Below are positions 1-64,000 of a DNA stretch of 64,000 nucleotides, piece by piece. The position numbers were made by a program, and so were the translations under genes. Source of the DNA: Halopseudomonas pelagia (GTDB lineage Bacteria > Pseudomonadota > Gammaproteobacteria > Pseudomonadales > Pseudomonadaceae); assembly GCF_009497895.1 (NCBI RefSeq), contig NZ_CP033116.1, positions 2,542,001 through 2,606,000 of the forward strand, given 5' to 3'. Position 1 is the stretch's first letter. Each line of letters starts with the position of its first letter. The notes under the pieces were generated by a model that was not told the DNA's origin, searched no databases, and saw only the letters and a list, made by a program, of their open reading frames with translations.

Positions 1-339
1 TGCGAGCTGGGTGCTATCACGTGAGAATCCCTGCGCGCGTGCCTGTACATCAGCTGAATCGAACTTGAAATACCACGGGAATCCCCAGCCGGTATCCTCG
101 TTGCGATAGACCCTGACCTGTTTCGTATCTGGGTTTTCGGTATTGACGAAATAGATGTCTCGGGTAGGTCCTTCAGCGGGGTTCTCTGCATTGATAACAC
201 CATCATCATCAACCCGTTTGACTTCCACGCCGGTGACGTACACGACGTCATGCCGGGGCAACACGTAATAAAGGCCTGTGGCGGTAACGGCGAGGGTAGC
301 TAACACAATAGCGGCAGTGAGCCGCTTGATCCATTTCAT
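1..339 (-). CDS. DUF1523 family protein (3' end outside window)
   Basis: The reading frame starts at an ATG at 339 behind a good AGGAG ribosome site (RC of 345-357) and runs open to the window edge, so the C-terminus is missing. The N-terminus is a basic patch followed by about 20 hydrophobic residues, which reads as a signal anchor or signal peptide. The exported part carries the pattern RDIYFVNTE, then VRVYRNEDTGWGFPWYFKFD, which I recognise as DUF1523. The family is a short membrane-anchored protein of unknown function common in proteobacteria. It is divergent from the ter cluster and may or may not be part of the island. Confidence 0.75.
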   Translation of the reverse strand, partial: MKWIKRLTAAIVLATLAVTATGLYYVLPRHDVVYVTGVEVKRVDDDGVINAENPAEGPTRDIYFVNTENPDTKQVRVYRNEDTGWGFPWYFKFDSADVQARAQGFSRDSTQLA

Positions 340-526
340 CAAAGTTACTCCTAAAGGATGGGGGGATGATAACGGCCCCGAAGCCATTACCAAGGTAGAA
401 TACTAAAGACTTGAGCAAAAGTTAGCGGAAATCGTTCTGGTTCATAGCTGTCGGCGATAAAAAAACGGTAATATCAATGGATCTCACAGGCTGCACCAGC
501 TAAGGCCGGTTATTCCAAAAAGGCCG

Positions 527-544
527 GCCTGATCTCCATCAGGC
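527..544. other. Perfect hairpin in the leader of the ter metabolite operon
   Basis: A 7-bp perfect stem (GCCTGAT, loop CTCC, ATCAGGC) ends 12 nt before a possible TTG start at 556 and 75 nt before the preferred ATG at 619. No T-run follows. It could be part of a leader or an attenuation structure, or a chance hairpin. Confidence 0.3.
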
Positions 545-618
545 AAGTCACTCAATTGGCCGGTAATGATTGGCATGCGGGGGCGTTAGCATCATCAACA
601 TTTGCCAAGAAGAAAATC

Positions 619-1623
619 ATGCTTTTATTCCTTGAGGGACAGTCGAGTCAGCGTGACGTGATCGCTGGCGCGAGAGAAGCTCTACCGGCATCAATTCGCA
701 TCTTTGCCTCTCATAGACAAGACCGTCCCGAGATTACGGGTCTTGCTGATGTTGCTTGGACGGAGCCAGCTGACGATTTGGAGCGAGTTGGCTGGGCGAT
801 CAACAAAGCTGTAAGCAACGGCATTAAAGTGGTGTTGGCTGGTAAATCCGGACAGCTTTATGAGGCCCACCGGGGTTGCTTCGAGGAGCATGGCATCAAC
901 CTAGTGACGGGGTGCATATCCTTAGAATGGCTTCAGATGATTGAAGACAAGGGGCGATTTACTGCCGAAGCGATATGTAGTGGTTTGGCTTGTATTCCAG
1001 GAATCCCCGTTACAACATCCGAGGATTTGTTGGTTGCCTACCGTGATCTGGCAGAGCAAGGCCCGGTATGCGTCAAACCGGTGGTTGGAATTTATGGGCA
1101 GGGTTTCTGGAGGCTCAGTGAAAACACTGATCCATTTCGCTGTTTCGCAAACACAGATGTTCGTGAAGCAAACTTGGAGGTATTCGCTGATCTCTATGCA
1201 CGGGCGAAAAATCCAAAACCCCTTCTGGTAATGCCTTACATGGCTGGCAGCGAGTGCTCGATTGATATGGTCTGCGAGGGAGGGAGCGTGATTGCCTATG
1301 TTGGCCGGCGCAAGCAAGGCATCTATCAAACATTCGAGCGTGAAGGAGGCGCCGTAGAGCTTGCGATTCGTGCTGCTACGCATTTCAAATGCGATGGTCT
1401 CGTGAACGTTCAAACCCGCGATGACGGCAATGGTGTTCCGCACCTACTTGAAATTAATCCGCGTTATTCCGGTGGCATCGGTTATACCCGCGAAGTGGGG
1501 GTTAATTTGCCTGGAATCTTCGCCACCCGCAGGCTCAAGCTCCCGGAGCCAACCTCAAGATGGAAAATGGGCGTTCGCGTCAAAGCTATTTCTGTAGCGA
1601 TCCCCATGGACGGCAAATGTTAG
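619..1623 (+). CDS. ATP-grasp protein of the ter-associated metabolite pathway
   Basis: This is an ATP-grasp ligase of the type encoded in ter operons (ATPgrasp_Ter). The N-terminal Rossmann-like part begins FLEGQSSQRDVI; the C-terminal half holds the nucleotide and Mg2+ site with MPYMAGSECSIDMV and the terminal HLLEINPRYSGG. Family members join a carboxylate to an amine or thiol using ATP; the substrate here is unknown. Comparative work on ter operons places it in a predicted pathway making a nucleoside-like metabolite with the two phosphoribosyltransferases, HAD enzyme and HpcH-like lyase that follow. ATG 619 puts the FLEGQ strand at the N-terminus; a TTG at 556 would add 21 residues but lies just behind a hairpin. 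It is the first gene of the co-directional cluster. Confidence 0.8.
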   Translation: MLLFLEGQSSQRDVIAGAREALPASIRIFASHRQDRPEITGLADVAWTEPADDLERVGWAINKAVSNGIKVVLAGKSGQLYEAHRGCFEEHGINLVTGCISLEWLQMIEDKGRFTAEAICSGLACIPGIPVTTSEDLLVAYRDLAEQGPVCVKPVVGIYGQGFWRLSENTDPFRCFANTDVREANLEVFADLYARAKNPKPLLVMPYMAGSECSIDMVCEGGSVIAYVGRRKQGIYQTFEREGGAVELAIRAATHFKCDGLVNVQTRDDGNGVPHLLEINPRYSGGIGYTREVGVNLPGIFATRRLKLPEPTSRWKMGVRVKAISVAIPMDGKC

Positions 1624-1674
1624 TCTAAAGCTTGCCGAACTGTTATCGTGATTTAAAATGTGGAGATGACACGG

Positions 1675-2811
1675 ATGATTTTTCTCTCGCCTGGGGCAAA
1701 CGTCAGTATCGGTGGTAGTAACTGCAGTTGGAGTATGGAGAGTGACCGCGGAGCGCTTTTAGGCGATTACGCTGGTCTTGCGCTTTTGCTTCTTGACGGC
1801 AAGCGAAACCCATGCGGTAATCCAGTACTGTTTCAGTCACCACAACCATGGATGGAATGGAGCGGTGGCCCTGAAAAGGCTTTCTGTAGAATTTCTCTCG
1901 ATAGTCTCCCTCAGGGCTGTGAGAAAGTACTGATTGTAGCTTACGTTTACGCGGCGGCCGGGCCAGTTAGCGAGCTTGGCTCGGTGCACTTGATCGTTAA
2001 CGAGCGTATTGAGCACAAACACAGTCTATCTGGCTTTGGTGAGTCAGCCATTGTCCTGGGTGAGCTCTATATTCGAAATTCGGAATGGAAATTCAGGGCT
2101 TTAGCAGAAGGCTCGGCGTATGGATTGTCCGCCCTTGGTCGTCGATTGGGTTGTGATATAGATGATAGTCATCCTAATGACGGGACACAGCGGACAGAAG
2201 CTACGAAATCTGAGACGGCTACCGGAACAGGTTTTGCCGTCAGCCCAGTGCACATTATGACTTGCGCCCACGTTATCGATAGGATGAGTGCCATATCGAT
2301 CGCTTCTTTCGAGGGTCGATACCGGGCGGAGCCGGTGGTTGTGGATGAGCGGAACGACATCGCTTTGTTACGAGTCGATGGCGCAAAGCCACTGTTTCCA
2401 GTTACGTTCCGAGAAGGAAAAGGGTGCGAACTGGGCGAGACGGTCGTTGCGCTGGGTTACCCTTTGTCCGGGCTGGCTGGCCGAGGACTACACGTCACGA
2501 AGGGGGGTGTTTCGGCACTCTTTGGTATTCGTGACGACTCCAGTCTCCTCCAGTTTACGGCAGCGATCCAGCCTGGCTCAAGCGGTAGCCCGTTGTTCGA
2601 CAGTTCGGGATTAGTAGTAGGTCTGGTCAAATCTTCCATGGCTGACGCGCAGAGCATGAATTTTGCTGTAAAGGCAGCACTGGTGTTGGCATTTCTAGAC
2701 GCATCAGGCACGGGGGCATTGCGGAAGGTAGCCAGTACGCAGAGGTCCACTACGGAAATAGCCAGGGATGCGCAAGCGTCGTTATGGCGCATTGAGGCAA
2801 GTGCTTTTTAA
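1675..2811 (+). CDS. TerD-like domain fused to a trypsin-like serine protease
   Basis: Two domains are visible in 378 residues. Residues 1-160 are a TerD-like beta-sandwich: it starts with SPGANVSI, has the ESAIVLGELY and EWKFRA strands seen at the end of TerD domains, and lacks the GDGDDE calcium loop of classical TerD. Residues 180-345 are a chymotrypsin-fold protease of the Deg/S1C kind, with His199 (TCAHV), Asp228 (NDIALL) and Ser303 (QPGSSGSP) all present. No signal peptide is seen, so it should act in the cytoplasm. The ATG at 1675 has GGAG nine bases upstream; a GTG at 1660 would add five residues. It sits between the ATP-grasp and phosphoribosyltransferase genes, which suggests regulated proteolysis within the Ter response. 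Target unknown. Confidence 0.85.
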   Translation: MIFLSPGANVSIGGSNCSWSMESDRGALLGDYAGLALLLLDGKRNPCGNPVLFQSPQPWMEWSGGPEKAFCRISLDSLPQGCEKVLIVAYVYAAAGPVSELGSVHLIVNERIEHKHSLSGFGESAIVLGELYIRNSEWKFRALAEGSAYGLSALGRRLGCDIDDSHPNDGTQRTEATKSETATGTGFAVSPVHIMTCAHVIDRMSAISIASFEGRYRAEPVVVDERNDIALLRVDGAKPLFPVTFREGKGCELGETVVALGYPLSGLAGRGLHVTKGGVSALFGIRDDSSLLQFTAAIQPGSSGSPLFDSSGLVVGLVKSSMADAQSMNFAVKAALVLAFLDASGTGALRKVASTQRSTTEIARDAQASLWRIEASAF

Positions 2812-2884
2812 GGCAGCTCTTTGACTTAAAAAAGTATCGGCAGGCTGTTAAGGCCCCCTGCCTCAACAAACAGGGAAGAGTGCT

Positions 2885-4018
2885 ATGAATAACGGTACTA
2901 CGGCAGACGTTCAGACGCTGCAAGCAGAACTCACGCGCGGCCGACTCGAAGTTAGAATTGAGCAAACAGACGTCGATCCCAATTCCTTATTTGGTTTCGC
3001 AGAGCGTTGCAATCCAAAGCGTGCGTTTCTTTTTGTCTCAAAAGTCCTTGGGCGCCACATCCCAGCACGGCCCTCCGTTATTTCAGAAAATTTTGACAAA
3101 CTCGCCGCGCAAATCCCCGAAGACTTGCCGGGGCCGGTTCTCGTGATGGGCATGGCTGAGACCGCAGTCGGGCTTGGCGCTGGTGTACACCGGGCGTTGA
3201 GTCGAACTCGTACAGACTCCGTTTACATTGTGAGCACGCGCCACCCCGTCGGCACCGAAATCTTCGCTCGGTTTGAGGAAGAGCACAGCCATGCCAGTGC
3301 GCACCTCGTTCACCTCCCAGTAGATTTAAATGCTCGTGAAATGATGCTAAATGCCAGATCTTTGGTAATGGTGGATGACGAAGCCTCGACGGGCAGAACG
3401 TTTGTCAACTTGCATAAATCGTTGGTTGATGCTGGCCTGACACAAATAGAACGTGTTGTTACCGCGACCCTTACCGATTGGTCTTCGGGTGCGGTTATCA
3501 AAAGTATGGGTGCTACCGCGGTACAAGTTTCACTACTTGAAGGCTCGTACGCATTTCATACAAACCACGATGCCAAGCTACCAGAGATGCCAAAAGTTGG
3601 CACTGTGGCAGCTGGTGAATGGCCGATTCACGCAGAACGGGACTGGGGACGACTTGGCGTCCGTGGTGACAAAGACACGCTGGGTCTGGACCTAGTGGTG
3701 AGCCCTGGTGAGCGCGTCTTGGTAGTTGGGAACAGCGAGTTCGTCTGGCGTCCATTTCTGCTTGCGGAACGCCTTGAACGCGCTGGCGCTGACGTGCATT
3801 TTAGCTCCACCACCCGATCGCCGATTGCTTTAGGGCATGCGATAAAACATGCCCTTTCATTCTCTGATAGCTACGGCTTGGCGATACCGAATTTTCTTTA
3901 CAACGTGGCTCCAGGTCAGTTTGATCGCGTCCTGATCTGTAGCGAGACCCCTAGTGATGCAGTGGATAAAACTTTGATCCAAGCTCTCAATGCCGAGGTG
4001 ATTGTTGATGCCTCCTAA
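2885..4018 (+). CDS. Phosphoribosyltransferase with TRSP domain (ter cluster)
   Basis: A PRTase_2-type phosphoribosyltransferase. The PRPP-binding loop is clear at residues 161-172 (VMVDDEASTGRT), with the acidic pair and following T-G-R expected for type I PRTases. The C-terminal third, from about residue 225 (AAGEWPIHAERDWGRLGVRG), matches the TRSP domain that usually follows this PRTase in ter operons. The enzyme is predicted to attach or remove a ribose phosphate in synthesis of a nucleoside-like compound; the base is not known. It overlaps the next gene by 11 nt, so translation of the two is probably coupled. Confidence 0.85.
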   Translation: MNNGTTADVQTLQAELTRGRLEVRIEQTDVDPNSLFGFAERCNPKRAFLFVSKVLGRHIPARPSVISENFDKLAAQIPEDLPGPVLVMGMAETAVGLGAGVHRALSRTRTDSVYIVSTRHPVGTEIFARFEEEHSHASAHLVHLPVDLNAREMMLNARSLVMVDDEASTGRTFVNLHKSLVDAGLTQIERVVTATLTDWSSGAVIKSMGATAVQVSLLEGSYAFHTNHDAKLPEMPKVGTVAAGEWPIHAERDWGRLGVRGDKDTLGLDLVVSPGERVLVVGNSEFVWRPFLLAERLERAGADVHFSSTTRSPIALGHAIKHALSFSDSYGLAIPNFLYNVAPGQFDRVLICSETPSDAVDKTLIQALNAEVIVDAS

Positions 4019-4766
4019 TCGTCCCCTTGCCTTCGTAGATCTCGATGACACGCTTTTTCAGACAGCCCGTAAAATGATCGACGGAGCGCCACGTCATGTT
4101 GCAACCGTAGACATGGAGGGCAAAGCCAACGGTTATATGTCGCCTGTTCAGAAAGCATTTGTCGAATGGCTGCTAGCAACTGCTGATGTGGTGCCGGTGA
4201 CGGCACGCAGTGTTGAGGCCTATAGTCGGGTGCAGCTGCAATTTACGCATGGCGCCATCTGTGCCCATGGTGGTGTGCTTCTTGCCCCGGATGGATCGCC
4301 TGATGCCGACTGGCATGCCTTGATGACGACATCTTTGGATGATTTCCAAACTCGGCTAGTCGATCTCAGCGAGGCGACGCTTGCGATTGGTAATGAACTC
4401 GGTATTTCGCTGCGAGGTTGGGTTGTTGAGGAGGCGGGATTGCAAAATTATGTTGTGACCAAACACAACGGTAATGACGACGATGTGCTTATTCAAATTC
4501 TCGAGGCTGTTCAGGCACGAGCTTTACTTGAAGGTATGTATGTACATCGCAACAGCAACAATCTTGCTTTTATACCCCTGGGTCTTGAGAAGCGCTTGGC
4601 AGTTCAGGAGTGGTTGCGCCGCGACCGTGCTGTGAATGGCGAGCGGCCGGTCCTTGGCTTCGGGGACAGCATTTCAGATCTCGGCTTCATGAGTGACTGC
4701 CATTTCTGGGGCGCGCCTGGTAACAGTCAGCTGACGAAGGTTGTCAAAGGTGTCGCTCTTGCATAG
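4008..4766 (+). CDS. HAD-family hydrolase (ter cluster)
   Basis: Haloacid-dehalogenase-type phosphatase. Motif I is DLDDT at residues 11-15, with the nucleophile Asp11 and acid/base Asp13. The late motif GFGDSISDLGFM near residue 218 supplies the Mg2+-binding acids. A cap region lies between them, as in Cof-type sugar or nucleotide phosphatases. The ATG at 4008 has GAGGTG seven bases upstream; a TTG at 4002 is also possible. It overlaps the genes on both sides and most likely dephosphorylates an intermediate of the Ter metabolite pathway, although the substrate cannot be read from sequence. Confidence 0.82.
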   Translation: MPPNRPLAFVDLDDTLFQTARKMIDGAPRHVATVDMEGKANGYMSPVQKAFVEWLLATADVVPVTARSVEAYSRVQLQFTHGAICAHGGVLLAPDGSPDADWHALMTTSLDDFQTRLVDLSEATLAIGNELGISLRGWVVEEAGLQNYVVTKHNGNDDDVLIQILEAVQARALLEGMYVHRNSNNLAFIPLGLEKRLAVQEWLRRDRAVNGERPVLGFGDSISDLGFMSDCHFWGAPGNSQLTKVVKGVALA

Positions 4767-5853
4767 CTCCTTTGCCATGATGGAGACCGTCGGGAGCGGA
4801 AGTTACGACGCAACGGATGTTCATTTCCTACTACGCAAAGTCGACATTGAGCCGACAGATGTGATGGAAAAGGAGCGACTGATTCAAAGTCGACGGCGTC
4901 ACTATTCTGAGATGATCAGCCAAGAGAAAGCTCCCAGCGACGTACACAAGCAGCTGTACGCGAGTGCTATGCTGCAAAATAGCAGGCGCATGGCGACAGA
5001 CGTTCAAGCCTTGGCCCTTGCGCTGGATCGTGAATACAACGGTCCTTCAGTAGCGCTTGTCTCATTCGTTCGTGCCGGAATACCGCTTGGTGTCCTCCTG
5101 CGGCGGGCGCTCGCGGATTTAGGTCGCGAAGCGCATCATTACGGTATCAGCATAATCCGGGATCGTGGGATTGATAAGATTGCCTTGGAGGCCGTGATAG
5201 AAGCGCATGGCGCCGAGAACATCGTTTTCGTTGATGGCTGGACCGGAAAAGGGGCGATATCCGGTGAGGTCAAGCGCAGTCTTCAAGGCGATGCCCGTTT
5301 CCCTGAGCAGCCGCGGCTTGTGGTACTAGCAGATCCGTGCGGTAAGGCATGGCTATCAGCCTCCGCGGACGACTGGGTCATTCCTTCAGGTATTCTTGGA
5401 GCAACCGTTTCGGGCCTTGTATCTCGCTCGATTTGGCCGACTAACGGTGGGTTGCACGGTTGCATTGTTTACGAGCACTTGCGTGAGCACGACGTAACCC
5501 GGGCTTTCGTTGACAAGATAAACAACCTGCGAATTAATGTCTGCGGCATCGAGGCGGCAACGCCGTGGTCCGAGTCGCAACGCGGGGTATTGCAAGAGGC
5601 TGCTTTTGGGGTGATCCACCAAATTGCAAAGAAATTGAGCATCTCTGATCTAAATCATTTGAAACCAGGTATCGCGGAAGCGACCCGCGCAGTGCTGCGG
5701 CGGGTCCCGGAACATGTTTTAGTCAGGGACAAGAGCGATAATGATGTTCAGCTTTTGATGCACCTGGCAGAGCAAGCAGGCGTTCAAGTGGAAGAGGGCG
5801 GGGCTTCTTTAGGGCCTTACCGAGCTGTGACGGTGATAAGGAGTGTCAGCTAA
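4750..5853 (+). CDS. PRTase_1 / StiP-family protein with PELOTA domain (ter cluster)
   Basis: The N-terminal two-thirds matches the family annotated either as PRTase_1 or as StiP cysteine protease: GSGSYDATDVHFLL, FVRAGIPLGVLLRRAL and the phosphoribosyl-pyrophosphate-like loop IVFVDGWTGKGAI. The last 50 residues (VLVRDKSDNDVQLLMHLAEQ, then GPYRAVTVI) form a PELOTA_1 RNA-binding-like domain. It is the partner PRTase of the predicted ter nucleoside pathway. No in-frame ATG lies at the expected place: GTG 4750 has GAAGG nine bases upstream, TTG 4741 is an alternative. It overlaps the HAD gene and abuts the next start without a gap. Confidence 0.8.
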   Translation: MSLLHSSFAMMETVGSGSYDATDVHFLLRKVDIEPTDVMEKERLIQSRRRHYSEMISQEKAPSDVHKQLYASAMLQNSRRMATDVQALALALDREYNGPSVALVSFVRAGIPLGVLLRRALADLGREAHHYGISIIRDRGIDKIALEAVIEAHGAENIVFVDGWTGKGAISGEVKRSLQGDARFPEQPRLVVLADPCGKAWLSASADDWVIPSGILGATVSGLVSRSIWPTNGGLHGCIVYEHLREHDVTRAFVDKINNLRINVCGIEAATPWSESQRGVLQEAAFGVIHQIAKKLSISDLNHLKPGIAEATRAVLRRVPEHVLVRDKSDNDVQLLMHLAEQAGVQVEEGGASLGPYRAVTVIRSVS

Positions 5854-6795
5854 ATGAATTTGCTCTCGCCGTATGCGCTTGGGGCTACTTTGTATATGCC
5901 TGCAACTCGACTGGACATCTTGGATGTCGTTTATGGCGGAAAATTGCCAGAACTGCGGTCGCTTGTCGTTTGTTTGGAAGATGCAGTTTCTTCAACTGAC
6001 GTGCATGTTGCTCTACACAACTTGGATCGATTGCTAGTGAATATCCAGGCGCGGGGAGGTCGTTCTGCACATGGTCCGTTGCTATTTGTCAGGCCCCGGG
6101 ATTCAAAAATGGCAGCAATCTTGAATGATTGGCCACTGATTGGCTTGGTGGATGGCTTTGTTGTTCCTAAGCTGACTTTAATTAACCTATCAACTTGGGA
6201 AGCAGCGGTGACTAATCCTGGGATCGCTTTAATGCCAACCCTGGAAACACCTGATGTCTTCAACCCGGCGGTGATGGCGGAGTTAGCCCAAGCACTGAAG
6301 GGGGAGTTCGATCAACGCATTATCGCGCTCCGTATTGGTGGAAACGACCTGATGGGCTGCTTAGGCTTGCGCCGCAGTCCATCGATGACCCTATACAAAA
6401 GCCCGATGAGCTATGTTATTCCGATGCTCGCCGGTGTAATGGGTGCGGCAGGATTCTCTCTGACGGCACCTGTCTTCGAGCAGCTTTCCAGTCCTGCTCT
6501 ATTAGAGGAGGAGCTGGAGCTTGATATCGCGCACGGCCTCGTTGGTAAAACTGCCATTCACCCTTCACAGATCCCTATAATCCATAGAGCATTGCGGGTG
6601 AGCGTAGACGATCTCAATAGCGCGCGAAGCATCGTCGACGAATCTGCGCCTGCGGTGTTTCAGTTCAACGGCGCAATGTGCGAACCTGCTACACATTACA
6701 AATGGGCGCAAAACATTCTGGAGCGAGCAAAATGGCACGGTGTCCGCCAAGAGATAACCGAGGCCAGCTTGCGCTTAGCTGAAGCAGTTCAATAG
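5854..6795 (+). CDS. HpcH/HpaI aldolase / citrate-lyase-like protein (ter cluster)
   Basis: TIM-barrel lyase of the C-C_Bond_Lyase group found in ter operons. Visible signatures are GATLYMPATR at the N-terminus, VCLEDAVSSTDV (metal-binding acidic residues of the CitE/HpcH superfamily), LRIGGNDLMGCLGLRR, and GKTAIHPSQI near the C-terminus, which is the conserved citrate-lyase beta motif. The ATG follows the previous stop codon directly, so this is the last member of the tightly packed five-enzyme set. It probably forms or breaks a carbon-carbon bond in the nucleoside-like product; the real substrate is unknown. Confidence 0.85.
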   Translation: MNLLSPYALGATLYMPATRLDILDVVYGGKLPELRSLVVCLEDAVSSTDVHVALHNLDRLLVNIQARGGRSAHGPLLFVRPRDSKMAAILNDWPLIGLVDGFVVPKLTLINLSTWEAAVTNPGIALMPTLETPDVFNPAVMAELAQALKGEFDQRIIALRIGGNDLMGCLGLRRSPSMTLYKSPMSYVIPMLAGVMGAAGFSLTAPVFEQLSSPALLEEELELDIAHGLVGKTAIHPSQIPIIHRALRVSVDDLNSARSIVDESAPAVFQFNGAMCEPATHYKWAQNILERAKWHGVRQEITEASLRLAEAVQ

Positions 6796-6814
6796 GTATT
6801 TCGGCCGCCCTGTT

Positions 6815-6839
6815 CGAAGCCAATCATACAATGGCTTCG
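6815..6839. terminator. Hairpin after the metabolite genes
   Basis: An 8-bp perfect stem CGAAGCCA / TGGCTTCG with a 9-nt loop lies 20 nt after the HpcH-like gene. There is no T-run, so it may slow exonuclease or transcription rather than stop it; the 174-nt space before terZ probably also holds a promoter. Confidence 0.4.
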
Positions 6840-6969
6840 GCAATGGACAGCCAAAGCAAGGTTCGACTGCGCCGCTGTCTGGTGACGCTGATGGGAAGTA
6901 CAGAGACAACTGCCGTTAGGTGGGCCTCGTGCAATAAACGAAAAAAAATTTACCGACAAGGAGTGTAAC

Positions 6970-7578
6970 ATGGCGCTTTCACTGGCTAAAAACCAAACGA
7001 TTTCACTTGAGAAAACGGCCGGCAATGGACTGAAGAAAGTTCGCATGGGAGTGGGCTGGGACCCCGTTCAGAAAGCGAAGTCTTCCGGTGGCTTCCTAAG
7101 CCGCATGCTGGGCGGCGGCGGTAGTAGCGACTCTATCGACCTCGACGCTTCCTGCATCATGATGGATGAAAACAAAGCAGCGATCGATGTTGTAATGTTC
7201 TCCCAGCTCAAATCGAAAGATGGATCGATCAAGCATTCTGGAGACAATCTGACCGGAGAAGGTGACGGTGATGATGAAACCATCTTTGTCGACCTGCTGA
7301 AGTTGCCTACTGCGGTAAAGTACCTGGTGTTCACCGTCAACTCATTCCGAGGCCAGACGTTTAACGAAGTTGAAAATGCATATTGCCGCATCGTTAACGA
7401 GGAAGGGGATGAAGAGCTCGCTCGCCTAACGTTGTCCGAGAAAGGTAGCCACACAGGGATGATAATGGCTTACCTCACGCGTACTACTGGGGGCTGGGAC
7501 ATGACTGCGGTGGGCCGAGAAGCAAACGGGCGTACCGCTCGTGATCTCGCTACCGAGGCTGCTGGAGTTATCGTCTGA
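6970..7578 (+). CDS. terZ: TerZ, TerD-family calcium-binding stress protein
   Basis: One complete TerD domain with a TerZ-type insertion. Residues 27-33 read GVGWDPV, followed by a Gly/Ser-rich loop (39-54) and IDLDAS at 56-61. The calcium-binding loop is [13 protein letters not shown] at 91-103, and NSFRGQTFNEVENAYCRI at 124-141 is typical of TerZ. A strong AAGGAG site precedes the ATG. TerD-family proteins bind Ca2+ and are thought to form membrane-linked or cytosolic complexes with TerB and TerC during stress. The gene heads the terZABCDE set and overlaps terA by one base. Confidence 0.92.
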   Translation: MALSLAKNQTISLEKTAGNGLKKVRMGVGWDPVQKAKSSGGFLSRMLGGGGSSDSIDLDASCIMMDENKAAIDVVMFSQLKSKDGSIKHSGDNLTGEGDGDDETIFVDLLKLPTAVKYLVFTVNSFRGQTFNEVENAYCRIVNEEGDEELARLTLSEKGSHTGMIMAYLTRTTGGWDMTAVGREANGRTARDLATEAAGVIV

Positions 7579-8783
7579 TGACCACTTTGACTCCAGGGGC
7601 AAACGCCCCTCTATCTACCGCATCTATATCGGTGACCGTCAGCTACTCACCGGACGTGGGTGCGGATATCGACGTGTCCGCATTCCTTCTTGGCAGCGAC
7701 AGCAAGGTTCGTAGCGACGAAGATATGTGTTTTTACGGCCAGAAAACCATTAGCAACGGGCTGGTGCAGATGACTGAGGCAAGCGCCGGTCGAGCGGTTT
7801 TTACACTGGACCTTTCACGGATTGAAGCTGCGGTGGAGAAAGTTGCGCTAACCGCAACGATCCATGAAACTAAAATTAGTTTCGCCTCAGTTTCACATCT
7901 CTCCGTGAGCGTTACCGGGGGCATTGAAGCACCAATCCCGACAGCAGGCATGCGTGAATCAGCCTTGATCCTTGGCGAGTTCTATCGCCGTCAGGGCGCA
8001 TGGAAATTTCGTTGTGTGGCACAGGGTTTTGAAGGCGGTTTGGAACCACTGGCAAAACACTTCGGTGTAGAAGTTGCCGCAGCTCCATCTCCATCTCCAT
8101 CTCCAGAACCCAAGCCGGCTCCGGCTCCGGCTCCGGCGCCATCTGGCACACCAGCTTCGACCCCGACCCCGTCTCGTGTGAATTTGAACAAGATTACTCT
8201 CGACAAATCACGCTCCAGTATTAGTCTCGAGAAGAAGGCTGGTGGTCAATATGGACAGATTCGAATCAATCTGAATTGGGCTCAGCAGCAAACCAGTGGC
8301 TTTCTGGGTTTTGGTAAGAAAGCTTCGGTCGATCTTGATCTGGGTTGCTTGTTCGAGTTGCAAAATGGTCGTAAGGGTGTAGTCCAAGCTCTCGGCAAAG
8401 GCTTCGGCGCGTACAACCAGGCACCGTTCATTCAGCTTATGGGCGACGACCGCACGGGCTCGGTTAGCGACGGTGAGTGGCTGCATATCAACGGTGACCG
8501 TTGGAGCGAGATCAAGCGAATTGCGGTTTTTGCGTTCATCTATGATGGCGCACCTAACTGGTCGGCAACCGACGGCGTTGTCACACTGTTCGCACCAAAC
8601 CAAGCCCCGGTTGAAGTACGAGTTAGCGAGGAGGGCGGAAAGCTTGGATGTTGTTGTATTGCTCTTCTTGAAAATATCGGAGGCGACGTTAAGGTCACCC
8701 GTAGAGTCGACTTTCACCGGGATCAGGAAAAGCTCGACCATGCCTATCAGTGGGGACTGTCCTGGCGCGTAGGTTCCAAGTAA
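7578..8783 (+). CDS. terA: TerA, double TerD-like protein with Pro-rich linker
   Basis: Two TerD-like domains are joined by a low-complexity Pro/Ala/Ser linker at residues 170-200, encoded by repeated hexamers (CCATCT and CCGGCT types). The N-terminal domain starts LTPGANAPL and includes DMCFYGQ; the C-terminal domain (from about 208) keeps VDLDLGCLFEL and GDDRTG but not the GDGDDE loop. This layout and 401-residue length match TerA. Start and stop with terZ overlap as TGATG, so the two are translationally coupled. Its role is presumed structural in the Ter complex. The linker hexamers are a likely site of length variation. Confidence 0.9.
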   Translation: MTTLTPGANAPLSTASISVTVSYSPDVGADIDVSAFLLGSDSKVRSDEDMCFYGQKTISNGLVQMTEASAGRAVFTLDLSRIEAAVEKVALTATIHETKISFASVSHLSVSVTGGIEAPIPTAGMRESALILGEFYRRQGAWKFRCVAQGFEGGLEPLAKHFGVEVAAAPSPSPSPEPKPAPAPAPAPSGTPASTPTPSRVNLNKITLDKSRSSISLEKKAGGQYGQIRINLNWAQQQTSGFLGFGKKASVDLDLGCLFELQNGRKGVVQALGKGFGAYNQAPFIQLMGDDRTGSVSDGEWLHINGDRWSEIKRIAVFAFIYDGAPNWSATDGVVTLFAPNQAPVEVRVSEEGGKLGCCCIALLENIGGDVKVTRRVDFHRDQEKLDHAYQWGLSWRVGSK

Positions 8784-8831
8784 ACAAATGGCTGTGCCTT
8801 ACCGGCTCGCCTTCATCAAAAGGAGTGCTCA

Positions 8832-9281
8832 ATGCTCGACTGGCTAAAGAAAAACGCTACAGAAGCACGTGAACGGTTGGCAACTGAAGTGACTAAATTC
8901 AAGAATCGAGAATTTATGGAAGCCGTTGTCGCCGGTTGTGCCCTGGTGGCCGCTGCTGATGGAAACATCAGCGCGGAAGAAAAACAAAAGATGATCGGCT
9001 ATATCCAGAATTCGAAGGAGCTCAAGGTTTTTGACACAAAGGACGTGATTCAGTCATTCAATGAGGTCTGCAGCAACTTTGATTTCGATCCTGCGATTGG
9101 ACGAGCTGAAGCTCTGAGTATCGTGGGCAAGCTCCGTAAGAAAGAAGATGCTGCGCGTCTGCTGGTGCGTGTATGTTGCGCCATAGGCGGTGCAGATGGG
9201 GATTTCGATCAAAGCGAGCAAGCTATCTGCCGAACGATTTGCAACGAGCTCGGCTTGAAGCCGAGCGAATTTGATCTTTGA
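8832..9281 (+). CDS. terB: TerB, tellurite-resistance TerB-type protein
   Basis: Helical TerB fold of 149 residues (family about 150). Two acidic metal-site motifs are seen: AADGNISAEE at 41-50 and GADGDFDQSE at 120-129. The ATG has AAAAGGAG at the correct distance. TerB is a cytoplasmic, membrane-peripheral protein which associates with TerC and couples it to the TerD-family proteins. Position between terA and terC is the canonical order. Confidence 0.92.
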   Translation: MLDWLKKNATEARERLATEVTKFKNREFMEAVVAGCALVAAADGNISAEEKQKMIGYIQNSKELKVFDTKDVIQSFNEVCSNFDFDPAIGRAEALSIVGKLRKKEDAARLLVRVCCAIGGADGDFDQSEQAICRTICNELGLKPSEFDL

Positions 9282-9291
9282 GGGTATTACC

Positions 9292-10341
9292 TTGGAAAAC
9301 ACAGTAATCGGCTTTCCTCCGCTCACTATGGCAGTTTTCGCTGGCCTTGCGATATTCGCGCTGGCAGTCGACCTGTTTACCCACAAAAACGACAAGCCAG
9401 TAACGTTGCTCAACGCTTCGCTCTGGTCGATCTTCTGGGTAGTTATCTCGCTCGCATTTGCGGGCTTCCTGTACTTCGATCATGGCCCTGAGGTCGCTAG
9501 TCTTTTCATCACGGGTTACGCTCTTGAGAAAGTACTAAGCGTCGACAACCTCTTCGTCTTTATGGCTATCTTTGCTTGGTTCAAAATACCAGACGCCCTT
9601 CGACATCGTGTCCTTTATTGGGGCATCATCGGAGCGATCGTTTTCCGTATGATATTCGTCGCGATCGGCACCGGTCTGTTGGCTTTCGGACCGTGGGTAG
9701 AAATCGTGTTCGCACTGATCGTTGCCTGGACGGCAGTGATGATGCTGAAAAGTGGTGGTAACGATACTGAAGAGGAAGACTATTCCAAGCACATTGCTTA
9801 TCGTTTCGGGAAAAAGCTGTTTCCCGTTTGGCCAAAGCTGTATGGCCATAACTTCTTCGTCCGTCGTGAGGTTTTAGAGGACGAGCTTAAGAAGCCAGAG
9901 AATAAGGGCATGTCCCTGGCGACCAAGGGTACCGTGTTTGCCACGCCGCTATTTTTATGCGTATTTGTCGTCGAGATCTCTGACGTTCTGTTTGCATTCG
10001 ACTCGGTACCTGCAGTTATTGCGGTGAGTCGTGAGCCACTGATTGTCTATTCGGCTATGATATTTGCAATTCTTGGTCTACGGACGATGTATTTCGTCCT
10101 TGAAGCATTGAAGCGGTACTTGGTGCACTTGGAAAAGGCTGTTGTAGCTCTGTTGTTCTTCATCGCTGGTAAGCTGGCTTTGAACGCAACCAACCATCTG
10201 TTCCACCATGGATACGATATCGACCCCAATACCAGCCTGATTATAGTGCTGTTTGTACTGATGATCGGTATCGTAGCTAGCGTCATCTTTCCCGAAAAAG
10301 AAGACGACTCGAACGTAAGTAATCCCAACGAAAACGTTTAA
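9292..10341 (+). CDS. terC: TerC integral membrane protein
   Basis: Multi-pass membrane protein of the TerC family, 349 residues from TTG 9292, which has GAGGG seven bases upstream; an earlier TTG at 9271 would overlap terB and has no matching site. Conserved intramembrane acids are visible: VDLF at 26-29, [11 protein letters not shown] at 79-89 and [15 protein letters not shown] in the second half, the hallmark likely to bind or move metal ions (Mn2+ or Ca2+ in characterised relatives). It forms the membrane core of the Ter system. The C-terminus is charged and cytoplasmic. Confidence 0.92.
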
Positions 10342-10360
10342 CCATAAAAGGATTTGTCAA

Positions 10361-10936
10361 ATGGCTCTCTCATTGCAAAAAGGCGGAAACCTGTCCCTCT
10401 CGAAAACAGACCCAGGGATGACTAAGACTCTGATTGGTCTGGGCTGGGACCCTCGCGCGACTGATGGCGCTGAGTTCGATCTTGATGCCAGTGCCTTCCT
10501 TATAACTGCTAGTGGCAAGGTTCGTGGCGAAACCGATTTCATTTTTTACAACCAACTGAAGAGTCCGGATGGCTCCGTAGAACATACTGGTGACAATCGT
10601 ACGGGCGAAGGCGATGGCGACGATGAAATTCTGAAGGTCGACCTGTCCCGCGTGCCGGCTGATATCGACAAAATAGCTTTCACAGTTACCATCCATGAAG
10701 GCCAAGCGCGTAACCAGAATTTTGGCCAAGTTGCCAACGCGTACATTCGTATTGTTAACGAAGTATCCGGGTCCGAAGTCGTGCGCTATGACCTGGCTGA
10801 AGATGCCAGTGTCGAGACTGCAATGATCTTCGGCGAGCTTTACCGTAATAACGGTGAATGGAAGTTCCGGGCGGTTGGTCAAGGTTACGCTGGCGGCCTG
10901 AAAGCGATGGCTAATCAGTTTGGAATCAACATCTGA
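10361..10936 (+). CDS. terD: TerD
   Basis: Single classical TerD domain, 191 residues. GLGWDPR at 26-32, FDLDAS at 39-44, then [13 protein letters not shown] supply the Ca2+-binding acids, and [16 protein letters not shown] is the TerD/TerE-specific segment. Ribosome site AAAAGGA lies about ten bases before the ATG. It is about two-thirds identical by eye to TerE directly downstream, so the pair arose by tandem duplication. Confidence 0.93.
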
Positions 10937-10963
10937 CGCATCACCACGACAAGGAATATCGCA

Positions 10964-11542
10964 ATGGCTGTAAGTCTAAGCAAAGGCGGCAACGTTTCTT
11001 TATCCAAAGAAGCCCCGGGCTTGTCCGAAGTACTTGTTGGATTGGGCTGGGATCCAAGAGTGACCGACGGTGCTGAATTCGACCTCGATGCTTCAATTTT
11101 CGTTTGCGGCGAGAACGGCAAGGTATTGAACGATTCTTCATTCATCTTTTACAACAACAAAATGTCGCAAGACGGCACTATCGAACATTTGGGCGACAAT
11201 CGCTCCGGTGCTGGCGAAGGTGATGACGAACAAGCTGCGATAAAGCTGACCGGGCTGGCTGCCGACGTGAAAAAGCTCGTGTTCGCGGTAACAATTCATG
11301 AAGCTGAATCCCGCAAGCAGAGCTTTGGCCAAGTTTCAAACGCGTTTATTCGTGTGGTCAACAAGGCTGACGGTAAAGAAATCGCTCGCTACGATCTTTC
11401 GGAAGACGCGAGCACCGAAACCGCAATGGTGTTCGGCGAACTGTATCGCCACGGCGATGAGTTCAAGTTCAAGGCAATCGGCCAGGGCTTTACGGGTGGT
11501 TTGAAGCCGCTGGCTGAAGCCCATGGCGTAGCCATCGGCTGA
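10964..11542 (+). CDS. terE: TerE
   Basis: Second classical TerD domain, 192 residues, with [26 protein letters not shown] and [16 protein letters not shown]. One Gly-Asp in the calcium loop is changed to Gly-Glu relative to TerD. An AAGGAAT ribosome site precedes the ATG. It is the last gene of the ter operon and is followed within 17 nt by a strong rho-independent terminator. Confidence 0.93.
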
Positions 11543-11558
11543 TCTATAGCAGCATGAG

Positions 11559-11586
11559 ACCCCTGTCCCTTGGCAGGGGTTTTTTA
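11559..11586 (+). terminator. Rho-independent terminator of the ter operon
   Basis: ACCCCTG and CAGGGGT form a GC-rich stem around an 8-nt loop and run directly into six T residues. This closes transcription after terE. Confidence 0.9.
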
Positions 11587-11744
11587 TGGACAAAGGAATG
11601 TACCAGTGGAAAAAAACCATGATTGCCGCCATAGCTTATCTTTGCGCAAGGCTCGTCTATATGAGCAATGTTGATCGTGTTGTGTGCCTTTCGGGACCGA
11701 TGTGCGATGACAAGCTGCTCGATTCGCTAACCAAACACTACTAA
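11586..11744 (+). CDS. Possible 52-residue small membrane or secreted protein
   Basis: An ATG overlapping the terminator T-run opens a 52-codon frame, MDKGMYQWKKTMIAAIAYLC at the start, with a short hydrophobic stretch after two lysines and two later cysteines (VVCLSGPMC). Other ATGs at 11598 and 11619 are possible starts. No convincing ribosome site is seen and I do not recognise the protein, so it may be a chance frame. Confidence 0.3.
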   Translation: MDKGMYQWKKTMIAAIAYLCARLVYMSNVDRVVCLSGPMCDDKLLDSLTKHY

Positions 11745-11801
11745 AGGGCCCAGCCATCCGCAGACCAACGGGACTGTGGACGGGGTTAAAGAAGAATAAA
11801 G

Positions 11802-12938
11802 ATGAGAATGAATCTTATAGTAGGTCTAATGGTACTGTGTGGTTTGCAAGCCGCCCAAGGGGCGAGTTTCGATTGCGGGAAAGCATCCAATTTTGCGGAG
11901 AGAACAATTTGTACGGTGGAGAGCTTGTCTTTAATCGACGATCAATTAGCCAGCATTTACCAAGAGTCGCTTTTGTACTCATCGGACCAGGAAGCATTGA
12001 GACAGGAGCAGCGCGATTGGTTGAGGTCGCGCGACGCGTGCGAGGCGGATGCAATTTGTCTACAGCGAGAAATGAGCGATCGGCATATCGCTTTACTTGG
12101 TATCGTTCAACAACAAGGGGAAGATCAGCAACGGGTGGCTCCAGCGGTATCAACACAATCCAGCAGTCACTCCCTAAGTCCTGCTACGGCCGTAATTGAG
12201 CAGCCGCTTGTAAATCCGCCCGGTCATAACGTAACAACTCAAGACCTAATCCCAGAATCGAATTCGAGCCAATTGGGCAGTCTTGCGGCTGAACCAATTA
12301 TTCACACTGCGGCATATGTGCCACCCATGCGGGGATCTGATTCACCTGTGCCTAACTTCGACGTGCCGATTGAAGCGACGTCGAATGGAAACGATCAGTC
12401 GATGCTGTTGAAGCTTGCTTTGAAGCTCACTGCAGTCGCGCTTTTATTGATCGTGCTGGTGTCGATTTGGCTGCACCATGACGGGCGCCTGACCATCTAT
12501 AGCGACTACACTGATGCAGCATACACAAGCGCAGCGCCTCTCATTGGGCTTTTAGTTTATTGGCTAGCATCGTGGCTTGAAGTGCCGGAAGCACCAGCTA
12601 AGATCACTGGCATTGTTGTATTCGCTGGACTAATGGTTCAAGTAGTGAAATCTACATACCAGCAGAATGGAATGTCAGGACGTTTTGTTCTTGCCCTGGT
12701 CACCAAGATGGCGGTCATAGGGGTTTACTACATCATCATGGCTGTGCTGCTGGCAGGGATGTGTAGTAATGGTCGGAAGAAAGGAGAAAGCCAGCGCGCT
12801 TACGAGGCGAGGTGCCGGCGAGAGGCGAGGGAGGCTAGAGCGGGGATGGTAGCCGTCACTACAGGGTTCGTTTTTCTCTCCGGCTGGATCTGCAGAGATA
12901 AGCAATTTACTGACTTCGGAAGATACCTCAAACCCTGA
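11802..12938 (+). CDS. Membrane protein with N-terminal LprI-like (DUF1311) domain
   Basis: Residues 1-20 are a signal peptide ending at AQG-A. Residues 22-100 match the LprI/DUF1311 lysozyme-inhibitor-type domain: four cysteines (25, 37, 80, 86) and the pattern RTICTVESLSLIDDQL, then EQRDWLRSRDAC. A polar Ser/Gln-rich linker follows. The C-terminal third holds about four hydrophobic segments from residue 202 on, and ends in a charged tail. The layout suggests an inner-membrane protein presenting the LprI-like domain in the periplasm. It follows the ter terminator as a separate unit. Function unknown; LprI domains can bind lysozyme but other roles are likely. Confidence 0.65.
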   Translation: MRMNLIVGLMVLCGLQAAQGASFDCGKASNFAERTICTVESLSLIDDQLASIYQESLLYSSDQEALRQEQRDWLRSRDACEADAICLQREMSDRHIALLGIVQQQGEDQQRVAPAVSTQSSSHSLSPATAVIEQPLVNPPGHNVTTQDLIPESNSSQLGSLAAEPIIHTAAYVPPMRGSDSPVPNFDVPIEATSNGNDQSMLLKLALKLTAVALLLIVLVSIWLHHDGRLTIYSDYTDAAYTSAAPLIGLLVYWLASWLEVPEAPAKITGIVVFAGLMVQVVKSTYQQNGMSGRFVLALVTKMAVIGVYYIIMAVLLAGMCSNGRKKGESQRAYEARCRREAREARAGMVAVTTGFVFLSGWICRDKQFTDFGRYLKP

Positions 12939-13072
12939 GTTTGTAATTTCAATCAGGTGAGCGCGTATTTGGCTTCAACGATCTTGTACGAAGCGGCCAA
13001 GGTAACTGTCGCTTTATAGCGCGTCTGACTCGGCGCGCACATTGGCCTATGAATATATGGACAGGAAGTCTT

Positions 13073-14257
13073 ATGGGATTTCGATTTCAAAAGCGAATCA
13101 CGATCGCACCTGGGATTCGTCTCAACATCAGTAAGAGTGGGGTAAGTACGTCATTTGGGCCAAGAGGCTTAAGCGTGACCGCCGGAAGGCGAGGCACCTA
13201 TCTGAATATGGGTGTGCCTGGGACTGGACTCTCCTATAGGGAGAAGCTTGATAATCAGTTAACCGGTATTTTGGTTCGAGGTGGCGGCGGCTATTCAGGC
13301 GTGGTGAATATCGATGTGGACTCGGGTGGAGTTCTTCGATTCACCGACGGTTCAGGTAATGACCTGCCGGCTTCGGCGGCGAAGAGGGTCAAAGCAGAGC
13401 GCGCGACCGAGATTGGAGAGCTACTCATCAGGGCGGCTGAGAAAATCAATAGCGATCTCGAAGCTTGTGTAGATATTCACCTCAGCACCCCATCGCCAAC
13501 TTCTTCACCGCTTGGCCTGCCAGCTTTTGATAAAGCTCCGCCACGATCGCCGATTAGGGAATCTATTTCGCTGATGGATAAACTGCTGCTCCGGTCAGAT
13601 AAGATCGAGCAGGCCCATGCTGCAGCGGTCGCCAAGTATCAGATTGATGTGTCAGCCTGGCGAGCTGAGCGAGAAACACACAATACTAAGAAAGCTGAAG
13701 TGGAAAAAGTGTTCCGTCTTGCTTCGAAAGGTTTTAGCGCCCAAATGGAAAATGCACTAGATTTCGTTCTGAGCAGAATGAAATGGCCAAAGGAAACCCA
13801 GGTTACGTACATATTCAGCCACGACAACACGGGGATCGCCGTGGATGTGGACCTTCCTGATGAAGATGAGACGCCCAGAACCTCTGCTGAGGTGCGTGCT
13901 ACAGGCAAACTAGCGATAAAAAGGCGCTCAGATGCCCAGTGCCGCAAGGATTTTATCGCATTAGCTTTTGGGAGTTTGTTCAGAGTTGCAGGTGAGGTTT
14001 TTACGGTGCTGCCAGGTATTCAGAAGGTCTTAGTCTCTGGCTACATTCAACGTACTGATCTAGCGACGGGCAACGAATACAATGAGTACTTGATATCTGT
14101 AGTTATTGGCCGGGAAAAATGGTCCCAAATTGATTTTGAATGCTTGGAGAAGGTTGACCCAGCATCAACTTTCAGGGGCTACAATGCGGGTTTCAAGCTT
14201 GACCGTTCATCAAGATTAAAAGGTATTGAACCTTACAACATTAGTGACCTAGGCTAA
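13073..14257 (+). CDS. DUF4236 domain-containing protein
   Basis: The first 55 residues carry the DUF4236 signature: GFRFQKRITIAPGIRLNISK, then SGVSTSFGPRG and GVPGTGLSY. A charged middle follows, with a likely helical or coiled segment around 185-230 (KIEQAHAAAVAKYQID and on). The C-terminal part is a mixed alpha/beta region that I do not recognise. AGGAAG lies five bases before ATG 13073; an ATG at 13049 would add eight residues. DUF4236 is a short domain of unknown function at the N-terminus of variable proteins, often on mobile DNA, which fits the island setting. Confidence 0.7.
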   Translation: MGFRFQKRITIAPGIRLNISKSGVSTSFGPRGLSVTAGRRGTYLNMGVPGTGLSYREKLDNQLTGILVRGGGGYSGVVNIDVDSGGVLRFTDGSGNDLPASAAKRVKAERATEIGELLIRAAEKINSDLEACVDIHLSTPSPTSSPLGLPAFDKAPPRSPIRESISLMDKLLLRSDKIEQAHAAAVAKYQIDVSAWRAERETHNTKKAEVEKVFRLASKGFSAQMENALDFVLSRMKWPKETQVTYIFSHDNTGIAVDVDLPDEDETPRTSAEVRATGKLAIKRRSDAQCRKDFIALAFGSLFRVAGEVFTVLPGIQKVLVSGYIQRTDLATGNEYNEYLISVVIGREKWSQIDFECLEKVDPASTFRGYNAGFKLDRSSRLKGIEPYNISDLG

Positions 14258-14346
14258 GCCAGATACTATCGGAACCCGCCATAAGGTATTGGAAAGTAAA
14301 TAAAATCTCTGCATCGCCAGGCAATTGAGTACAGGAGCCATTGGGA

Positions 14347-14715
14347 ATGAATAAATCAATCAAGGTAAATTCGGTGCGAGGCTTAATGATCCTCTTTTTT
14401 GCTGGCGCCGTAGCCTCACAAGCGTTGGCTCAAACCTATGTGATTCCGCCATCTGATAGCACCACGCGTCACGTGCCTGTTATCTCCGATTTGGCCATGG
14501 AACAGTGCGTCAGCGATTACAATGAATCCAATTGGCTTGAGCAAGACATCAAACGCACGACTATTGATGAATACAGCCAAGCGTCAGTGGATGCCTATAA
14601 CGCCAAAATTGAACGGCTTAATAACATGACCAGCGCCTTCAACCAAAACTGCGCTGGAAAGCAGTCAGCATCAGCAGCAAAGGCCGCCGAGAAGCTCAAT
14701 CAGTCCAGACGGTAG
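14347..14715 (+). CDS. Small secreted protein, function unknown
   Basis: 122 residues with a clear signal peptide (basic start KSIKVNSVRG, hydrophobic core LMILFFAGAVASQ, cleavage near ALA-QT). The mature part is polar and helical, with two cysteines (EQCVSDYNES and NQNCAGK) that could form one disulfide. AGGAG lies nine bases upstream of ATG 14347; TTG 14341 is less well spaced. I do not recognise the family. Confidence 0.55.
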   Translation: MNKSIKVNSVRGLMILFFAGAVASQALAQTYVIPPSDSTTRHVPVISDLAMEQCVSDYNESNWLEQDIKRTTIDEYSQASVDAYNAKIERLNNMTSAFNQNCAGKQSASAAKAAEKLNQSRR

Positions 14716-14810
14716 GTTTTGCTCTCTAATCCTGAACTAGGCTGACGCCTATTTCATTATAAAACGCCTGACGCATCGCATCTTAGTAAATCAATGAATT
14801 GCGCTCCGTC

Positions 14811-14875
14811 TGGTAATGTCTGCGACCCAAACCTGATTCGGTCGATAGGCCACCACTTCCGGCGGATCCGCTGCC
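14811..14875 (-). pseudogene. Scrap of an IS3-family transposase (OrfB)
   Basis: Read on the minus strand, this short piece gives VVAYRPNQVWVADIT, the RPNQVWVTDIT block that opens the DDE domain of IS3-family OrfB transposases. The frame ends soon after and nothing else of the element remains. It lies within 540 bases that contain no intact gene, between the secreted protein and the IS21 genes. Confidence 0.55.
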
Positions 14876-14989
14876 TACTTATCCATGACGCCTTCACGTC
14901 ACATGAAGTAGTTTCTATCACCTGATAGCCACAACCTTCTTTGAATACCCTCGTTGCTGGCAGTCACGGATAGGCTGGCGTTAGCTGCC

Positions 14990-15165
14990 TAGTCAATGTG
15001 TTGACTTCACCACTCCATCATCGACCGGCGTCGCTCAATATAGTCGGCACGGTTGTAAGCGCTTCGTACCTTATCTTTATCCACGTGCCAGAGCTACTTC
15101 AATCAGCTCTGGCTCAAACCCATGCTCGTTGAGCGTGGTGCTGGCATTGGAGCGCATACAGTTGC
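14990..15165 (-). pseudogene. C-terminal remnant of a tyrosine integrase, frameshifted
   Basis: On the minus strand, MRSNASTTLNEHGFEPELIE is followed, after a net 2-base loss near 15090, by VDKDKVRSAYNRADYIERRR and MMEW. This is the catalytic C-terminus of a P4/CP4-type integrase, including the nucleophile Tyr in the AYNR block. The frameshift breaks the reading frame, and the upstream catalytic domain is missing because the IS21-family element begins at about 15161. It records an older integrase at this site, different in sequence from the intact integrase at 18.4-19.8 kb. Confidence 0.7.
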
Positions 15166-15255
15166 GTATTCCGGCGAACGTGACCGGTCATTCCGGTGAT
15201 CGTGACCGATTTGCACACGGCCTTCACGCTGGAACGGGTTTTGTACTCTGAGCGG

Positions 15256-16011
15256 TCACGATGGGTCAATCGATACCGCGTTTTGAGCGTTAGCCTTTCT
15301 CAGTGATTCCCCCTTCAGATTGAGCCGGTGGGCGCCGTGCAGGAGCCGGTCCAGGATGGCGTCGGCGAGCGTGGCGGAGCCGATGTACTCGTGCCAGTGT
15401 TCGGTGGGTAGCTGACTGGCAATGAGCGTTGAACCACGTCCATGACGGTCCTCGATCACCTCCATCAGATCCTGTCGTTGCTGGGCATTGACCTTCTGCA
15501 TGCCCCAGTCATCTAGAATCAGCAGATCGGTTTTCAACAGCTGCGTCATCAGGCGGGCGTAGCTGCCATCGCCGTGGGCGATCCGCACTTGCTCGAACAG
15601 CCGTGGCACCCGCAAGTAGCGGACGGATAGCCCTTGGCGGCAGGCCTGGTTGCCCAGGGCGCAAGCCAGCCATGTCTTGCCACAGCCGGTGGGACCGGTG
15701 ATACACAGATTCAGCGATTGACCGATCCAGTCACAGCTGGCCAGGCCTGCCATACGGGAACGTTCCAGCCCTCGCGGGTGGCGATAGTCGATGTCTTCGA
15801 TGCAGGCCTGCACGCGCAAGCGAGCAGCCTTCAGTAGCCGGTCCAGCCGACGGTTCTCCCGGTGCAGCACTTCCCGGTCTACCAGCAGGGCCAGGCGCTC
15901 CTCGAACGCCAGGTCATGGGTTGCGGGCTGCGCCCGCTGCTGTTCCAAGGCGTCGCACATGCCCGTTAGCTTGAGGTGGCGCAGGGTGTTGAGTGTGTTG
16001 TGAGTCAGCAT
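15256..16011 (-). CDS. istB: IstB, IS21-family helper ATPase
   Basis: DnaA/DnaC-like AAA+ ATPase of 251 residues, full family length. Walker A is GPTGCGKTWLACAL near residue 107, and Walker B is LLILDDWG near residue 168. IstB supports target choice and strand transfer by the IstA transposase. It starts 14 bases after istA in the same direction, the usual istAB arrangement. Confidence 0.93.
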   Translation of the reverse strand: MLTHNTLNTLRHLKLTGMCDALEQQRAQPATHDLAFEERLALLVDREVLHRENRRLDRLLKAARLRVQACIEDIDYRHPRGLERSRMAGLASCDWIGQSLNLCITGPTGCGKTWLACALGNQACRQGLSVRYLRVPRLFEQVRIAHGDGSYARLMTQLLKTDLLILDDWGMQKVNAQQRQDLMEVIEDRHGRGSTLIASQLPTEHWHEYIGSATLADAILDRLLHGAHRLNLKGESLRKANAQNAVSIDPS

Positions 16012-16025
16012 AGGTCTCTCCGGGA

Positions 16026-17570
16026 TCAGTGGTAGTAATGCGGGCCGCGAACGTTGGTGTGCGCCGGCAGGTCGGTCAGGTCACGCTCATCGTCGGCCAG
16101 AGGCAGCGGGAACTGGTCCAGCCCCTGTTTCAGGATCGAGGTGATGCTCTGGTAGCTGGCCGAGTTGATCGACAGCGCCCGGGCACAGGCTTGTTCAAGG
16201 CGTTCACGGCTGTAGCGCCGACTGAGACTCAGCAATCCCAAACAAGCGCGGTAGCCATGCTCTGGATGAGGGCGGTCCTTGAGCTGGCTCTGCACCACCT
16301 CCAGCGTGCCGGGGCCGATGTCCTTGGCCCAGTTGAGGAAGCGCTGCGGCGACCAGTCCTTGTGGGCCTGATGCGCCTTGGGCATGTGTTCGGTCAGGGT
16401 TACGAAGCGGCTCTTCCCGTGGCGGGGATGTAATGCCACCCGCTGGCCCTTGTGCATGACCTCCAGGGCGGTATCCGTTAACCGTACGTCCAGAACCAGC
16501 CCCACCAAGGCGTGAGGTACGCTGTACAGGCGTTTGTCGACCTCGATGTGGTAGTCGATGCCTGGCCTGGCCTTGCGCCATTCGGCGTAGGTATAGGGCG
16601 CTACTGGCAGAGGCCGCAGTGCCGGTCGATCAAGTGCGTCGAACAGGCTCTGACGGCTCTCGGTTCGACCCTGGAACAGGCGCTGGTTCAGGGCTGGTAG
16701 CAACGCTGCAATGGCGGCATTGAGTTCGGCCAGGGAGAAGAACATCTGATGCCGTAAACGGGCCAGGATCCAGCGCTCGACCAACAGCACCGACGTCTCG
16801 GCCTTCGCCTTATCCTTGGGCTTGTAGGGCCGTGCTGGCAATACCGCCGTCTGGTAATGGCAGGCCAGCTCAGCATAGGTCTCGTTGATCGTCGGACTGT
16901 AGCGGTCCGCCTTGGTCACCGCCGCCTTGAGGTTATCCGGAACCAGCAGTTCCGGTACCCCGCCAAAGAACCTGAACATCCTTTGGTGGGAGGCGATCCA
17001 GTCTGGAAGGCTCTGGCTCCAGGTAGCCTCGGCGAAGGTGTAACTGGACGCGCCCAGCACTGCCACAAAGACCTGGGCCTTGCGCACCTCACCGGTAGAG
17101 CGGTCCACCACCGGCACAGTAGGGCCGCAGTAATCGATAAAGATCTTCTCGCCAGCCCGGTGGACCTGTCGCATGCTGCGGCGCTGCCGGCCACGCCAGA
17201 GCCGGTAGTGGTGGCAGTACTGGCTGTAGCGATACGCCTTGTCGCCGTGGCGTTCTACGTATTCGGCCCAGAGCAGTTGCAGAGTGACGCCTTTGGTCTT
17301 GAGCTCTTGATGAACCTCGAAGTAGTCGGGCTCGGCAAAGCGTGACGGTGGCGCCTTGGCCGGGAACAGCAGCGCGTACAGCCGAACCTTGTCCAGGTCC
17401 TTCGGCAGTGGCCAGGTAACGCCCTGAACCTGGGCCAGGCTGACGTACTTGCCGACCACGCCCTTGGAGAGTCCGCAGGCACGAGCAATGCGCTCGTGAC
17501 TGAGACCGGCTTCGTATTTGAGGCGCAAGACCTCGATGATCTGTCGCATGGAAATCCTCGCAGCCGGCAT
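16026..17570 (-). CDS. istA: IstA, IS21-family transposase
   Basis: DDE transposase of 514 residues. An N-terminal helix-turn-helix (MRQIIEVLRLKYEAGLSHE) precedes the RNase-H-like core with FIDYCGPTVPV (first Asp), LVPDNLKAAVTKADR (second Asp) and DKAKAETSV (Glu). ATG 17570 has AGGAAGAG a few bases upstream; an earlier frame-open ATG at 17699 lies in terminal repeats and is not credible. Coding sequence looks undamaged, so the element may be active. Confidence 0.93.
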   Translation of the reverse strand: MPAARISMRQIIEVLRLKYEAGLSHERIARACGLSKGVVGKYVSLAQVQGVTWPLPKDLDKVRLYALLFPAKAPPSRFAEPDYFEVHQELKTKGVTLQLLWAEYVERHGDKAYRYSQYCHHYRLWRGRQRRSMRQVHRAGEKIFIDYCGPTVPVVDRSTGEVRKAQVFVAVLGASSYTFAEATWSQSLPDWIASHQRMFRFFGGVPELLVPDNLKAAVTKADRYSPTINETYAELACHYQTAVLPARPYKPKDKAKAETSVLLVERWILARLRHQMFFSLAELNAAIAALLPALNQRLFQGRTESRQSLFDALDRPALRPLPVAPYTYAEWRKARPGIDYHIEVDKRLYSVPHALVGLVLDVRLTDTALEVMHKGQRVALHPRHGKSRFVTLTEHMPKAHQAHKDWSPQRFLNWAKDIGPGTLEVVQSQLKDRPHPEHGYRACLGLLSLSRRYSRERLEQACARALSINSASYQSITSILKQGLDQFPLPLADDERDLTDLPAHTNVRGPHYYH

Positions 17571-17639
17571 CCGCTCTTCCTCGTGAAAAAAGGAAGCGGT
17601 ATGCGCGATTAAGTTGAAGAATTCCAGTGTGTTGGCAGT

Positions 17640-17795
17640 GATTCCGGGGGAACGTGACCGACGATTCCGGCATCGTGACCGGTGATTCCGGGATATCACC
17701 CAAAATCGGTCACGATAAAACGGAATGAGCGGTCACGTTAGCCCGGAACAGGCGGTCACGTTCAAACGGAATGGGCGGTCACGATGGGCCGGAAT
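17640..17795. repeat. Array of IS21 subterminal repeats
   Basis: At least four direct copies of CGGTCACGwTnnn-nnCGGAA are spaced at about 20-27 bp from 17706 to 17795 (ATCGGTCACGATAAAACGGAA, GCGGTCACGTTAGCCCGGAA and so on). Further inward are copies in the opposite orientation (ATTCCGGnnnnCGTGACCG). These are the likely transposase-binding sites. Confidence 0.75.
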
Positions 17796-17802
17796 ATGCA
17801 AC

Positions 17803-18025
17803 AGTGGCTGACCAGTCGACCAGCGTTGTTTACCAGGCCATCGAACGTAGTTACACCCCAGGTTGTCTGCAGGGTCAGTCTTACCGATTCTCGAAACGCG
17901 TCGAAACAGCTTACGTCGGCCACGTCCAGTTCAAGCGCCACGGCCTTGCCTCCTGATGCCGCAATACGACGAACAACCGCGGCGGCTGCCTCAGCATTCC
18001 TCTTGTAAGTCAGGATGACACCAGG
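17803..18025 (-). pseudogene. Internal fragment of a short-chain dehydrogenase
   Basis: The minus strand encodes VILTYKRNAEAAAAVVRRIA, then GKAVALELDVADVS and DGLVNNAG, i.e. SDR strands beta-2 to beta-4 with the NNAG motif. The N-terminal TGxxxGIG nucleotide loop is absent: homology stops at about 18025 where a umuC fragment begins. The C-terminal half with the YxxxK site is lost at the IS21-family end. The fragment is therefore cut at both sides. Confidence 0.8.
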
Positions 18026-18346
18026 TTGATCGTCCGTGCTGCCATGCAGGGGCTGGAAGCGATATTCTGGCCTGGCCTGGCCTGCCATGCCTACGCCAAG
18101 GCAGAGATCATGCTGCTGGATCTGCGGCAGCAGGGCGAGTTTACCGATGACCTGTTCGCCGAGGTGCAGCCCGCTGCAGCTGAGAAGGTGATGAGTGTGC
18201 TGGATGAGATCAACGGGCGGTGGTGCAGGGGTACGCTACGGCGGGTGCGTGTGCCGGTGACGCCGGGGTGGGGGATGAAGCGGGAGCTGAAGAGCCCGAG
18301 CTATAAGACCAAATGGGCTGAGTTGTGGCGGGTGGGGTGCAGGTGA
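18026..18346 (+). pseudogene. 3' fragment of umuC
   Basis: About 106 codons encode the C-terminal part of UmuC (AKAEIMLLDLRQQGEFTDDL, then EKVMSVLDEINGRW and WGMKRELKSP), closely like the last quarter of the intact umuC at 34.5-35.8 kb. A short in-frame insertion (FWPGLACHAYAKAE against FREGHAYAKAE) looks like a slip in CCTGG repeats. There is no polymerase domain and no start signal; the 5' end is joined to a dehydrogenase scrap. It is a scar, not a gene. Confidence 0.85.
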
Positions 18347-18437
18347 GCCTGAGCCCGGACGGTTGGGAGACCCATTTGCCGAGCGGTAACAGACTCAGCA
18401 ATACGACTGCCGAGCGTGCAAAGCCGATATATCGAGA

Positions 18438-19817
18438 TCAATTACCTCGGTTGATCATCACCACATTATCAATATCAGGTCTGGATAAAAGCTCCAGTCT
18501 TTCCCCGAGCAGGCTCCATGCGGCGGCCATTTCCTTCGCGTAGGTGTGGTGTTGGTAGATGCGCTTGAGCTTATTCTCTTCGGTGTGGTTGAGGCACCGG
18601 TCGGCAACCTCAGGTAAGACACCTAAGGCTGTCATTATCGTTGCGCCTGTGCGCCGAAGGTCGTGAGGAGTCCATTTGCCTCCAGGTAAGAGCAGGGCTG
18701 AGGACTTTGAACTCCGATTTGTAATGATCGTTTGATCTGACTTTCTTTGTCGGTCGCCAAGCTGCTTGGTAACAGTTTTGGATGATACGGTCCCGCTCTT
18801 GTGCCGGTTTGGGTAGCACCATTGGGTACCGCCATTTACTTCCCGCAGTCGCTGGAATTGCCGAGCTGCAAAGGGTGATAAATAGACCGTAAGGGGTTTT
18901 CCGTTCTTGCTGTTTTCGGCCGGTATTAGCCAGATACCCTTGTCCAAATCTAGATGTTCCCAATGAGCACCAAGTAGTTCGCCAATGCGGCAGCATGTAG
19001 ATAGCGCAATCCAGACAGCTGCTTGCGTTGTGACCAGAAGGCCTGCATCTGGAATCATTTTGACTAAGTACGTGATTTCGTCTTCGCTAAGCACTCGATC
19101 TCGCTCCGTATCCTTGCCGCCTATCTTAGCTTTGCGAATACTGGCGCTTGGGTCGTGTTCAATAAGGTCTCTATCGACCGCGAAGCGAAACATCTGGCGG
19201 ATCAGCGAAAAAATCTGCTTTGCCATTCTGTTGACACCTCTGGCAAGAAGGGCATCGGTTACCTCAACAATATGGCCCTTTTTGACATCTGCTACCGCTA
19301 GCTTCCCAAGCGTCGGTAATACATCCTTCTTGAACATGCGGCGGACTTCTGCTCCACCGTCCTTTCTATTAATCAAATCTATTTTTGCCCAGTGCTCAAA
19401 CAGGTCGTTCACTGACTTCCGTGCAGCCTGGTAGTGGGCTTCAGCTACCGATTTGGCTTTATTTGCAGCCAACCGTGCCATTTCGGCTTCACGCCCGGCT
19501 ATTCGAGCGGCTTCTTCGGCTTCAAGATGTTCGCGTAAATCGGTTGTGCCAGCCAGATATAGAGTGGCTAACTCCCTTGCACGTTGGCGAGCGACCTTTA
19601 GCGTGATACCTGAGGTCCCATCCCGATCATAGGCGCCTATAGGTAACCGTATGCGCTTGCCTTCGGAGGTGGTGTAGCGGAAATAGAACAGCCGGTCACC
19701 GGATGGCATTATCCGAGCAATGAAACGGCCATGCCCTTTCGGGGCGGACTCATTTATCCAGATATCCTTATCGGAAGGTTTCACGTTCATTTGTCTGTCA
19801 GTTATTTCGCCCATCAT
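18438..19817 (-). CDS. Tyrosine-type site-specific integrase of the island
   Basis: 459 residues with an N-terminal arm-binding/DUF4102-like region, a SAM-like core-binding domain (about 125-225) and the catalytic domain. The catalytic residues are in place: Arg277 (CCRIGELL), His385 and Arg388 (TPHDLRRTGAT), His411 (LNH) and nucleophile Tyr421 (RIYQHH). It lies about 180 bases from the tRNA-Pro 3' repeat at 19996-20040, reading away from it, which is the usual place for the enzyme that inserted the island. It appears intact and could still excise the element if the left repeat persists. Confidence 0.93.
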   Translation of the reverse strand: MMGEITDRQMNVKPSDKDIWINESAPKGHGRFIARIMPSGDRLFYFRYTTSEGKRIRLPIGAYDRDGTSGITLKVARQRARELATLYLAGTTDLREHLEAEEAARIAGREAEMARLAANKAKSVAEAHYQAARKSVNDLFEHWAKIDLINRKDGGAEVRRMFKKDVLPTLGKLAVADVKKGHIVEVTDALLARGVNRMAKQIFSLIRQMFRFAVDRDLIEHDPSASIRKAKIGGKDTERDRVLSEDEITYLVKMIPDAGLLVTTQAAVWIALSTCCRIGELLGAHWEHLDLDKGIWLIPAENSKNGKPLTVYLSPFAARQFQRLREVNGGTQWCYPNRHKSGTVSSKTVTKQLGDRQRKSDQTIITNRSSKSSALLLPGGKWTPHDLRRTGATIMTALGVLPEVADRCLNHTEENKLKRIYQHHTYAKEMAAAWSLLGERLELLSRPDIDNVVMINRGN

Positions 19818-19995
19818 TCCCTCGCTGGTGACCGTTTAGAATCTGCCGTGACCGTTTGGTGACCGTTTGAGCGTAGCTTAAGGCGGAACGCCATAGACGT
19901 CTATAGACATCAATCTTACGTAAGCTACTGTTAATAATGTAAATGACTAAAATTGACGAGCAACGGTAGACCCCAGGAGACAAGCATTTACCTAT

Positions 19996-20040
19996 ATGGG
20001 GTGCAAGGGGTCGAGTGTTCGAATCACTCCGTCCCGACCA
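19996..20040 (+). repeat. Attachment site: 3' part of tRNA-Pro(GGG), island right border
   Basis: The 45 nt starting ATGGGGTGCAAGGGG and ending CGTCCCGACCA spell the anticodon-loop 3' side, variable region, T arm (GAGTG-TTCGAAT-CACTC), acceptor strand and CCA of a tRNA with GGG anticodon. Bases before 19996 do not fold as the 5' half, so this is not a functional tRNA. Integrase-mediated insertion into the 3' end of a tRNA gene leaves such a duplicate. On this reading the intact tRNA lies beyond the left edge of the window, and everything from there to 20040 is island. Confidence 0.8.
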
Positions 20041-20050
20041 AAAATCTAAA

Positions 20051-20084
20051 AAATCCAACTGCTTAAATGCAGTTGGATTTTTTT
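20051..20084 (+). terminator. Rho-independent terminator just outside the island
   Basis: AAATCCAACTGC and GCAGTTGGATTT form a 12-bp stem around TTAAAT, followed by further T residues. Its position 10 nt after the tRNA 3' end fits the original terminator of the tRNA-Pro gene. Confidence 0.85.
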
Positions 20085-20284
20085 ATGCCCGACGTTTTTA
20101 TTCTCGTTCTATTTCGCCCCTTTTTTGTCTCCCCCAGCATTAAATTGGCGCTCCTACCGGTTGAGGTGCCCAAGTGCCATTCACCACACCAGCCGTCAGT
20201 TTTTGTCCAGAGACCTGCAGCTGAGGTGGGATTGATCCAGCGTTTCTGATGCGGACGCTTCCTCACAGGTACGTTTCCGAATAT

Positions 20285-20303
20285 TGTAATGGTAATTATT
20301 CTC
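20285..20303. promoter_or_regulatory. Fur-type box upstream of the ECF sigma gene
   Basis: TGTAATGGTAATTATTCTC matches 14 of 19 positions of the Fur consensus GATAATGATAATCATTATC. It lies 70 bases before the sigma-factor start, where iron-loaded Fur would block transcription. Iron-starvation sigma genes of pseudomonads are normally controlled this way. Confidence 0.7.
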
Positions 20304-20372
20304 GTTTAGAATGCGGGCGGTCACCATGTCAATGCATGGTATTTTTCCGCGCATTCTGGCTTGGAGCGTGCC

Positions 20373-20891
20373 ATGTCGTTACCTGAATCGGATTCGTTCA
20401 TTCCCCTTGAGGTGTTGTATGGCACGCACCATGGCTGGTTACAGAACTGGTTGCGGCGGTCGGTCGGCTGCTCGCATCAAGCCGCGGATCTAGCCCAAGA
20501 CACCTTTATGCGTTTGCTGGTACGCGATCAGCCAGTTAATGAGCGGGCGCCGCGTGCCTTGTTGGCACGCATTGCCCGTGGCCTGGTGATTGATTACTGG
20601 CGGCGTGATGCACTGGAGCGTGCCTATCTCGAAGCCCTGGCACAGCAGCCTGAACTCAGCCATCCCTCACCCGAGGTCCGCCATGAGGCTCTGCAGTGCC
20701 TGGAGCGCATCGCGCAGTTGCTCGACGGCCTCAAACCGGCCGTGCGAGAAGCCTTTCTGTTGTATCAGCTTGGCGGTTTGAACCATGCCCAGGTGGCCCG
20801 GAAATTGGGCGTTTCCACTCGTACTGTCGAGCGGCATGTGGCGCGCGCGCTGCTTCATTGCTACCGCGTTTGTTTCGAGGCGCCACAGTGA
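20373..20891 (+). CDS. ECF sigma factor, FecI/PvdS iron-starvation type
   Basis: 172 residues with sigma-2 region (DLAQDTFMRLLVRDQ, the DxxQDTF block typical of FecI-like factors) and sigma-4 helix-turn-helix (LGVSTRTVERHVARAL). GGAG lies six bases before ATG 20373. Such factors direct RNA polymerase to the promoter of the cognate TonB receptor when the anti-sigma factor signals ligand. It overlaps the following fecR-like gene by four bases (GTGA), so they form one regulatory pair. Confidence 0.9.
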   Translation: MSLPESDSFIPLEVLYGTHHGWLQNWLRRSVGCSHQAADLAQDTFMRLLVRDQPVNERAPRALLARIARGLVIDYWRRDALERAYLEALAQQPELSHPSPEVRHEALQCLERIAQLLDGLKPAVREAFLLYQLGGLNHAQVARKLGVSTRTVERHVARALLHCYRVCFEAPQ

Positions 20892-21817
20892 GCGCGACAG
20901 TAGAGCGCCTGCCGGAGTCCATCGTGCACACCGCTATCGAATGGCAGATGCGCCTGCGTGACGGTACCGGGACTCCCGAGCAGCATCAGCAATTTCAGGT
21001 CTGGCTGCGCGACGATGAACGTCATCAACTGGCCTGGCAACGCCTGCAGCAGATGAGCGGGTTGTTCCAGACCAGCCGGTTGCCAGGTGCAGCGCAAACT
21101 ATCCCCCTGTTGCAACGCGCTGAAGCTGATCTGAGCCGCCGGCGTACGCTCAAATTGCTCGGCTTCGGTCTGGCTGCTGGAAGCGCAGCGCTACTGACCA
21201 TGCAGGCGCCGCCTACGTGGCATGCCGCCTTTGCCACAGCCACTGGCGAGCGCCGTCGAGTGAATCTTGGCGATGATATCCAAGTGTTGCTCAACACCAA
21301 CAGCGCACTGGATGTGCATGGGGGCGAGCTAGTGTTGCATGCCGGTGAGGTGCTGGTGGAGGGTGCCAAATGGCGCGTACGTTGTCGTTTCGCCGAGTGT
21401 TCAGGACAGCAGGCGCGGGTCCTGTTGCGCGAGCGTGACGACTACAGCGAGATCCGTGTCGAACGTGGCGAGGTGATGGTTAACGCCGAGGCCGGACAGC
21501 GCTGGCTGCAGGCCGGGGAGGGGCTTGGCGTATCAGCGGAGGCTATGACAACGCTTGGCAAAGGGCCAATCGATGCCTTCGCCTGGACCCGCGGCCTGTT
21601 GGTGGTCAATGACATCCGCCTGGCCGATTTCCTGGCCGAAGCCGGGCGCTACCGTCAGGGCTGGCTGGGTTGCGACACAGCAGTGGCCGATCTGCGCCTT
21701 TCCGGGGTTTTTCGCTTGGCTGAACCCACGCAAATACTGCGCAACATTACTCATCTGCTGCCGGTGAGAGTCGTTGAACGCACGCGTTGGTGGGTGCGTA
21801 TCATGCCGGTGGCGTAG
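20888..21817 (+). CDS. FecR-family anti-sigma factor / signal transducer
   Basis: 309 residues from GTG 20888, inside the stop region of the sigma gene. Residues 10-55 are the cytoplasmic DUF4880 sigma-binding part (AIEWQMRLRDG to WQRLQQM). One membrane segment near 95-115 (LGFGLAAGSAALLTM) follows, then the periplasmic FecR domain (RRVNLGDDIQVLLNTNSALD). It should receive the signal from the receptor encoded next and release or activate the sigma factor. The frame is open further upstream, but that extension lies inside the sigma gene and is not used. Confidence 0.9.
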   Translation: MSATVERLPESIVHTAIEWQMRLRDGTGTPEQHQQFQVWLRDDERHQLAWQRLQQMSGLFQTSRLPGAAQTIPLLQRAEADLSRRRTLKLLGFGLAAGSAALLTMQAPPTWHAAFATATGERRRVNLGDDIQVLLNTNSALDVHGGELVLHAGEVLVEGAKWRVRCRFAECSGQQARVLLRERDDYSEIRVERGEVMVNAEAGQRWLQAGEGLGVSAEAMTTLGKGPIDAFAWTRGLLVVNDIRLADFLAEAGRYRQGWLGCDTAVADLRLSGVFRLAEPTQILRNITHLLPVRVVERTRWWVRIMPVA

Positions 21818-21903
21818 GTTGTTCTCGCCATACGATCCTAGGATTGTATGAAAAAATCTGTCGGACTTTTCTGACTCATCCGGTTAGGGATAGTCACTCC
21901 CTA

Positions 21904-24291
21904 ATGGATACCGTCATGCATTCTGTCAATTCGTTGCCCGCTCATTTTCATCTCCGCACCCTGCCAGGCGCCATCTGCCTGGCGCTGGCCTTGATCGGTG
22001 GCACCGTCAGCCTGGCGGTTCAGGCTGCCTCGCCGACTTCCACAATTGCCGCGCCGAACATCCCGGCAGGGCCGCTCGAGCAGGCGCTGAACAGTTTCGC
22101 CGAAGGTGCTGGCATCACTCTGTCGTATTCCCCGGAGGTGGTACGCGGCATGAACAGCCCGGGGCTGGCGGGTGGGGGTTCGCTCGAAGAAGGACTGGCC
22201 GCGCTGTTGCGCGACACTGGTCTGGTCGCCCACAGCACACCGTCCGGTTACGTGGTGATGCCCGCCAAGGCTGGTTCCCGCTTTCAGTTGGAACCCACCA
22301 CCATCAAAGCAACAGCGGTACAGAGTGCTTTCGCGCCAGCACCCGGCTATTTCGCCGGCAACGCCAGCAGTGCCAGCAAAAGCGACAGACCGATTCTGGA
22401 AACCGCGCAGAGCGTCAGCGTGGTAACTGCCGAGCAGATCGCCGATCGCAAGGTGAACAAGGTCGAGGAGGCTGTCGCCTACAGCGCGGGTGTGCGCGTT
22501 GGCAGTTCGGGGTTGGATCCGCGTTTCGACATGATCCAGGTTCGGGGTTTCGATACCACTATGTCTGCTGACTTCCTTGACGGTCTGCGCCAGCCATATA
22601 GCGGTATGCTGGCCTTGTACTCCACCGAGGCCTACAACCTGGAGCGTATCGAGGTGCTAAAGGGACCGGCTTCGGTGCTATACGGGCAGATAAGTCCCGG
22701 TGGCATGGTCAACCGAGTAAGCAAGCGCCCGAGCCTGTTGGCGAAGAACGAAGTGCAGTTGCAGGCTGGCAACTACGATCACCAGCAGGCGCAGTTCGAC
22801 CTGGGCGGGCAGCTGGATGAAGATGGTGATGTGCTGTTTCGTGCCGTCGGCTTGTTCCGCGATGCGGAGTACTCCATCGAGCAGATGAACAACGACTCTC
22901 GCCTGTTGGCGCCTTCGCTGAGCTGGCAGATCGACCCCGATACTCGCTTAACGCTACTGGCGCAGTATCAGGAACGCGAGACGGCCGCATCGCCGATGCT
23001 GTATCACGATGGCCAGCGCCTCACCGATTTCTGGCAGGGCGACGAGTACTTCGACAAACTGGATCAGCGCCAATGGACGTTCGGCTACGAGTTCGAACAC
23101 ACCTTCAGCGACACTTTCAGCCTGCAACAAAACCTGCGTTATGGTCAGGTGGACACAACCAACCAGTATCTGCAGCCCGCCACGCTCACCAATGGCCGTA
23201 CCCTCGAGCGTTATGCGGTAGGCCTCTACGAGGATCTGGAATCGTTGACCACCGACACGCGGCTGGTGAGCCGCTTCGACACCGGTGACCTGCGGCACAC
23301 CCTGGTCACAGGGCTGGATTACGCATGGACCGACACGGCTCTGCTGTATGCCACGGGTCCTGGGCCGTCCATAGATCTCTATACTCCGGACTATCATCAG
23401 CCGGTCGACCGCCCCGGCACCACGGCAATGGATCGGGACGGGCTGGAACACCGCAGCGGCGTCTACCTGCAGGATCAGATCGAACTCGACCGCTGGCGCT
23501 TGTCTGCGGGGCTGCGCCGCGATTGGGTTCATGTGCGTTATGACGACAACCTTAACGGCAACGCCAGTAACACCAAGGACAGCGATTCGGCCACCACCGG
23601 CCAGATTGGCGCTCTATACCTGTTCGACAATGGACTGGCGCCTTATGCCAGCTACGCGACCTCGTTCCTGCCAGCGAGCGGTAGCGATGCCGCAGGCAAA
23701 CCTTTCAAACCCACAGAGGGTGAGCAGTACGAGTTGGGTTTGAAGTACCAGCCACCGGGCAGTAAAACGCTGCTGACCGCGTCGCTGTATCACCTGACGC
23801 AAACCAACGTGCAAACCCGTGATCGAAGCAATCTTGGCTTCAGCGTACAGAGTGGCGAGCAGGTTTCCCGTGGTCTGGAGCTGGAGGCGGTGTCCGATTT
23901 GAGCGAGCGCACGCGGCTGGTCGCCAGCTACAGTTTGAACGATGCCGAAGTCACCAAGGACAGCGACTACGAAGGCAAGGCGCCAAAAAACATCCCACGT
24001 CATCTGGCCTCTCTATGGCTGGATTACCGTCTGCCCATGGGATTGGGTGTATCCGGCGGATTGCGCTACACCGGCAGTACTTATGGAGATGGGGCCAATA
24101 CAGTGAAGAACGAGGGTTACACCCTGATGGACGCCGGTGTGCATTACGATTTCGGCAGCGGTTTGGACGGTGTACGCCTGGCGCTGAATGCACGCAACCT
24201 GACCGACAAGCGCTACATCAATTGCCAGGACGGTTATTGCTATCGCGGCGAAGCACGCGCCGTGATCACTAGCTTGAGCTACCGCTGGTGA
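21904..24291 (+). CDS. TonB-dependent siderophore receptor with signalling domain
   Basis: About 795 residues. A signal peptide ends near VQAASP, then an STN signalling domain (AGPLEQALNSFAEGAGITLS) identifies it as a transducer-type receptor that talks to FecR. A plug domain follows (ETAQSVSVVTAEQIADRKV, VRGFDTTMSADFLDGLRQ, VLKGPASVLYGQISPGGMVN). The remaining two-thirds is the 22-strand barrel, ending in an aromatic residue (SLSYRW) as outer-membrane proteins do. It imports a ferric siderophore, of the FhuE/FpvA-like group; the ligand is unknown, but the esterase behind it points to a catecholate ester. The start could also be ATG 21916. Confidence 0.92.
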   Translation: MDTVMHSVNSLPAHFHLRTLPGAICLALALIGGTVSLAVQAASPTSTIAAPNIPAGPLEQALNSFAEGAGITLSYSPEVVRGMNSPGLAGGGSLEEGLAALLRDTGLVAHSTPSGYVVMPAKAGSRFQLEPTTIKATAVQSAFAPAPGYFAGNASSASKSDRPILETAQSVSVVTAEQIADRKVNKVEEAVAYSAGVRVGSSGLDPRFDMIQVRGFDTTMSADFLDGLRQPYSGMLALYSTEAYNLERIEVLKGPASVLYGQISPGGMVNRVSKRPSLLAKNEVQLQAGNYDHQQAQFDLGGQLDEDGDVLFRAVGLFRDAEYSIEQMNNDSRLLAPSLSWQIDPDTRLTLLAQYQERETAASPMLYHDGQRLTDFWQGDEYFDKLDQRQWTFGYEFEHTFSDTFSLQQNLRYGQVDTTNQYLQPATLTNGRTLERYAVGLYEDLESLTTDTRLVSRFDTGDLRHTLVTGLDYAWTDTALLYATGPGPSIDLYTPDYHQPVDRPGTTAMDRDGLEHRSGVYLQDQIELDRWRLSAGLRRDWVHVRYDDNLNGNASNTKDSDSATTGQIGALYLFDNGLAPYASYATSFLPASGSDAAGKPFKPTEGEQYELGLKYQPPGSKTLLTASLYHLTQTNVQTRDRSNLGFSVQSGEQVSRGLELEAVSDLSERTRLVASYSLNDAEVTKDSDYEGKAPKNIPRHLASLWLDYRLPMGLGVSGGLRYTGSTYGDGANTVKNEGYTLMDAGVHYDFGSGLDGVRLALNARNLTDKRYINCQDGYCYRGEARAVITSLSYRW

Positions 24292-25133
24292 TCGGCGTGA
24301 ACTGGCTGCGTACTGCGCTGGGCATCGTGCTGCTCGGCGTGCTGTCGCTCGCGCGGGCCGAACCAGTGACGCTGGACGGCACCGAGCAGTGGATCATGAA
24401 GAGCAACGAGGGCCGCGAATACCGGATCATGATCAGCCTGCCGGAGGGCGATGTGCCCTATACCGGCGGCTATCCGGTGATTTACCTGCTCGATGGCAAT
24501 GCCTATTTTCCGGCCTTCCATGCGGCCAAGCGTGCGCAGAAGCGTCTGCAGGGATCGATCATTGTAGCGATCGGCTATCCGAGCGACACGCCGCTGGACT
24601 TCGAGCGTCGGGCTTTCGACCTGTCACCGCCGCAACCTCCCGAGCGCAACGAACCACCGCAGGGCGGGCAGGATCTGTTCCTCGACTTCATCGAGCAGCG
24701 CCTGATGCCGAAGGTGGCCGAGCGCTACAAGGTCGATCAGGACCAGCGCAGCCTGGTCGGGCATTCCTTCGGCGGCATGTTCGGCGTCTATACGCTGTTC
24801 ACTCGGCCGGCTTTGTTCCAGCACGTGGTGGCGGTGAGTCCGAGCCTGTGGTGGCGCGATCGCTACCTGCTGGCCCATGAGCGGGCCTTCACCCAGCAGG
24901 CGCATGCGGGGCAACTGCAGTTGACCCACAGCAGTCTGACGCTGCTGGTGGCCGAGCGCGATCTGGTCCAGTCAATCCAGGATGCCCGCGCTCTGCAATT
25001 GAGGCTGCAGGATCTGTCTCAATACGGGTTACGCAGCGACTTCCAGATCGAACAGGGTGAGGATCACATGTCTGTGCCGTTTCGCATTCCCACTCGAGTA
25101 TTGGATGAGTTGGTTGGCGCTCGACGTTTCTGA
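24288..25133 (+). CDS. Periplasmic alpha/beta hydrolase, siderophore-esterase-like (BesA/IroE type)
   Basis: 281 residues with a signal peptide ending near ARA-EP. The esterase_D fold shows the nucleophile elbow GHSFGG (Ser160) and a late GEDHMS histidine, and strands YPVIYLLDGNAYF and SIIVAIGYPSD. The family includes enzymes that cut trilactone siderophores (Fes, IroE, BesA). The GTG start overlaps the receptor stop codon by four bases, so receptor and hydrolase are coupled, and the enzyme probably opens the imported ferric ester in the periplasm to release iron. Confidence 0.85.
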   Translation: MIGVNWLRTALGIVLLGVLSLARAEPVTLDGTEQWIMKSNEGREYRIMISLPEGDVPYTGGYPVIYLLDGNAYFPAFHAAKRAQKRLQGSIIVAIGYPSDTPLDFERRAFDLSPPQPPERNEPPQGGQDLFLDFIEQRLMPKVAERYKVDQDQRSLVGHSFGGMFGVYTLFTRPALFQHVVAVSPSLWWRDRYLLAHERAFTQQAHAGQLQLTHSSLTLLVAERDLVQSIQDARALQLRLQDLSQYGLRSDFQIEQGEDHMSVPFRIPTRVLDELVGARRF

Positions 25134-25240
25134 ATACGTTTAATGTCAGTAGCGCATTTGTATGAGGTGCGAGCTTTGTACTCTGTTCGACCTTCAAGTT
25201 TGCTATTCTCCCCGCTTTAAACCATCCAAGAGGAATTTTC

Positions 25241-25582
25241 ATGGCTACCACCCGTTCGCGTCGTTTGCGCAAAAAGCTCTGTGTTGATGAGTTTCAGGAG
25301 CTGGGTTTTGAGCTGAATCTGGACTTGAAAGACGACCTCAGCGTTGAAGAGATTGATACCTTTCTCGACCAGTTCATCCTGCAGGCCTTGGATGCAAACG
25401 GCCTGGATTATGTTGGCGGCGAAGACTTCGGCCTGGTTTGTCTGGCCGGGCGTGGCTCGGTCAGTGAAGAGCAGCGTGCAGCAGTGGAGAGCTGGCTCAA
25501 GGGCCGTAGCGAACTGACAAAAGTTGAAGTCAGCCCGCTCTTGGATGCCTGGTATCCAGACAAGCCGATTACTGCGGCATAG
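25241..25582 (+). CDS. yggL: YggL family 50S ribosome-binding protein (DUF469)
   Basis: 113 residues with the DUF469/YggL pattern: RSRRLRKKLCVDEFQELGF at the start, an acidic middle (DLKDDLSVEEIDTFLDQFI) and GLDYVGG. An AGAGGAA site precedes the ATG. E. coli YggL binds the large ribosomal subunit; its exact role is not settled. The gene stands alone. Confidence 0.88.
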   Translation: MATTRSRRLRKKLCVDEFQELGFELNLDLKDDLSVEEIDTFLDQFILQALDANGLDYVGGEDFGLVCLAGRGSVSEEQRAAVESWLKGRSELTKVEVSPLLDAWYPDKPITAA

Positions 25583-25606
25583 CGGTAAGCTGCCTTTCCC
25601 GCCCAT

Positions 25607-25747
25607 CCCGTCATTCCCGCCCTCCGTCATTCCCGCCCCTCTCCCGTCATTCCCGCGAAAGCGGGAATCCATTTTGACTTTGGCATCCCAAACTCCCGCA
25701 CCGTCGAAAGCCCCGACAATGGATCCCCGCTTTCGCAAGGATGACGA
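25607..25747. repeat. Inverted-repeat element built on GTCATTCCCGCGAAAGCGGGAAT
   Basis: Three direct copies of CCGTCATTCCCGC occur at 25608-25620, 25624-25636 and 25644-25656. The last extends into CGCGAAAGCG GGAATCCAT, and its inverted partner ATGGATCCCCGCTTTCGC-AAGGATGAC ends at 25747, about 100 bp away. Each arm is itself palindromic (CCCGCGAAAGCGGG). The unit resembles small non-coding dispersed repeats of the REP/MITE kind; it has no coding capacity and is not a CRISPR. Confidence 0.75.
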
Positions 25748-25858
25748 ATAAGTATATTAATGAATCGTGTGCATCGAATTGCCTGAAAATTCACCATTCG
25801 CCACATAGGTCTGTCCGCGCTACTGTCTTCCAAGCTATCCACGAACCTGGAGGTTCTG

Positions 25859-26380
25859 ATGAAAACCCTGGAAGACCAACTGTCGCAATACGCGGCTTAC
25901 CACCGCGACGCGCGCAATATCGCCACTCACTTTATCGGCATTCCGATGATCGTGGTGGGTGTTGCCGTTCTGTTATCCCGGCCCGCCATTGAGCTGGCGG
26001 GTATTGCCGTATCACCTGCGCTGCTGGCAGGGCTGGCGGCGTCCTTCTACTACCTCAAGCTCGACTGGTTTCTGGGCGTGATCATGAGCGTGCTGATGGC
26101 GCTGTCGGTCTGGGCAGGTGCGCTGCTGGCGACTGAATCGACTGCGCTCTGGTTGTCTGCCGGTGTCGGGCTCTTTGTGGTCGGCTGGGCGTTCCAGTTT
26201 ATCGGTCACTTCTGGGAGGGCAAAAAGCCGGCCTTTATTGACGACGTTGCCGGCCTGATCATCGGCCCGCTGTTTGTCGTCGCAGAAGCGCTGTTCATGC
26301 TTGGCGCTTTGCCAAAGCTGCGCACGACGATTGAGGGCAGGGCGGGTCATATCCGCTCCGGCAAAACCTCGGCCGCCTGA
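25859..26380 (+). CDS. Mpo1-like (DUF962) membrane protein
   Basis: 173 residues with several membrane segments. The two conserved histidine blocks are present: YHRDARNIATHFIGIP near residue 14 and QFIGHFWEGKKPAFIDD near residue 110. In yeast Mpo1 these residues bind Fe2+ for alpha-oxidation of 2-hydroxy fatty acids; bacterial members are assumed to be related dioxygenases, but their substrate is not known. GGAGG lies seven bases before the ATG. Confidence 0.85.
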   Translation: MKTLEDQLSQYAAYHRDARNIATHFIGIPMIVVGVAVLLSRPAIELAGIAVSPALLAGLAASFYYLKLDWFLGVIMSVLMALSVWAGALLATESTALWLSAGVGLFVVGWAFQFIGHFWEGKKPAFIDDVAGLIIGPLFVVAEALFMLGALPKLRTTIEGRAGHIRSGKTSAA

Positions 26381-26528
26381 GTGCCAGCTAGTCGCACTCG
26401 CTGTTGGTAATACCCAGTAACCCAGATCATCTGGCGAAACAGGCGTACCCGGCAACCCTCTGCTGTAATCAGTACTGTCCCATGATCTGGCTCGCAACGG
26501 GCCAGGCACAGTGCAGAGGGTAACCATC

Positions 26529-28049
26529 ATGATTTATGCAAATCCCGGAGCGGAAGGCTCCGTCGTTTCGTTCAAGGAACGTTACGGCAACTTCATCAAC
26601 GGCGAGTTCGTCGCGCCGGTCAAAGGGCAGTACTTCAGCAATATTTCCCCCGTCACCGGCGACGCGGTCTGTGAAATTCCCCGGTCCGGCGCTGAAGATA
26701 TCGAGAAAGCACTGGACGCAGCCCACGCCGCCAGGGCCGCCTGGGGCAAAACCTCCGTGCAGGAGCGGGGCAATATCCTGCTGCAGATCGCTGACCGCAT
26801 CGAACAGAACCTGGAAAAGCTCGCCGTTACCGAAACCTGGGATAACGGCAAAGCCGTGCGTGAAACGCTGAATGCCGACATTCCGCTGGCGGCCGATCAC
26901 TTCCGCTACTTTGCCGGTTGTATTCGTGCTCAGGAAGGCACGCTGGCGGAGATTGACGAGTTCACCACCGCCTATCATTTCCATGAACCGCTGGGCGTCG
27001 TGGGCCAGATTATTCCCTGGAACTTCCCGCTACTGATGGCCGCCTGGAAGCTGGCGCCGGCGCTGGCGGCCGGAAATTGCGTGGTACTCAAACCGGCTGA
27101 ACAGACACCGCTGGGCATCCTGGTGCTGATGGAGATCATTGGTGATCTGTTGCCACCCGGTGTACTCAACGTGGTCAATGGCTACGGCCGTGAAGCCGGT
27201 GAAGCACTGGCCACCAGCAAGCGCATCGCCAAGATCGCCTTCACCGGCTCAACCCCGGTCGGCCGGCACATCATGCATGCCGCTGCGGAAAACATTATCC
27301 CCTCTACCGTAGAGCTCGGCGGCAAGTCGCCGAACATCTTCTTTGCCGACATCATGCAAGCTGAAGAAGCTTTTATCAGCAAAGCCGTCGAAGGCCTGGT
27401 GCTGGCGTTTTTCAACCAGGGCGAAGTCTGCACCTGCCCATCGCGGGCGTTGATCCAGGACAGCATGTACGACGACTTTATCGCCATGGCGATCAAACGC
27501 ACGCAAAGCATCACACGCGGCAACCCGCTGGATACCGACACCATGGTCGGCGCGCAGGCCTCCGAGCAGCAGTTCGACAAGATTCTGTCCTATATGGAAA
27601 TCGCCCGGCAGGAAGGTGCAGAGTTTCTGATTGGCGGCAGTGCAGAGCAACTGGAAGGCAATATGAACAAAGGCTTTTACATCCAGCCGACCCTGCTCAA
27701 GGGCAACAACCAGATGCGCATCTTTCAGGAGGAAATCTTTGGCCCGGTGGTCAGCGTCACCACCTTCAAGGATGAAGAAGAAGCACTGGCCATCGCCAAT
27801 GACAGCCAGTTCGGCTTGGGTGCAGGGCTGTGGACGCGCGACACCAACCGCGCTTACCGCATGGGTAGGGCGATCCAGGCAGGCCGGGTGTGGACCAACT
27901 GCTATCACCTGTATCCAGCTCACGCCGCTTTCGGTGGTTACAAGCAATCCGGGGTAGGGCGGGAAACGCACAAGATGATCCTCGACAGCTACCAACAGAC
28001 CAAAAACCTGCTGGTCAGCTACGACGTGAATCCGCTGGGGTTTTTCTAG
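26529..28049 (+). CDS. exaC: Aldehyde dehydrogenase, ExaC/AldB type
   Basis: 506 residues, the length of Pseudomonas ExaC. NAD-binding and catalytic blocks are intact: [29 protein letters not shown], the general-base Glu in [14 protein letters not shown], and the nucleophile Cys in [11 protein letters not shown]. It oxidises acetaldehyde or related short aldehydes to acids with NAD+. GAGGG lies eight bases before ATG 26529. A hairpin (CCGGCAGTG / CACTGCCGG) follows the gene. The symbol is by similarity; no alcohol dehydrogenase genes are near. Confidence 0.88.
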
Positions 28050-28056
28050 CCGCTGG

Positions 28057-28086
28057 CCGGCAGTGGCTCTGATTAGTCACTGCCGG
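28057..28086. terminator. Hairpin between convergent exaC and sulP genes
   Basis: CCGGCAGTG and CACTGCCGG make a 9-bp perfect stem with a 12-nt loop between two converging genes. No T-run follows, so it may be a weak or factor-assisted terminator. Confidence 0.5.
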
Positions 28087-28110
28087 TCGAGGTGGGTGTG
28101 CCAGATACCT

Positions 28111-29886
28111 TCAGTTACCAGGTCGCGGGCAGTTTTCATCCGTTTTTCTGGGAGCTGGTGGTTGGTGGGGCTGGCGCACGGAGGGGGCAAGGGTATTCAT
28201 CGCTTCGTACTGGCTGATAAAAACCTGCCCGCCGAAGTGGTCAAGGAAACTGGAACGGCGCAAACGGTCCATTACCGGCCCCTTGACCTCAGATAGATGC
28301 AACTGCACGCCGGCCGTGTGCAGGCGCTCAACGATGGTCTCCAGCGAATCCAGCGCACTGGCATCAATCAGGTTGACCCCCGAACACATCAGGACCAGAT
28401 GACGAACTTGCGGACGCCTGGCAATAAGATCGCCAATCCGGTCTTCAAGGTAGCGGGCATTGGGGAAATACAGACTCTCATCGACCCGTAGGGACAACAC
28501 GCTGGGCGACTCGATAACCGCAAAACGTTCGACATTGCGAAAATGCTCGGTGCCTGGCACCTGGCCAACCACCGCCATGTGCGGCTGGCTAGTGCGCCAC
28601 AGGAACAACAATAGGGAAAGACCAACACCGATCAGGATCCCGGCTTCGACGCCAATCAGCAATACGCCGAGCAGGGTAGCCAATTGCGCCGCACCATCCT
28701 GAGGTGAGTAGCGCCATGTACGGCCCAGTGATCTGAAGTCAACCAGGCTGAGCACAGCAACAATGATGGTAGCGGCCAGCACGGCATGCGGCAGATTGTG
28801 CAGTAGCGGGGTCAACAACAGCACGCTCAAAGCGATACCAGCGGCGGTAAAAACCCCGGCCATGGGCGTCTGCGCGCCGGCATCATAGTTGACTACTGAG
28901 CGAGCAAAGCCGCCAGTGACCGGAAATCCGCCGCTGAAGGCTGCGCCGAGATTAGCGGTGCCGAGGCCGAGCAATTCGTTATCCGGTTCGATGCGCTGGC
29001 GGCGTTTGGCAGCCAGGGTCTGGCCAACGGACACCGACTCAACAAAACCCACCAGACTGATCAGCAGTGCGGCGGGTAATAGTTGCACCATCAGATCCAG
29101 GTCCCACGTGGGTAATGTCAGCCCAGGCAAACCCTGTGGAATGACACCGACCACCTGGACCCCAACCTTGTCCAGCTGCAATAACGTGACCGCCGCTATC
29201 GCAACGATAATGGCCAATACCGGTCCCGCCTTCGCCAGGTTGCCAGCCATTTGTGCGGACAGCCCCGCATGTTGCAGCGCAGGTTTTAGCCGTGCCCGCG
29301 CCCACCACAACCAGGCCAGGCTAAGCAGCCCGATCAACAGCGTAGGCCAATGCGTGGCGGCCAGCGACTGCCATAGCCGCGGCACAATCTGCACCAGGCT
29401 CTGGCCAGAAGCAGAAACACCCAGCAGATGCTTGAGCTGTCCGATGGCGATAAGAATGCCGGAGGCGCTGATAAAACCAGACACCACCGGATGGCTGAGA
29501 AAGTTGGCAAGAAAGCCCAGCCGCAAAAAGGCCATGCCACTGAGTAGCAGACCGGAGAGCAGGGCCAGGAGCATGGCCGCACCGATGTAGGCTTCGCTGC
29601 CGGCTGGAAACAGCGGCGCGAGGGCTGCAGCCGTCATCAGAGAAACCACCGCCACCGGGCCCACTGCCAGCGTGCGGCTGGAACCGAATACGGCGTAAGC
29701 CAGCAGCGGCAGTATGCTCGCGTACAGCCCCATGACCGGCGGCAGACCAGCCAGCATCGCGTAGGCCAGGCTCTGCGGTATCAGCATCAGCGTTACGATG
29801 AGTGCTGCCATCGCGTCCTGCGTCGCTTTATTACGGTTGTAATCCCGGCCCCAACCGATGCAGGGCAGCCAGCGGGCCCATTTCAC
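28111..29886 (-). CDS. SulP-family anion transporter with STAS domain
   Basis: 591 residues. The N-terminal 400 hold 10-14 membrane segments of the SLC26/SulP fold (LAYAMLAGLPPVMGLYASIL, then FGSSRTLAVGPVA). The last 130 are a cytoplasmic STAS domain (LSLRVDESLYFPNARYL and GVNLIDASALDSLETI). SulP proteins carry sulfate, bicarbonate or other anions. Its GTG start overlaps the stop of the sulfide-oxidising flavoprotein gene by four bases, so it belongs to the persulfide operon and most likely exports sulfite, thiosulfate or sulfate made there. Confidence 0.88.
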   Translation of the reverse strand: MKWARWLPCIGWGRDYNRNKATQDAMAALIVTLMLIPQSLAYAMLAGLPPVMGLYASILPLLAYAVFGSSRTLAVGPVAVVSLMTAAALAPLFPAGSEAYIGAAMLLALLSGLLLSGMAFLRLGFLANFLSHPVVSGFISASGILIAIGQLKHLLGVSASGQSLVQIVPRLWQSLAATHWPTLLIGLLSLAWLWWARARLKPALQHAGLSAQMAGNLAKAGPVLAIIVAIAAVTLLQLDKVGVQVVGVIPQGLPGLTLPTWDLDLMVQLLPAALLISLVGFVESVSVGQTLAAKRRQRIEPDNELLGLGTANLGAAFSGGFPVTGGFARSVVNYDAGAQTPMAGVFTAAGIALSVLLLTPLLHNLPHAVLAATIIVAVLSLVDFRSLGRTWRYSPQDGAAQLATLLGVLLIGVEAGILIGVGLSLLLFLWRTSQPHMAVVGQVPGTEHFRNVERFAVIESPSVLSLRVDESLYFPNARYLEDRIGDLIARRPQVRHLVLMCSGVNLIDASALDSLETIVERLHTAGVQLHLSEVKGPVMDRLRRSSFLDHFGGQVFISQYEAMNTLAPSVRQPHQPPAPRKTDENCPRPGN

Positions 29887-31625
29887 TTAGCCTGTTCCTT
29901 GCCAAAGTCGCAGGCCGCCGGGGCTTCAACTGCTACGGGCTCATGGGGCAGGCGCACGGGTTTGGCCAGCCATTCACGGCCACGCAGCATCATGTCGAAG
30001 TAGATAGTAGGCATCATCTTCACTTTCAGGTCCCAGGCCAGGCGACGAGGAACGGTCGGATCGAGAGGAAAGGTCGGCAGCAGCTTGCCACCGTAGCCAA
30101 ACTCGGCCAGCACCACCTTGCCGCGCTCTACAGTCAGCGGGCATGAGCCATAGCCATCATAAAGCGCCCGTGGCCCTTTGCCGGCCAGGACGGCAAGCAC
30201 ATTCTCAGCGACTACCGGAGCCTGCTTGCGCACTGCAGCGGCGGTTTTCGCATTGGGTGCGGCGCACACATCACCCAGGCTGAAGATATTGCCGTAGTGT
30301 GGATGGCGCAGGGTTTCGTGGTCGGCATCAACCCAGCCATCAGCGTTGGCCAGTGGGCTCTGGCGGATAAAATCCGGCGCGCGCTGGTGGGGCACCACAT
30401 GCAGAAAGTCGAATGATTTCTCGATAACCTGTGTGTTTCCCGCCGCATCAACCTGGTTGAACCAGGCCTTGTGTGCAGCCCCGTCAACCGCAGTCAAGGT
30501 AGTGCTGAACCCGAGTTGAACGTTGTAGCGTTCAATGTATTTCATCAAGGGCGGCACGAAGGCGGGCACGCCGAACAGCACCGCGCCCGCGGTACAAAAC
30601 TCCACATCAATATCCGGCAGCACGCCTTGCTTTTGCCACCAGTCACAGGAAAGATACATGGCCTTCTGCGGCGCGCCGGCACATTTAATCGGCATGGGTG
30701 GCTGGGTAAACAGCGCGCGGCCCTTACGCAGGCCTTGCACCAGTTGCCAGGTGTAGGGCGCCAACTCGAACTGGTAATTGGAGGTCACGCCGTTTTTGCC
30801 GAGAGTCTCACTGAGACCGTCCACCGCATCCCAGTGCAAGCTCAAGCCCGGGCACACCACCAGGCTGCGATAGCCAACGCGCCCGCCATCCTCCAGTACT
30901 ACAGACTGTTGCTCGGGCTCGAAGCCTGCAACGGCTGCGCGAATCCAGTGTGCGCCATGGGGGATGCAGCGCACCATCGGACGCTCGGTGCGCGCCCGGT
31001 CAAAAACGCCAGCGCCCACCAGCGTCCAGCCGGGTTGATAGTAATGTTGCTCGCGCGGCTCTATTACTGCGACACGCAGGTGCGGTTCACGCTTCAAGAG
31101 GCTGGCAGTGACCGCACAACCGGCTGCGCCGCCGCCCACTACCAGAACGTCGTATCGTTGGGTTGGTGAGGGGCGACTCTGCGGCATCGCCAGCGGATCT
31201 TTTTGCCAGCGCTGTTCCAGCCGCGACGCCAGACTGCTGATGTCATATCCGTTGGCTTGCGCCGTATTCAGAAGCACCACCGGATCAAGGTGGTGCGCTT
31301 CGCTCAGCGCCCAAAGGCTGGTCGACCGCGTACCCGTGCGGCAGAACGCCAGAACCGGACCCCGTGCCTGGCCGAGCAAATCGGTGAAGGCGCTGACATT
31401 GTCCTCGCTTATTTGCCCTGAAAGCACCGGCAGGTAGTAATACTCGAGACCATTGGCCTGCGCTGCAGCCTGTATTTCGGCCGAGCTGGGCTGGCCTTCG
31501 CCCTCATTGTCCGGCCGGTTGTTGATCACACTGCGAAAGCCGGCGGTCGCCAGCGCGCCCATGTCAGCAGGTTGCAGTTGAGCCGACACCGCAAAAAAGG
31601 GGCTCAGGTGTTTCAGGGTGTCCAT
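29883..31625 (-). CDS. Fused DUF442 phosphatase-like / sulfide:quinone reductase-like flavoprotein
   Basis: Residues 1-110 are a DUF442 (TIGR01244) phosphatase- or rhodanese-like domain with the CX5R loop FCRTGTRS. From about residue 158 begins an FAD/NAD(P)-dependent oxidoreductase of the sulfide:quinone reductase type (YDVLVVGGGAAGCAVTASLL; later KTAAAVRKQAPVVAENV). The two-part layout is known from bacterial sulfide-oxidation loci. The flavoprotein should oxidise sulfide to persulfide, passing electrons to quinone, while the CX5R domain may handle sulfane sulfur. ATG 31625 has GAGG eight bases upstream; ATG 31631 is closer. Confidence 0.88.
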   Translation of the reverse strand: MDTLKHLSPFFAVSAQLQPADMGALATAGFRSVINNRPDNEGEGQPSSAEIQAAAQANGLEYYYLPVLSGQISEDNVSAFTDLLGQARGPVLAFCRTGTRSTSLWALSEAHHLDPVVLLNTAQANGYDISSLASRLEQRWQKDPLAMPQSRPSPTQRYDVLVVGGGAAGCAVTASLLKREPHLRVAVIEPREQHYYQPGWTLVGAGVFDRARTERPMVRCIPHGAHWIRAAVAGFEPEQQSVVLEDGGRVGYRSLVVCPGLSLHWDAVDGLSETLGKNGVTSNYQFELAPYTWQLVQGLRKGRALFTQPPMPIKCAGAPQKAMYLSCDWWQKQGVLPDIDVEFCTAGAVLFGVPAFVPPLMKYIERYNVQLGFSTTLTAVDGAAHKAWFNQVDAAGNTQVIEKSFDFLHVVPHQRAPDFIRQSPLANADGWVDADHETLRHPHYGNIFSLGDVCAAPNAKTAAAVRKQAPVVAENVLAVLAGKGPRALYDGYGSCPLTVERGKVVLAEFGYGGKLLPTFPLDPTVPRRLAWDLKVKMMPTIYFDMMLRGREWLAKPVRLPHEPVAVEAPAACDFGKEQAK

Positions 31626-31635
31626 GGTCATTACC

Positions 31636-32499
31636 TCATAGCATGTCGAGGGGGATCTTCAGGTAGCGGGTACCGTTGCCCTCGGCTGGTGGCAGTTGTC
31701 CTGCACGCATGTTGACCTGCACCGACGGCAGGATCAGCGTCGGCATGCCCAGTGTGGCGTCGCGACTGCTGCGCATGGCAACAAAGTCCGACTCGTTGAT
31801 ACCTTCGTGTACATGCACGTTGTGTGCGCGCTCTTCCGCAACGCTGGTCTGAAAGCGATACTCGTCGCGCCCGGGTGCCTTGTAGTCGTGGCACATGAAC
31901 AGGCGGGTATCGTCGGGCAGGGTAAATAGCTTGCGGATTGACTGAAACAGCGTGTGAGCGTCGCCACCGGGGAAGTCACAGCGCGCGGTGCCGTAGTCCG
32001 GCATGAACAGCGTGTCACCTACGAACCCGGCATCGCCGATCAGGTAGGTCATGCACGCCGGAGTATGGCCCGGGGTATGGAGCGCACTGGCCTGGATATT
32101 GCCCACCTGAAAGGTATCGCCATCCTTGAACAGGCGGTCGAACTGACGGCCATCGGTGGCAAACTCGGTACCAGCATTGAACAGTTTGCCAAAGGTGTTC
32201 TGTACCACGGTGATGTTCTCGCCAATTGCCAATTGGCCACCCAGTTCACGCTTAAGATAGGGTGCGGCCGAAAGGTGGTCGGCGTGCACATGGGTTTCCA
32301 GCAACCAGTCCACCTGCAGGTGATTGTCTCTAACAAACTGGATCAGACGATCAGCGCTTGTGTGCGAGGTGCGCCCAGACGCCGGGTCATAGTCCAGTAC
32401 CGAATCAATGATCGCGCAGCGCGCTGTGCTAGGATCCGAAACCACATAGCTATAGGTACTAGTAGCCGAATCGAAAAATTCGTTAACCTTGGGTTGCAT
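31636..32499 (-). CDS. Metallo-beta-lactamase-fold persulfide dioxygenase (Blh/ETHE1-like)
   Basis: 287 residues with the metal motif ETHVHADHLSAAP (residues 68-80), a downstream GHTPACMTY histidine and GDTLFMPDYGTARCDFPGG, the signature of the ETHE1/Blh/CstB branch. These enzymes oxidise glutathione persulfide to sulfite with O2 and one Fe2+. AAAGGAG lies seven bases before the ATG. First gene of the operon, followed by the sulfide:quinone reductase-like gene and SulP. Confidence 0.9.
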   Translation of the reverse strand: MQPKVNEFFDSATSTYSYVVSDPSTARCAIIDSVLDYDPASGRTSHTSADRLIQFVRDNHLQVDWLLETHVHADHLSAAPYLKRELGGQLAIGENITVVQNTFGKLFNAGTEFATDGRQFDRLFKDGDTFQVGNIQASALHTPGHTPACMTYLIGDAGFVGDTLFMPDYGTARCDFPGGDAHTLFQSIRKLFTLPDDTRLFMCHDYKAPGRDEYRFQTSVAEERAHNVHVHEGINESDFVAMRSSRDATLGMPTLILPSVQVNMRAGQLPPAEGNGTRYLKIPLDML

Positions 32500-32517
32500 G
32501 ATGGTGCTCCTTTCTTG

Positions 32518-32533
32518 ATACCCCTAGGGGTAT
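32518..32533. promoter_or_regulatory. Palindromic operator ATACCCCTAGGGGTAT between CsoR-type regulator and persulfide operon
   Basis: A perfect 16-bp palindrome lies 18 bases upstream of the dioxygenase start, next to an AT-rich TATATAAT box. A C-tract and G-tract flanked by AT is the usual architecture for CsoR/CstR-family binding sites, and a gene for such a protein is divergent 90 bases away. Confidence 0.75.
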
Positions 32534-32622
32534 ATAATTAAGAAAGATCGTACCTGTTTTTTTGTTCTATGCTTAGATTATTAAGGAATATAAAATCTAA
32601 GGTTATTCTTCCGCCATAGGCC

Positions 32623-32910
32623 GTGACTGAACTGATGAACGTTAATGAAACGCAAGAATCAAAAAGCCGCGACGCGATACTCAAACGTCTTGCTCGGGTG
32701 GAAGGGCAGGTGCGTGGAATCCAGTCGATGATCCAGCGGGGGGATGAATGCGAGAAAGTGGCGCAACAGTTCAGTGCGGCGCGCAAGGCACTCGACAAGG
32801 CTTACCAGGAAATGCTCGTGTGCTTGGCGGAAGATGCCATCCTCGACCCGAACCAGAGCAATGCCGAAAAGCTGGCGCAGCTGCGCGGCATCTTTACCAA
32901 GTACACCTGA
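32623..32910 (+). CDS. CsoR/FrmR-family transcriptional repressor
   Basis: 95 residues of the all-helical DUF156 family: RLARVEGQVRGIQSMI in helix 1, the first-site Cys43 (GDECEKVAQQFSAAR) and Cys67 (EMLVCLAED). The Cys-His-Cys copper set of CsoR is not complete: nothing at the His position, and Cys67 lies five residues before the place expected for CstR Cys60. It is therefore unlikely to be a classical copper sensor. Position next to persulfide genes suggests a sulfane-sulfur sensor of CstR type with an unusual second Cys. The start may be ATG 32635 rather than GTG 32623. Confidence 0.85.
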   Translation: MTELMNVNETQESKSRDAILKRLARVEGQVRGIQSMIQRGDECEKVAQQFSAARKALDKAYQEMLVCLAEDAILDPNQSNAEKLAQLRGIFTKYT

Positions 32911-32916
32911 GTTACC

Positions 32917-33408
32917 GTGGCCACGCTCAAATACCTCAACGGATACAGCCCCAGCCTGCAACAGCAGGTGCAGGCGCTGATCGACAAGAACCAGCTCGGC
33001 AGTTGGCTGGAACAGCGCTACCCGCCGCAAACCCAACATCTGATCCAGTCCGACGCCGCGCTGTATGAATACACCCAGCGCCTCAAGCAGCAACACATGC
33101 GCAGCAGCGATCCGGTCAGCAAGGTGTTCTTCGACACCCGCATGCACGTCATCGACAACGCTCTGGGCCAGCACCAGTTCGTCAGTCGGGTGCAGGGCAG
33201 CAAGCTCAAGCGCAAGAACGAAATCAAAGTCTCAGCGATCCTGAAAACCCTGCCAGAACCGTTACTGCGCATGGTCGTGGTGCATGAGCTCGCGCATCTG
33301 CGCGAGAAAGAGCACAACAAAAGCTTCTACCAGTTGTGCCAGCATATGGAGGCGGACTATCACCAGTTGGAGCTGGACCTGCGGTTGTTTTTGACCTTGC
33401 GCGGTTAG
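32917..33408 (+). CDS. YgjP-like metallopeptidase-domain protein
   Basis: 163 residues ending in a zinc-peptidase-type motif VVHELAHLREKEHNKSFY, in which HExxH and the later His resemble WLM/DUF45 (YgjP) proteins. The function of the family is unsettled, and no signal peptide is present. It starts six bases after the CsoR-type gene with GTG, so the two are probably co-transcribed. Confidence 0.8.
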   Translation: MATLKYLNGYSPSLQQQVQALIDKNQLGSWLEQRYPPQTQHLIQSDAALYEYTQRLKQQHMRSSDPVSKVFFDTRMHVIDNALGQHQFVSRVQGSKLKRKNEIKVSAILKTLPEPLLRMVVVHELAHLREKEHNKSFYQLCQHMEADYHQLELDLRLFLTLRG

Positions 33409-33423
33409 GGCAGTATTCCTCGG

Positions 33424-33843
33424 TCATTTCAGCGGCTGCACCTTGAACACCGCCTTGGCCGTCGCGCAGAGCTGATCGTTGGAGTAGATATTCGCGTCAG
33501 CAAAGCACAGCGATTTACCAACACGCGACGGCGTCGCACGCACTTCCACCCAATGGCCCACGTGCGCCGTACCCAGAAAATCGATCGTCATGCTCACGGT
33601 CACCAACCCACCGATGTTCTCCAACTGCCTGGCACAACTCAGCCCCATGGCATTATCCGCCAGCGCCGAGAGAAGCCCGCCATGCACAAACCCGCGGCTG
33701 TTCACGTGCGGCGCATCGGCCAGCAAACCCAGGCAGAAGGTGCTCTCAACGCTGGCAGCGTAAATTGGTTCCCAAGGATCGGTCAGGCCGCTTTTGCGGG
33801 TGTGGGGTTTGAAACCGGCGGGTATGGCTTGTGTTGTGTCCAC
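33424..33843 (-). CDS. PaaI-type hotdog thioesterase
   Basis: 139 residues with a hotdog-fold helix HGGLLSALADNAMGLSC and the strand TVSMTIDFLGTAHVGHWVEV, typical of PaaI/YdiI acyl-CoA thioesterases. The GTG start has GGAGAA seven bases before. It converges with the YgjP-like gene. Substrate unknown. Confidence 0.85.
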   Translation of the reverse strand: MDTTQAIPAGFKPHTRKSGLTDPWEPIYAASVESTFCLGLLADAPHVNSRGFVHGGLLSALADNAMGLSCARQLENIGGLVTVSMTIDFLGTAHVGHWVEVRATPSRVGKSLCFADANIYSNDQLCATAKAVFKVQPLK

Positions 33844-34031
33844 GATAGTTCTCCGACTGATAGTTAAATCTATATATAGACCAGTCGTTATAATTTATCG
33901 AGAAATAAGTGCGTGCGAGATGCCATGGAAAGGGCGAGGCCTGAAACAGATCGAGTCTGCTTTGCTCTTTTATCAGCCAGGGTCCACCGAATTACACATT
34001 TCTTTTGACCCGGTAGGGGTAATTTCGTTTA

Positions 34032-34047
34032 CTGTATGTACGTACAG
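34032..34047. promoter_or_regulatory. LexA box of umuDC
   Basis: CTGTATGTACGTACAG fits the LexA consensus CTGT-N8-ACAG as a perfect palindrome, 22 bases before the umuD start at 34069. It indicates SOS induction of umuDC. Confidence 0.9.
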
Positions 34048-34068
34048 TATTTATCAAGGTTACCTGAT

Positions 34069-34506
34069 ATGAACGTCCTCACCAATTTAGGCCCCTTGGG
34101 CAGCTCGCTGATTGAGCTGCCTTTTTTTTCCTCGCGTGTTTCTGCAGGCTTTGCCAGCCCGGCGCTGGACCATATGGAGCAGGCGCTGTCCCTTGATGAA
34201 CTGCTGGATATCGACGCGCCGCACACCTACCTGGTGCGTTCAGCCGGCGACAGCATGGAAGGTGCAGGCATATTTGATGGCGATATTCTGGTGGTCAACC
34301 GCGCCGTTAAAGAGCAGAACGGCAATATCGTGATCGCCGCCATTAACGGCGAAGCGCTGGTAAAGCGCCTGTGCATCCGCGGTGACGAGGTGGTGCTGAG
34401 AGCTGAGAACCCCAAGTATCCGCCGGTATATGTGATGGAAGGCGATGAGCTGCTGATCTGGGGTGTGGTGAAATTCAACATACACGGGCATCTGTGTCAT
34501 GGCTGA
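34069..34506 (+). CDS. umuD: UmuD, Pol V autoproteolytic subunit
   Basis: 145 residues of the S24/LexA-type family. The self-cleavage site is Ala26-Gly27 (RVSAGFASPA), the catalytic pair is Ser62 (AGDSMEGAGI) and Lys99 (ALVKRL). RecA-stimulated cleavage gives UmuD', which joins UmuC as DNA polymerase V for error-prone translesion synthesis. The ATG at 34069 follows the LexA box; an ATG at 34036 lies inside the box. It overlaps umuC by eight bases. Confidence 0.93.
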   Translation: MNVLTNLGPLGSSLIELPFFSSRVSAGFASPALDHMEQALSLDELLDIDAPHTYLVRSAGDSMEGAGIFDGDILVVNRAVKEQNGNIVIAAINGEALVKRLCIRGDEVVLRAENPKYPPVYVMEGDELLIWGVVKFNIHGHLCHG

Positions 34507-35770
34507 CCCGGTGTTTGCGTTGATCGACTGCAACTCTTTTTATGCCAGCTGCGAGCGGGTGTTCCGGCCTGATCTGGCGCGCACGCCCATTGTGGTGCTG
34601 AGCAACAACGACGGCTGCGTCATCGCTCGCTCTGCCGATGCCAAACCTTTCGTCAAAATGGGTGCGCCTTACCATCAGGTGCATGAAGTACTGAGGCAGC
34701 ACGGCATCCTCGCCTTCAGCAGTAATTATTCGTTGTACGGTGATATCAGCGAGCGCGTCATGACCGTGATCGAAAGCCTGGTACCGGGCCTGGAGGTGTA
34801 CTCAATTGACGAAGCCTTCGCCGATATGAACGGCATCCAGGACCGGGACCAGCTAGGCCGCCAGATAAGAGCCACCGTGCTGAAAACCACCGGCATACCC
34901 ACCTGTGTCGGCATAGCCCAGACCAAAACATTGGCCAAGCTGGCGAACCACGCGGCCAAACGTTGGCAGAAGCATTACGGCGGGGTGATGGATATCTGCG
35001 ATCCGGAGCGTCGAGACAAGGTGCTGAAGGCGGTCAAGGTCAATGAAGTATGGGGAGTAGGCCGGCGGATGAATGAACACCTCACCAACATGGGCATAAA
35101 AACCGCGTGGGATCTGGCCCAGGCAGACGCCTGGACCCTGCGCCAGAAGTTCAGCATCGTAGTGGAAAAGACCGCCCGCGAACTGCGCGGCGTATCCTGC
35201 CTGGCGCTGGAAGAAGCGGCCGCGGCCAAGCAGGAAATCTGCAGCAGCCGCTCATTCGGTCACCGCCTGAAAGACATAGAGCCGATTCGCGAGGCGGTGG
35301 CCACTTACGCATCCCGCGCATGCGAGAAACTAAGGGCGCAAGGCTCGCTGTGCAAAAAGGTCCGGGTCGCCATCCGCACCGGCATGTTCAACCCCACCGA
35401 AGCCAAATTTGCCAAAGGCATAGTCTGCGAACTGCCATACCCCACGGACGATACCCGCTTGATTATCCGCGCCGCGCTACAAGGGTTGGAAGCCGTGTTC
35501 AGGGAAGGGCACGCTTATGCCAAGGCGGAAGTGATGCTGCTGGATCTGCGCCAACAGGGCGAGTTCACCGATGACCTGTTCGCAGAGACTCAGCCCGTCG
35601 CCGCTGAAAAAGTCATGAGCGTGCTGGACAGCATCAACAACCGCTGGGGCAGGGGCACCATGCGCCCCGCCCGGGTGCCGGTCACGCCCGAATGGGGCAT
35701 GAAGCAGGAACTGAAAAGCCCGAACTACACCACCCGCTGGGATCAGTTGTGGACGGCGCGGTGTAAATGA
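34499..35770 (+). CDS. umuC: UmuC, Y-family DNA polymerase V catalytic subunit
   Basis: 423 residues, full length. The Y-family palm is clear: FALIDCNSFYASCERVF with the first metal-binding Asp, and VYSIDEAFADM with the second acidic pair. The little-finger domain follows (KQEICSSRSFGHRL) and the DUF4113 tail (WGMKQELKSP to the end). A nearly identical 3' fragment lies at 18026-18346. With umuD it makes an SOS-induced lesion-bypass operon; umuDC operons are frequent on mobile DNA. Confidence 0.95.
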   Translation: MADPVFALIDCNSFYASCERVFRPDLARTPIVVLSNNDGCVIARSADAKPFVKMGAPYHQVHEVLRQHGILAFSSNYSLYGDISERVMTVIESLVPGLEVYSIDEAFADMNGIQDRDQLGRQIRATVLKTTGIPTCVGIAQTKTLAKLANHAAKRWQKHYGGVMDICDPERRDKVLKAVKVNEVWGVGRRMNEHLTNMGIKTAWDLAQADAWTLRQKFSIVVEKTARELRGVSCLALEEAAAAKQEICSSRSFGHRLKDIEPIREAVATYASRACEKLRAQGSLCKKVRVAIRTGMFNPTEAKFAKGIVCELPYPTDDTRLIIRAALQGLEAVFREGHAYAKAEVMLLDLRQQGEFTDDLFAETQPVAAEKVMSVLDSINNRWGRGTMRPARVPVTPEWGMKQELKSPNYTTRWDQLWTARCK

Positions 35771-35774
35771 AGGC

Positions 35775-35800
35775 TTAGGTTGCTCCTTAAGGAAACCTAA
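35775..35800. terminator. Inverted repeat after umuC
   Basis: TTAGGTTgCTCCTTAAGGAaACCTAA is an almost perfect palindrome directly after umuC. It may end the umuDC transcript or serve as a regulator site for the Fic gene; no T-run follows. Confidence 0.4.
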
Positions 35801-35875
35801 AATAACTCAGCACTTTATTTTATTTATCTGTTTAAGTTAAATTAACGACGACCGTTATTTTAACCTGGAGCAAGC

Positions 35876-37033
35876 ATGAAACGCGGCACAACAGGGCATT
35901 ACGTCCCTAACATCGCGGGTGGCGTGGCCTGCAAAGCCTTCATCCCGGCAGCGCTACCACCACAGCCGCCGCTGCAACTGGATAACAAGCTACAGGGCCG
36001 TATCAGCCAGGCCATGTTGGCGCTCGGTCGTCTGGACGCCATCAGCACGCTGCTGCCAGATGCACGGCTGTTCCTGTACAGCTATGTGCGAAAAGAAGCG
36101 GTCATGTCCTCGCAGATCGAAGGCACGCAATCCTCCCTTAGTGACCTCATGCTCTATGAGATGGATGGCATGCCCGGCGTGCCCATGGATGACGTGCAGG
36201 AAGTCTCCTGCTATGTCAGCGCGCTGGAGCTGGGCATGCAGCGCATCCGAGACGGTCACCCCATCAGTTTTCGACTGCTGACTGAAATGCATGAAGCCCT
36301 GATGACCTCCGGTAGAGGCATCAGTAAGGGGCCAGGTGAGTTCCGCAAGAATCAAGTGTGGATTGGCGGTCATCGCGCAGACGAAGCCACCTTTGTACCC
36401 GCGCCTGCAAACGAGCTAGCCAATTGCTGGGCCGAGCTGGAACGCTTCATCAATGATGTGCCGGAAGCTACAGATCCCCTGATTAAAGCCGCCCTGGCGC
36501 ATGTGCAGTTTGAGACCATTCACCCCTTTATGGATGGCAATGGTCGCCTGGGCCGCCTGCTGATTCCGCTGATACTGGTCAGTGCCAATATTCTTGGCCA
36601 GCCGTTGTTATACCTGTCGGTGTTTTTCAAAAAACATCGGCAGATCTATTACGAACACCTGCAACAGGTGCGCGTAACCGGAGACTGGGAAAGTTGGCTG
36701 CTATTCTTTGTCGATGCTGTCGCCGACACCGCCACGCAAGCCGTGAGCACAGCCCAACAGCTCAATACCCTGCGCAGTGATCACAGTGAACTGGTAAGCG
36801 GTCTTGGCCGCATGGCGCCGTCTGCCAGGCAGGTATTGGAGGTACTCTTTGAATACCCTATTGCCAATATCAACACCCTGGTAAAACATGGCGGCATCAC
36901 CGCAGCTACTGCAGGCAAGGTTATGGAGCTGCTATCCCAGCCCAGTCTAGCGCTGGTACGTGAACTCACCGGCCAGAAACGCAACCGGGTATTTGCCTAC
37001 ACTGCCTACATCGACATTCTGAATCAGGACTAA
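35876..37033 (+). CDS. Fic-family AMP transferase-like protein (class II, self-inhibited)
   Basis: 385 residues. An N-terminal Fic_N region holds the inhibitory helix motif SSQIEG at 78-83 (S-x-x-x-E-G), whose Glu82 is expected to block ATP gamma-phosphate. The Fic core motif HPFMDGNGRLGR (216-227) is complete, so it should transfer AMP to a hydroxyl of a target protein once relieved. The C-terminal 70 residues form a winged-helix-like part (YPIANINTLVKHGGITAATA). A CTGGAG site precedes the ATG. Such stand-alone Fic proteins occur in accessory regions; target unknown. Confidence 0.9.
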   Translation: MKRGTTGHYVPNIAGGVACKAFIPAALPPQPPLQLDNKLQGRISQAMLALGRLDAISTLLPDARLFLYSYVRKEAVMSSQIEGTQSSLSDLMLYEMDGMPGVPMDDVQEVSCYVSALELGMQRIRDGHPISFRLLTEMHEALMTSGRGISKGPGEFRKNQVWIGGHRADEATFVPAPANELANCWAELERFINDVPEATDPLIKAALAHVQFETIHPFMDGNGRLGRLLIPLILVSANILGQPLLYLSVFFKKHRQIYYEHLQQVRVTGDWESWLLFFVDAVADTATQAVSTAQQLNTLRSDHSELVSGLGRMAPSARQVLEVLFEYPIANINTLVKHGGITAATAGKVMELLSQPSLALVRELTGQKRNRVFAYTAYIDILNQD

Positions 37034-37170
37034 CCCTTTTCGAGTTGCTTTGGCTACCTTCACGCATGCAGACAAATGCAGCGGGATAATGCAAAGTAGG
37101 TCACATAATGAAGCGGGCCCAAGCGCACGGGCCTGACCGCCTTCTTGCTGACAAGGATTTTGGAGAGAAC

Positions 37171-37521
37171 GTGTCCGAGATAAAGCAACTGACTGAGAAA
37201 GTGCTGGCATTCCGGGATGAGCGCGACTGGAAGCAGTTTCACAACTCCAAGGACCTGGCCCTGTCGCTGGTGCTGGAAGCTACCGAAGTGCTGGAAATCT
37301 TCCAGTGGAAGCAGGACCAGGCAGCCATCGACGGCGTTGCCTTGGAGCGCAAGCAAGACCTCGCCGACGAACTGGCCGACGTGTTCTGCTACACGCTACT
37401 GATGGCCAACGACCTGGGCATCGATCTGGCTGAAGCACTGAAAACCAAGATCGAAAAGAACAGCGCCAAATACCCCGTAGACAAAGCCAAAGGCTCCGAC
37501 AAGAAATACACGGAGCTATAA
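37171..37521 (+). CDS. MazG-like nucleotide pyrophosphohydrolase
   Basis: 116 residues from GTG 37171, which has GGAGAG a few bases before. The all-alpha NTP-PPase pattern is present: LALSLVLEATEVLEIFQW (ExxE) and DLADELADVFCYTLL (ExxD), binding Mg2+. Small MazG-like enzymes remove pyrophosphate from (often non-canonical) NTPs. It ends three bases before the DUF2075 gene, so the pair are very probably co-expressed; the frame is open to 37108, but that extension has no good start signal. Confidence 0.88.
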   Translation: MSEIKQLTEKVLAFRDERDWKQFHNSKDLALSLVLEATEVLEIFQWKQDQAAIDGVALERKQDLADELADVFCYTLLMANDLGIDLAEALKTKIEKNSAKYPVDKAKGSDKKYTEL

Positions 37522-37524
37522 CGT

Positions 37525-39957
37525 TTGATCATCTATCAGACGGACAAACAGCATTTTCTGGATGATGTGTTCAAGCGCGATATCGAAGCTATCGTGCTGG
37601 AATCCTTTCGCAACCGCACTGGCAGGTCTGTCTCCAAGGAAGAGATACGCTCCTGGGCCTCCTCCCTGGTTTATATGGGCAAAGTACTGAACGACGACGC
37701 TATTCCCAATGACTGCGGCGTTGCCATTGAATACATGATCCCACAGACGGCCAAGCGCGTTGATTTTCTGCTGACCGGCAAGAATCACGAAGACAAGGAC
37801 TGTGTGGTCATCGTGGAGCTGAAACAGTGGGAGTCAGCTCGCAAGACCAGCAAGGACGGCATCGTTTCAACCCGCTTTGCCCGTGGCGAAGCAGAAGTTG
37901 GCCACCCCTCATACCAGGCCTGGTCCTATGCCGCCTTGCTGGAAGGCTATAACGAAGCTGTGTATGACGGCGGCGTGCAACTGCGTCCCTGCGCTTACTT
38001 GCATAACTATGCCGACGCCAAAGGGCCGATCAATGATCCGTTCTATGCGGCGCACATCGAGCGAGCCCCGGTCTTTCTCAAGGGCGATGACGAGCGTGAT
38101 CGGCTGCGGCAATTTATTCAAAAGCACGTCAAGCATGGCGACAAGGGCAACACGCTCTTTCTGATCGAGGGCGGCAGAATAAGGCCATCCAAAAGCCTTG
38201 CAGATGGCTTGCTCGGGCTGCTCCAGGGCAATCAGGAGTTTGTGCTGATCGATGACCAGAAGCTGGTCTATGAGAACGCTCTGAGTCATGCCAGGGCCGT
38301 CCGCGAGAATGGCAAGCGTGTTTACATCGTTGAAGGTGGCCCGGGTACCGGGAAATCGGTAGTAGCAGTAAATCTGCTGGTAGGGTTGACCAGCGCGGAC
38401 ATGGTTGCCAAGTACGTCACCAAGAATGCAGCGCCTAGAGCAGTGTACGAAGCCCGCCTGGTGGGCTCCTTCAAGAAAACCTATATATCCAATCTGTTCG
38501 TAGGCTCCGGTGGTTTTACCGAAACGGAAAGGAACCAGTTTGATGCGCTGGTAGTGGATGAAGCGCATCGCTTGAATGAGAAGTCCGGCCTGTACGGCAA
38601 CCTTGGCGAGCATCAGGTCAAGGAGATCATTAACGCTGCCCGATTCTCTGTGTTCTTTATCGATGAATCGCAGATCGTCACGCTCAAGGATGTAGGCAAG
38701 AAAGAAACCATTCGCCAATGGGCCGCAGAACTCGGCGCCACGGTGTTCGAAGGGGCGCTGGAATCGCAGTTTCGCTGCAGTGGCTCGGATGGCTACCTGG
38801 CATGGCTGGACAACACCCTGCAGATACGTCCGACAGCTAACGACAAGCTGGACATAGCCGAATACGACTTTCGAGTGGTCGATTCACCGACAGAGCTGAG
38901 AGAACTGATCCTCAAGCGCAACCGGGAAAGAAACCGGGCGCGCATGGTCGCCGGCTACTGCTGGAAATGGCCAAGTAAAAAGAATCCAGCAGCCTACGAC
39001 ATAGAAATGCCAGAGCATGACTTCAAAGCCCGCTGGAACCTTACCAAGGACGGTGGCCTGTGGATGGTCTCAGACGATTCAGTGCATGAAGTTGGCTGCA
39101 TTCACACCTGTCAGGGGCTGGAAGCCGACTACATCGGTGTAATCGTGGGTGATGATTTTATAGTGCGCGACGGCCAGGTGATTACCCAGCCGGAAAAGCG
39201 CGCCTCGTCCGACCGCTCGATCTCAGGCCTGAAGACGCTCGCCAAAACCGACCCTGCATTAGCAAAAGAGAAAGCCGACGCCATCATCAAGAATACATAC
39301 CGCACCTTGATGACTCGCGGTATGAAGGGTTGTTACGTCTACTTCACCGACGCGGAAACCGCAGCCTTTTTCCGTAATGGGATAATTGGCACACGCGACC
39401 AAGCAGACTCACAGAGCAACAATCAAACGGCCCATGCAGCTGCCGAATCTGCAGCAAAGTTTCCATTCCCCGTATTGCTCGGAGAAGAAGGCAGATCCAA
39501 CCCCCGCGCAGTGCCGCTTATTCCGCTGCAGATAGCTGCTGGCTCTTTTTCTGAATCGCAAGCGTTGGATATGAATGCCGACGAATGGGTGGAGCTGCCT
39601 GAAGGCTTTAGTGCCAGCGCGGACTTGTTCGTCGCTCAGGTGGTGGGCGAATCAATGAACCGCCGTATTCCCAATGGCGCTTGGTGCTTGTTTCGATCCA
39701 ACCCCAAAGGCACACGCCAGGGGAAGATAGTGGTTGTCCAGCATCGTAGTATTGATGATGTAGAGACCGGTGGTAGCTATACGGTGAAGAAATACTACAG
39801 TGAAAAGGTAGCGACCGAGGATGGGGCAGGGTGGGTACATCAGCGGATTAAGTTGTTGCCGGAGTCTACGGATAGTTCGTTTCAGCCGATTTTGTTAGGG
39901 GTTGAGAAGCAGGATCACATAAGGGTTTTGGCTGAGCTTGTAGTGGTTTTGGTTTGA
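37525..39957 (+). CDS. Nuclease-like / DUF2075 helicase / S24 peptidase-like fusion
   Basis: 810 residues with three recognisable parts. Residues 65-105 hold a PD-(D/E)xK-like nuclease core, RVDFLLTG (Asp80) and VIVELKQW (Glu98, Lys100). Residues 255-625 are a DUF2075 superfamily-1-type helicase: Walker A GGPGTGKS (261-268), Walker B LVVDEAHR (342-349), FIDESQ, and late motif TYRTLMTRGMKG. Residues 690-760 look like an S24/LexA-type peptidase: VVGESMNRRIPNGAW with Ser710 and SYTVKKYYS with Lys755. Translation starts three bases after the MazG-like gene. The domain mix fits an anti-phage or DNA-damage system; cutting or self-cleavage activity is inferred, not shown. Confidence 0.85.
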   Translation: MIIYQTDKQHFLDDVFKRDIEAIVLESFRNRTGRSVSKEEIRSWASSLVYMGKVLNDDAIPNDCGVAIEYMIPQTAKRVDFLLTGKNHEDKDCVVIVELKQWESARKTSKDGIVSTRFARGEAEVGHPSYQAWSYAALLEGYNEAVYDGGVQLRPCAYLHNYADAKGPINDPFYAAHIERAPVFLKGDDERDRLRQFIQKHVKHGDKGNTLFLIEGGRIRPSKSLADGLLGLLQGNQEFVLIDDQKLVYENALSHARAVRENGKRVYIVEGGPGTGKSVVAVNLLVGLTSADMVAKYVTKNAAPRAVYEARLVGSFKKTYISNLFVGSGGFTETERNQFDALVVDEAHRLNEKSGLYGNLGEHQVKEIINAARFSVFFIDESQIVTLKDVGKKETIRQWAAELGATVFEGALESQFRCSGSDGYLAWLDNTLQIRPTANDKLDIAEYDFRVVDSPTELRELILKRNRERNRARMVAGYCWKWPSKKNPAAYDIEMPEHDFKARWNLTKDGGLWMVSDDSVHEVGCIHTCQGLEADYIGVIVGDDFIVRDGQVITQPEKRASSDRSISGLKTLAKTDPALAKEKADAIIKNTYRTLMTRGMKGCYVYFTDAETAAFFRNGIIGTRDQADSQSNNQTAHAAAESAAKFPFPVLLGEEGRSNPRAVPLIPLQIAAGSFSESQALDMNADEWVELPEGFSASADLFVAQVVGESMNRRIPNGAWCLFRSNPKGTRQGKIVVVQHRSIDDVETGGSYTVKKYYSEKVATEDGAGWVHQRIKLLPESTDSSFQPILLGVEKQDHIRVLAELVVVLV

Positions 39958-40106
39958 ATCTTCTTCTAGCGTCGGTAAGAGACTATTCAGAAGTGGCTCA
40001 AGTGCATTTGGGTTCTTTAACGTCTGCTGCGCGATCCTGGATTCAGCACCTCCCGATTGGGCTCGGACCCCATTACATATGAGTAATAATTGAGAGCGAG
40101 AACATT

Positions 40107-42587
40107 TTGATTGATCGGCTGAAAATTTGGGTGAGCTCAAAATCTTGGTTTTGGGTACTCCGGACCTGGCAAGGAAGACTTAGTTTTGTCTTTGAACGCA
40201 GCGCGTATAAGAGGGGTGCTTCAGCCAGCGAAGCAAAGGAAAATACCCGAATTTTAGGGTCTATCGCATGGATCGGCGTGAAAGGCCTTTTTGTGGTCGT
40301 TGTTGTTTTGGCCACCCTAAAGTTCATAGAGAATTATATCGAAAACTATCTGGGTTGGCCCCCACCACTCAGCGCAGACGATGAAGATTTCACCATCGAC
40401 CAGCTCAGGCTTTACGCTCAACTGCTCACGGCGATATTCTCGATCTACTTCGCTACAATTGGTATTATACTGAGTTCTGGTTATACAAGACTTCGCCGGG
40501 ATATCATCCAGATGCTCACCAGGGAGCAGGTTGGCAGCGTGTACGCTCGGGTTCTAGTGCTTGCAGCGATTTTTTGTTTATTAGCCTCGGCTGCGCCGAT
40601 ATTTGGATTCGAGCCTGGCCTGCTAATTTATGTTGTCGGTACAGTTTTGACTTTGTTGAGCGCTTTGGCTTTGTTTCCCCTGGGTCAAAGGATTTTCAAC
40701 TTTTTTGATCTCAATTTGCTTGTTCGGAGTGAGATCCTCCCCAGCATTGCTCGACACATTGAGGGCGCAGCAAACGATCGGAATTCAATTTCTTTATCGA
40801 ACCATCACTCAAAAGCGGCGCGACAATCTCTTGAACAGCTCTTCTATATTGATGATCGTGTTAAAACTGGTAAGGAAAGCTTAGGAGACAGTCTACCTGC
40901 GTTGAGCAATGATTATACGGCCTTGCTGCTGCACTACTTTCAGAAGAAACACACTATCAGCCAAGAAAGCTATTGGTTTCCAAGAAAAAGCAAACACAAA
41001 CAATGGTTTTTAGCTGGTGACAGTACGACGTCTATGGCGTTGCAAATGAGCAATCAGCAAATACTGGTTGAGGAGCAGCCAGATTATCAATGGCTTGAAA
41101 ATGAGATCGTGGAACGATTGGCGGGCCACGTTGAACTCGCATTTCAGGTTGGCGACTTTAATCTTGCGATGAAGCTTATAGGTCGATTTTCAATACGCAC
41201 TTCCGCGTACGCAGAAAGGTTCCAGTTTGACGTCGGTATGCAGGAGCTTGAAAGATTCAAAGAGATCATTGAAGAGAGCTTTGCTTCATCGATTGTCATA
41301 GCGGAAGATAAAGCATGGAAGACAAAAGTTGGCATAGCAGATACATGGGCTGCACTGGGAAGCAATCTCTGCATAGAAACTCTACGCAGAATGATGACCT
41401 TTGAGAAAGAGCTTAAACAATTCTTTGAAAAGGACGAATGGAGCAGGAGGTCCCTGCGCCGTCTCCCAGCTTTTCTACAGATAGAGCTCGCCTTCATCGT
41501 TGAGCGCATTGAGTTTGAGCAAGAGATCGAGGGAGAGCGCCTATCCAAGCCAAAATATGTGCAACAGTTGGCGGTCCAAAAGCTTTTACAGCATTATTTG
41601 AGAGTTCTGTCTGCGATACGTGATTTTTATCAACGCATGGTTCCAGACTTTGTAGGTTCAATTGCAAATTTGAAAATGTCAAAGGCCGCAACGCAGGTGC
41701 TCTTAGCAAGCCTGCATAGCCATTGGAAAGTGCTACGCTGGTTTGACGAGGTCACGAAGCTCTTGGACCGGTATCAGAAGTATGGTTACTATACAGATGA
41801 GCTGTATAAACTGTGTGAGATAAATATTGCTGAGATGTCCACACAGCTTGCTTCGGCGAGAGATGATGCAATTTCTATGCTCGGCAGCGGAGATATAGTG
41901 GGTCATATCTTTGAACCGAAACACAATGATGAATTGCCGGATCATTTTGGACAAATCTATTTCGAATTGGCCGAAGCATGTATAGGTGCCCTTGAGCAGA
42001 ATGATGAAAGCAAGTTAGATAGGGTTCTCCCTATGTTCTTGTCCCTAGCATTTCTCGCTGCAGATTCTAAGTTCGCGGACCCTTCGCTCGAAATAAACGA
42101 TGAGTTCCGACTTCATCTAATTTCAACGGTGATAAATGATCTGGCTTCAGTTCTAGGATTTGCCATGCTCTACGGGGCGTATTTCGATAATGAGAAGTTG
42201 TCGGAGAGTGCCCTAGCTAAATTCGACACTTGGATTGAGCGCGCTGCCGACAAACAAAAATACCTTAAAAGAATGGTTTTCCTCTCAAATCCCTATAGTT
42301 TTAGCATTGGCGCGTCGCCGCGTGGTCTAATTCGTATCAACTGGAAGATGTCGTTCGAACATCGTGCGAGAAACGATGGATTTGACGACCAGATGACTAT
42401 GGGCAAGGGGAAGCAGCACCCAGATAAACTTGTGAGAGAATTTCTAAGGTCACTCTCTGATGCGTCTCATCTGTTTTTTGCAAAAAAGATCGTTCCTCAA
42501 CTTGATACAGTTGACTTCGACATCGATCACCAGATCTCATCCCTCGCTCGCCGGTTGCGAGAAGGCGACAAAAAGGGCGGAGTATGA
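40107..42587 (+). CDS. Unknown 826-residue membrane protein, first gene of a two-gene module
   Basis: I do not recognise the family. A basic N-terminus is followed by four membrane segments at about 53-74, 106-126, 148-168 and 171-192 (FVVVVVLATLKFIEN; LLTAIFSIYFATIGIIL; VLVLAAIFCLLASAAPIFG; LLIYVVGTVLTLLSALALF). The remaining 630 residues are cytoplasmic by the positive-inside rule, mainly helical, with no evident catalytic motif. Start is TTG 40107 after an in-frame stop at 40080-40082. The coding DNA is visibly richer in A and T than its neighbours, a sign of transfer. Its stop overlaps the next start (ATGA), so the two proteins probably work together. Confidence 0.75.
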   Translation: MIDRLKIWVSSKSWFWVLRTWQGRLSFVFERSAYKRGASASEAKENTRILGSIAWIGVKGLFVVVVVLATLKFIENYIENYLGWPPPLSADDEDFTIDQLRLYAQLLTAIFSIYFATIGIILSSGYTRLRRDIIQMLTREQVGSVYARVLVLAAIFCLLASAAPIFGFEPGLLIYVVGTVLTLLSALALFPLGQRIFNFFDLNLLVRSEILPSIARHIEGAANDRNSISLSNHHSKAARQSLEQLFYIDDRVKTGKESLGDSLPALSNDYTALLLHYFQKKHTISQESYWFPRKSKHKQWFLAGDSTTSMALQMSNQQILVEEQPDYQWLENEIVERLAGHVELAFQVGDFNLAMKLIGRFSIRTSAYAERFQFDVGMQELERFKEIIEESFASSIVIAEDKAWKTKVGIADTWAALGSNLCIETLRRMMTFEKELKQFFEKDEWSRRSLRRLPAFLQIELAFIVERIEFEQEIEGERLSKPKYVQQLAVQKLLQHYLRVLSAIRDFYQRMVPDFVGSIANLKMSKAATQVLLASLHSHWKVLRWFDEVTKLLDRYQKYGYYTDELYKLCEINIAEMSTQLASARDDAISMLGSGDIVGHIFEPKHNDELPDHFGQIYFELAEACIGALEQNDESKLDRVLPMFLSLAFLAADSKFADPSLEINDEFRLHLISTVINDLASVLGFAMLYGAYFDNEKLSESALAKFDTWIERAADKQKYLKRMVFLSNPYSFSIGASPRGLIRINWKMSFEHRARNDGFDDQMTMGKGKQHPDKLVREFLRSLSDASHLFFAKKIVPQLDTVDFDIDHQISSLARRLREGDKKGGV

Positions 42588-43573
42588 GGTTTTTTAGGGC
42601 AGCGCCTTCATGCGGGTATGACTCTCAAGATGAACAATTGGAGTTAGTTGATAGGCTTTTCATCAAGCGCGAAACACAAAAGCCAGGCTTTAATCGACGG
42701 ATGTTCGATGAAGATTTTTCGCGGATGTTCCATGTAACAAACCAAAGAGACAACCTATTCGAGTTCGTATCGAATGACGATGAGCTCACTCAAAAGCTAC
42801 TAGGTAATGTTAATACCAGATACACACAGCGCTCGCCTGATAAAACAGTACATGATTTGGTTGAGGAAATAGCTCGATCGTTAGTTTCGTCCGGAAGAGC
42901 CTACTATTTCCTTCACGATGACCCTGCGCACCAAGAAATGCACATAGTTCCGTTTAGTCCACGTGGCGTTGTTCGTTTCTTTGGTATATACATTCAGTGG
43001 ATACCCAAACGCATGGAAATGCACTGGGATCGAGAAGACGAGGAAATTCCTAGAGAGATTCGTGTCTTGGACGCATCCAAAGTAATGCGCTTGGATATGC
43101 CCACATCAATTAAACGCATGCTCTCCGCGCAGAACAAAACTTTGGATACACTTGATAAACACCAATTTGAGGTTTCCAATTTCCCCCCTCCAGCCACACA
43201 TGCGAATCCAAATCCTACCAATCAGTTCGACTTCCGCGTGTGGAGGGACATTCAAGAGCGCGCTTTGTATCGTGCCACGCGACGTACTGGCTGGAGAGGT
43301 AGAAAATCTGATTCGTCAAAGTGCTCAGACTTCTTCAGCTGTCACCGATTGATCCGGTTTCGGCGAAACCAACTCTTGCTAAGAAATAACATTTTGAAAC
43401 AGCTCAGTGGTGAGCTGTCCAGGATTGGAAAAAGTTGCAAAGCGGATTTCTCAGTTGATATCTCGGCTACCGATAATTTATCTAGCGTAGCACATCTTGA
43501 CGAATTGGAAATGCGCCTGGCGAGTGAGACTGCGAGATTTAACGAAGTCATCGACTACTGCTACGGGCGGTGA
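42584..43573 (+). CDS. Unknown 329-residue soluble protein, second gene of the module
   Basis: No family recognised and no signal peptide or membrane segment. The N-terminal half has a mixed alpha/beta look, including SLVSSGRAYYFLHDD, EMHIVPFSPRGVVR and IREIRVLDASKV-type strands; the order (a helical region, GRAYYFL, then a loop-rich sheet and a short 'decision' strand) faintly recalls phage portal proteins, but this is weak. The C-terminal third is helical and basic. It overlaps the membrane-protein gene by four bases and is equally AT-rich. Confidence 0.65.
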   Translation: MRFFRAAPSCGYDSQDEQLELVDRLFIKRETQKPGFNRRMFDEDFSRMFHVTNQRDNLFEFVSNDDELTQKLLGNVNTRYTQRSPDKTVHDLVEEIARSLVSSGRAYYFLHDDPAHQEMHIVPFSPRGVVRFFGIYIQWIPKRMEMHWDREDEEIPREIRVLDASKVMRLDMPTSIKRMLSAQNKTLDTLDKHQFEVSNFPPPATHANPNPTNQFDFRVWRDIQERALYRATRRTGWRGRKSDSSKCSDFFSCHRLIRFRRNQLLLRNNILKQLSGELSRIGKSCKADFSVDISATDNLSSVAHLDELEMRLASETARFNEVIDYCYGR

Positions 43574-43717
43574 AAGGCAGATTGAAAGGCCGATAAATTT
43601 AGCAGCAAATTTGATGACAGATTTACTATCATTCCCGGTCCGGCTGATTCGCTCAGCGGGAATTAGGGTTTGATGAAAATCTCAGCTGCAAAAAGCAAAT
43701 GATCAAAAGGATTCGAC

Positions 43718-44599
43718 GTGCAATTCGAGCGCTTTGCAAAAGAACCATTAGCAATCCAGTATCTTGGTACTGAGTACACGCAGCCATGTCTAGATGCTTT
43801 GCGGTCATTGATCCAGTTAAGAGTGCCGATATCGCAGGTAAAGCTGCTTACCGCTAGCGAAGGTCAGACGAATATTCACGGCTTTCTGATTAGTACTGAG
43901 CTGGACGAGCTTATCGCTATCCGCCCGGGTTTTTCGTCTGGCTACCCAGATGAGGGGTCTCGAGGTCTTGCTACCGCCATTGAGCTGCTGCGTACATTTC
44001 GTTTTGAGGTTGAGGAATACTCGGTATCAGGCAAGCTGCTTGCGCGTGTCAAGCGGGCAGCTTTGACTTTGCAGGATCTAAAGTTTCTGGAAAGCGCTAA
44101 TCCCATTATGCCCATCGGGCTTGACGACTACGTTTACGATGCAGGTCTGTTTGGGCGGCCTCCCGGAGTTTTCCTGCGAGGGTTTGAACCCTGTATTCCT
44201 TTAGCGCTAATTGATGAGCGGCTAGCAGATTTGGTCGTGGATTTTTTTGAGCATTCAAATGCTCGATTAATGAGTGGTTATGCGCGACTGGAGGTCATCA
44301 TCAAAAACCGGACGGGGCTGAATGAATCTGCAGGCAAACTATTCAGAGCTGCATTTGACGGAACGTCGCCCTATTTGATGTGGCCGGAAATCGACCAAGG
44401 TGAGCGTGTTGGGCGGGTTGGTCTGTTCGTAAGTGTTTACCAAACCTATCGAAACAGGAGGGCTCATAACGAGGTGGTTGCGAACGAACATCTTGATCTA
44501 ACCGAGCTGCTGCTACTGAACAATTTATTTGTATTGGAGCGCTCTGCCGTGCCCTCCGGAAGGTTATTCCCAACCATTCATGATGATCCGTTCAAGTAA
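43718..44599 (+). CDS. Ymh-family (TIGR02391) HEPN-like protein
   Basis: 293 residues. The C-terminal 120 match the hypothetical Ymh family: YARLEVIIKNRTGLNESAGK, LFRAAFDG and VYQTYRNRRAHNE, in which RNRRAH is an R-x4-H motif of HEPN ribonucleases. The N-terminal 170 residues are an unknown alpha/beta region that may sense a trigger. A GGATTCGACGTG start context gives GTG 43718. Ymh/HEPN proteins occur in defence regions as likely RNA-cutting effectors; that role is inference here. It sits 145 bases after the two-gene module. Confidence 0.7.
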   Translation: MQFERFAKEPLAIQYLGTEYTQPCLDALRSLIQLRVPISQVKLLTASEGQTNIHGFLISTELDELIAIRPGFSSGYPDEGSRGLATAIELLRTFRFEVEEYSVSGKLLARVKRAALTLQDLKFLESANPIMPIGLDDYVYDAGLFGRPPGVFLRGFEPCIPLALIDERLADLVVDFFEHSNARLMSGYARLEVIIKNRTGLNESAGKLFRAAFDGTSPYLMWPEIDQGERVGRVGLFVSVYQTYRNRRAHNEVVANEHLDLTELLLLNNLFVLERSAVPSGRLFPTIHDDPFK

Positions 44600-45204
44600 T
44601 TGGGATCGCAAGAAGGTCGGTTCTGGAGTGCGTTGATTTTCCTGCGCAATACTGCAGCTACGCAACATCGTAAGCAAAATTCAGGTCATATGAAGATTTC
44701 TACATACCATAACGAAGGGCTGCCGCTGGATAACTGGCACACCACAAGTGGTTGCTCTGGGTGGGAGGCCTGCTGCTTGGCTTGTCGATTGAGGCCATTC
44801 TTATTGGGAGTAACTGGGGTCAGATGAAGATTGATCCCAGAGCTTGTTGACTCTGCGTGCGAGGTCCAGCAGCACCGCAACAACCCGATCTGCTGAACGC
44901 CACAAGTGAGTCATCTCTGAGGAAAATGCCAGTGCTCACCACCAAGCATTGATGTAGCGGAGGCGTCTCACGCTTGATAGGCAGGCTTGACGGCTAATGT
45001 CAGCTTTCAAGTTGTCGCCTTCAGAGCTACAAATATAGCCTTTAGAGCAACACTGCTAGGTGTCTTTCTTAGCCTCGTTCTGACTCTTAGCCGCTATCAA
45101 GCAGAAGCGCTGAGCCGGTAACAGCCGGCTTGTCATTTGCCCATACCCGCAAGATGATGGTGCCACCGTGACCAGCCAAGCTGGTCGTTATTCCGGAGAT
45201 AATA
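44600..45204. other. 605-nt stretch without a convincing gene
   Basis: I see only short frames. One plus-strand piece at 44734-44850 encodes a hydrophobic stretch (KWLLWVGGLLLGLSIEAILI) but follows a stop codon and lacks a start signal, so it may be the tail of a lost membrane-protein gene. A GC hairpin (GAGCCGGTAACAGCCGGCTT) lies at about 45112-45131. This probably marks the right edge of the accessory block. Confidence 0.5.
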
Positions 45205-45582
45205 ATGAACAAAGTACTGTCTGTGGTTGTAGGGTTTTTTGGACTGATGTTCCTGCTGATCGGGTTGCGTTGGCTGGTCGATCCGTCTGGCGCGGCAGGT
45301 CAGTTGGGTATGCCATTGCTGGACGATGTCGGGCGCAGTACTCAGATTGGTGACTTCGCCGCGTTCTTTCTCACCTTAGGCGTGCTTATTCTTTTTGCTC
45401 TGGTGACGTCTCAGCGCGTCTGGTACTACCCCGCAGCGATGTTGCTAGGCATCGCTGCGTTGGGGCGGGTGCTGGCTTGGGCGGTGCATGATGCGGCGCT
45501 GGCGCTTGATCTGATCGTCCCGGAGGTGATTATTGCCGCTGTGTTGCTGTTGGCGTCGCGCCGGCTGGGTAAGACGGGTTAA
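45205..45582 (+). CDS. Small DUF4345-like membrane protein
   Basis: 125 residues with four predicted membrane segments (VVVGFFGLMFLLIGLRWLV; FFLTLGVLILFALV; AAMLLGIAALGRVLAW; VPEVIIAAVLLLAS). The overall pattern fits DUF4345-type small membrane proteins of unknown function. GGAGATAATA precedes the ATG. Confidence 0.7.
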   Translation: MNKVLSVVVGFFGLMFLLIGLRWLVDPSGAAGQLGMPLLDDVGRSTQIGDFAAFFLTLGVLILFALVTSQRVWYYPAAMLLGIAALGRVLAWAVHDAALALDLIVPEVIIAAVLLLASRRLGKTG

Positions 45583-45636
45583 CGCTACATAGTCAACCCA
45601 ACAGTTTCAGCTTTACGGCCACAAATGACGCCGACG

Positions 45637-45972
45637 TCACTGCGCCTGTATCCAGCCATCCTTGGATTTGGCCATTAACATTTCCGAGCGTTGTACCGAG
45701 CGGCCGACGACCGGTGCTGTCGCATCCACTTCTACATCGCAGCGGTAGACATCCGTGCGTTCTTCTTCGCAACTATGGAGGGTGACGTCGTGGATCTCGA
45801 CTTTCAGCATGCCGGACATGCTCTCACCGCCGAGCTCACCCAACATGGCGGACATCTGCTCCATTTGCGCTTCCAGCAGCGCTTTGACGTCCTTTTCCGA
45901 CGGCCCGCTCGAGCAAGCGCTGAGCAGTAGGGTTGAGCCCAGCAGGAGCGCTCCGTAAATGGCTTTTTTCAT
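45637..45972 (-). CDS. Small lipoprotein
   Basis: 111 residues with a type II signal peptide; lipobox LLSAC makes Cys20 the lipidated residue, followed by SSG, which favours outer-membrane sorting. The mature part has two more cysteines (HSCEEERTDVYRCDVEV) likely to form a disulfide. Not recognised beyond this. Confidence 0.75.
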   Translation of the reverse strand: MKKAIYGALLLGSTLLLSACSSGPSEKDVKALLEAQMEQMSAMLGELGGESMSGMLKVEIHDVTLHSCEEERTDVYRCDVEVDATAPVVGRSVQRSEMLMAKSKDGWIQAQ

Positions 45973-46203
45973 TCTGATCCCTGATATTGGTTTTGTTGTA
46001 ATGCATTAGCTGTCCGTCAGCGAGGTTATGTCAGATGCCAGGGCTGGGCAATACTAGACCTGATCCTGATTTCTCACGCGGCAGACTTATTATCAACTAA
46101 TGGCACAAACTGAAGCTGGTACGTGTTCTGGGTGGCGTGTTGATAGTCCTTGCGGTGCTGCCAGTGATCAGCTGGAAGCGCTAGCGCGCACCGCATGAGG
46201 GCT

Positions 46204-47898
46204 CTATAGATTGGTATCCGTCACTGCACCTTCCGAGGCCGAGGCGACTGTTTTCGCGTATTTCGCCAGCACGCCGCGGGTATAGCGCGGTGCGGGTTCT
46301 TGCCAGGTACTCAGGCGCCGGGCGATTTCCTCATCAGTCAGGTTGAGGACGATTTGCCGGGTTTCCGCGTCGATGGTTATCTGATCGCCGTCCTGCACAA
46401 TGGCTATTGGGCCGCCTGCCTGGGCTTCTGGCGTGACATGGCCAACCACAAAGCCGTGGCTCCCGCCGGAGAAACGGCCGTCGGTAATCAGCGCGACCTT
46501 GTCGCCCAGTTGCTGGCCCATGATGGCTGAGGTGGGGCTGAGCATTTCGCGCATACCTGGGCCGCCTTTGGGGCCTTCATAGCGGATAACCATTACATCA
46601 CCGGCGACTATAGTGCCAGCGAGTATGGCGCTCATGGCCTCTTCTTCGGAGTGAAATACCCGGGCCTTGCCAGTGAACTGCAAGCCTTCCTTGCCGGTGA
46701 TCTTGGCCACTGCGCCGCCTGGGGCGAGGTTGCCCTTGAGGATGACCAGATGGCTGTTGCGCTTGATCGGGTTATCGAAGCTGCGAATGATGTCCTGTCC
46801 TTGCGGGTAGGGCTGCACCTTGGCCAGGTTGTCGGCTAGCGTCTGGCCGGTGACGGTCAGGCAGTCACCGTGCAGCAGGCCGCGCTCCAGCAGCATCTTC
46901 ATCAGTGGCTGAATACCGCCAATCTGGATTAGCTCGGACATCAGATATTGACCACTGGGGCGCAGGTCGGCCAGTACCGGTACTTTCTCGCCGATACGAG
47001 TGAAGTCGTCCAGGGTAATTCTCACGCCGATAGTCGAGGCCATGGCGATCAGATGAAGCACGGCATTGGTTGAGCCGCCCAGGGCGATAATCACGGTAAT
47101 GGCGTTCTCGAAGGCTTCACGGGTCATGATGTCGCTGGGTTTGATGTCCCGGCGCAGCAGTTCAAGGATGGCCTGGCCGGCGCGTTCACAGTCCTGGGTC
47201 TTGTCTGCGGATACGGCGTCCTGGGCCGAGCTGCCGGGCAGGCTCATGCCCATGGCTTCAATGGCCGAGGCCATGGTGTTGGCGGTGTACATGCCGCCGC
47301 AGGAGCCCGCGCCCGGAATCGCCGTTTCCTCGATCTGCTTGAGCTCGATATCGGATACCGTACCCTTGGCATGGCCACCCACCGCCTCGAATACGGAAAT
47401 GATGTCGGTGTGGTTCTTGCCCGGGCGAATGGTGCCGCCGTAGATAAAGATGGCTGGCCGGTTCAGCCGCGCCAGACCCATGATGCAGCCGGGCATGTTC
47501 TTGTCGCAGCCGCCGATGGCGATAATGCCGTCATGGCCCATGCAGCCGGAGACGGCTTCAATGGAATCAGCAATGATCTCGCGCGATACCAGCGAGTACT
47601 TCATGCCTTCGGTACCCATGGAAATGCCATCGGAGATGGTGATGGTGTTATAGATCACGCCTTTGCCGCCTGCTGCATTGATGCTGGCGTTGACGGTCTC
47701 GGCCAGGCCGTTGATGTGCATGTTGCAGGGCGTGACCATGCTCCAGGTGGAGGCTACACCAACTTGGGGCTTGCGAAAGTCATCAGCGCTGAAGCCAACC
47801 GCATGCAACATGGCGCGGCTGGCGGCGCGTTCGACGCCTTCTACCACTTGGCTGGAGTGTTTGCGCGAAGGCTTGGCGGGGGTGTTGTCCTCTGTCAT
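46204..47898 (-). CDS. ilvD: Dihydroxy-acid dehydratase IlvD
   Basis: 564 residues with the conserved blocks of IlvD/Edd: [16 protein letters not shown] (iron-sulfur ligand Cys), [20 protein letters not shown] (second Cys) and [22 protein letters not shown] near the C-terminus. The enzyme makes the 2-oxo acids for valine and isoleucine synthesis. The length is that of the shorter group (about 560 residues) rather than the roughly 615-residue enterobacterial type. Single gene, no attenuator seen. Confidence 0.93.
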
Positions 47899-48130
47899 TG
47901 CTGCGTACCTCTGGAGTTCCGGGGGGGGTCGACGCGCTGTGGAGTGGCTATTGCTAGCCTAGCGCCTGTTGGCACTCTAGCACGCAGGACCCGGTACGCG
48001 GGTTGAGGGGCGTCGTGCCCAGAGAGCCGACCCTGGTAATTGACTGGCAACAGGCGCCATGCTGAACTGACGCCGCACTGTGTCTGCAGTTGGCCGGCCA
48101 ACGGCTGCCTTTTATCTTTCGAGATTGCTG

Positions 48131-49219
48131 ATGACTATACCGAGAATTGCCATTATTGGTGGTGGCCTGGCTGGGCTGTATGCGGCTTACCGGCTACATC
48201 AGCTTGGTATCGAGTTTGACCTTTTCGAGGCGCGCAGTCGGCTGGGCGGCCGCATTCTGTCGACCGAGTCAGGCGGGTTTGATCTGGGGCCATCCTGGTT
48301 CTGGCCTGACTTTCAGCCGCTTATGCATAATCTGGTGGCTGAATTGGGTTTACCTGTGTTCGAGCAATACACGGCAGGATCTACCTTGGTGGAGGATCAG
48401 GTGGCGGGCGTTGTACGTAAAGCAGGGTATCTGCCGGGCAACGCGTCAATGCGTTTCGAGGGCGGAACCGGCCGACTGGTAGAAGCGCTGGCTGCCTCAT
48501 TGCCGTCAGCTAAGGTGCATTTGAATGCTGCGCTGACATCTGTGCGTCTGGAAGATCAGGGGGTGCGGCTGACATTCTCCGGCGAGCAGTTGCAGGTACC
48601 CCATTACTCGAGTCTCTGGCTGGCGTTGCCGCCACGGTTGGCGACGGGGATTCAATTTACGCCGGGGCTTTTGCAGCCCGATTTGCAGCAGCTGATGGCT
48701 GTGCCAACGTGGATGGCGGCGCATGCCAAGTACATTGCACGCTACGCCAGGCCGTTCTGGCGTGAAGCGGGGTTGTCAGGTGATGCATTCAGTCGCATTG
48801 GCCCTTTGGTTGAACTGCACGACGCCTGCAATGAGGGTGGCGCGGCGCTATTCGGCTTTTTGGGGGTGGGTGCGGCTCAGCGCGCTCGCATCGGTGAGCC
48901 TGACTTGAAGGCATTATGCCGAGCCCAGCTCGTGCGGTTGTTTGGCGATCAGGCCGCTGATCCCATAGAGGACTACTTGCACGACTGGGCTGCTGATCCC
49001 TTTACGGCAACCGAACAGGACCAGGTAGCGTCGGGTGCACACGGCTATCTTGAGCGGGGCTTTTCACTGGCGCCCCCGTGGGGAGACATGCTGCGTTTGA
49101 TTGGCAGCGAAGCAACTGCCGAGCAGGGCGGATATATGGAAGGTGCGCTGGGCGCAGTGGATGTGGCTATGCAGGTGCATCACAGATCTGCCGGCATCAA
49201 CAACCCCTTACGCCGATAA
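48131..49219 (+). CDS. FAD-dependent amine-oxidase-like protein
   Basis: 362 residues of the flavin monoamine oxidase family. The dinucleotide fold is at the start (IAIIGGGLAGLYAAYRL, then EARSRLGGRI); GGFDLGPSWFWPDF and the late GYLERGFSLAPPWG/YMEGAL blocks complete the FAD site. Substrate unknown. ATG 48131 lies at the GGxGG strand; earlier in-frame codons have no good ribosome site. Its 3' end overlaps the convergent HD-GYP gene by 40 bases. Confidence 0.88.
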   Translation: MTIPRIAIIGGGLAGLYAAYRLHQLGIEFDLFEARSRLGGRILSTESGGFDLGPSWFWPDFQPLMHNLVAELGLPVFEQYTAGSTLVEDQVAGVVRKAGYLPGNASMRFEGGTGRLVEALAASLPSAKVHLNAALTSVRLEDQGVRLTFSGEQLQVPHYSSLWLALPPRLATGIQFTPGLLQPDLQQLMAVPTWMAAHAKYIARYARPFWREAGLSGDAFSRIGPLVELHDACNEGGAALFGFLGVGAAQRARIGEPDLKALCRAQLVRLFGDQAADPIEDYLHDWAADPFTATEQDQVASGAHGYLERGFSLAPPWGDMLRLIGSEATAEQGGYMEGALGAVDVAMQVHHRSAGINNPLRR

Positions 49220-50415
49220 GCCTCAATATCAATCCCGAACGCACCGCTGCTATACACCTCATGAACCCGGCATGGTTTACCGGTTGCGTCATTGATGCTG
49301 CTGGCCAGATCAATTACGGCCTCCTTGCAAAGCTTTTTGTTGGCATCCAGCACCCGCAGTATCTTGGGTTTGAGCTTGCTGGCGGGGGAGCAGCCGATGA
49401 TGATGCCGACTTCGCCAGTGTTCAGCTCCACAATTTCACCGGGCGGGTAGATGCCGATCAGGCGGATAAAGTGGCCAACGATTTCTTCATCAAAATGGCT
49501 GTTGGTGGCGTCAAACAGAATGCGCAGTGATTCCAGGCTGGACTTGCCCTTGCTGTAGACGCGGTCGCTGTTGATTGCGTCGTAGGCGTCGACTACAGCG
49601 ATGATCTTGGCAAAGTAGGGGATTCTGCTGGCGTTCAAGCCGCGCGGGTAGCCTTTGCCATCCAGGCGTTCATGGTGGGAGTAGGCGACGTCCACGGTGG
49701 CGGGGGTGACCTGCTGGTTGCTCATCAGTAGCCTGCGCCCTTCAATGGCGTGGCTCTGCATGATGCGCAGCTCTTCGGCGGTGAGGGCCCCGGGTTTGTT
49801 CAGAATCGCGCTGGGGACCTTTATCTTGCCTACGTCGTGCAGCATGCCGCACACGCCAATCTGCTCCAGCTGATAATCCGGCAGGGCTAGTTCACGGCCC
49901 AGGGCGATGGCGAAGATGGCGACGCGCAGTGAGTGTTCGGCAGTGTAATGATCGCTATTCTTGATGCGGGCCAGCCAGAGCATGGCGGCAGGGTTGCGCA
50001 GGATGCTGTCGACACACTCGCGCACCACGGCCTTGACCGCGCTGACGTCCAGCTCCTGGCCCATGCGCACGGCATCGAGCAGGCGCAGTGACTCTTCGCG
50101 CGCGGCGTGCCAGACGGGAGAGGCTTGATCCATTTCCTGGGCGAAACTGACCTTGCCGACAATCGGCTGCAATTCGGGCGCCTGGGCGTGGTTCTCGATG
50201 ATTTGTTGTTTGACGCCGACGGTGAGCCGGGAGTCCACCCAGACATGCTTGCAGGCCTCTTGCAGCAGGCGGATTTCCTCCTGCTGGCGAATGCGAAAGC
50301 CTTGAAATAGAAAGCTGGTTTCAGTCCAGGGGCGATCAAGTTCGATCACGTACATCCCAATGGTGAGTTGGGCTACGTCGATCTTCATGCGGTCCGTTCG
50401 GGCGTTTTCGGACAT
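49180..50415 (-). CDS. HD-GYP cyclic-di-GMP phosphodiesterase with DUF3391
   Basis: 411 residues. An N-terminal DUF3391 domain (QLTIGMYVIELDRPW) is followed by an HD-GYP domain: EHSLRVAIFAI, MLHDVGKIKVP (HD), SHHERLDGKGYPRG and AVVDAYDAINSDR. All HD-GYP metal ligands appear present, so it should hydrolyse c-di-GMP in the cytoplasm, affecting motility or biofilm. Transcribed alone. Confidence 0.92.
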   Translation of the reverse strand: MSENARTDRMKIDVAQLTIGMYVIELDRPWTETSFLFQGFRIRQQEEIRLLQEACKHVWVDSRLTVGVKQQIIENHAQAPELQPIVGKVSFAQEMDQASPVWHAAREESLRLLDAVRMGQELDVSAVKAVVRECVDSILRNPAAMLWLARIKNSDHYTAEHSLRVAIFAIALGRELALPDYQLEQIGVCGMLHDVGKIKVPSAILNKPGALTAEELRIMQSHAIEGRRLLMSNQQVTPATVDVAYSHHERLDGKGYPRGLNASRIPYFAKIIAVVDAYDAINSDRVYSKGKSSLESLRILFDATNSHFDEEIVGHFIRLIGIYPPGEIVELNTGEVGIIIGCSPASKLKPKILRVLDANKKLCKEAVIDLASSINDATGKPCRVHEVYSSGAFGIDIEAYRRKGLLMPADL

Positions 50416-50604
50416 GGGACTTCTCGATGTTGGCGGCAGGCCTTTTTTTATTCTTTATAACCTATCGCCCATCGATTTGCTCTAGCGTTTATGGCGATTT
50501 GCCACACTCTACAGAAGAATATGTAGCGGGATATTGATACGCGTCAAATTGCACGCAAGATCCGTTGATAACGCATTTTGGAAACTCTGATTTCGATTCG
50601 TATA

Positions 50605-50652
50605 ACCGCCGCCGAATGCACTGCTGATTGCAGCGATCCGGCGGGGTTTTAC
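50605..50652 (-). terminator. Possible terminator region between SDR and HD-GYP genes
   Basis: CCGCCG at the left and CCGGCGGGGTTTT at the right can pair around a loop that itself holds CTGCTGATTGCAG, giving a branched hairpin ending in T residues on the plus strand. The rest of the 256-nt gap shows no gene. Confidence 0.35.
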
Positions 50653-50671
50653 CTGGTTTGCCTGGCTGTAA

Positions 50672-51412
50672 TCAGGTATGCGCACCGCCATCGACGTTAA
50701 GAACGGCACCGGTTATTTGCTTGGCTGCTGGGCTGGCGAAAAAGACCACGGCAGCGGCGATGTCCTCCGGCTTACCGTAACGGCCCAACGGCATTATTGA
50801 CCGTTGCAAATCAGCGAATTCGCCGGTCGCGGGGTTCATGTCGGTATCCGTTGAGCCTGGCTGAACCAGATTGACGGTTATATCTTTTGGGCCAAGCTCG
50901 CGGGCCAGGCCGCGGTTGAAAGCGTGCAGGGCAGATTTCGTCATCGCGTAAACGGTGGCACCTTCACCCACCATGCGTTCCGCCAGTACCGAACCGATAG
51001 TGATGATGCGACCGCCGGATTGGATGTATGCCATTGCCGCCTGCGAGGCGAGCACGGGTGCACGCACGTTCACGTCCAGCAGGGCGTCAATGTCTTTGAC
51101 GCTGACATCGGCAATCGCAGCGTACAGCGCGATGCCGGCGTTGTTGACGAGAATGTCCAGGCCGCCGAGGGCTTCGGCGGCTTCCTTCACCGAGCGTTTT
51201 ACTGCATCGGGATCTGCACTGTCTGCCTGTATGGCTATGGCATTGCGGCCCTTGGCTTTGATCGCACGCACTACGTCGGCGGCGCTGTCGGCAGAGCGTT
51301 CGTAGGTGATGGCGACGTCCGCGTCCTTGTCAGCCAATGCCAGGGCAATGGCTGCGCCGATACCACGTGATGCACCAGTTACCAGCGCACGCTTACCCGT
51401 TAATTCGCTCAT
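50672..51412 (-). CDS. Short-chain dehydrogenase/reductase, FabG-like
   Basis: 246 residues of classical SDR: cofactor loop TGASRGIGAAI (residues 11-21), NNAG, catalytic Ser in IGSVLAE and Tyr-Lys in YAMTKSA. NADP preference is suggested by TYERSADSAADV after beta-2. It is clearly related to the Tat-type SDR at 53.8-54.7 kb. The divergently arranged neighbours (AraC regulator beside it, Gfo/Idh/MocA oxidoreductase beyond) suggest one small pathway. Substrate unknown. Confidence 0.9.
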   Translation of the reverse strand: MSELTGKRALVTGASRGIGAAIALALADKDADVAITYERSADSAADVVRAIKAKGRNAIAIQADSADPDAVKRSVKEAAEALGGLDILVNNAGIALYAAIADVSVKDIDALLDVNVRAPVLASQAAMAYIQSGGRIITIGSVLAERMVGEGATVYAMTKSALHAFNRGLARELGPKDITVNLVQPGSTDTDMNPATGEFADLQRSIMPLGRYGKPEDIAAAVVFFASPAAKQITGAVLNVDGGAHT

Positions 51413-51446
51413 GATTTACCCCTTTCCGTAATGAATGATAAAAGTC

Positions 51447-52358
51447 TCAAGCTGTCTGCCGGTGCTGAACAGGTTCGCGAGCCAGTGTGGCGCGCAGCGC
51501 CGCAGCATCATTGGTCGGCGTGAGGTTAAACAACCGACGATAGTCGCGGTTGAACTGGGAAATGCTCTCGTAACCCACATCATAGGCGACGCCGGAAATA
51601 GTGCTGGCGGCGGACAGGCTGCGGCGGGCTTCCTGTAGGCGTACGCGTTTCTGAAATTGCACAGGCGTCATCGAGGTCACAGCCTTGAAGTGCCGATAGA
51701 AGCTCGGCACGCTCATATTGGCTTCGGCGGCAAGGTCGGTGATGCTGAGGTTCTCGTTGAAATGTTCTCTGATCCAGGCAGTAGTGCGCCCGATGCGAGT
51801 GGCGTGGCCATTGGCAAAAGCGAGCTGGCTGAGCATGGGTCCGTGTTCGCTGTGCAGCAGGTGCCAGACGATCTCGCGGCGAATCATGGGCGCCATCACG
51901 GCTCTGTCCCGAGGCTGATCAATCAACGATACCAGCCGTATCAGCGGGTCGATCAAGGCCGGGTCGAGGGCATATTTTCCAGCTACTGGAATATTACGCC
52001 ACTCCACGCTGGGGCCGCTTTGCTCGCGCAGTAGCTCGGCGACCACCGTAGGGTCTATCTCCAGATGAATTGCCAGGTAGGGCGCTGCGGGGCTGGCCTT
52101 GGTGACCTGGGAGGTGACCGGCACATCCGCAGCGCACAGCAGCGATTCGCCTGCGGCGTAATGAAAGGGTGTTTCACCCACCATCAGTTCCTTCACGCCA
52201 CGCGCAACCAACCCGAAGGAAGGCTGGTACATGGAGTGGCCTATCTCGGTGGGGGCATCGGTACGGCCGACCTTCAGGCCGTCGATGGGCGTGACGTAGT
52301 CATGGCGGGCGTGATGTTCAATCACGTTTAACAGTTCAGAAAAGTCCGGTTTGATCAT
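51447..52358 (-). CDS. AraC-family regulator (AraC_N type)
   Basis: 303 residues. The N-terminal cupin-like part matches AraC_N (DAPTEIGHSMYQPSFGLVARG, GESLLCAADVPV) and the C-terminal 100 residues hold two helix-turn-helices (SITDLAAEANMSVPSFYRHF; ISGVAYDVGYESISQFNRDYRRLF). ATG 52358 has GAAGGA about ten bases before it. It likely controls the adjacent SDR and the divergent oxidoreductase gene, perhaps through the 290-nt space between. Confidence 0.9.
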   Translation of the reverse strand: MIKPDFSELLNVIEHHARHDYVTPIDGLKVGRTDAPTEIGHSMYQPSFGLVARGVKELMVGETPFHYAAGESLLCAADVPVTSQVTKASPAAPYLAIHLEIDPTVVAELLREQSGPSVEWRNIPVAGKYALDPALIDPLIRLVSLIDQPRDRAVMAPMIRREIVWHLLHSEHGPMLSQLAFANGHATRIGRTTAWIREHFNENLSITDLAAEANMSVPSFYRHFKAVTSMTPVQFQKRVRLQEARRSLSAASTISGVAYDVGYESISQFNRDYRRLFNLTPTNDAAALRATLAREPVQHRQTA

Positions 52359-52648
52359 CAGTGACAATCCTTCGGCGAAGGGTCGCAGCTCGGGTAGAGC
52401 AGATTCTGTCAGGCGGCAGCCTTTCAGCGGTTATGCCCTTTAGTAAAGCACCCGCGCGCGCAGACGCACTATGCAGATCCTCTCGCGGATATGCCTAATC
52501 CCCCGCATATGTGCGGAGGTTGAGCGCAAATGAGAAAGGCGGGCAGGTCGCTGAGAGTATTTGCATAGGGTCCTTGACCACAGTTTCCTTACGCTTCTGG
52601 TCATGGCGCTGATCGGCGCTTGATGACAGACAATCTGGAGCGTAGCCC

Positions 52649-53752
52649 ATGTCAAACAGACAATTTCGCGTTGGTATTATTGGAGCAGACACGCAGGCAA
52701 GTTGGGCCGGGGCCTCACATGTGCCGGCGCTGCAATCGCAACCCTCACTTGTTCTAGCCGCAGTAGCCACCCGCCGGGAAGAAAGCGCGCGGGCGGCCGC
52801 CGAGGCGTTCGGCGCCGAGCGCTGGTTTGCCGACCCTTACGCCATGATCCGCGACGACAGCATTGATGTGATTACCGTCGCAGTGAAGGTGCCAGCCCAC
52901 CGGGAACTGGTGCTGGCAGCGCTGGCCGCTGGTAAAGCGGTGTACTGCGAATCGCCACTCGGCTCATCCTTGGCCGAAACCGAGGAGATGGCCACTGCTG
53001 CCGAGGGCCTGCATACCGCTATCGGCCTGCAAGGCCGGCATAACCCTGCCGTGCGCCGCGCCGCTGAATTGGTCGCGTCTGGCAAGCTCGGGCGGCTGCT
53101 GATGTCAGCCCGGGTGGATGCGACCACCTTTGGCTACGGACCACAATCGCCCAGCCAGTATGACTACTTCAACAAGGCCGCGTCTGGCGCGAGCTTTATG
53201 ACCATTACTACCGGGCATGTGCTGGATGTGATCGAAGCCGTGCTGGGTCGGATCACTGAAGTGGATGCGCGCACCGAGCTGCTCTGGCCGGAGATCGAGA
53301 TCGTGGACCTGGGCCAGACCTCGGTCCGCGAAATTCCCGACCATGTGGATCTGATCGGCAAGACTGCCAGCGGTGCGCCGGTGTCGGTCCAGGTGCTGGC
53401 AGGTGTGGCGCCGGAACAGGCGAACTTCAGCTTTGAGATTCGTGGCGCGGAAGGTTGGTTGCGTCTATCCGGCAAGCATATGGCAGGCGTGCAGGTGGGT
53501 GATCTGACGCTGGAGTCCAGTGCCGAGTTCGACGCACCCGATGCGCCGGTCGCCAACGGGGTAGGGCCAACCGCTGCCGATTTCTGGAATGGTGCGGCGA
53601 TCAATGTAGGCGAGGTTTACGCCTATCTGGTTCGTGACCTTGCTGCGGGCACTCATACAACACCAGGTTTTGCTCACGCTTTGCATAACAGTCGCCTGGT
53701 GGAAGCGGTGGAACGGGCGGCGCAGACCGGAAAGCGCCAGCGCGTGTTCTGA
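52649..53752 (+). CDS. Gfo/Idh/MocA-family oxidoreductase
   Basis: 367 residues with an N-terminal Rossmann fold (RVGIIGADTQASWAGASHVP) and a C-terminal oxidoreductase domain (HVLDVIEAVLGRITEV). The usual EKP motif that contributes a catalytic Lys is replaced: the place reads VYCESPLG. Such changes (EWP, ESP) are found in non-catalytic or differently acting members, so catalysis is uncertain. CTGGAG-type site precedes the ATG. It is followed by the Tat-type SDR after 71 bases. Confidence 0.87.
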   Translation: MSNRQFRVGIIGADTQASWAGASHVPALQSQPSLVLAAVATRREESARAAAEAFGAERWFADPYAMIRDDSIDVITVAVKVPAHRELVLAALAAGKAVYCESPLGSSLAETEEMATAAEGLHTAIGLQGRHNPAVRRAAELVASGKLGRLLMSARVDATTFGYGPQSPSQYDYFNKAASGASFMTITTGHVLDVIEAVLGRITEVDARTELLWPEIEIVDLGQTSVREIPDHVDLIGKTASGAPVSVQVLAGVAPEQANFSFEIRGAEGWLRLSGKHMAGVQVGDLTLESSAEFDAPDAPVANGVGPTAADFWNGAAINVGEVYAYLVRDLAAGTHTTPGFAHALHNSRLVEAVERAAQTGKRQRVF

Positions 53753-53823
53753 AGAGCCTTTGACTATCAACAGAAACATTAACCATCAACGCCAGCATGC
53801 TGGCCAACCCGTTGGAGAAGATC

Positions 53824-54702
53824 ATGCAAGAAGAAACCAGCTTTTCACTCAGCAGACGCAAGATCCTGATCGGTGCCTCTATCGGCGCTGCGGCTCTGGC
53901 TGCACCGTCGATTGCCGGCGCCCAAACAACCAGCGCAGGACCTAAAACGGAGGATCCTTTGGCTCACGATTTAACCGGGAAGCGTGCCCTGGTTACCGGC
54001 GCCTCTCGCGGCATTGGTGCGGGTATCGCGCTGGCGTTGGCAGATCGCGGCGCGGATGTGGTTATCACTTATCTGCAATCCACTGACATGGCGGCCGAGA
54101 TCGTCCGCATCATCGAATCAAAAGGGCGCCGCGCTCTGGCTGTTCAGGCAGACAGTGGCGATCCCGCTGCCGTGAGGCGTTCCATTGATGAGACGGTGAA
54201 GACTCTCGGCGGTCTGGATATTCTGGTCAACAATGTGGGTATTGCCCGCTCCGCGCCGTTGGAAGAAATGACCTTCGCAGATATTGACGACCTGCTGAGC
54301 GTCAACAGTCGCGCTGCGGTGTTGGCTTCGCAGGCCGCTATTCCGCACCTAAAAGATGGCGCGCGCATCATTACCATTGGCTCGTGCCTGGCCGAGCGTG
54401 TGCCTTATCCAAATCTGACGGTGTATTCGATGTCCAAATCGGCGCTGCTTGCGTTTACTCGCGGCTTGGCGCGCGAACTGGGTCCACGCAATATCACCGT
54501 CAATCTGATCCAGCCGGGGCCGATTGATACGGATCAGAATCCGGCGGATGGCGATTGGGCCGAAGCCAACACGCGACTGACTGCGCTAGGACGTTATGGT
54601 AACCCGTCGGACATTGCCGCTGCAGTGAGCTTTCTGGCGAGCCCGGCGGCGCAGTTCATGACCGGTTCGGTGATGACGGTGGATGCCGGATTCAACGCTT
54701 GA
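53824..54702 (+). CDS. Short-chain dehydrogenase with Tat-like signal peptide
   Basis: 292 residues. The first 40 contain SLSRRKILIGASIGAAALAA, a twin-arginine-like signal ending near AGA-Q. The rest is a full SDR: TGASRGIGAGI, NNVG in place of NNAG, Ser in IGSCLAE, Tyr-Lys in YSMSKSA. Export by Tat would put an NAD(P)-dependent enzyme in the periplasm, where the folded protein would have to carry its cofactor. It is a close paralogue of the cytoplasmic SDR at 50.7-51.4 kb. ATG 53824 has GGAGAAG just upstream. Confidence 0.88.
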   Translation: MQEETSFSLSRRKILIGASIGAAALAAPSIAGAQTTSAGPKTEDPLAHDLTGKRALVTGASRGIGAGIALALADRGADVVITYLQSTDMAAEIVRIIESKGRRALAVQADSGDPAAVRRSIDETVKTLGGLDILVNNVGIARSAPLEEMTFADIDDLLSVNSRAAVLASQAAIPHLKDGARIITIGSCLAERVPYPNLTVYSMSKSALLAFTRGLARELGPRNITVNLIQPGPIDTDQNPADGDWAEANTRLTALGRYGNPSDIAAAVSFLASPAAQFMTGSVMTVDAGFNA

Positions 54703-54720
54703 GAAGCGCTACTCCAAACA

Positions 54721-54753
54721 AAAAAGGGCCTGACGTTGTGTCGGCCCTTTTTT
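54721..54753. terminator. Bidirectional rho-independent terminator
   Basis: AAAAAGGGCC(T)GAC and GTC(G)GCCCTTTTTT form a GC stem with A-run and T-run on opposite sides. It lies between the convergent SDR and RidA genes and can serve both. Confidence 0.9.
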
Positions 54754-54767
54754 GTGGTCGCTGCGAC

Positions 54768-55163
54768 TTACTCAGGCACCTTGGCGATCACCTTGATCTC
54801 AAAATCGAAGCCTGCCAGCCAGGTCACGCCCACGCAGGTGATGTTAGGGTATGGGGCTTCGCCCCAGTGGTCTTTCACTACTACGGGCCAGATGCTTTCA
54901 AAGCGTGATTGTGGATCGACGATAAACACGGTCACGTCTACCACATCCTCAAAGCTGCTGCCGGCGGCTTCCAGGATGCCATTGAGGTTCTTGAATGCCA
55001 GCGCGACCTGAGCCAACAGGTCCGGCTCGGGAGTGCCATCGGCTTTGCTACCAACCTGCCCGGAGACGAACAGGAAGCCATTGGAGCGAATGGCCGGTGA
55101 ATAGTGGTGCTGTTCGTACAGAGCATGGCGCCCGGGTGGGAAAACGACATCACGTTGTGACAT
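54768..55163 (-). CDS. RidA-family protein
   Basis: 131 residues of the YjgF/YER057c/UK114 fold: PAIRSNGFLFVSGQVGSK, AFKNLNGILEAAGSSFEDVV and PNITCVGVTWLAG. RidA proteins hydrolyse reactive enamines or imines; this one belongs to a more divergent subgroup, so deaminase activity is not certain. ATG 55163 has GGAGG five bases before it. Confidence 0.88.
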   Translation of the reverse strand: MSQRDVVFPPGRHALYEQHHYSPAIRSNGFLFVSGQVGSKADGTPEPDLLAQVALAFKNLNGILEAAGSSFEDVVDVTVFIVDPQSRFESIWPVVVKDHWGEAPYPNITCVGVTWLAGFDFEIKVIAKVPE

Positions 55164-55301
55164 AACTACCTCCAACATCAGTTTGGGGGCCGTGGTGACC
55201 CGATGCAGCTACTCTAGGAGCTTGCGTCTGGCGGATAAACTGGCGAGAGTAATCAGCACTGTTTGCGAATTCCAAACAATCAACCGGCTAGCGGGGCAGA
55301 A

Positions 55302-56228
55302 ATGGACCGTTTTGATGCAATGCAGGCGTTTGCCCGGGTGGTAGAGGCGGGCAGCTTTACCAAGGCGGCCGAAACGCTGCACATGAGCAAGACCACGGTC
55401 ACGCATCTGGTGCAGCAACTCGAGACACGGTTACGGGTCAAGCTGCTCAACCGCACCACGCGCAAGGTTAACGTGACGGCCGATGGCGCAGTGTATTACC
55501 AGCGGGTAATACATTTGCTGGCTGAAATGCATGACGCTGAAACCAGCCTGTCCGGCGCGTCGGCAACGCCCAGAGGGCGGCTACGGGTGGATGTGCCGAG
55601 CCCCTTGGCTCGGATGATTCTGATACCGTCACTGCCGCAGTTCTATGCGCGCTACCCGGAGATTCAGATCGACATGGGGGTGAGCGATCGGATTGTCGAC
55701 ATGATTGATGAGAACGTCGATTGCGTGGTGCGCGGCGGCGAACTGACGGACCTCTCGCTGATGGCCCGGCGGGTGGCCGATCTACAGCTTGGCGTGTTCG
55801 CCGCGCCTGCCTATCTGCAAACCTGCGGCAGACCAGAACACCCGCTGGAACTGGAGCGCTCCGAGCACCACACCGTGGGCTTTCTATGGGCGCGCACCGG
55901 GCGAGCCTTGCCGTACAGCTTGCAGCGGGGCGATGAGCAATTGCAGGTCAAGGCGCAGTACCGCCTGGCTGTGGATGATGGCAATGCCTATCTGGCGGCC
56001 GGGTTGGCGGGGCTGGGCATCATCTGGCTGCCAACCTACATGTCTGCACCGCACGTTGCGCGTGGCGAGCTGGTGGCATTGTTCGAGGATTGGACGCTGG
56101 ACTCAATGCCGCTCTATATAGCCTATCCGCCCAACCGGCATATCAGCCTTAAATTGCGCGTATTTATCGACTGGGCTGCTGAGCTGCTGGCGGAGCATGC
56201 GCCGGTCGTCCATCGGCCTATCACATAA
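55302..56228 (+). CDS. LysR-family transcriptional regulator
   Basis: 308 residues. N-terminal winged helix MDRFDAMQAFARVVEAGSFT followed by KAAETLHMSKTTVTHLVQQL, then a substrate-binding domain (LRVDVPSPLARMILIPSLPQ). It belongs to the CrgA/DsdC-like group by its RFDAMQAFARV start. It is divergent from ridA across 138 bases and could control it; inducer unknown. Confidence 0.9.
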   Translation: MDRFDAMQAFARVVEAGSFTKAAETLHMSKTTVTHLVQQLETRLRVKLLNRTTRKVNVTADGAVYYQRVIHLLAEMHDAETSLSGASATPRGRLRVDVPSPLARMILIPSLPQFYARYPEIQIDMGVSDRIVDMIDENVDCVVRGGELTDLSLMARRVADLQLGVFAAPAYLQTCGRPEHPLELERSEHHTVGFLWARTGRALPYSLQRGDEQLQVKAQYRLAVDDGNAYLAAGLAGLGIIWLPTYMSAPHVARGELVALFEDWTLDSMPLYIAYPPNRHISLKLRVFIDWAAELLAEHAPVVHRPIT

Positions 56229-56230
56229 TT

Positions 56231-56935
56231 TCAACGTATACGTTTATGGCTCAACGCGGGCGACCAGATGTCATTATCGCAGCGGGGGCATCGCGCTGTC
56301 TGCTGGCTTTCAATGTGCTGCGTATGTGCGCAGCTAACACAAGCATGTATACCGCTGTCGGGTATCTGCTGGTAAACAGAGCGATGCTCTGGAGGTAGCA
56401 CGGACAGCCCCGGCTTGACGTCTTCTGATGAATAATAATACAGGCTTACGTCGCCATCGGTTTCAAGAATGCCCAAACGTACCTGGCCCAGGTGTTCTAC
56501 ACCTAGTTGGCGCAGCTCCATGAAAAACTCGCCTGCGGAGATATTCAGATGGTCCAGGCTTTTCAATTCGTACTTGCCTTCCTTGATGATGGTGACCGGT
56601 TTGCCCTCCAGCCAGCTCGAAAAGTGTTTGCTGTGCCTGGTGCCCAGAACAGTGAGACGATAAAGCACCAGTAGGGTTATAAACACCATTGCTATAGGTA
56701 ATAGCGGTACATCCTCGTAAAAGGACACGTCGCCCGCGGCTGATCCTAGCGTGAGGATCATGACCAGCTCGAACAGTGACAGCTGGCGAACGCCGCGGCG
56801 TCCGCTGACTTTTAAAAACAGGAAAACGATCAGAAATGCAAAAAGGGCGCGGAAGGCCACCTCGCCCAGAAAGGCCACGGGGAAATCATCTAACAGCATG
56901 CGCTGCCAATCGAATGCGATCATAAGTGGGTCCAT
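56231..56935 (-). CDS. DUF421 (YetF-like) membrane protein with Cys-rich tail
   Basis: 234 residues. Three membrane segments at the N-terminus (FRALFAFLIVFLFLKVSGRR; LFELVMILTLGSAAGDV; LPIAMVFITLLVLYRLTVLG) and the cytoplasmic DUF421 part (EGKPVTIIKEGKYE; ELRQLGVEHLGQVRLGILE). The last 45 residues add CVSCAH and CPRCDND, two CxxC pairs that could bind one zinc ion, which I do not associate with typical YetF. Convergent with the lysR gene. Confidence 0.85.
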   Translation of the reverse strand: MDPLMIAFDWQRMLLDDFPVAFLGEVAFRALFAFLIVFLFLKVSGRRGVRQLSLFELVMILTLGSAAGDVSFYEDVPLLPIAMVFITLLVLYRLTVLGTRHSKHFSSWLEGKPVTIIKEGKYELKSLDHLNISAGEFFMELRQLGVEHLGQVRLGILETDGDVSLYYYSSEDVKPGLSVLPPEHRSVYQQIPDSGIHACVSCAHTQHIESQQTARCPRCDNDIWSPALSHKRIR

Positions 56936-57026
56936 TCAGTTGTTTATGATAAGTGAGACCTTGAAACATGGGTTTAGATCAGTTCGCGACGCAGCCCGAT
57001 GACTAAAAAGTCTAGAGAGAATGCCA

Positions 57027-58088
57027 ATGAATGAGCTTGATAACCTGCAACGTTTTCTCGATGCGCAATCGCAAATCTACCCTGAAGCTTTAGATGAGCT
57101 TGAAGCAGGGCGCAAGACCTCGCACTGGATGTGGTTTGTGTTTCCGCAGGTGGCAGGGCTGGGGCGTAGTGACATGGCTCAGCGTTACGCGATTGCCGAT
57201 ACTGACGAGGCTCGCGCCTATATTGGTCACCCAGTGCTTGGACCCCGACTGGAAGCCTGTGCGCAGGCTTTGCTCGGCTGGCGCGAGCGTTCGGCGACGG
57301 AGATCATGGGATCACCGGATGACATGAAGCTGCGCTCCAGCATGACGCTGTTCGCGCTGGCAGCACCGCAAAAACGGATTTTCCTCCAGGTGTTGCAAGC
57401 GTTCTTTGCAGGGCAGCCGGACGAGCGCACATTGGAACTGCTGGGCGCAACTGAGTTGCCTGAACCCCAGGACGAATTAGCCGGGCTGGCGCGACAAACG
57501 CTGGCGCACTACGAGCAAAACGCCGAGGGCTTTCGTGAGGGCACGCGCGATCACGATGTAAGCCAGAACATTGATGCCTTGCTGCGCAATATCCACGCAC
57601 CTGCGCCGTTGCAGATACTCGATATGGGCTGTGGGCCGGGGCGTGATTTGCGCACCTTCAAGGCCATGGGGCATGTGCCAGTCGGACTGGACGGCTGTGA
57701 ACGCTTTGTCGAGATGGCCCGGCAAGACAGCGGCTGTGAAGTCTGGCTGCAAGATTTTCTCGCGCTGGATCTACCGGCAGAACGCTTTGATGGCATCTTC
57801 GCCAACGCGACCCTGTTTCACATCCCCAGCAAGATTCTGCCCGCCGCGTTACGGCAGCTGTACCAGAGCCTCAAGCCCGGCGGCGTGCTGTTTAGCTCCA
57901 ACCCGCGCGGCGAGGATCAGGAAGGCTGGACCGGGGATCGCTATGCCGCTTATTACCGTCTGGAAACCTGGCGGGCATTCATGCAGGCAGCGGGGTTTGT
58001 CGAGATTGAACATTATTACCGGCCTGCCGGGCTGCCACGCGAGCAGCAACCCTGGCTGGCAAGCGTATGGCGGCGTAACCCGGACTGA
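57027..58088 (+). CDS. DUF1810 domain fused to a SAM methyltransferase
   Basis: 353 residues in two parts. Residues 1-140 are DUF1810 (LQRFLDAQSQIYPEALDEL, SHWMWFVFPQVAGLG, GSPDDMKLRSSMTLF), a domain usually found alone. From about 145 a class I methyltransferase follows, with motif I LDMGCGPGRDL, DGCERFVEMAR and the late motif SLKPGGVLFSSNPRG. ATG 57027 has AGAGAGA seven bases before; ATG 57021 is also possible. Substrate unknown. Confidence 0.87.
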   Translation: MNELDNLQRFLDAQSQIYPEALDELEAGRKTSHWMWFVFPQVAGLGRSDMAQRYAIADTDEARAYIGHPVLGPRLEACAQALLGWRERSATEIMGSPDDMKLRSSMTLFALAAPQKRIFLQVLQAFFAGQPDERTLELLGATELPEPQDELAGLARQTLAHYEQNAEGFREGTRDHDVSQNIDALLRNIHAPAPLQILDMGCGPGRDLRTFKAMGHVPVGLDGCERFVEMARQDSGCEVWLQDFLALDLPAERFDGIFANATLFHIPSKILPAALRQLYQSLKPGGVLFSSNPRGEDQEGWTGDRYAAYYRLETWRAFMQAAGFVEIEHYYRPAGLPREQQPWLASVWRRNPD

Positions 58089-58150
58089 AAACCATTGCTT
58101 CACCTTGCGCCTCTCTGAGTGCCCCGAATACCTCTGGAACAAAATAAAGG

Positions 58151-58202
58151 TTAGCTTGCTAAATATACTTGCGGGTGTAGAATATATTCATTAGCAAGCT
58201 AA
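58151..58202. promoter_or_regulatory. Two SlyA/MarR-type operator boxes
   Basis: TTAGCTTGCTAA at 58151-58162 and TTAGCAAGCTAA at 58191-58202 are near-perfect 12-bp palindromes 40 bp apart (centre to centre). The second is identical to the published SlyA consensus. They lie 23-70 bases upstream of the marR-like gene, so the product probably represses its own efflux operon. Confidence 0.85.
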
Positions 58203-58224
58203 CTACTTATTTCCGGAGACCAGA

Positions 58225-58713
58225 ATGACAACTCCCACCGAACCTCAACTCTCGCTACATGAAACGCTTAAACCCTCGATGGGCGCAGCGCTCGGTCGTG
58301 TGCATCGCCTATGGCGCGCGGCAATCAATCAGGCAGTGGGGGAGCTGGGCATGACCGAGGCCCGCTGGGCGGTGATGATGCATCTGGACAAGATGGGTGA
58401 GGGCTGCACCCAGCAGGTGCTGGCGACCGAATTGGCGATCGAGATGCCATCGCTGACTCGCACGCTGAACCAGCTTGAGCAACAACAATTGATTGAGCGT
58501 CGCCGGGACAAGACGGATCGCCGCGTGCATTGCCTGTGGTTCACCGAACAGGGCCGTGAGCAGGTAGAGCTGCTGGCGGTGCACATTGCCCAGGTACGCA
58601 AGGATATTTACCAGGGGCTGTCCGACCAGCAACTGGATGCCTTTGCTGAAGTGTTGCTGAGTATGGAGCACAACGTGCGGGAGCTGTTGAATAACCCGGA
58701 GGAAAGCGCATGA
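58225..58713 (+). CDS. MarR/SlyA-family regulator
   Basis: 162 residues with the MarR winged helix: WAVMMHLDKMGEGCTQQVLA, MPSLTRTLNQLEQQQLIERR and the wing RDKTDRRVHCLWFT. Binding sites of SlyA type lie directly upstream. It overlaps the next gene by four bases (ATGA), so it is the first gene of a three-gene operon for efflux. Confidence 0.92.
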   Translation: MTTPTEPQLSLHETLKPSMGAALGRVHRLWRAAINQAVGELGMTEARWAVMMHLDKMGEGCTQQVLATELAIEMPSLTRTLNQLEQQQLIERRRDKTDRRVHCLWFTEQGREQVELLAVHIAQVRKDIYQGLSDQQLDAFAEVLLSMEHNVRELLNNPEESA

Positions 58714-59771
58714 CACCGGATCTGCTTTTTGCGCGCTGGGTGCGCGCTGCCCTGGTCATGTTTGCCGTGGCCTTCGGTTATTTTCTTGCAGCTGATCTAT
58801 GGATGCCGTTGACGCCACAGGCCCGCGTCATGCACCCGGTCGTGCGGGTAGCGCCGCAGGTCAGCGGCCAGGTGCTCGATGTGCGGATCGCCAACAACCA
58901 GCACGTGGAGGCCGGCGAGGTGCTGTTCACCATTGACGCTCGCCCGTACCAGTTGGCGGTAGATCAGGCGCAACTGACATTGGAGGCAGCCGAACGCGAC
59001 AATACCGGCTACGACGCTTCATTGGCAGCCGCGGAGGCCGAGGTAAGGTCGGCGCGGGTCCAGGTCAATGAACTGGAGCGTGAACACAAACGTCTGGCCA
59101 AACTGGTCGCCAGTCAGAACGTGTCACAGCAGCTGTATGAGCAAACTCAGTCCAATTACCAGGCGGCGCAAGCGAGCCTGGCCAGCGCCAAGGCCCGCGC
59201 CGAGCAACTGCGGGTGCAGCGCGGCCTGACCGATGAAGACAACCTGCGGCTGCGGCAGGCGCGCAACGACCTGGAGCGTGCTGAGCTGCAATTCAGCTAC
59301 ACCGAGGTGCGCGCGCAAACCCCGGGCATTGTCTCCAATCTGCAGATCAAACCAGGCACCTTTGCGACTGCGGGCAGTTCGCTAGTGGCACTGGTCAGTG
59401 ACGACGCGGACGTCATTGCCGACTTCCGCGAAAAGTCATTGGTGCACCTGACCCGTGGTGAAGCGGCGGCCATTGTATTCGATGCCTTGCCTGGGGAAGT
59501 CTTTGCGGCGCATGTCTCAGAGCTGGATGCCGGCACCCAGCAAGGCCAGTTGTTGCCCGACGGGAGCCTGGCTGCACCGGAAGTATCGGACCGTTGGGTG
59601 CGTGATGCTCAGCGCCAACGTATTCATCTGCAGCTGGAAACCCCGGAGATACTCTCGCAACTTCCCTCGGGCGCGCGGGCGACCGTGCAGCTTCACCCGG
59701 TCGACGGCCTGGCTGAGCTGTTTGGGAGCGTGCAGATTCGGCTGATCAGCCTCATGCATTACGTTTACTGA
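58710..59771 (+). CDS. HlyD-family membrane fusion protein (EmrA/AaeA-like)
   Basis: 353 residues with one N-terminal membrane anchor (VRAALVMFAVAFGYFLAADL), a lipoyl/barrel part (VAPQVSGQVLDVRIANNQHV) and a long coiled-coil hairpin (about 85-190). It spans the periplasm as adaptor of a drug or aromatic-acid pump. It is linked to the DUF2955 gene eight bases downstream. Confidence 0.9.
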   Translation: MTPDLLFARWVRAALVMFAVAFGYFLAADLWMPLTPQARVMHPVVRVAPQVSGQVLDVRIANNQHVEAGEVLFTIDARPYQLAVDQAQLTLEAAERDNTGYDASLAAAEAEVRSARVQVNELEREHKRLAKLVASQNVSQQLYEQTQSNYQAAQASLASAKARAEQLRVQRGLTDEDNLRLRQARNDLERAELQFSYTEVRAQTPGIVSNLQIKPGTFATAGSSLVALVSDDADVIADFREKSLVHLTRGEAAAIVFDALPGEVFAAHVSELDAGTQQGQLLPDGSLAAPEVSDRWVRDAQRQRIHLQLETPEILSQLPSGARATVQLHPVDGLAELFGSVQIRLISLMHYVY

Positions 59772-59779
59772 GGCCGGCG

Positions 59780-60817
59780 ATGAAACCCATACTGCTTTTC
59801 AGTAAAATCCGATTGGACGCCAACGATGTGCGCCAATGCCTGCGCATTGCCTTTGGCGGCACGCTGGGCTTTCTGCTCTGCAAGGTGATGGGCTGGAATT
59901 ACGGCGCCTTCTTTGTGGTTCAGCCGATATTGCTGCTGGCCATGGTGCCGACGCTGAACGCCCATGTAATGCGTCAGTTTCTGGCCAACATGTTGCTGGT
60001 GAGCTTTGCCGTGTTGGTGATTCAGGGGTTGTTTGGTGACAAGCCGGTGCCTATGACGCTACTGGTGATCGCCATGTTCGCGTTCTTGTTTCGCGAGATG
60101 AGCCGCGGGCCCAATTTCCTGTTTGGTGCGATGGTTATCGTAAACATGTCGATGCAGCTACATTTTGCCAGCTACCCGACGGCGGACGTCGGCGACATCG
60201 TTGCCTCAAACCTTGTGGCGTTGCTGACTACGCTGTTCATCGCCATGTTGATGCAGGTGCTGTTTGCCGATGTGGCGCCGCGTCAGCCGCAGCAAATGCA
60301 GAGCAAGCCGTTAACCAATCAGCGCCATGAAGTGATTCTGGCCACCACGGTCGCGACGCTGTCGTTTATCGTGTTTCAAGTATTCAATCTGCAAGGCGGG
60401 CTTTCGGCGCAGGTCGCCAGCATTCTTGTGCTATTCCCGTTGAACTGGAAGGGCGCCGGCCCCGCAGGATGGAATCGCGCCCTGGGCACACTGGTGGGCT
60501 GTAATGTCGGCTTGATTGTGCAGTTTGTGCTGATGGATCACTTCGACATATTGCCCTTTGTGGCCGTCGGGCTCTGGCTCAGCCTGATGTTGTTCGCCCG
60601 GGTACATCTGCTTGAGGGTGGTACCGGTGCGGGCATGGCGGCGATGACCACCATGGCCATCCTGTTCGGCCAATATTTGTCGCCTCGGCAAGATCTGTTT
60701 TACAGCGACCTGTACCGTTTCTTTTCATTAGGCATCGCCGTGTCGCTGTCACTTATTGCAGTCTATTTGATGCATTTGCTGTTGAATCGATTTACGCCTA
60801 CGCGACTTCAGGTTTAG
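59780..60817 (+). CDS. DUF2955 / FUSC-like inner-membrane efflux protein
   Basis: 345 residues with two sets of membrane segments separated by a short loop at about residues 165-185 (PRQPQQMQSKPLTNQRHEV), as in DUF2955 proteins related to the FUSC/AaeB pumps. It starts eight bases after the adaptor gene. With HlyD-type adaptor and MarR regulator it forms a common pump arrangement; exported compound unknown. Confidence 0.85.
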   Translation: MKPILLFSKIRLDANDVRQCLRIAFGGTLGFLLCKVMGWNYGAFFVVQPILLLAMVPTLNAHVMRQFLANMLLVSFAVLVIQGLFGDKPVPMTLLVIAMFAFLFREMSRGPNFLFGAMVIVNMSMQLHFASYPTADVGDIVASNLVALLTTLFIAMLMQVLFADVAPRQPQQMQSKPLTNQRHEVILATTVATLSFIVFQVFNLQGGLSAQVASILVLFPLNWKGAGPAGWNRALGTLVGCNVGLIVQFVLMDHFDILPFVAVGLWLSLMLFARVHLLEGGTGAGMAAMTTMAILFGQYLSPRQDLFYSDLYRFFSLGIAVSLSLIAVYLMHLLLNRFTPTRLQV

Positions 60818-60841
60818 TCAGGCTGCAGATAAGCTGCGTAA

Positions 60842-60855
60842 GTATTTGCAAATAC
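60842..60855. promoter_or_regulatory. Palindrome GTATTTGCAAATAC upstream of the Xre-RES pair
   Basis: A perfect 14-bp palindrome lies 52 bases before the antitoxin start; a second, weaker copy of its core (TATGCAAACTAGTA) follows at about 60859-60872. This is the probable site for autorepression by the antitoxin. Confidence 0.6.
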
Positions 60856-60906
60856 GTTATATGCAAACTAGTATCTGTAGATATAAATAGTTGTCAGGAC
60901 AATGTT

Positions 60907-61308
60907 ATGCTCGCAAATCCCATTGCTGCACCCGATAAAACCGCATCAGCTACCGGCCTGCGGACTGCCGTTGCCATCCTGGATAGATGGGGTGCGACCG
61001 GGGAGCAGGGCGAGGCGATATTGCGCGTGTCGCACAGTACTTATGCCAGGGCCAAGCGCAAGGACGGGTTGGCGTCGATCAATCTGGATCGCGACCAACT
61101 GACGCGGGTCAGCTTTGTATTGAACATGCATGCGGCGCTGCGGACGATTTTTGATAACCCGGAAAACCTCTACGGCTTTATGCGCATGCCCAACGACAAC
61201 GCGTTTTTCTTTGGCCGCTCGCCGCTGGAGGTGATGGGCGAGGGCGATATTGTCGCGGTGTATGAAACCTTCCGGCGCATCGATGCGTTGCGGGGTGGCC
61301 AGTGGTAG
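60907..61308 (+). CDS. Xre/MbcA/ParS-type antitoxin
   Basis: 133 residues: an N-terminal helix-turn-helix (RTAVAILDRWGATGEQGEAI, LRVSHSTYARAKR) and the C-terminal ParS/MbcA toxin-binding domain (MRMPNDNAFFFGRSPLEVMG). AGGA lies eight bases before ATG. It overlaps the toxin gene by seven bases. Xre antitoxins of this family neutralise RES toxins and repress the operon. Confidence 0.9.
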   Translation: MLANPIAAPDKTASATGLRTAVAILDRWGATGEQGEAILRVSHSTYARAKRKDGLASINLDRDQLTRVSFVLNMHAALRTIFDNPENLYGFMRMPNDNAFFFGRSPLEVMGEGDIVAVYETFRRIDALRGGQW

Positions 61309-62000
61309 CGGTGACTGAGCTGCCGGTGCTGCCGGCCAACACGGTAAGGGCGTATCGCCTGGTGCATTCCAAGTTTCCGCCGATTGCAATCTTTGACGAT
61401 GTAGCGAACGAGGAAGAGTTCGAGCAGTTGTATGCGCTGCAATCCTTGACCAATCCGCGCATGCTCAGCCAGGCCGGTAGCCTTGAATTGCTGCCGCGTG
61501 GCGACATCCCCTTCGGCATCCAGGGCTGCTCCTATGCGGCGGCGCCCTTTACCCACGTGAACCCGGAAGGCTCGCGCTTCAGCGATGGCAGTTTCGGCGT
61601 ACTGTATCTGGCGGATTCGATGGATACCGCGATCGCCGAAGTGCGCTATCACCAGCAGGCTTACTGGTCGCGCGTGGCAGATCTGCGCTACGAACGCTTT
61701 GTGTTCCGCGGCCTGACCACGCGCTTTGATGAGGCGGGTGCGCTGGACGTCTTGACGGTGCCGCGTAACGATCCGATCTATGCACCCGACAACTATAGCG
61801 CGTCGCGCGTACTCGGCCGCAGCGCGGTGGATGCGGCAGCCACGGCGTTGCGTTACCACTCGGTGCGCCAGCCTGAAGGCGTCTGTTGGGGGCTATTCAC
61901 GCCTCGCCAGGTCAAATCGGTAGTGCAGACAGCGCATTACGAGATGATCTGGAGTGGTGAGATTGCGGCGGTGCATAAGCTGTCTACGCATATCGGCTGA
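61302..62000 (+). CDS. RES-domain toxin (NAD+ phosphorylase type)
   Basis: 232 residues with the RES core: PFTHVNPEGSRFSDGSFGVL, YLADSMDTAIAEVRYHQQ (Arg/Glu of the active site) and the late serine region GRSAVDAAATALRYHSVRQP. Members degrade cellular NAD+. GTG start, overlapping the antitoxin stop. The pair is a complete type II toxin-antitoxin system. Confidence 0.9.
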   Translation: MVAVTELPVLPANTVRAYRLVHSKFPPIAIFDDVANEEEFEQLYALQSLTNPRMLSQAGSLELLPRGDIPFGIQGCSYAAAPFTHVNPEGSRFSDGSFGVLYLADSMDTAIAEVRYHQQAYWSRVADLRYERFVFRGLTTRFDEAGALDVLTVPRNDPIYAPDNYSASRVLGRSAVDAAATALRYHSVRQPEGVCWGLFTPRQVKSVVQTAHYEMIWSGEIAAVHKLSTHIG

Positions 62001-62027
62001 TCCCGCTGGGCAGAGTTGCGCTGCTGC

Positions 62028-63590
62028 CTATTTCTCCCGCCGCATCAAATCCACTAACGACCCTGCCGCTTGCCGCGCGCGCTTCCATTCCCTTGATGCA
62101 GAAAACTTGCTGGCTTCACGCCGTTTGCGGTTCAGCTGCACGTTGATGGCCTTGTCATAGCGCTTGCTCAGCAGCGCGCGCAGGGTGTCGACGTTGTATT
62201 GCTCGCGCTCGGGCGAGACGCACACTGGCAGTATGTCGTCGAGCTGCAGTACGTCCTGATTGAAATCCAGCGCTTCGCGGATCAGTTCGGCCTTGCTGCC
62301 AGGCTCGGGGCTGTCCAGCTCGTAGGGCGGCTGCCATTCGTTCTGAATGCCCAGGCGGTCAACCTGATTGAGCAGGCCTATCAGCGGCGGCGGCTGGTAG
62401 TCGATGCGCTTGCTGTGCCACTGGCGGAAATGTTCACCGAATTCCTGGTCAAGCTTGCGCGCTGGTTGATTGGCGCGCAGTACCCAGAGCACCATATCGG
62501 CTTGGATCATTTCCTCGAACAACACCTTCTCGATCTTGGCGTCGCCGTTCAGGCCGGGCAGATCGAGCAGGCGCAGGAAGGGAATGCCATCAACCTTGCA
62601 TTCGTATACCAGCCCGCGGTCGGTTGAGGGCAGGGCGCTGGTCTCGGCTTGCCAGCCTTCGGTCAGAGCATTGATCACCGAAGACTTGCCGGCACCGGTC
62701 TGGCCGATCAGGCAGACGCGCACCGGTTCGGGACGGCCAACGGTGCGCTCGTCATCCTTGCGTGTGGCGGCGGTAACCGTCAGCTCGTCATCATCAAAAC
62801 GAAAGTGGCCACCATACAGATCAATCGCCGAGCGCAGTACTTCGAGCATCAGCAGGCGCTTCATGCGTTGCTGCATTTCGTCGCTGAGCCCTTCAAATGA
62901 TTGCCCCAGGGCCTGGCTGCCGAGTTCGGCGAGCATGCCCTCCGGGGTGAGCATGCGCACCTTGCGGTAAACGTTGACCAGCGTCATGGCCGGCGCGAAC
63001 TGGTCGGCTTTCTCTTCCAGCCAGAGTACGTGGGACACCTTCAGATGGTTGATGCCGGGGACGTTGTTTCTCAGCGTGCTGCGGTAGCGCTGGGTAAGCT
63101 GCTCAGTGATCGCCAGCAAGGCGATGGGGGAAAAAGCCCATTCGGAGTGGCGTTTGCCCTTGCCGTATTGCGCAGCGACGCTGCGGGCCAACACCAGGGC
63201 GCTTTCAGGTACGTCGCGCCAGGTTTCGGTGCCTTGTACCAGAGTAATCACCTCCGGCAGTAGCTCCTGCTGCACCTGTTTGTCCCAGGGGGTCCAGTAA
63301 GCTGGCGTCTCCACCTCTTTTTCCAGGCTGGCTTCGAGACTGGCTTCGATCTGCGGGGCGTTCTTGCGCCGACGACGGGCGGCGAGGAAGTAGGGCACCA
63401 TCGACGCCAGGGTCAATAGCCCAAGCAGGCCGACAAAGGTCAGAATGTAGTTGTAGCGAAAGATCGCATATAGGCCGAAGAACGCCAGCAAAGCGATGGG
63501 CAGCAATATGGCGATCAGCAAGAAAGGCGTCAGCCTGTCAGAGAACCTGGCGGCCGAGCGCACCGCGCTAAGCGTCGTTTTTAACGTCAT
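62028..63590 (-). CDS. Membrane-anchored YcjX/HSR1-like GTPase
   Basis: 520 residues. Two membrane segments near the N-terminus (LTPFLLIAILLPIALLAFFG; ILTFVGLLGLLTLASMVPYF), a 200-residue helical middle, then a GTPase domain: P-loop GQTGAGKSSVIN, switch II DLPG and NQVD (G4). Substrate or partner unknown; it lies downstream of, and overlaps by 23 bases, a YcjF/DUF697-like gene, so the two are likely partners. Confidence 0.85.
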   Translation of the reverse strand: MTLKTTLSAVRSAARFSDRLTPFLLIAILLPIALLAFFGLYAIFRYNYILTFVGLLGLLTLASMVPYFLAARRRRKNAPQIEASLEASLEKEVETPAYWTPWDKQVQQELLPEVITLVQGTETWRDVPESALVLARSVAAQYGKGKRHSEWAFSPIALLAITEQLTQRYRSTLRNNVPGINHLKVSHVLWLEEKADQFAPAMTLVNVYRKVRMLTPEGMLAELGSQALGQSFEGLSDEMQQRMKRLLMLEVLRSAIDLYGGHFRFDDDELTVTAATRKDDERTVGRPEPVRVCLIGQTGAGKSSVINALTEGWQAETSALPSTDRGLVYECKVDGIPFLRLLDLPGLNGDAKIEKVLFEEMIQADMVLWVLRANQPARKLDQEFGEHFRQWHSKRIDYQPPPLIGLLNQVDRLGIQNEWQPPYELDSPEPGSKAELIREALDFNQDVLQLDDILPVCVSPEREQYNVDTLRALLSKRYDKAINVQLNRKRREASKFSASREWKRARQAAGSLVDLMRREK

Positions 63591-64000
63591 TTTTTGCCAC
63601 TGGCATGATGTGTTCGAAGGCCTTGCGGTAGGTCGCCTTGAGCTCTTCCGCAGAGGTCGGCTCGCCGCGTTTCTTGTTGAAGAAGTAGATGCAGCCGACT
63701 CGCCCCAAGGCGTAGGTAACGCAGTAGCTGGTCACCGCAGCGGAGGCGGCGCCAACGGTCTGGCCATACACCGGGATCAGCTTGACCAGTTGCTGAATAC
63801 CCAGGCGTGAAGCGTACTGAACGCCAAAGCCCACACCCAGGGTACTGACCAGTTCGGTAATCAGGCGTTTGTCCCATTCCAGCCCGTATTTGTTGGCCAG
63901 GCTATGTAGCATCTTGGTCTGGATCGTCGGCACCGTCACCAGGCCGAGGACCGGTACGGCGTCGGTGGCACCGGCTGCGCCGGCGTACCACATGATTTCA
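63568..64000 (-). CDS. YcjF/DUF697-like protein (5' end outside window)
   Basis: At least 143 codons. The sequence WYAGAAGATDAVPVLGLVTV, then YGQTVGAASAAVTSYCVTYALG, is the glycine/alanine-rich membrane-associated DUF697 domain found behind or beside GTPase domains. The frame stays open to the window edge, beyond the ATG at 63993, so the true start and possibly an N-terminal GTPase domain lie outside. Confidence 0.8.
   Translation of the reverse strand, partial: EIMWYAGAAGATDAVPVLGLVTVPTIQTKMLHSLANKYGLEWDKRLITELVSTLGVGFGVQYASRLGIQQLVKLIPVYGQTVGAASAAVTSYCVTYALGRVGCIYFFNKKRGEPTSAEELKATYRKAFEHIMPVAKNDVKNDA

Follow-up and report, generated by a model that had tools for sequence, protein, structure and literature searches.

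A MazG-like pyrophosphohydrolase and a nuclease-helicase-S24 protein as a candidate anti-mobile-DNA gene pair with a predicted self-cleavage switch

The N-terminal part of human SLFN11 and SLFN14 is a Schlafen-core RNase. DCTPP1-type enzymes sanitise the dNTP pool. Among the proteins with an S24 autopeptidase, cleaved LexA ends in -Val-Ala-Ala and is destroyed by ClpXP, and UmuD is cut at Cys-Gly. Bacterial Schlafen defence work, in the part of the source considered here, concerns Schlafen RNases (PMC12839542). Among the literature matches listed in our search, with preprints and subscription papers mostly outside it, there was neither a DUF2075 and MazG pair nor an S24-fused nuclease-helicase.

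Here we describe such a combination in a 64,000-nucleotide stretch of DNA (the window), where a MazG-like gene is followed by a gene for a nuclease-helicase-S24 protein (Table 1). On balance, we read the two genes as a horizontally spread candidate system against mobile DNA (probably against phages) that carries an S24 damage switch, slightly favoured as an off-switch. We infer the defence role from genomic context, sporadic occurrence and family relationships; the substrates, the RecA trigger and the direction of the switch are likewise proposals.

Table 1. Positions of the gene pair, its domains and sites, and the neighbouring genes in the window
Feature	Positions	Strand	Details
GGAG, Shine-Dalgarno-like, ahead of the MazG GTG	37162..37165	+	read directly from sequence
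MazG-like nucleotide pyrophosphohydrolase gene	37171..37521	+	116 aa, GTG start, DCTPP1/RS21-C6 type
GGAG within the MazG 3' end, possible ribosome site of the second gene	37512..37515	+	read directly from sequence
Nuclease-helicase-S24 protein gene	37525..39957	+	810 aa, TTG start
PD-(D/E)xK-type nuclease domain	37525..38238	+	residues 1-238; E69, D80, E98, K100, Q131 invariant
Schlafen-group-3 SF1 helicase domain	38239..39363	+	residues 239-613; Walker A K277, Walker B D345-E346
Flexible linker	39364..39504	+	residues 614-660; lowest conservation of the protein (pLDDT, dN/dS)
S24 (CI/LexA-type) serine autopeptidase domain	39505..39954	+	residues 661-810; Ser710, Lys755
Predicted self-cleavage site	39535..39543	+	Ala671-Ala672/Gly673; [AC]-G in 32/32 S24 rows
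Thioesterase (4HBT)	33424..33843	-	left hotspot border; adjoins the cassette in H. pelagia
umuD-like S24 gene and umuC-like gene	34036-35770
Fic gene (SoFic)	35876-37033
Ymh-family gene	43718-44599
Dihydroxy-acid dehydratase family (ilvD-like)	46204..47898	-	right hotspot border; 96% identical in H. pelagia

Domains of the two proteins

Both ORFs are present and lie three bases apart, as a first-pass annotation of the window had it; in the frame of the small gene, the longest ORF starts upstream, at ATG 37108. The small protein, taken there for a MazG-like pyrophosphohydrolase, matched PF12643 in Pfam (E 2.1e-21), and its sequence matches in the PDB were 4qgp (2.7e-19) and dCTP pyrophosphatase 1 6sqw / RS21-C6 2a3q (1.7e-18). 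Its metal site is kept, with E36 and E39 of the ExxE motif (36-39) and E67 and D70 of the ExxD motif (67-70) present in 72/72 non-gap rows (73 rows aligned). By match and metal-site motifs, it is a predicted member of the MazG-like / DCTPP1-type pyrophosphatase family.

For the large protein, we aligned the 76 of 83 loci with a frame of at least 600 aa (L003, L033, L034, L047, L048, L078, and L081 were dropped); rows L002 and L004 are identical in sequence, so the tree has 75 rows, with the window as L001. The PD-(D/E)xK-like residues named at first, Asp80, Glu98, and Lys100, are found at these positions and are unchanged in all 76 rows. A PD-(D/E)xK-like fold was recovered with VIA-align; Foldseek with the nuclease domain alone gave no match at E<=0.001. 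The fold and the D...ExK residues place the N-terminal domain in the PD-(D/E)xK nuclease superfamily. The helicase domain matched SLFN-g3_helicase (PF09848, which we take to be the former DUF2075) at residues 264-609 (E 7.5e-103), its structure comparison returned SLFN11 and UvrD folds, and K277, D345, E346, Q383, R417, Q530, and R598 are invariant in 76/76 rows. The helicase P-loop (GGPGTGKS) is present as described, but its lysine is Lys277 and not Lys267, residue 267 being a tyrosine. Judged by profile and SF1 motifs, the protein belongs, as a predicted helicase, to Schlafen group 3 (PF09848).

The C-terminal domain matched Peptidase_S24 (PF00717) at residues 664-760 (E 2.6e-7; 30.8 bits, cut-off 23.3) and a PHROG transcriptional repressor family (9.4e-8). 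In hhalign, it gave 96.4% with the phage Lrm1 repressor, 78% with host LexA and 17% with the UmuD of the window, which makes the phage CI-type repressor the nearest of the three tried. The claimed LexA-type Ser710/Lys755 pair occupies these very positions: Ser710, together with Gly673, is invariant in 32/32 S24 rows (one row being a duplicate), and residue 755 is Lys in 30/32, while in the other two (L037 and L069) the Lys sits in the adjacent alignment column. Both the nuclease fold and the S24 assignment on which the annotation depended were thus recovered, the latter as a family match; sequence searches of the PDB gave no match for the whole protein, for the nuclease profile or for the S24 profile (the last at E<=0.1). 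The family match, together with the Ser-Lys dyad and the [AC]-G site, identifies the domain as a putative S24/LexA autopeptidase, and the invariance of D80, E98, K100 and the S24 residues across rows argues that these motif residues are not due to chance. The cleavage dipeptide is Cys-Gly in 21 S24 rows (Bacteroidota and the L037/L059/L069 group), which would end in -Cys after cleavage and not in -AA, and Ala-Gly in 11.

The linker ahead of this domain is modelled with a pLDDT of <50 at residues 623-644 and has a dN/dS of 0.21, against 0.03-0.07 in the rest of the protein (S24, 0.069). Predicted self-cleavage of the S24-bearing protein is very likely, because the [Ala/Cys]-Gly site and the Ser are invariant and the S24 domain is under purifying selection. 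CI-type C-terminal domains also dimerise, and the S24 part could be such a dimerisation domain, its protease a relic; we consider this very improbable, as dimerisation alone would not preserve an invariant cleavage dipeptide and Ser and a near-invariant Lys, which persist across several phyla and next to either type of nuclease.

The S24 domain is present in 31/80 loci and had no match in 49/80, so the core occurs without it; of the nuclease-DUF2075 helicase-S24 design proposed at first, the fusion holds for the window protein, but S24 is an optional add-on outside the core. The S24 domains of L037, L059, and L069 show 22-26% identity to the other groups and group with LexA/UmuD in a quick tree; a single origin was not rejected (AU p 0.185). 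With the S24 profile, which UmuD/LexA-like genes may escape, no separate S24 gene was found in the flanks (of unequal length) of S24-less homologues. The nuclease varies as well: in four Pseudomonadota genomes (L088 and L133-L135), MazG and the helicase are kept and the N-terminal part is a putative GIY-YIG-like nuclease, with S24 present in the three uncut members. This part scored 22.2 bits in L088 and 20.2 bits in L134 against the GIY-YIG Pfam cut-off of 22.6, a Pfam scan of the L133 N-terminal part gave no GIY-YIG match, and the motif residues were recognised by eye. MazG and helicase(-S24) are modular, the nuclease being exchangeable between PD-(D/E)xK and GIY-YIG-like types.

Linkage and distribution across genomes

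The linkage of MazG with the large gene, which the first-pass annotation expected in other genomes, is genuine. MazG is adjacent and on the same strand in 72/80 related loci from many phyla; when one class and one phylum sample were drawn evenly, it was also adjacent in all 11/11 further genomes that were positive. As PF12643 occurs in only 71/185 sampled genomes, mostly in single copy, we estimate chance adjacency at ~1e-4 per locus. Five Limnobacter-clade loci and L012 have no MazG beside them; in 4/4 searched of these six genomes, a MazG-like gene is present at another position. Among hand-fetched plasmid and phage relatives, MazG is next door on the same strand in only 6/17, and a second, more distant homologue in one genome (G688, L143) is without it.

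The small gene is upstream and closely spaced in 68/80 loci, an arrangement that would also suit a toxin-antitoxin-like pair, in which the nuclease-helicase is toxic and MazG acts as its antitoxin or counterweight. We hold this to be quite improbable, since the catalytic residues of MazG are kept, four actinobacterial loci, and also the Halomonas-like L085 and L089, have MazG downstream of the large gene, and the Limnobacter-clade loci have an intact large gene with MazG absent nearby.

The distribution of the homologue is sporadic and rare, with occurrences in 5/369 class genomes (window included), 8/398 phylum genomes and 3/38 relatives (window and one fragment included). A viral_contigs scan yielded 4 distant loci of 28-35% identity, two of which (L129 and L130) have MazG upstream, and the S24-less pair also occurs in one phage record, that of Microcystis phage Mwe-JY31; the idea of a phage gene was rejected on these results.

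Genomic context and predicted action

The thioesterase and ilvD-like genes border a hotspot that is common to the window and the sister species H. pelagia, with differing cargo: ThsB-TIR, Nmad2, MazG_C, UDG, SLOG, and TIR in H. pelagia, and SoFic and Ymh/HEPN genes in the window. Only the thioesterase was matched in five other Halopseudomonas genomes, two of which have loosely similar regulator/SDR genes, and the evidence for common borders is thus limited to two species. The umuDC, Fic and HEPN neighbours reported earlier are all present, the last as a Ymh-family gene, Ymh being counted as HEPN in the portion of the source used here (PMC3710099). A neighbour survey covered 135/252 ORFs (own ORF calls; 71/83 loci chosen, then in locus order L004-L048) and found Fic in 7/135 and RhuM in 4/135 scanned neighbours, along with many ordinary genes and with no matched control set. 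Some plasmid relatives adjoin AbiE (L089), type III CRISPR, restriction or methylase genes.

The window holds three LexA-box-like matches (0.21 expected, <=3 mismatches), of which only that at umuD (34032-34047) lies in the region; the same scan found no box ahead of the cassette, and LexA control of the cassette was rejected. A search of 36900-40300 gave no sigma-70-like promoter, and, as possible insertion sites, no RNA element matched Rfam at gathering level in 32000-48500 and no tRNA lies within the window. Dna2 and RecD2 are among the structural matches of the large protein, DCTPP1-type enzymes cleanse the dNTP pool, and umuDC with its LexA-box-like site is nearby, all of which would fit housekeeping SOS repair, in which a Dna2/RecD2-like nuclease-helicase and a nucleotide-sanitising enzyme are tied to SOS through S24 and have no part in defence. 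The rare, sporadic occurrence, the other cargo in the same hotspot of the sister species, a cassette without a LexA box of its own and the absence of any umuDC match from the 19.9 kb scanned in H. pelagia make this unlikely.

In the anti-mobile-DNA reading that we prefer, the large protein would be the effector: its SF1 helicase would load onto invader DNA that is single-stranded or branched (or onto invader RNA), and its N-terminal nuclease domain would cut this nucleic acid. The MazG-like partner would hydrolyse dCTP or modified or damaged dNTPs, and so starve or cleanse the pool for the invader (or for repair synthesis). The branch of the window would have gained the CI/LexA-type S24 domain at the C terminus; on RecA filaments at damaged DNA, S24 would cleave itself at Ala672-Gly673 and separate the nuclease-helicase from the C-terminal domain. 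As an off-switch, cleavage would remove the dimerising domain, expose a new C terminus, -Ile-Ala-Ala, similar to the -Val-Ala-Ala end of cleaved LexA, and act as built-in restriction alleviation that shields damaged host DNA. Because the cleavage consensus itself includes the -AA end, this end is weak evidence for degradation. For EcoKI alleviation, a general SOS response is argued against in the part of the source considered (PMC4231737).

The S24 anatomy would also fit an arming switch, in which S24 keeps the nuclease-helicase inactive and RecA-stimulated cleavage frees the effector for destruction of the invader's or the whole cell's DNA. Activation would then occur as in UmuD, whose type of Cys-Gly site is found in 21/32 S24 rows, or as in gated pro-nucleases freed by partner proteases, and nucleases gated by proteolysis have been demonstrated as a theme of defence in the sections considered (PMC12799240). 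However, the core, with no S24 match in 49/80 loci, does not depend on S24 release, and cleavage of the 11 A-G proteins would leave a degron-like -AA C terminus. We regard arming as rather unlikely and, by analogy, the off-switch as slightly more likely. Tentatively, S24-fused, MazG-linked Schlafen-g3 helicases with interchangeable nucleases may form a new class of defence effectors with an in-cis SOS fuse, the autopeptidase having been captured perhaps more than once, and RecA-triggered cleavage leading to an -AA degron and ClpXP clearance in the A-G branch, or to arming in the C-G branch.

An S24-switched pair would join the SOS/LexA self-cleavage switch with bacterial defence nuclease-helicases, two fields that rarely meet. 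A disarming switch would show how a host protects its damaged chromosome from its own helicase that attacks DNA, and an arming switch would be a new route for sensing infection via RecA. For bacterial relatives of the SLFN11 helicase, MazG provides a conserved partner that acts on the nucleotide pool, so that what nucleotide destruction contributes alongside helicase effectors can be tested directly. Self-cleavage offers an easily scored readout of one band.

Comparison with known systems

In PADLOC, where PDC-S names a single-gene candidate, the phage-defence candidate PDC-S41 is a distant match of the window protein (E 1.2e-13; two stretches, best 386-607) and of L142 (E 2.9e-17; two stretches, best 4-295), but it is a candidate only, and its 657-position model has no room for the S24 part. 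The SF1 helicase defence proteins Nhi and AbiO share the helicase core (38-40 bits, residues about 236-393), their match omitting the N-terminal nuclease and the S24 domain; that to Nhi spans residues 236-393 on 178-307 of 470 (38.1 bits), short of full length. No PADLOC model matched the MazG-like protein. Human SLFN11 and SLFN14 differ at the N terminus from both the PD-(D/E)xK domain of the window protein and the GIY-YIG-like domain of its relatives.

CI, LexA, and UmuD have the same [Ala/Cys]-Gly site, Ser and Lys as the S24 domain of the window, yet there S24 sits on a DNA-binding domain or serves a polymerase, whereas here it is fused to a nuclease-helicase. The gated nuclease-protease pairs of Hachiman, AVAST, and canu likewise place a defence nuclease under protease control; in the sections considered, (i) their protease is trypsin-like or a caspase, and (ii) it acts on a separate MBL-type nuclease, in contrast to the in-cis LexA-type autopeptidase described here (PMC12799240). 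The predicted, unvalidated defence domains of DefensePredictor include MazG, MazG-C and a nucleotide-modification-associated domain, with UDG in the same figure legend, and the part of that source considered names no Schlafen-g3 helicase or S24 partner of MazG (PMC13092281). With MazG among predicted defence domains and PDC-S41 as a distant candidate relative, the idea of this pair as a defence system is not wholly without precedent.

The two-gene cassette and its domains

The cassette comprises a MazG-like gene and a gene for an 810-aa nuclease-helicase-S24 protein. A first-pass annotation had read a three-base gap between them and an S24 peptidase part in the larger product, and both readings hold: of the two plus-strand ORFs, the first ends at 37521 and the second starts at 37525, and the Peptidase_S24 match (2.6e-7, residues 664-760) exceeds the curated Pfam cut-off. 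The helicase domain (SLFN-g3_helicase, 7.5e-103, Pfam) spans residues 264-609. By direct reading of the sequence, GGAG lies ahead of both starts, and that of the second gene falls inside the MazG gene, which suggests that their translation is coupled. Among solved structures, the MazG protein is closest in sequence to (i) the 4qgp pyrophosphatase (2.7e-19) and (ii) dCTP pyrophosphatase 1/RS21-C6 (1.7e-18), and its metal-site residues E36, E39, E67, and D70 are kept in 72/72 non-gap rows of a 73-row alignment.

Cassette genes and surrounding features, in window coordinates
Feature	Position	Strand	Place	Match
Thioesterase	33424-33843		left border	
SoFic-type gene	35876-37033		directly upstream of cassette	PADLOC SoFic, 6.2e-115
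MazG-like ORF	37171-37521	+	cassette	Pfam MazG-like, 2.1e-21
810-aa ORF	37525-39957	+	cassette	Pfam SLFN-g3_helicase and Peptidase_S24
Two genes overlapping by 4 bases (826 aa, 329 aa)	40107-43573		downstream of cassette	
Ymh-family gene	43718-44599		downstream	PF09509
ilvD-family gene	46204-47898		right border	

The S24 part as a putative switch

The LexA-type Ser710/Lys755 pair proposed at first pass recurs in the 32 S24-bearing rows (one a duplicate), in which Ser710 and Met711 are invariant and position 755 is Lys in 30, the remaining two having a Lys shifted by one alignment column. Residues 672-673 are Cys-Gly in 21 of these rows and Ala-Gly in 11 (ten from Pseudomonadota and the Verrucomicrobiales row L008), all 11 of which finish hydrophobic-Ala-Ala/Gly at the predicted cut site (slash). 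In a profile comparison with three partners only, the CI-type phage repressor Lrm1 (96.4%) ranked above host LexA (78%) and the neighbouring UmuD of the window (17%), and the SAG of Lrm1 aligned with the AAG of the S24 domain. Between the window and the H. pelagia comparison genome, dN/dS was 0.038 for the nuclease, 0.031 for the helicase, 0.21 for the linker, 0.069 for S24, and 0.03 for MazG. Because the cut site is conserved, the domain maintained, and the linker loose, the S24 part has, from its sequence, the look of an autocleaving switch, and self-cleavage is very likely.

We propose that the helicase, nuclease, and MazG core would process invader DNA and remove nucleotides, while the S24 switch would cleave itself when triggered by RecA, as its family suggests. 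The main rival to self-cleavage disarming the effector is that it arms the effector, for which the protease-gated nucleases of PMC12799240 speak. We slightly favour an off-switch, because 49 of the best 80 of 202 relatives manage without S24, because the Ala-Gly rows would gain a LexA-like new end, and because damage-linked restriction alleviation offers a precedent. The predicted large fragment ends in -LQIAA, and the host LexA site reads RVAA/G; LexA after cleavage is a ClpXP substrate. The restriction precedent comes through the references of PMC4231737, a paper that itself disputes a general SOS response for EcoKI.

Linkage with MazG and modularity

A scan of 84,980 species genomes returned 202 relatives; the 80 best were retained, a set biased towards the query. 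Linkage of the two genes elsewhere, as first expected, is borne out, with MazG adjacent on the same strand in 72 of these best 80 and at most 400 bases away in 71 of the 72 (67 upstream; 4 downstream, all with actinobacterial titles); in the 72nd, L017, MazG is upstream, and a second weak match upset the distance count. The MazG-less eight are L008 and L043, whose covered upstream sequence is 332 and 3 bases, respectively, five Limnobacter-clade loci, and L012; among the six Limnobacter-clade and L012 genomes, all four searched carry one MazG-like gene elsewhere. At one such locus, in Limnobacter alexandrii (L011, 7521-9442), the MazG-less gene is followed by a 271-aa ORF with no match and by a gene for a histidine-kinase-type ATPase (PF02518). 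Another Halopseudomonas genome (L003, 789-1145) has a short stretch resembling the S24 part only, perhaps a decayed fragment.

Less biased samples gave matches in 5/369 class and 8/398 phylum genomes (window included). A MazG match lies beside the large gene in 11/11 sampled positive genomes, window omitted, including a partial profile match (G295) and one split over two frames (G434); in another of the 11, G309, MazG is downstream. S24 is present in six of the ten sampled positives whose large gene is uncut by a contig end. No MazG lies beside a second, more distant homologue in one sampled genome (G688, L143). Among 17 hand-picked plasmid and phage relatives (L089-L091 and L144-L157), only six have an adjacent same-strand MazG, L156 carries weak MazG-like segments on the opposite strand, and S24 occurs in none of eight Bacillota matches of a GIY-YIG-like variant. 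Microcystis phage Mwe-JY31 (L090, PP438423.1) encodes an S24-less MazG and nuclease-helicase pair annotated as hypothetical.

On a tree of 75 cores, built from a quick search, we count at least seven S24 and at least five MazG state changes, gain and loss being indistinguishable and some MazG-minus rows being contig ends; the S24 changes indicate that the switch was gained or lost repeatedly. The S24 parts of L037, L059, and L069 (the record title is Patescibacteria for one and 'uncultured bacterium' for the other two) share 22-26% identity with other groups, the cores 53-58%, and in an S24 tree these three group with LexA/UmuD, apart from a CI-like remainder; an AU test does not reject a single S24 origin (p 0.185). 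The clearest sign of modularity is L088, L133, L134, and L135, where MazG adjoins a same-family helicase with a GIY-YIG-like N-terminal domain (Pfam 22.2 bits in L088 and 20.2 in L134, cut-off 22.6; no match in L133), the last three sharing 60-63% identity with L088 across the matched region. S24 with A-G, Ser, and Lys is found in three of the four, the fourth being truncated by a contig end. That the nuclease is swapped while both are retained argues that MazG and the switch belong to the system.

Genomic setting and relation to known systems

The H. pelagia cassette has the same two borders with other contents between them. Its downstream cargo (L004, 7614-12387) encodes ThsB-like TIR, Nmad2, MazG_C, UDG-family, SLOG cluster3, and TIR proteins, a set resembling nucleotide-modification defence candidates, and two dissimilar Fic genes lie in or near its hotspot (L004, 2965-3999; L122, about 7868-8848). 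In the window, the company of umuDC, Fic, and HEPN genes noted at first pass is confirmed, with umuDC-like and SoFic genes upstream and Ymh downstream. A LexA-box-like CTGTATGTACGTACAG (34032-34047) overlaps the umuD-like ORF at its first ATG, so that gene probably starts at 34069. The Ymh gene is likely an RNase-type conflict gene; Ymh is counted as HEPN in PMC3710099. The 826-aa and 329-aa genes are low in GC (45.7% vs 55.6% for the window) and had no match in a Pfam scan, and by eye the 826-aa protein has hydrophobic, membrane-like stretches close to its start.

At other loci, Fic is carried by 7 and RhuM by 4 of 135 neighbouring genes scanned, counts made without a matched control. The plasmid relative L089 adjoins AbiEi/AbiEii, and other plasmid relatives adjoin type III CRISPR, restriction endonuclease, DUF3578 plus restriction/methylase, or methyltransferase genes. 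Three Bacillota loci (L144, L145, and L154) have a DUF3578 gene upstream, in Priestia before MazG, hinting at another partner.

A literature search of open-licence titles and abstract starts found no description of the MazG-helicase pair or the S24 fusion; MazG is among the predicted, unvalidated defence domains of DefensePredictor (PMC13092281). PADLOC models match the 810-aa protein only remotely, with distant similarity to PDC-S41 (1.2e-13), AbiO (6.4e-11), and Nhi (1.8e-10). We regard the cassette as a candidate within nuclease-helicase defence, unusual in its switch.
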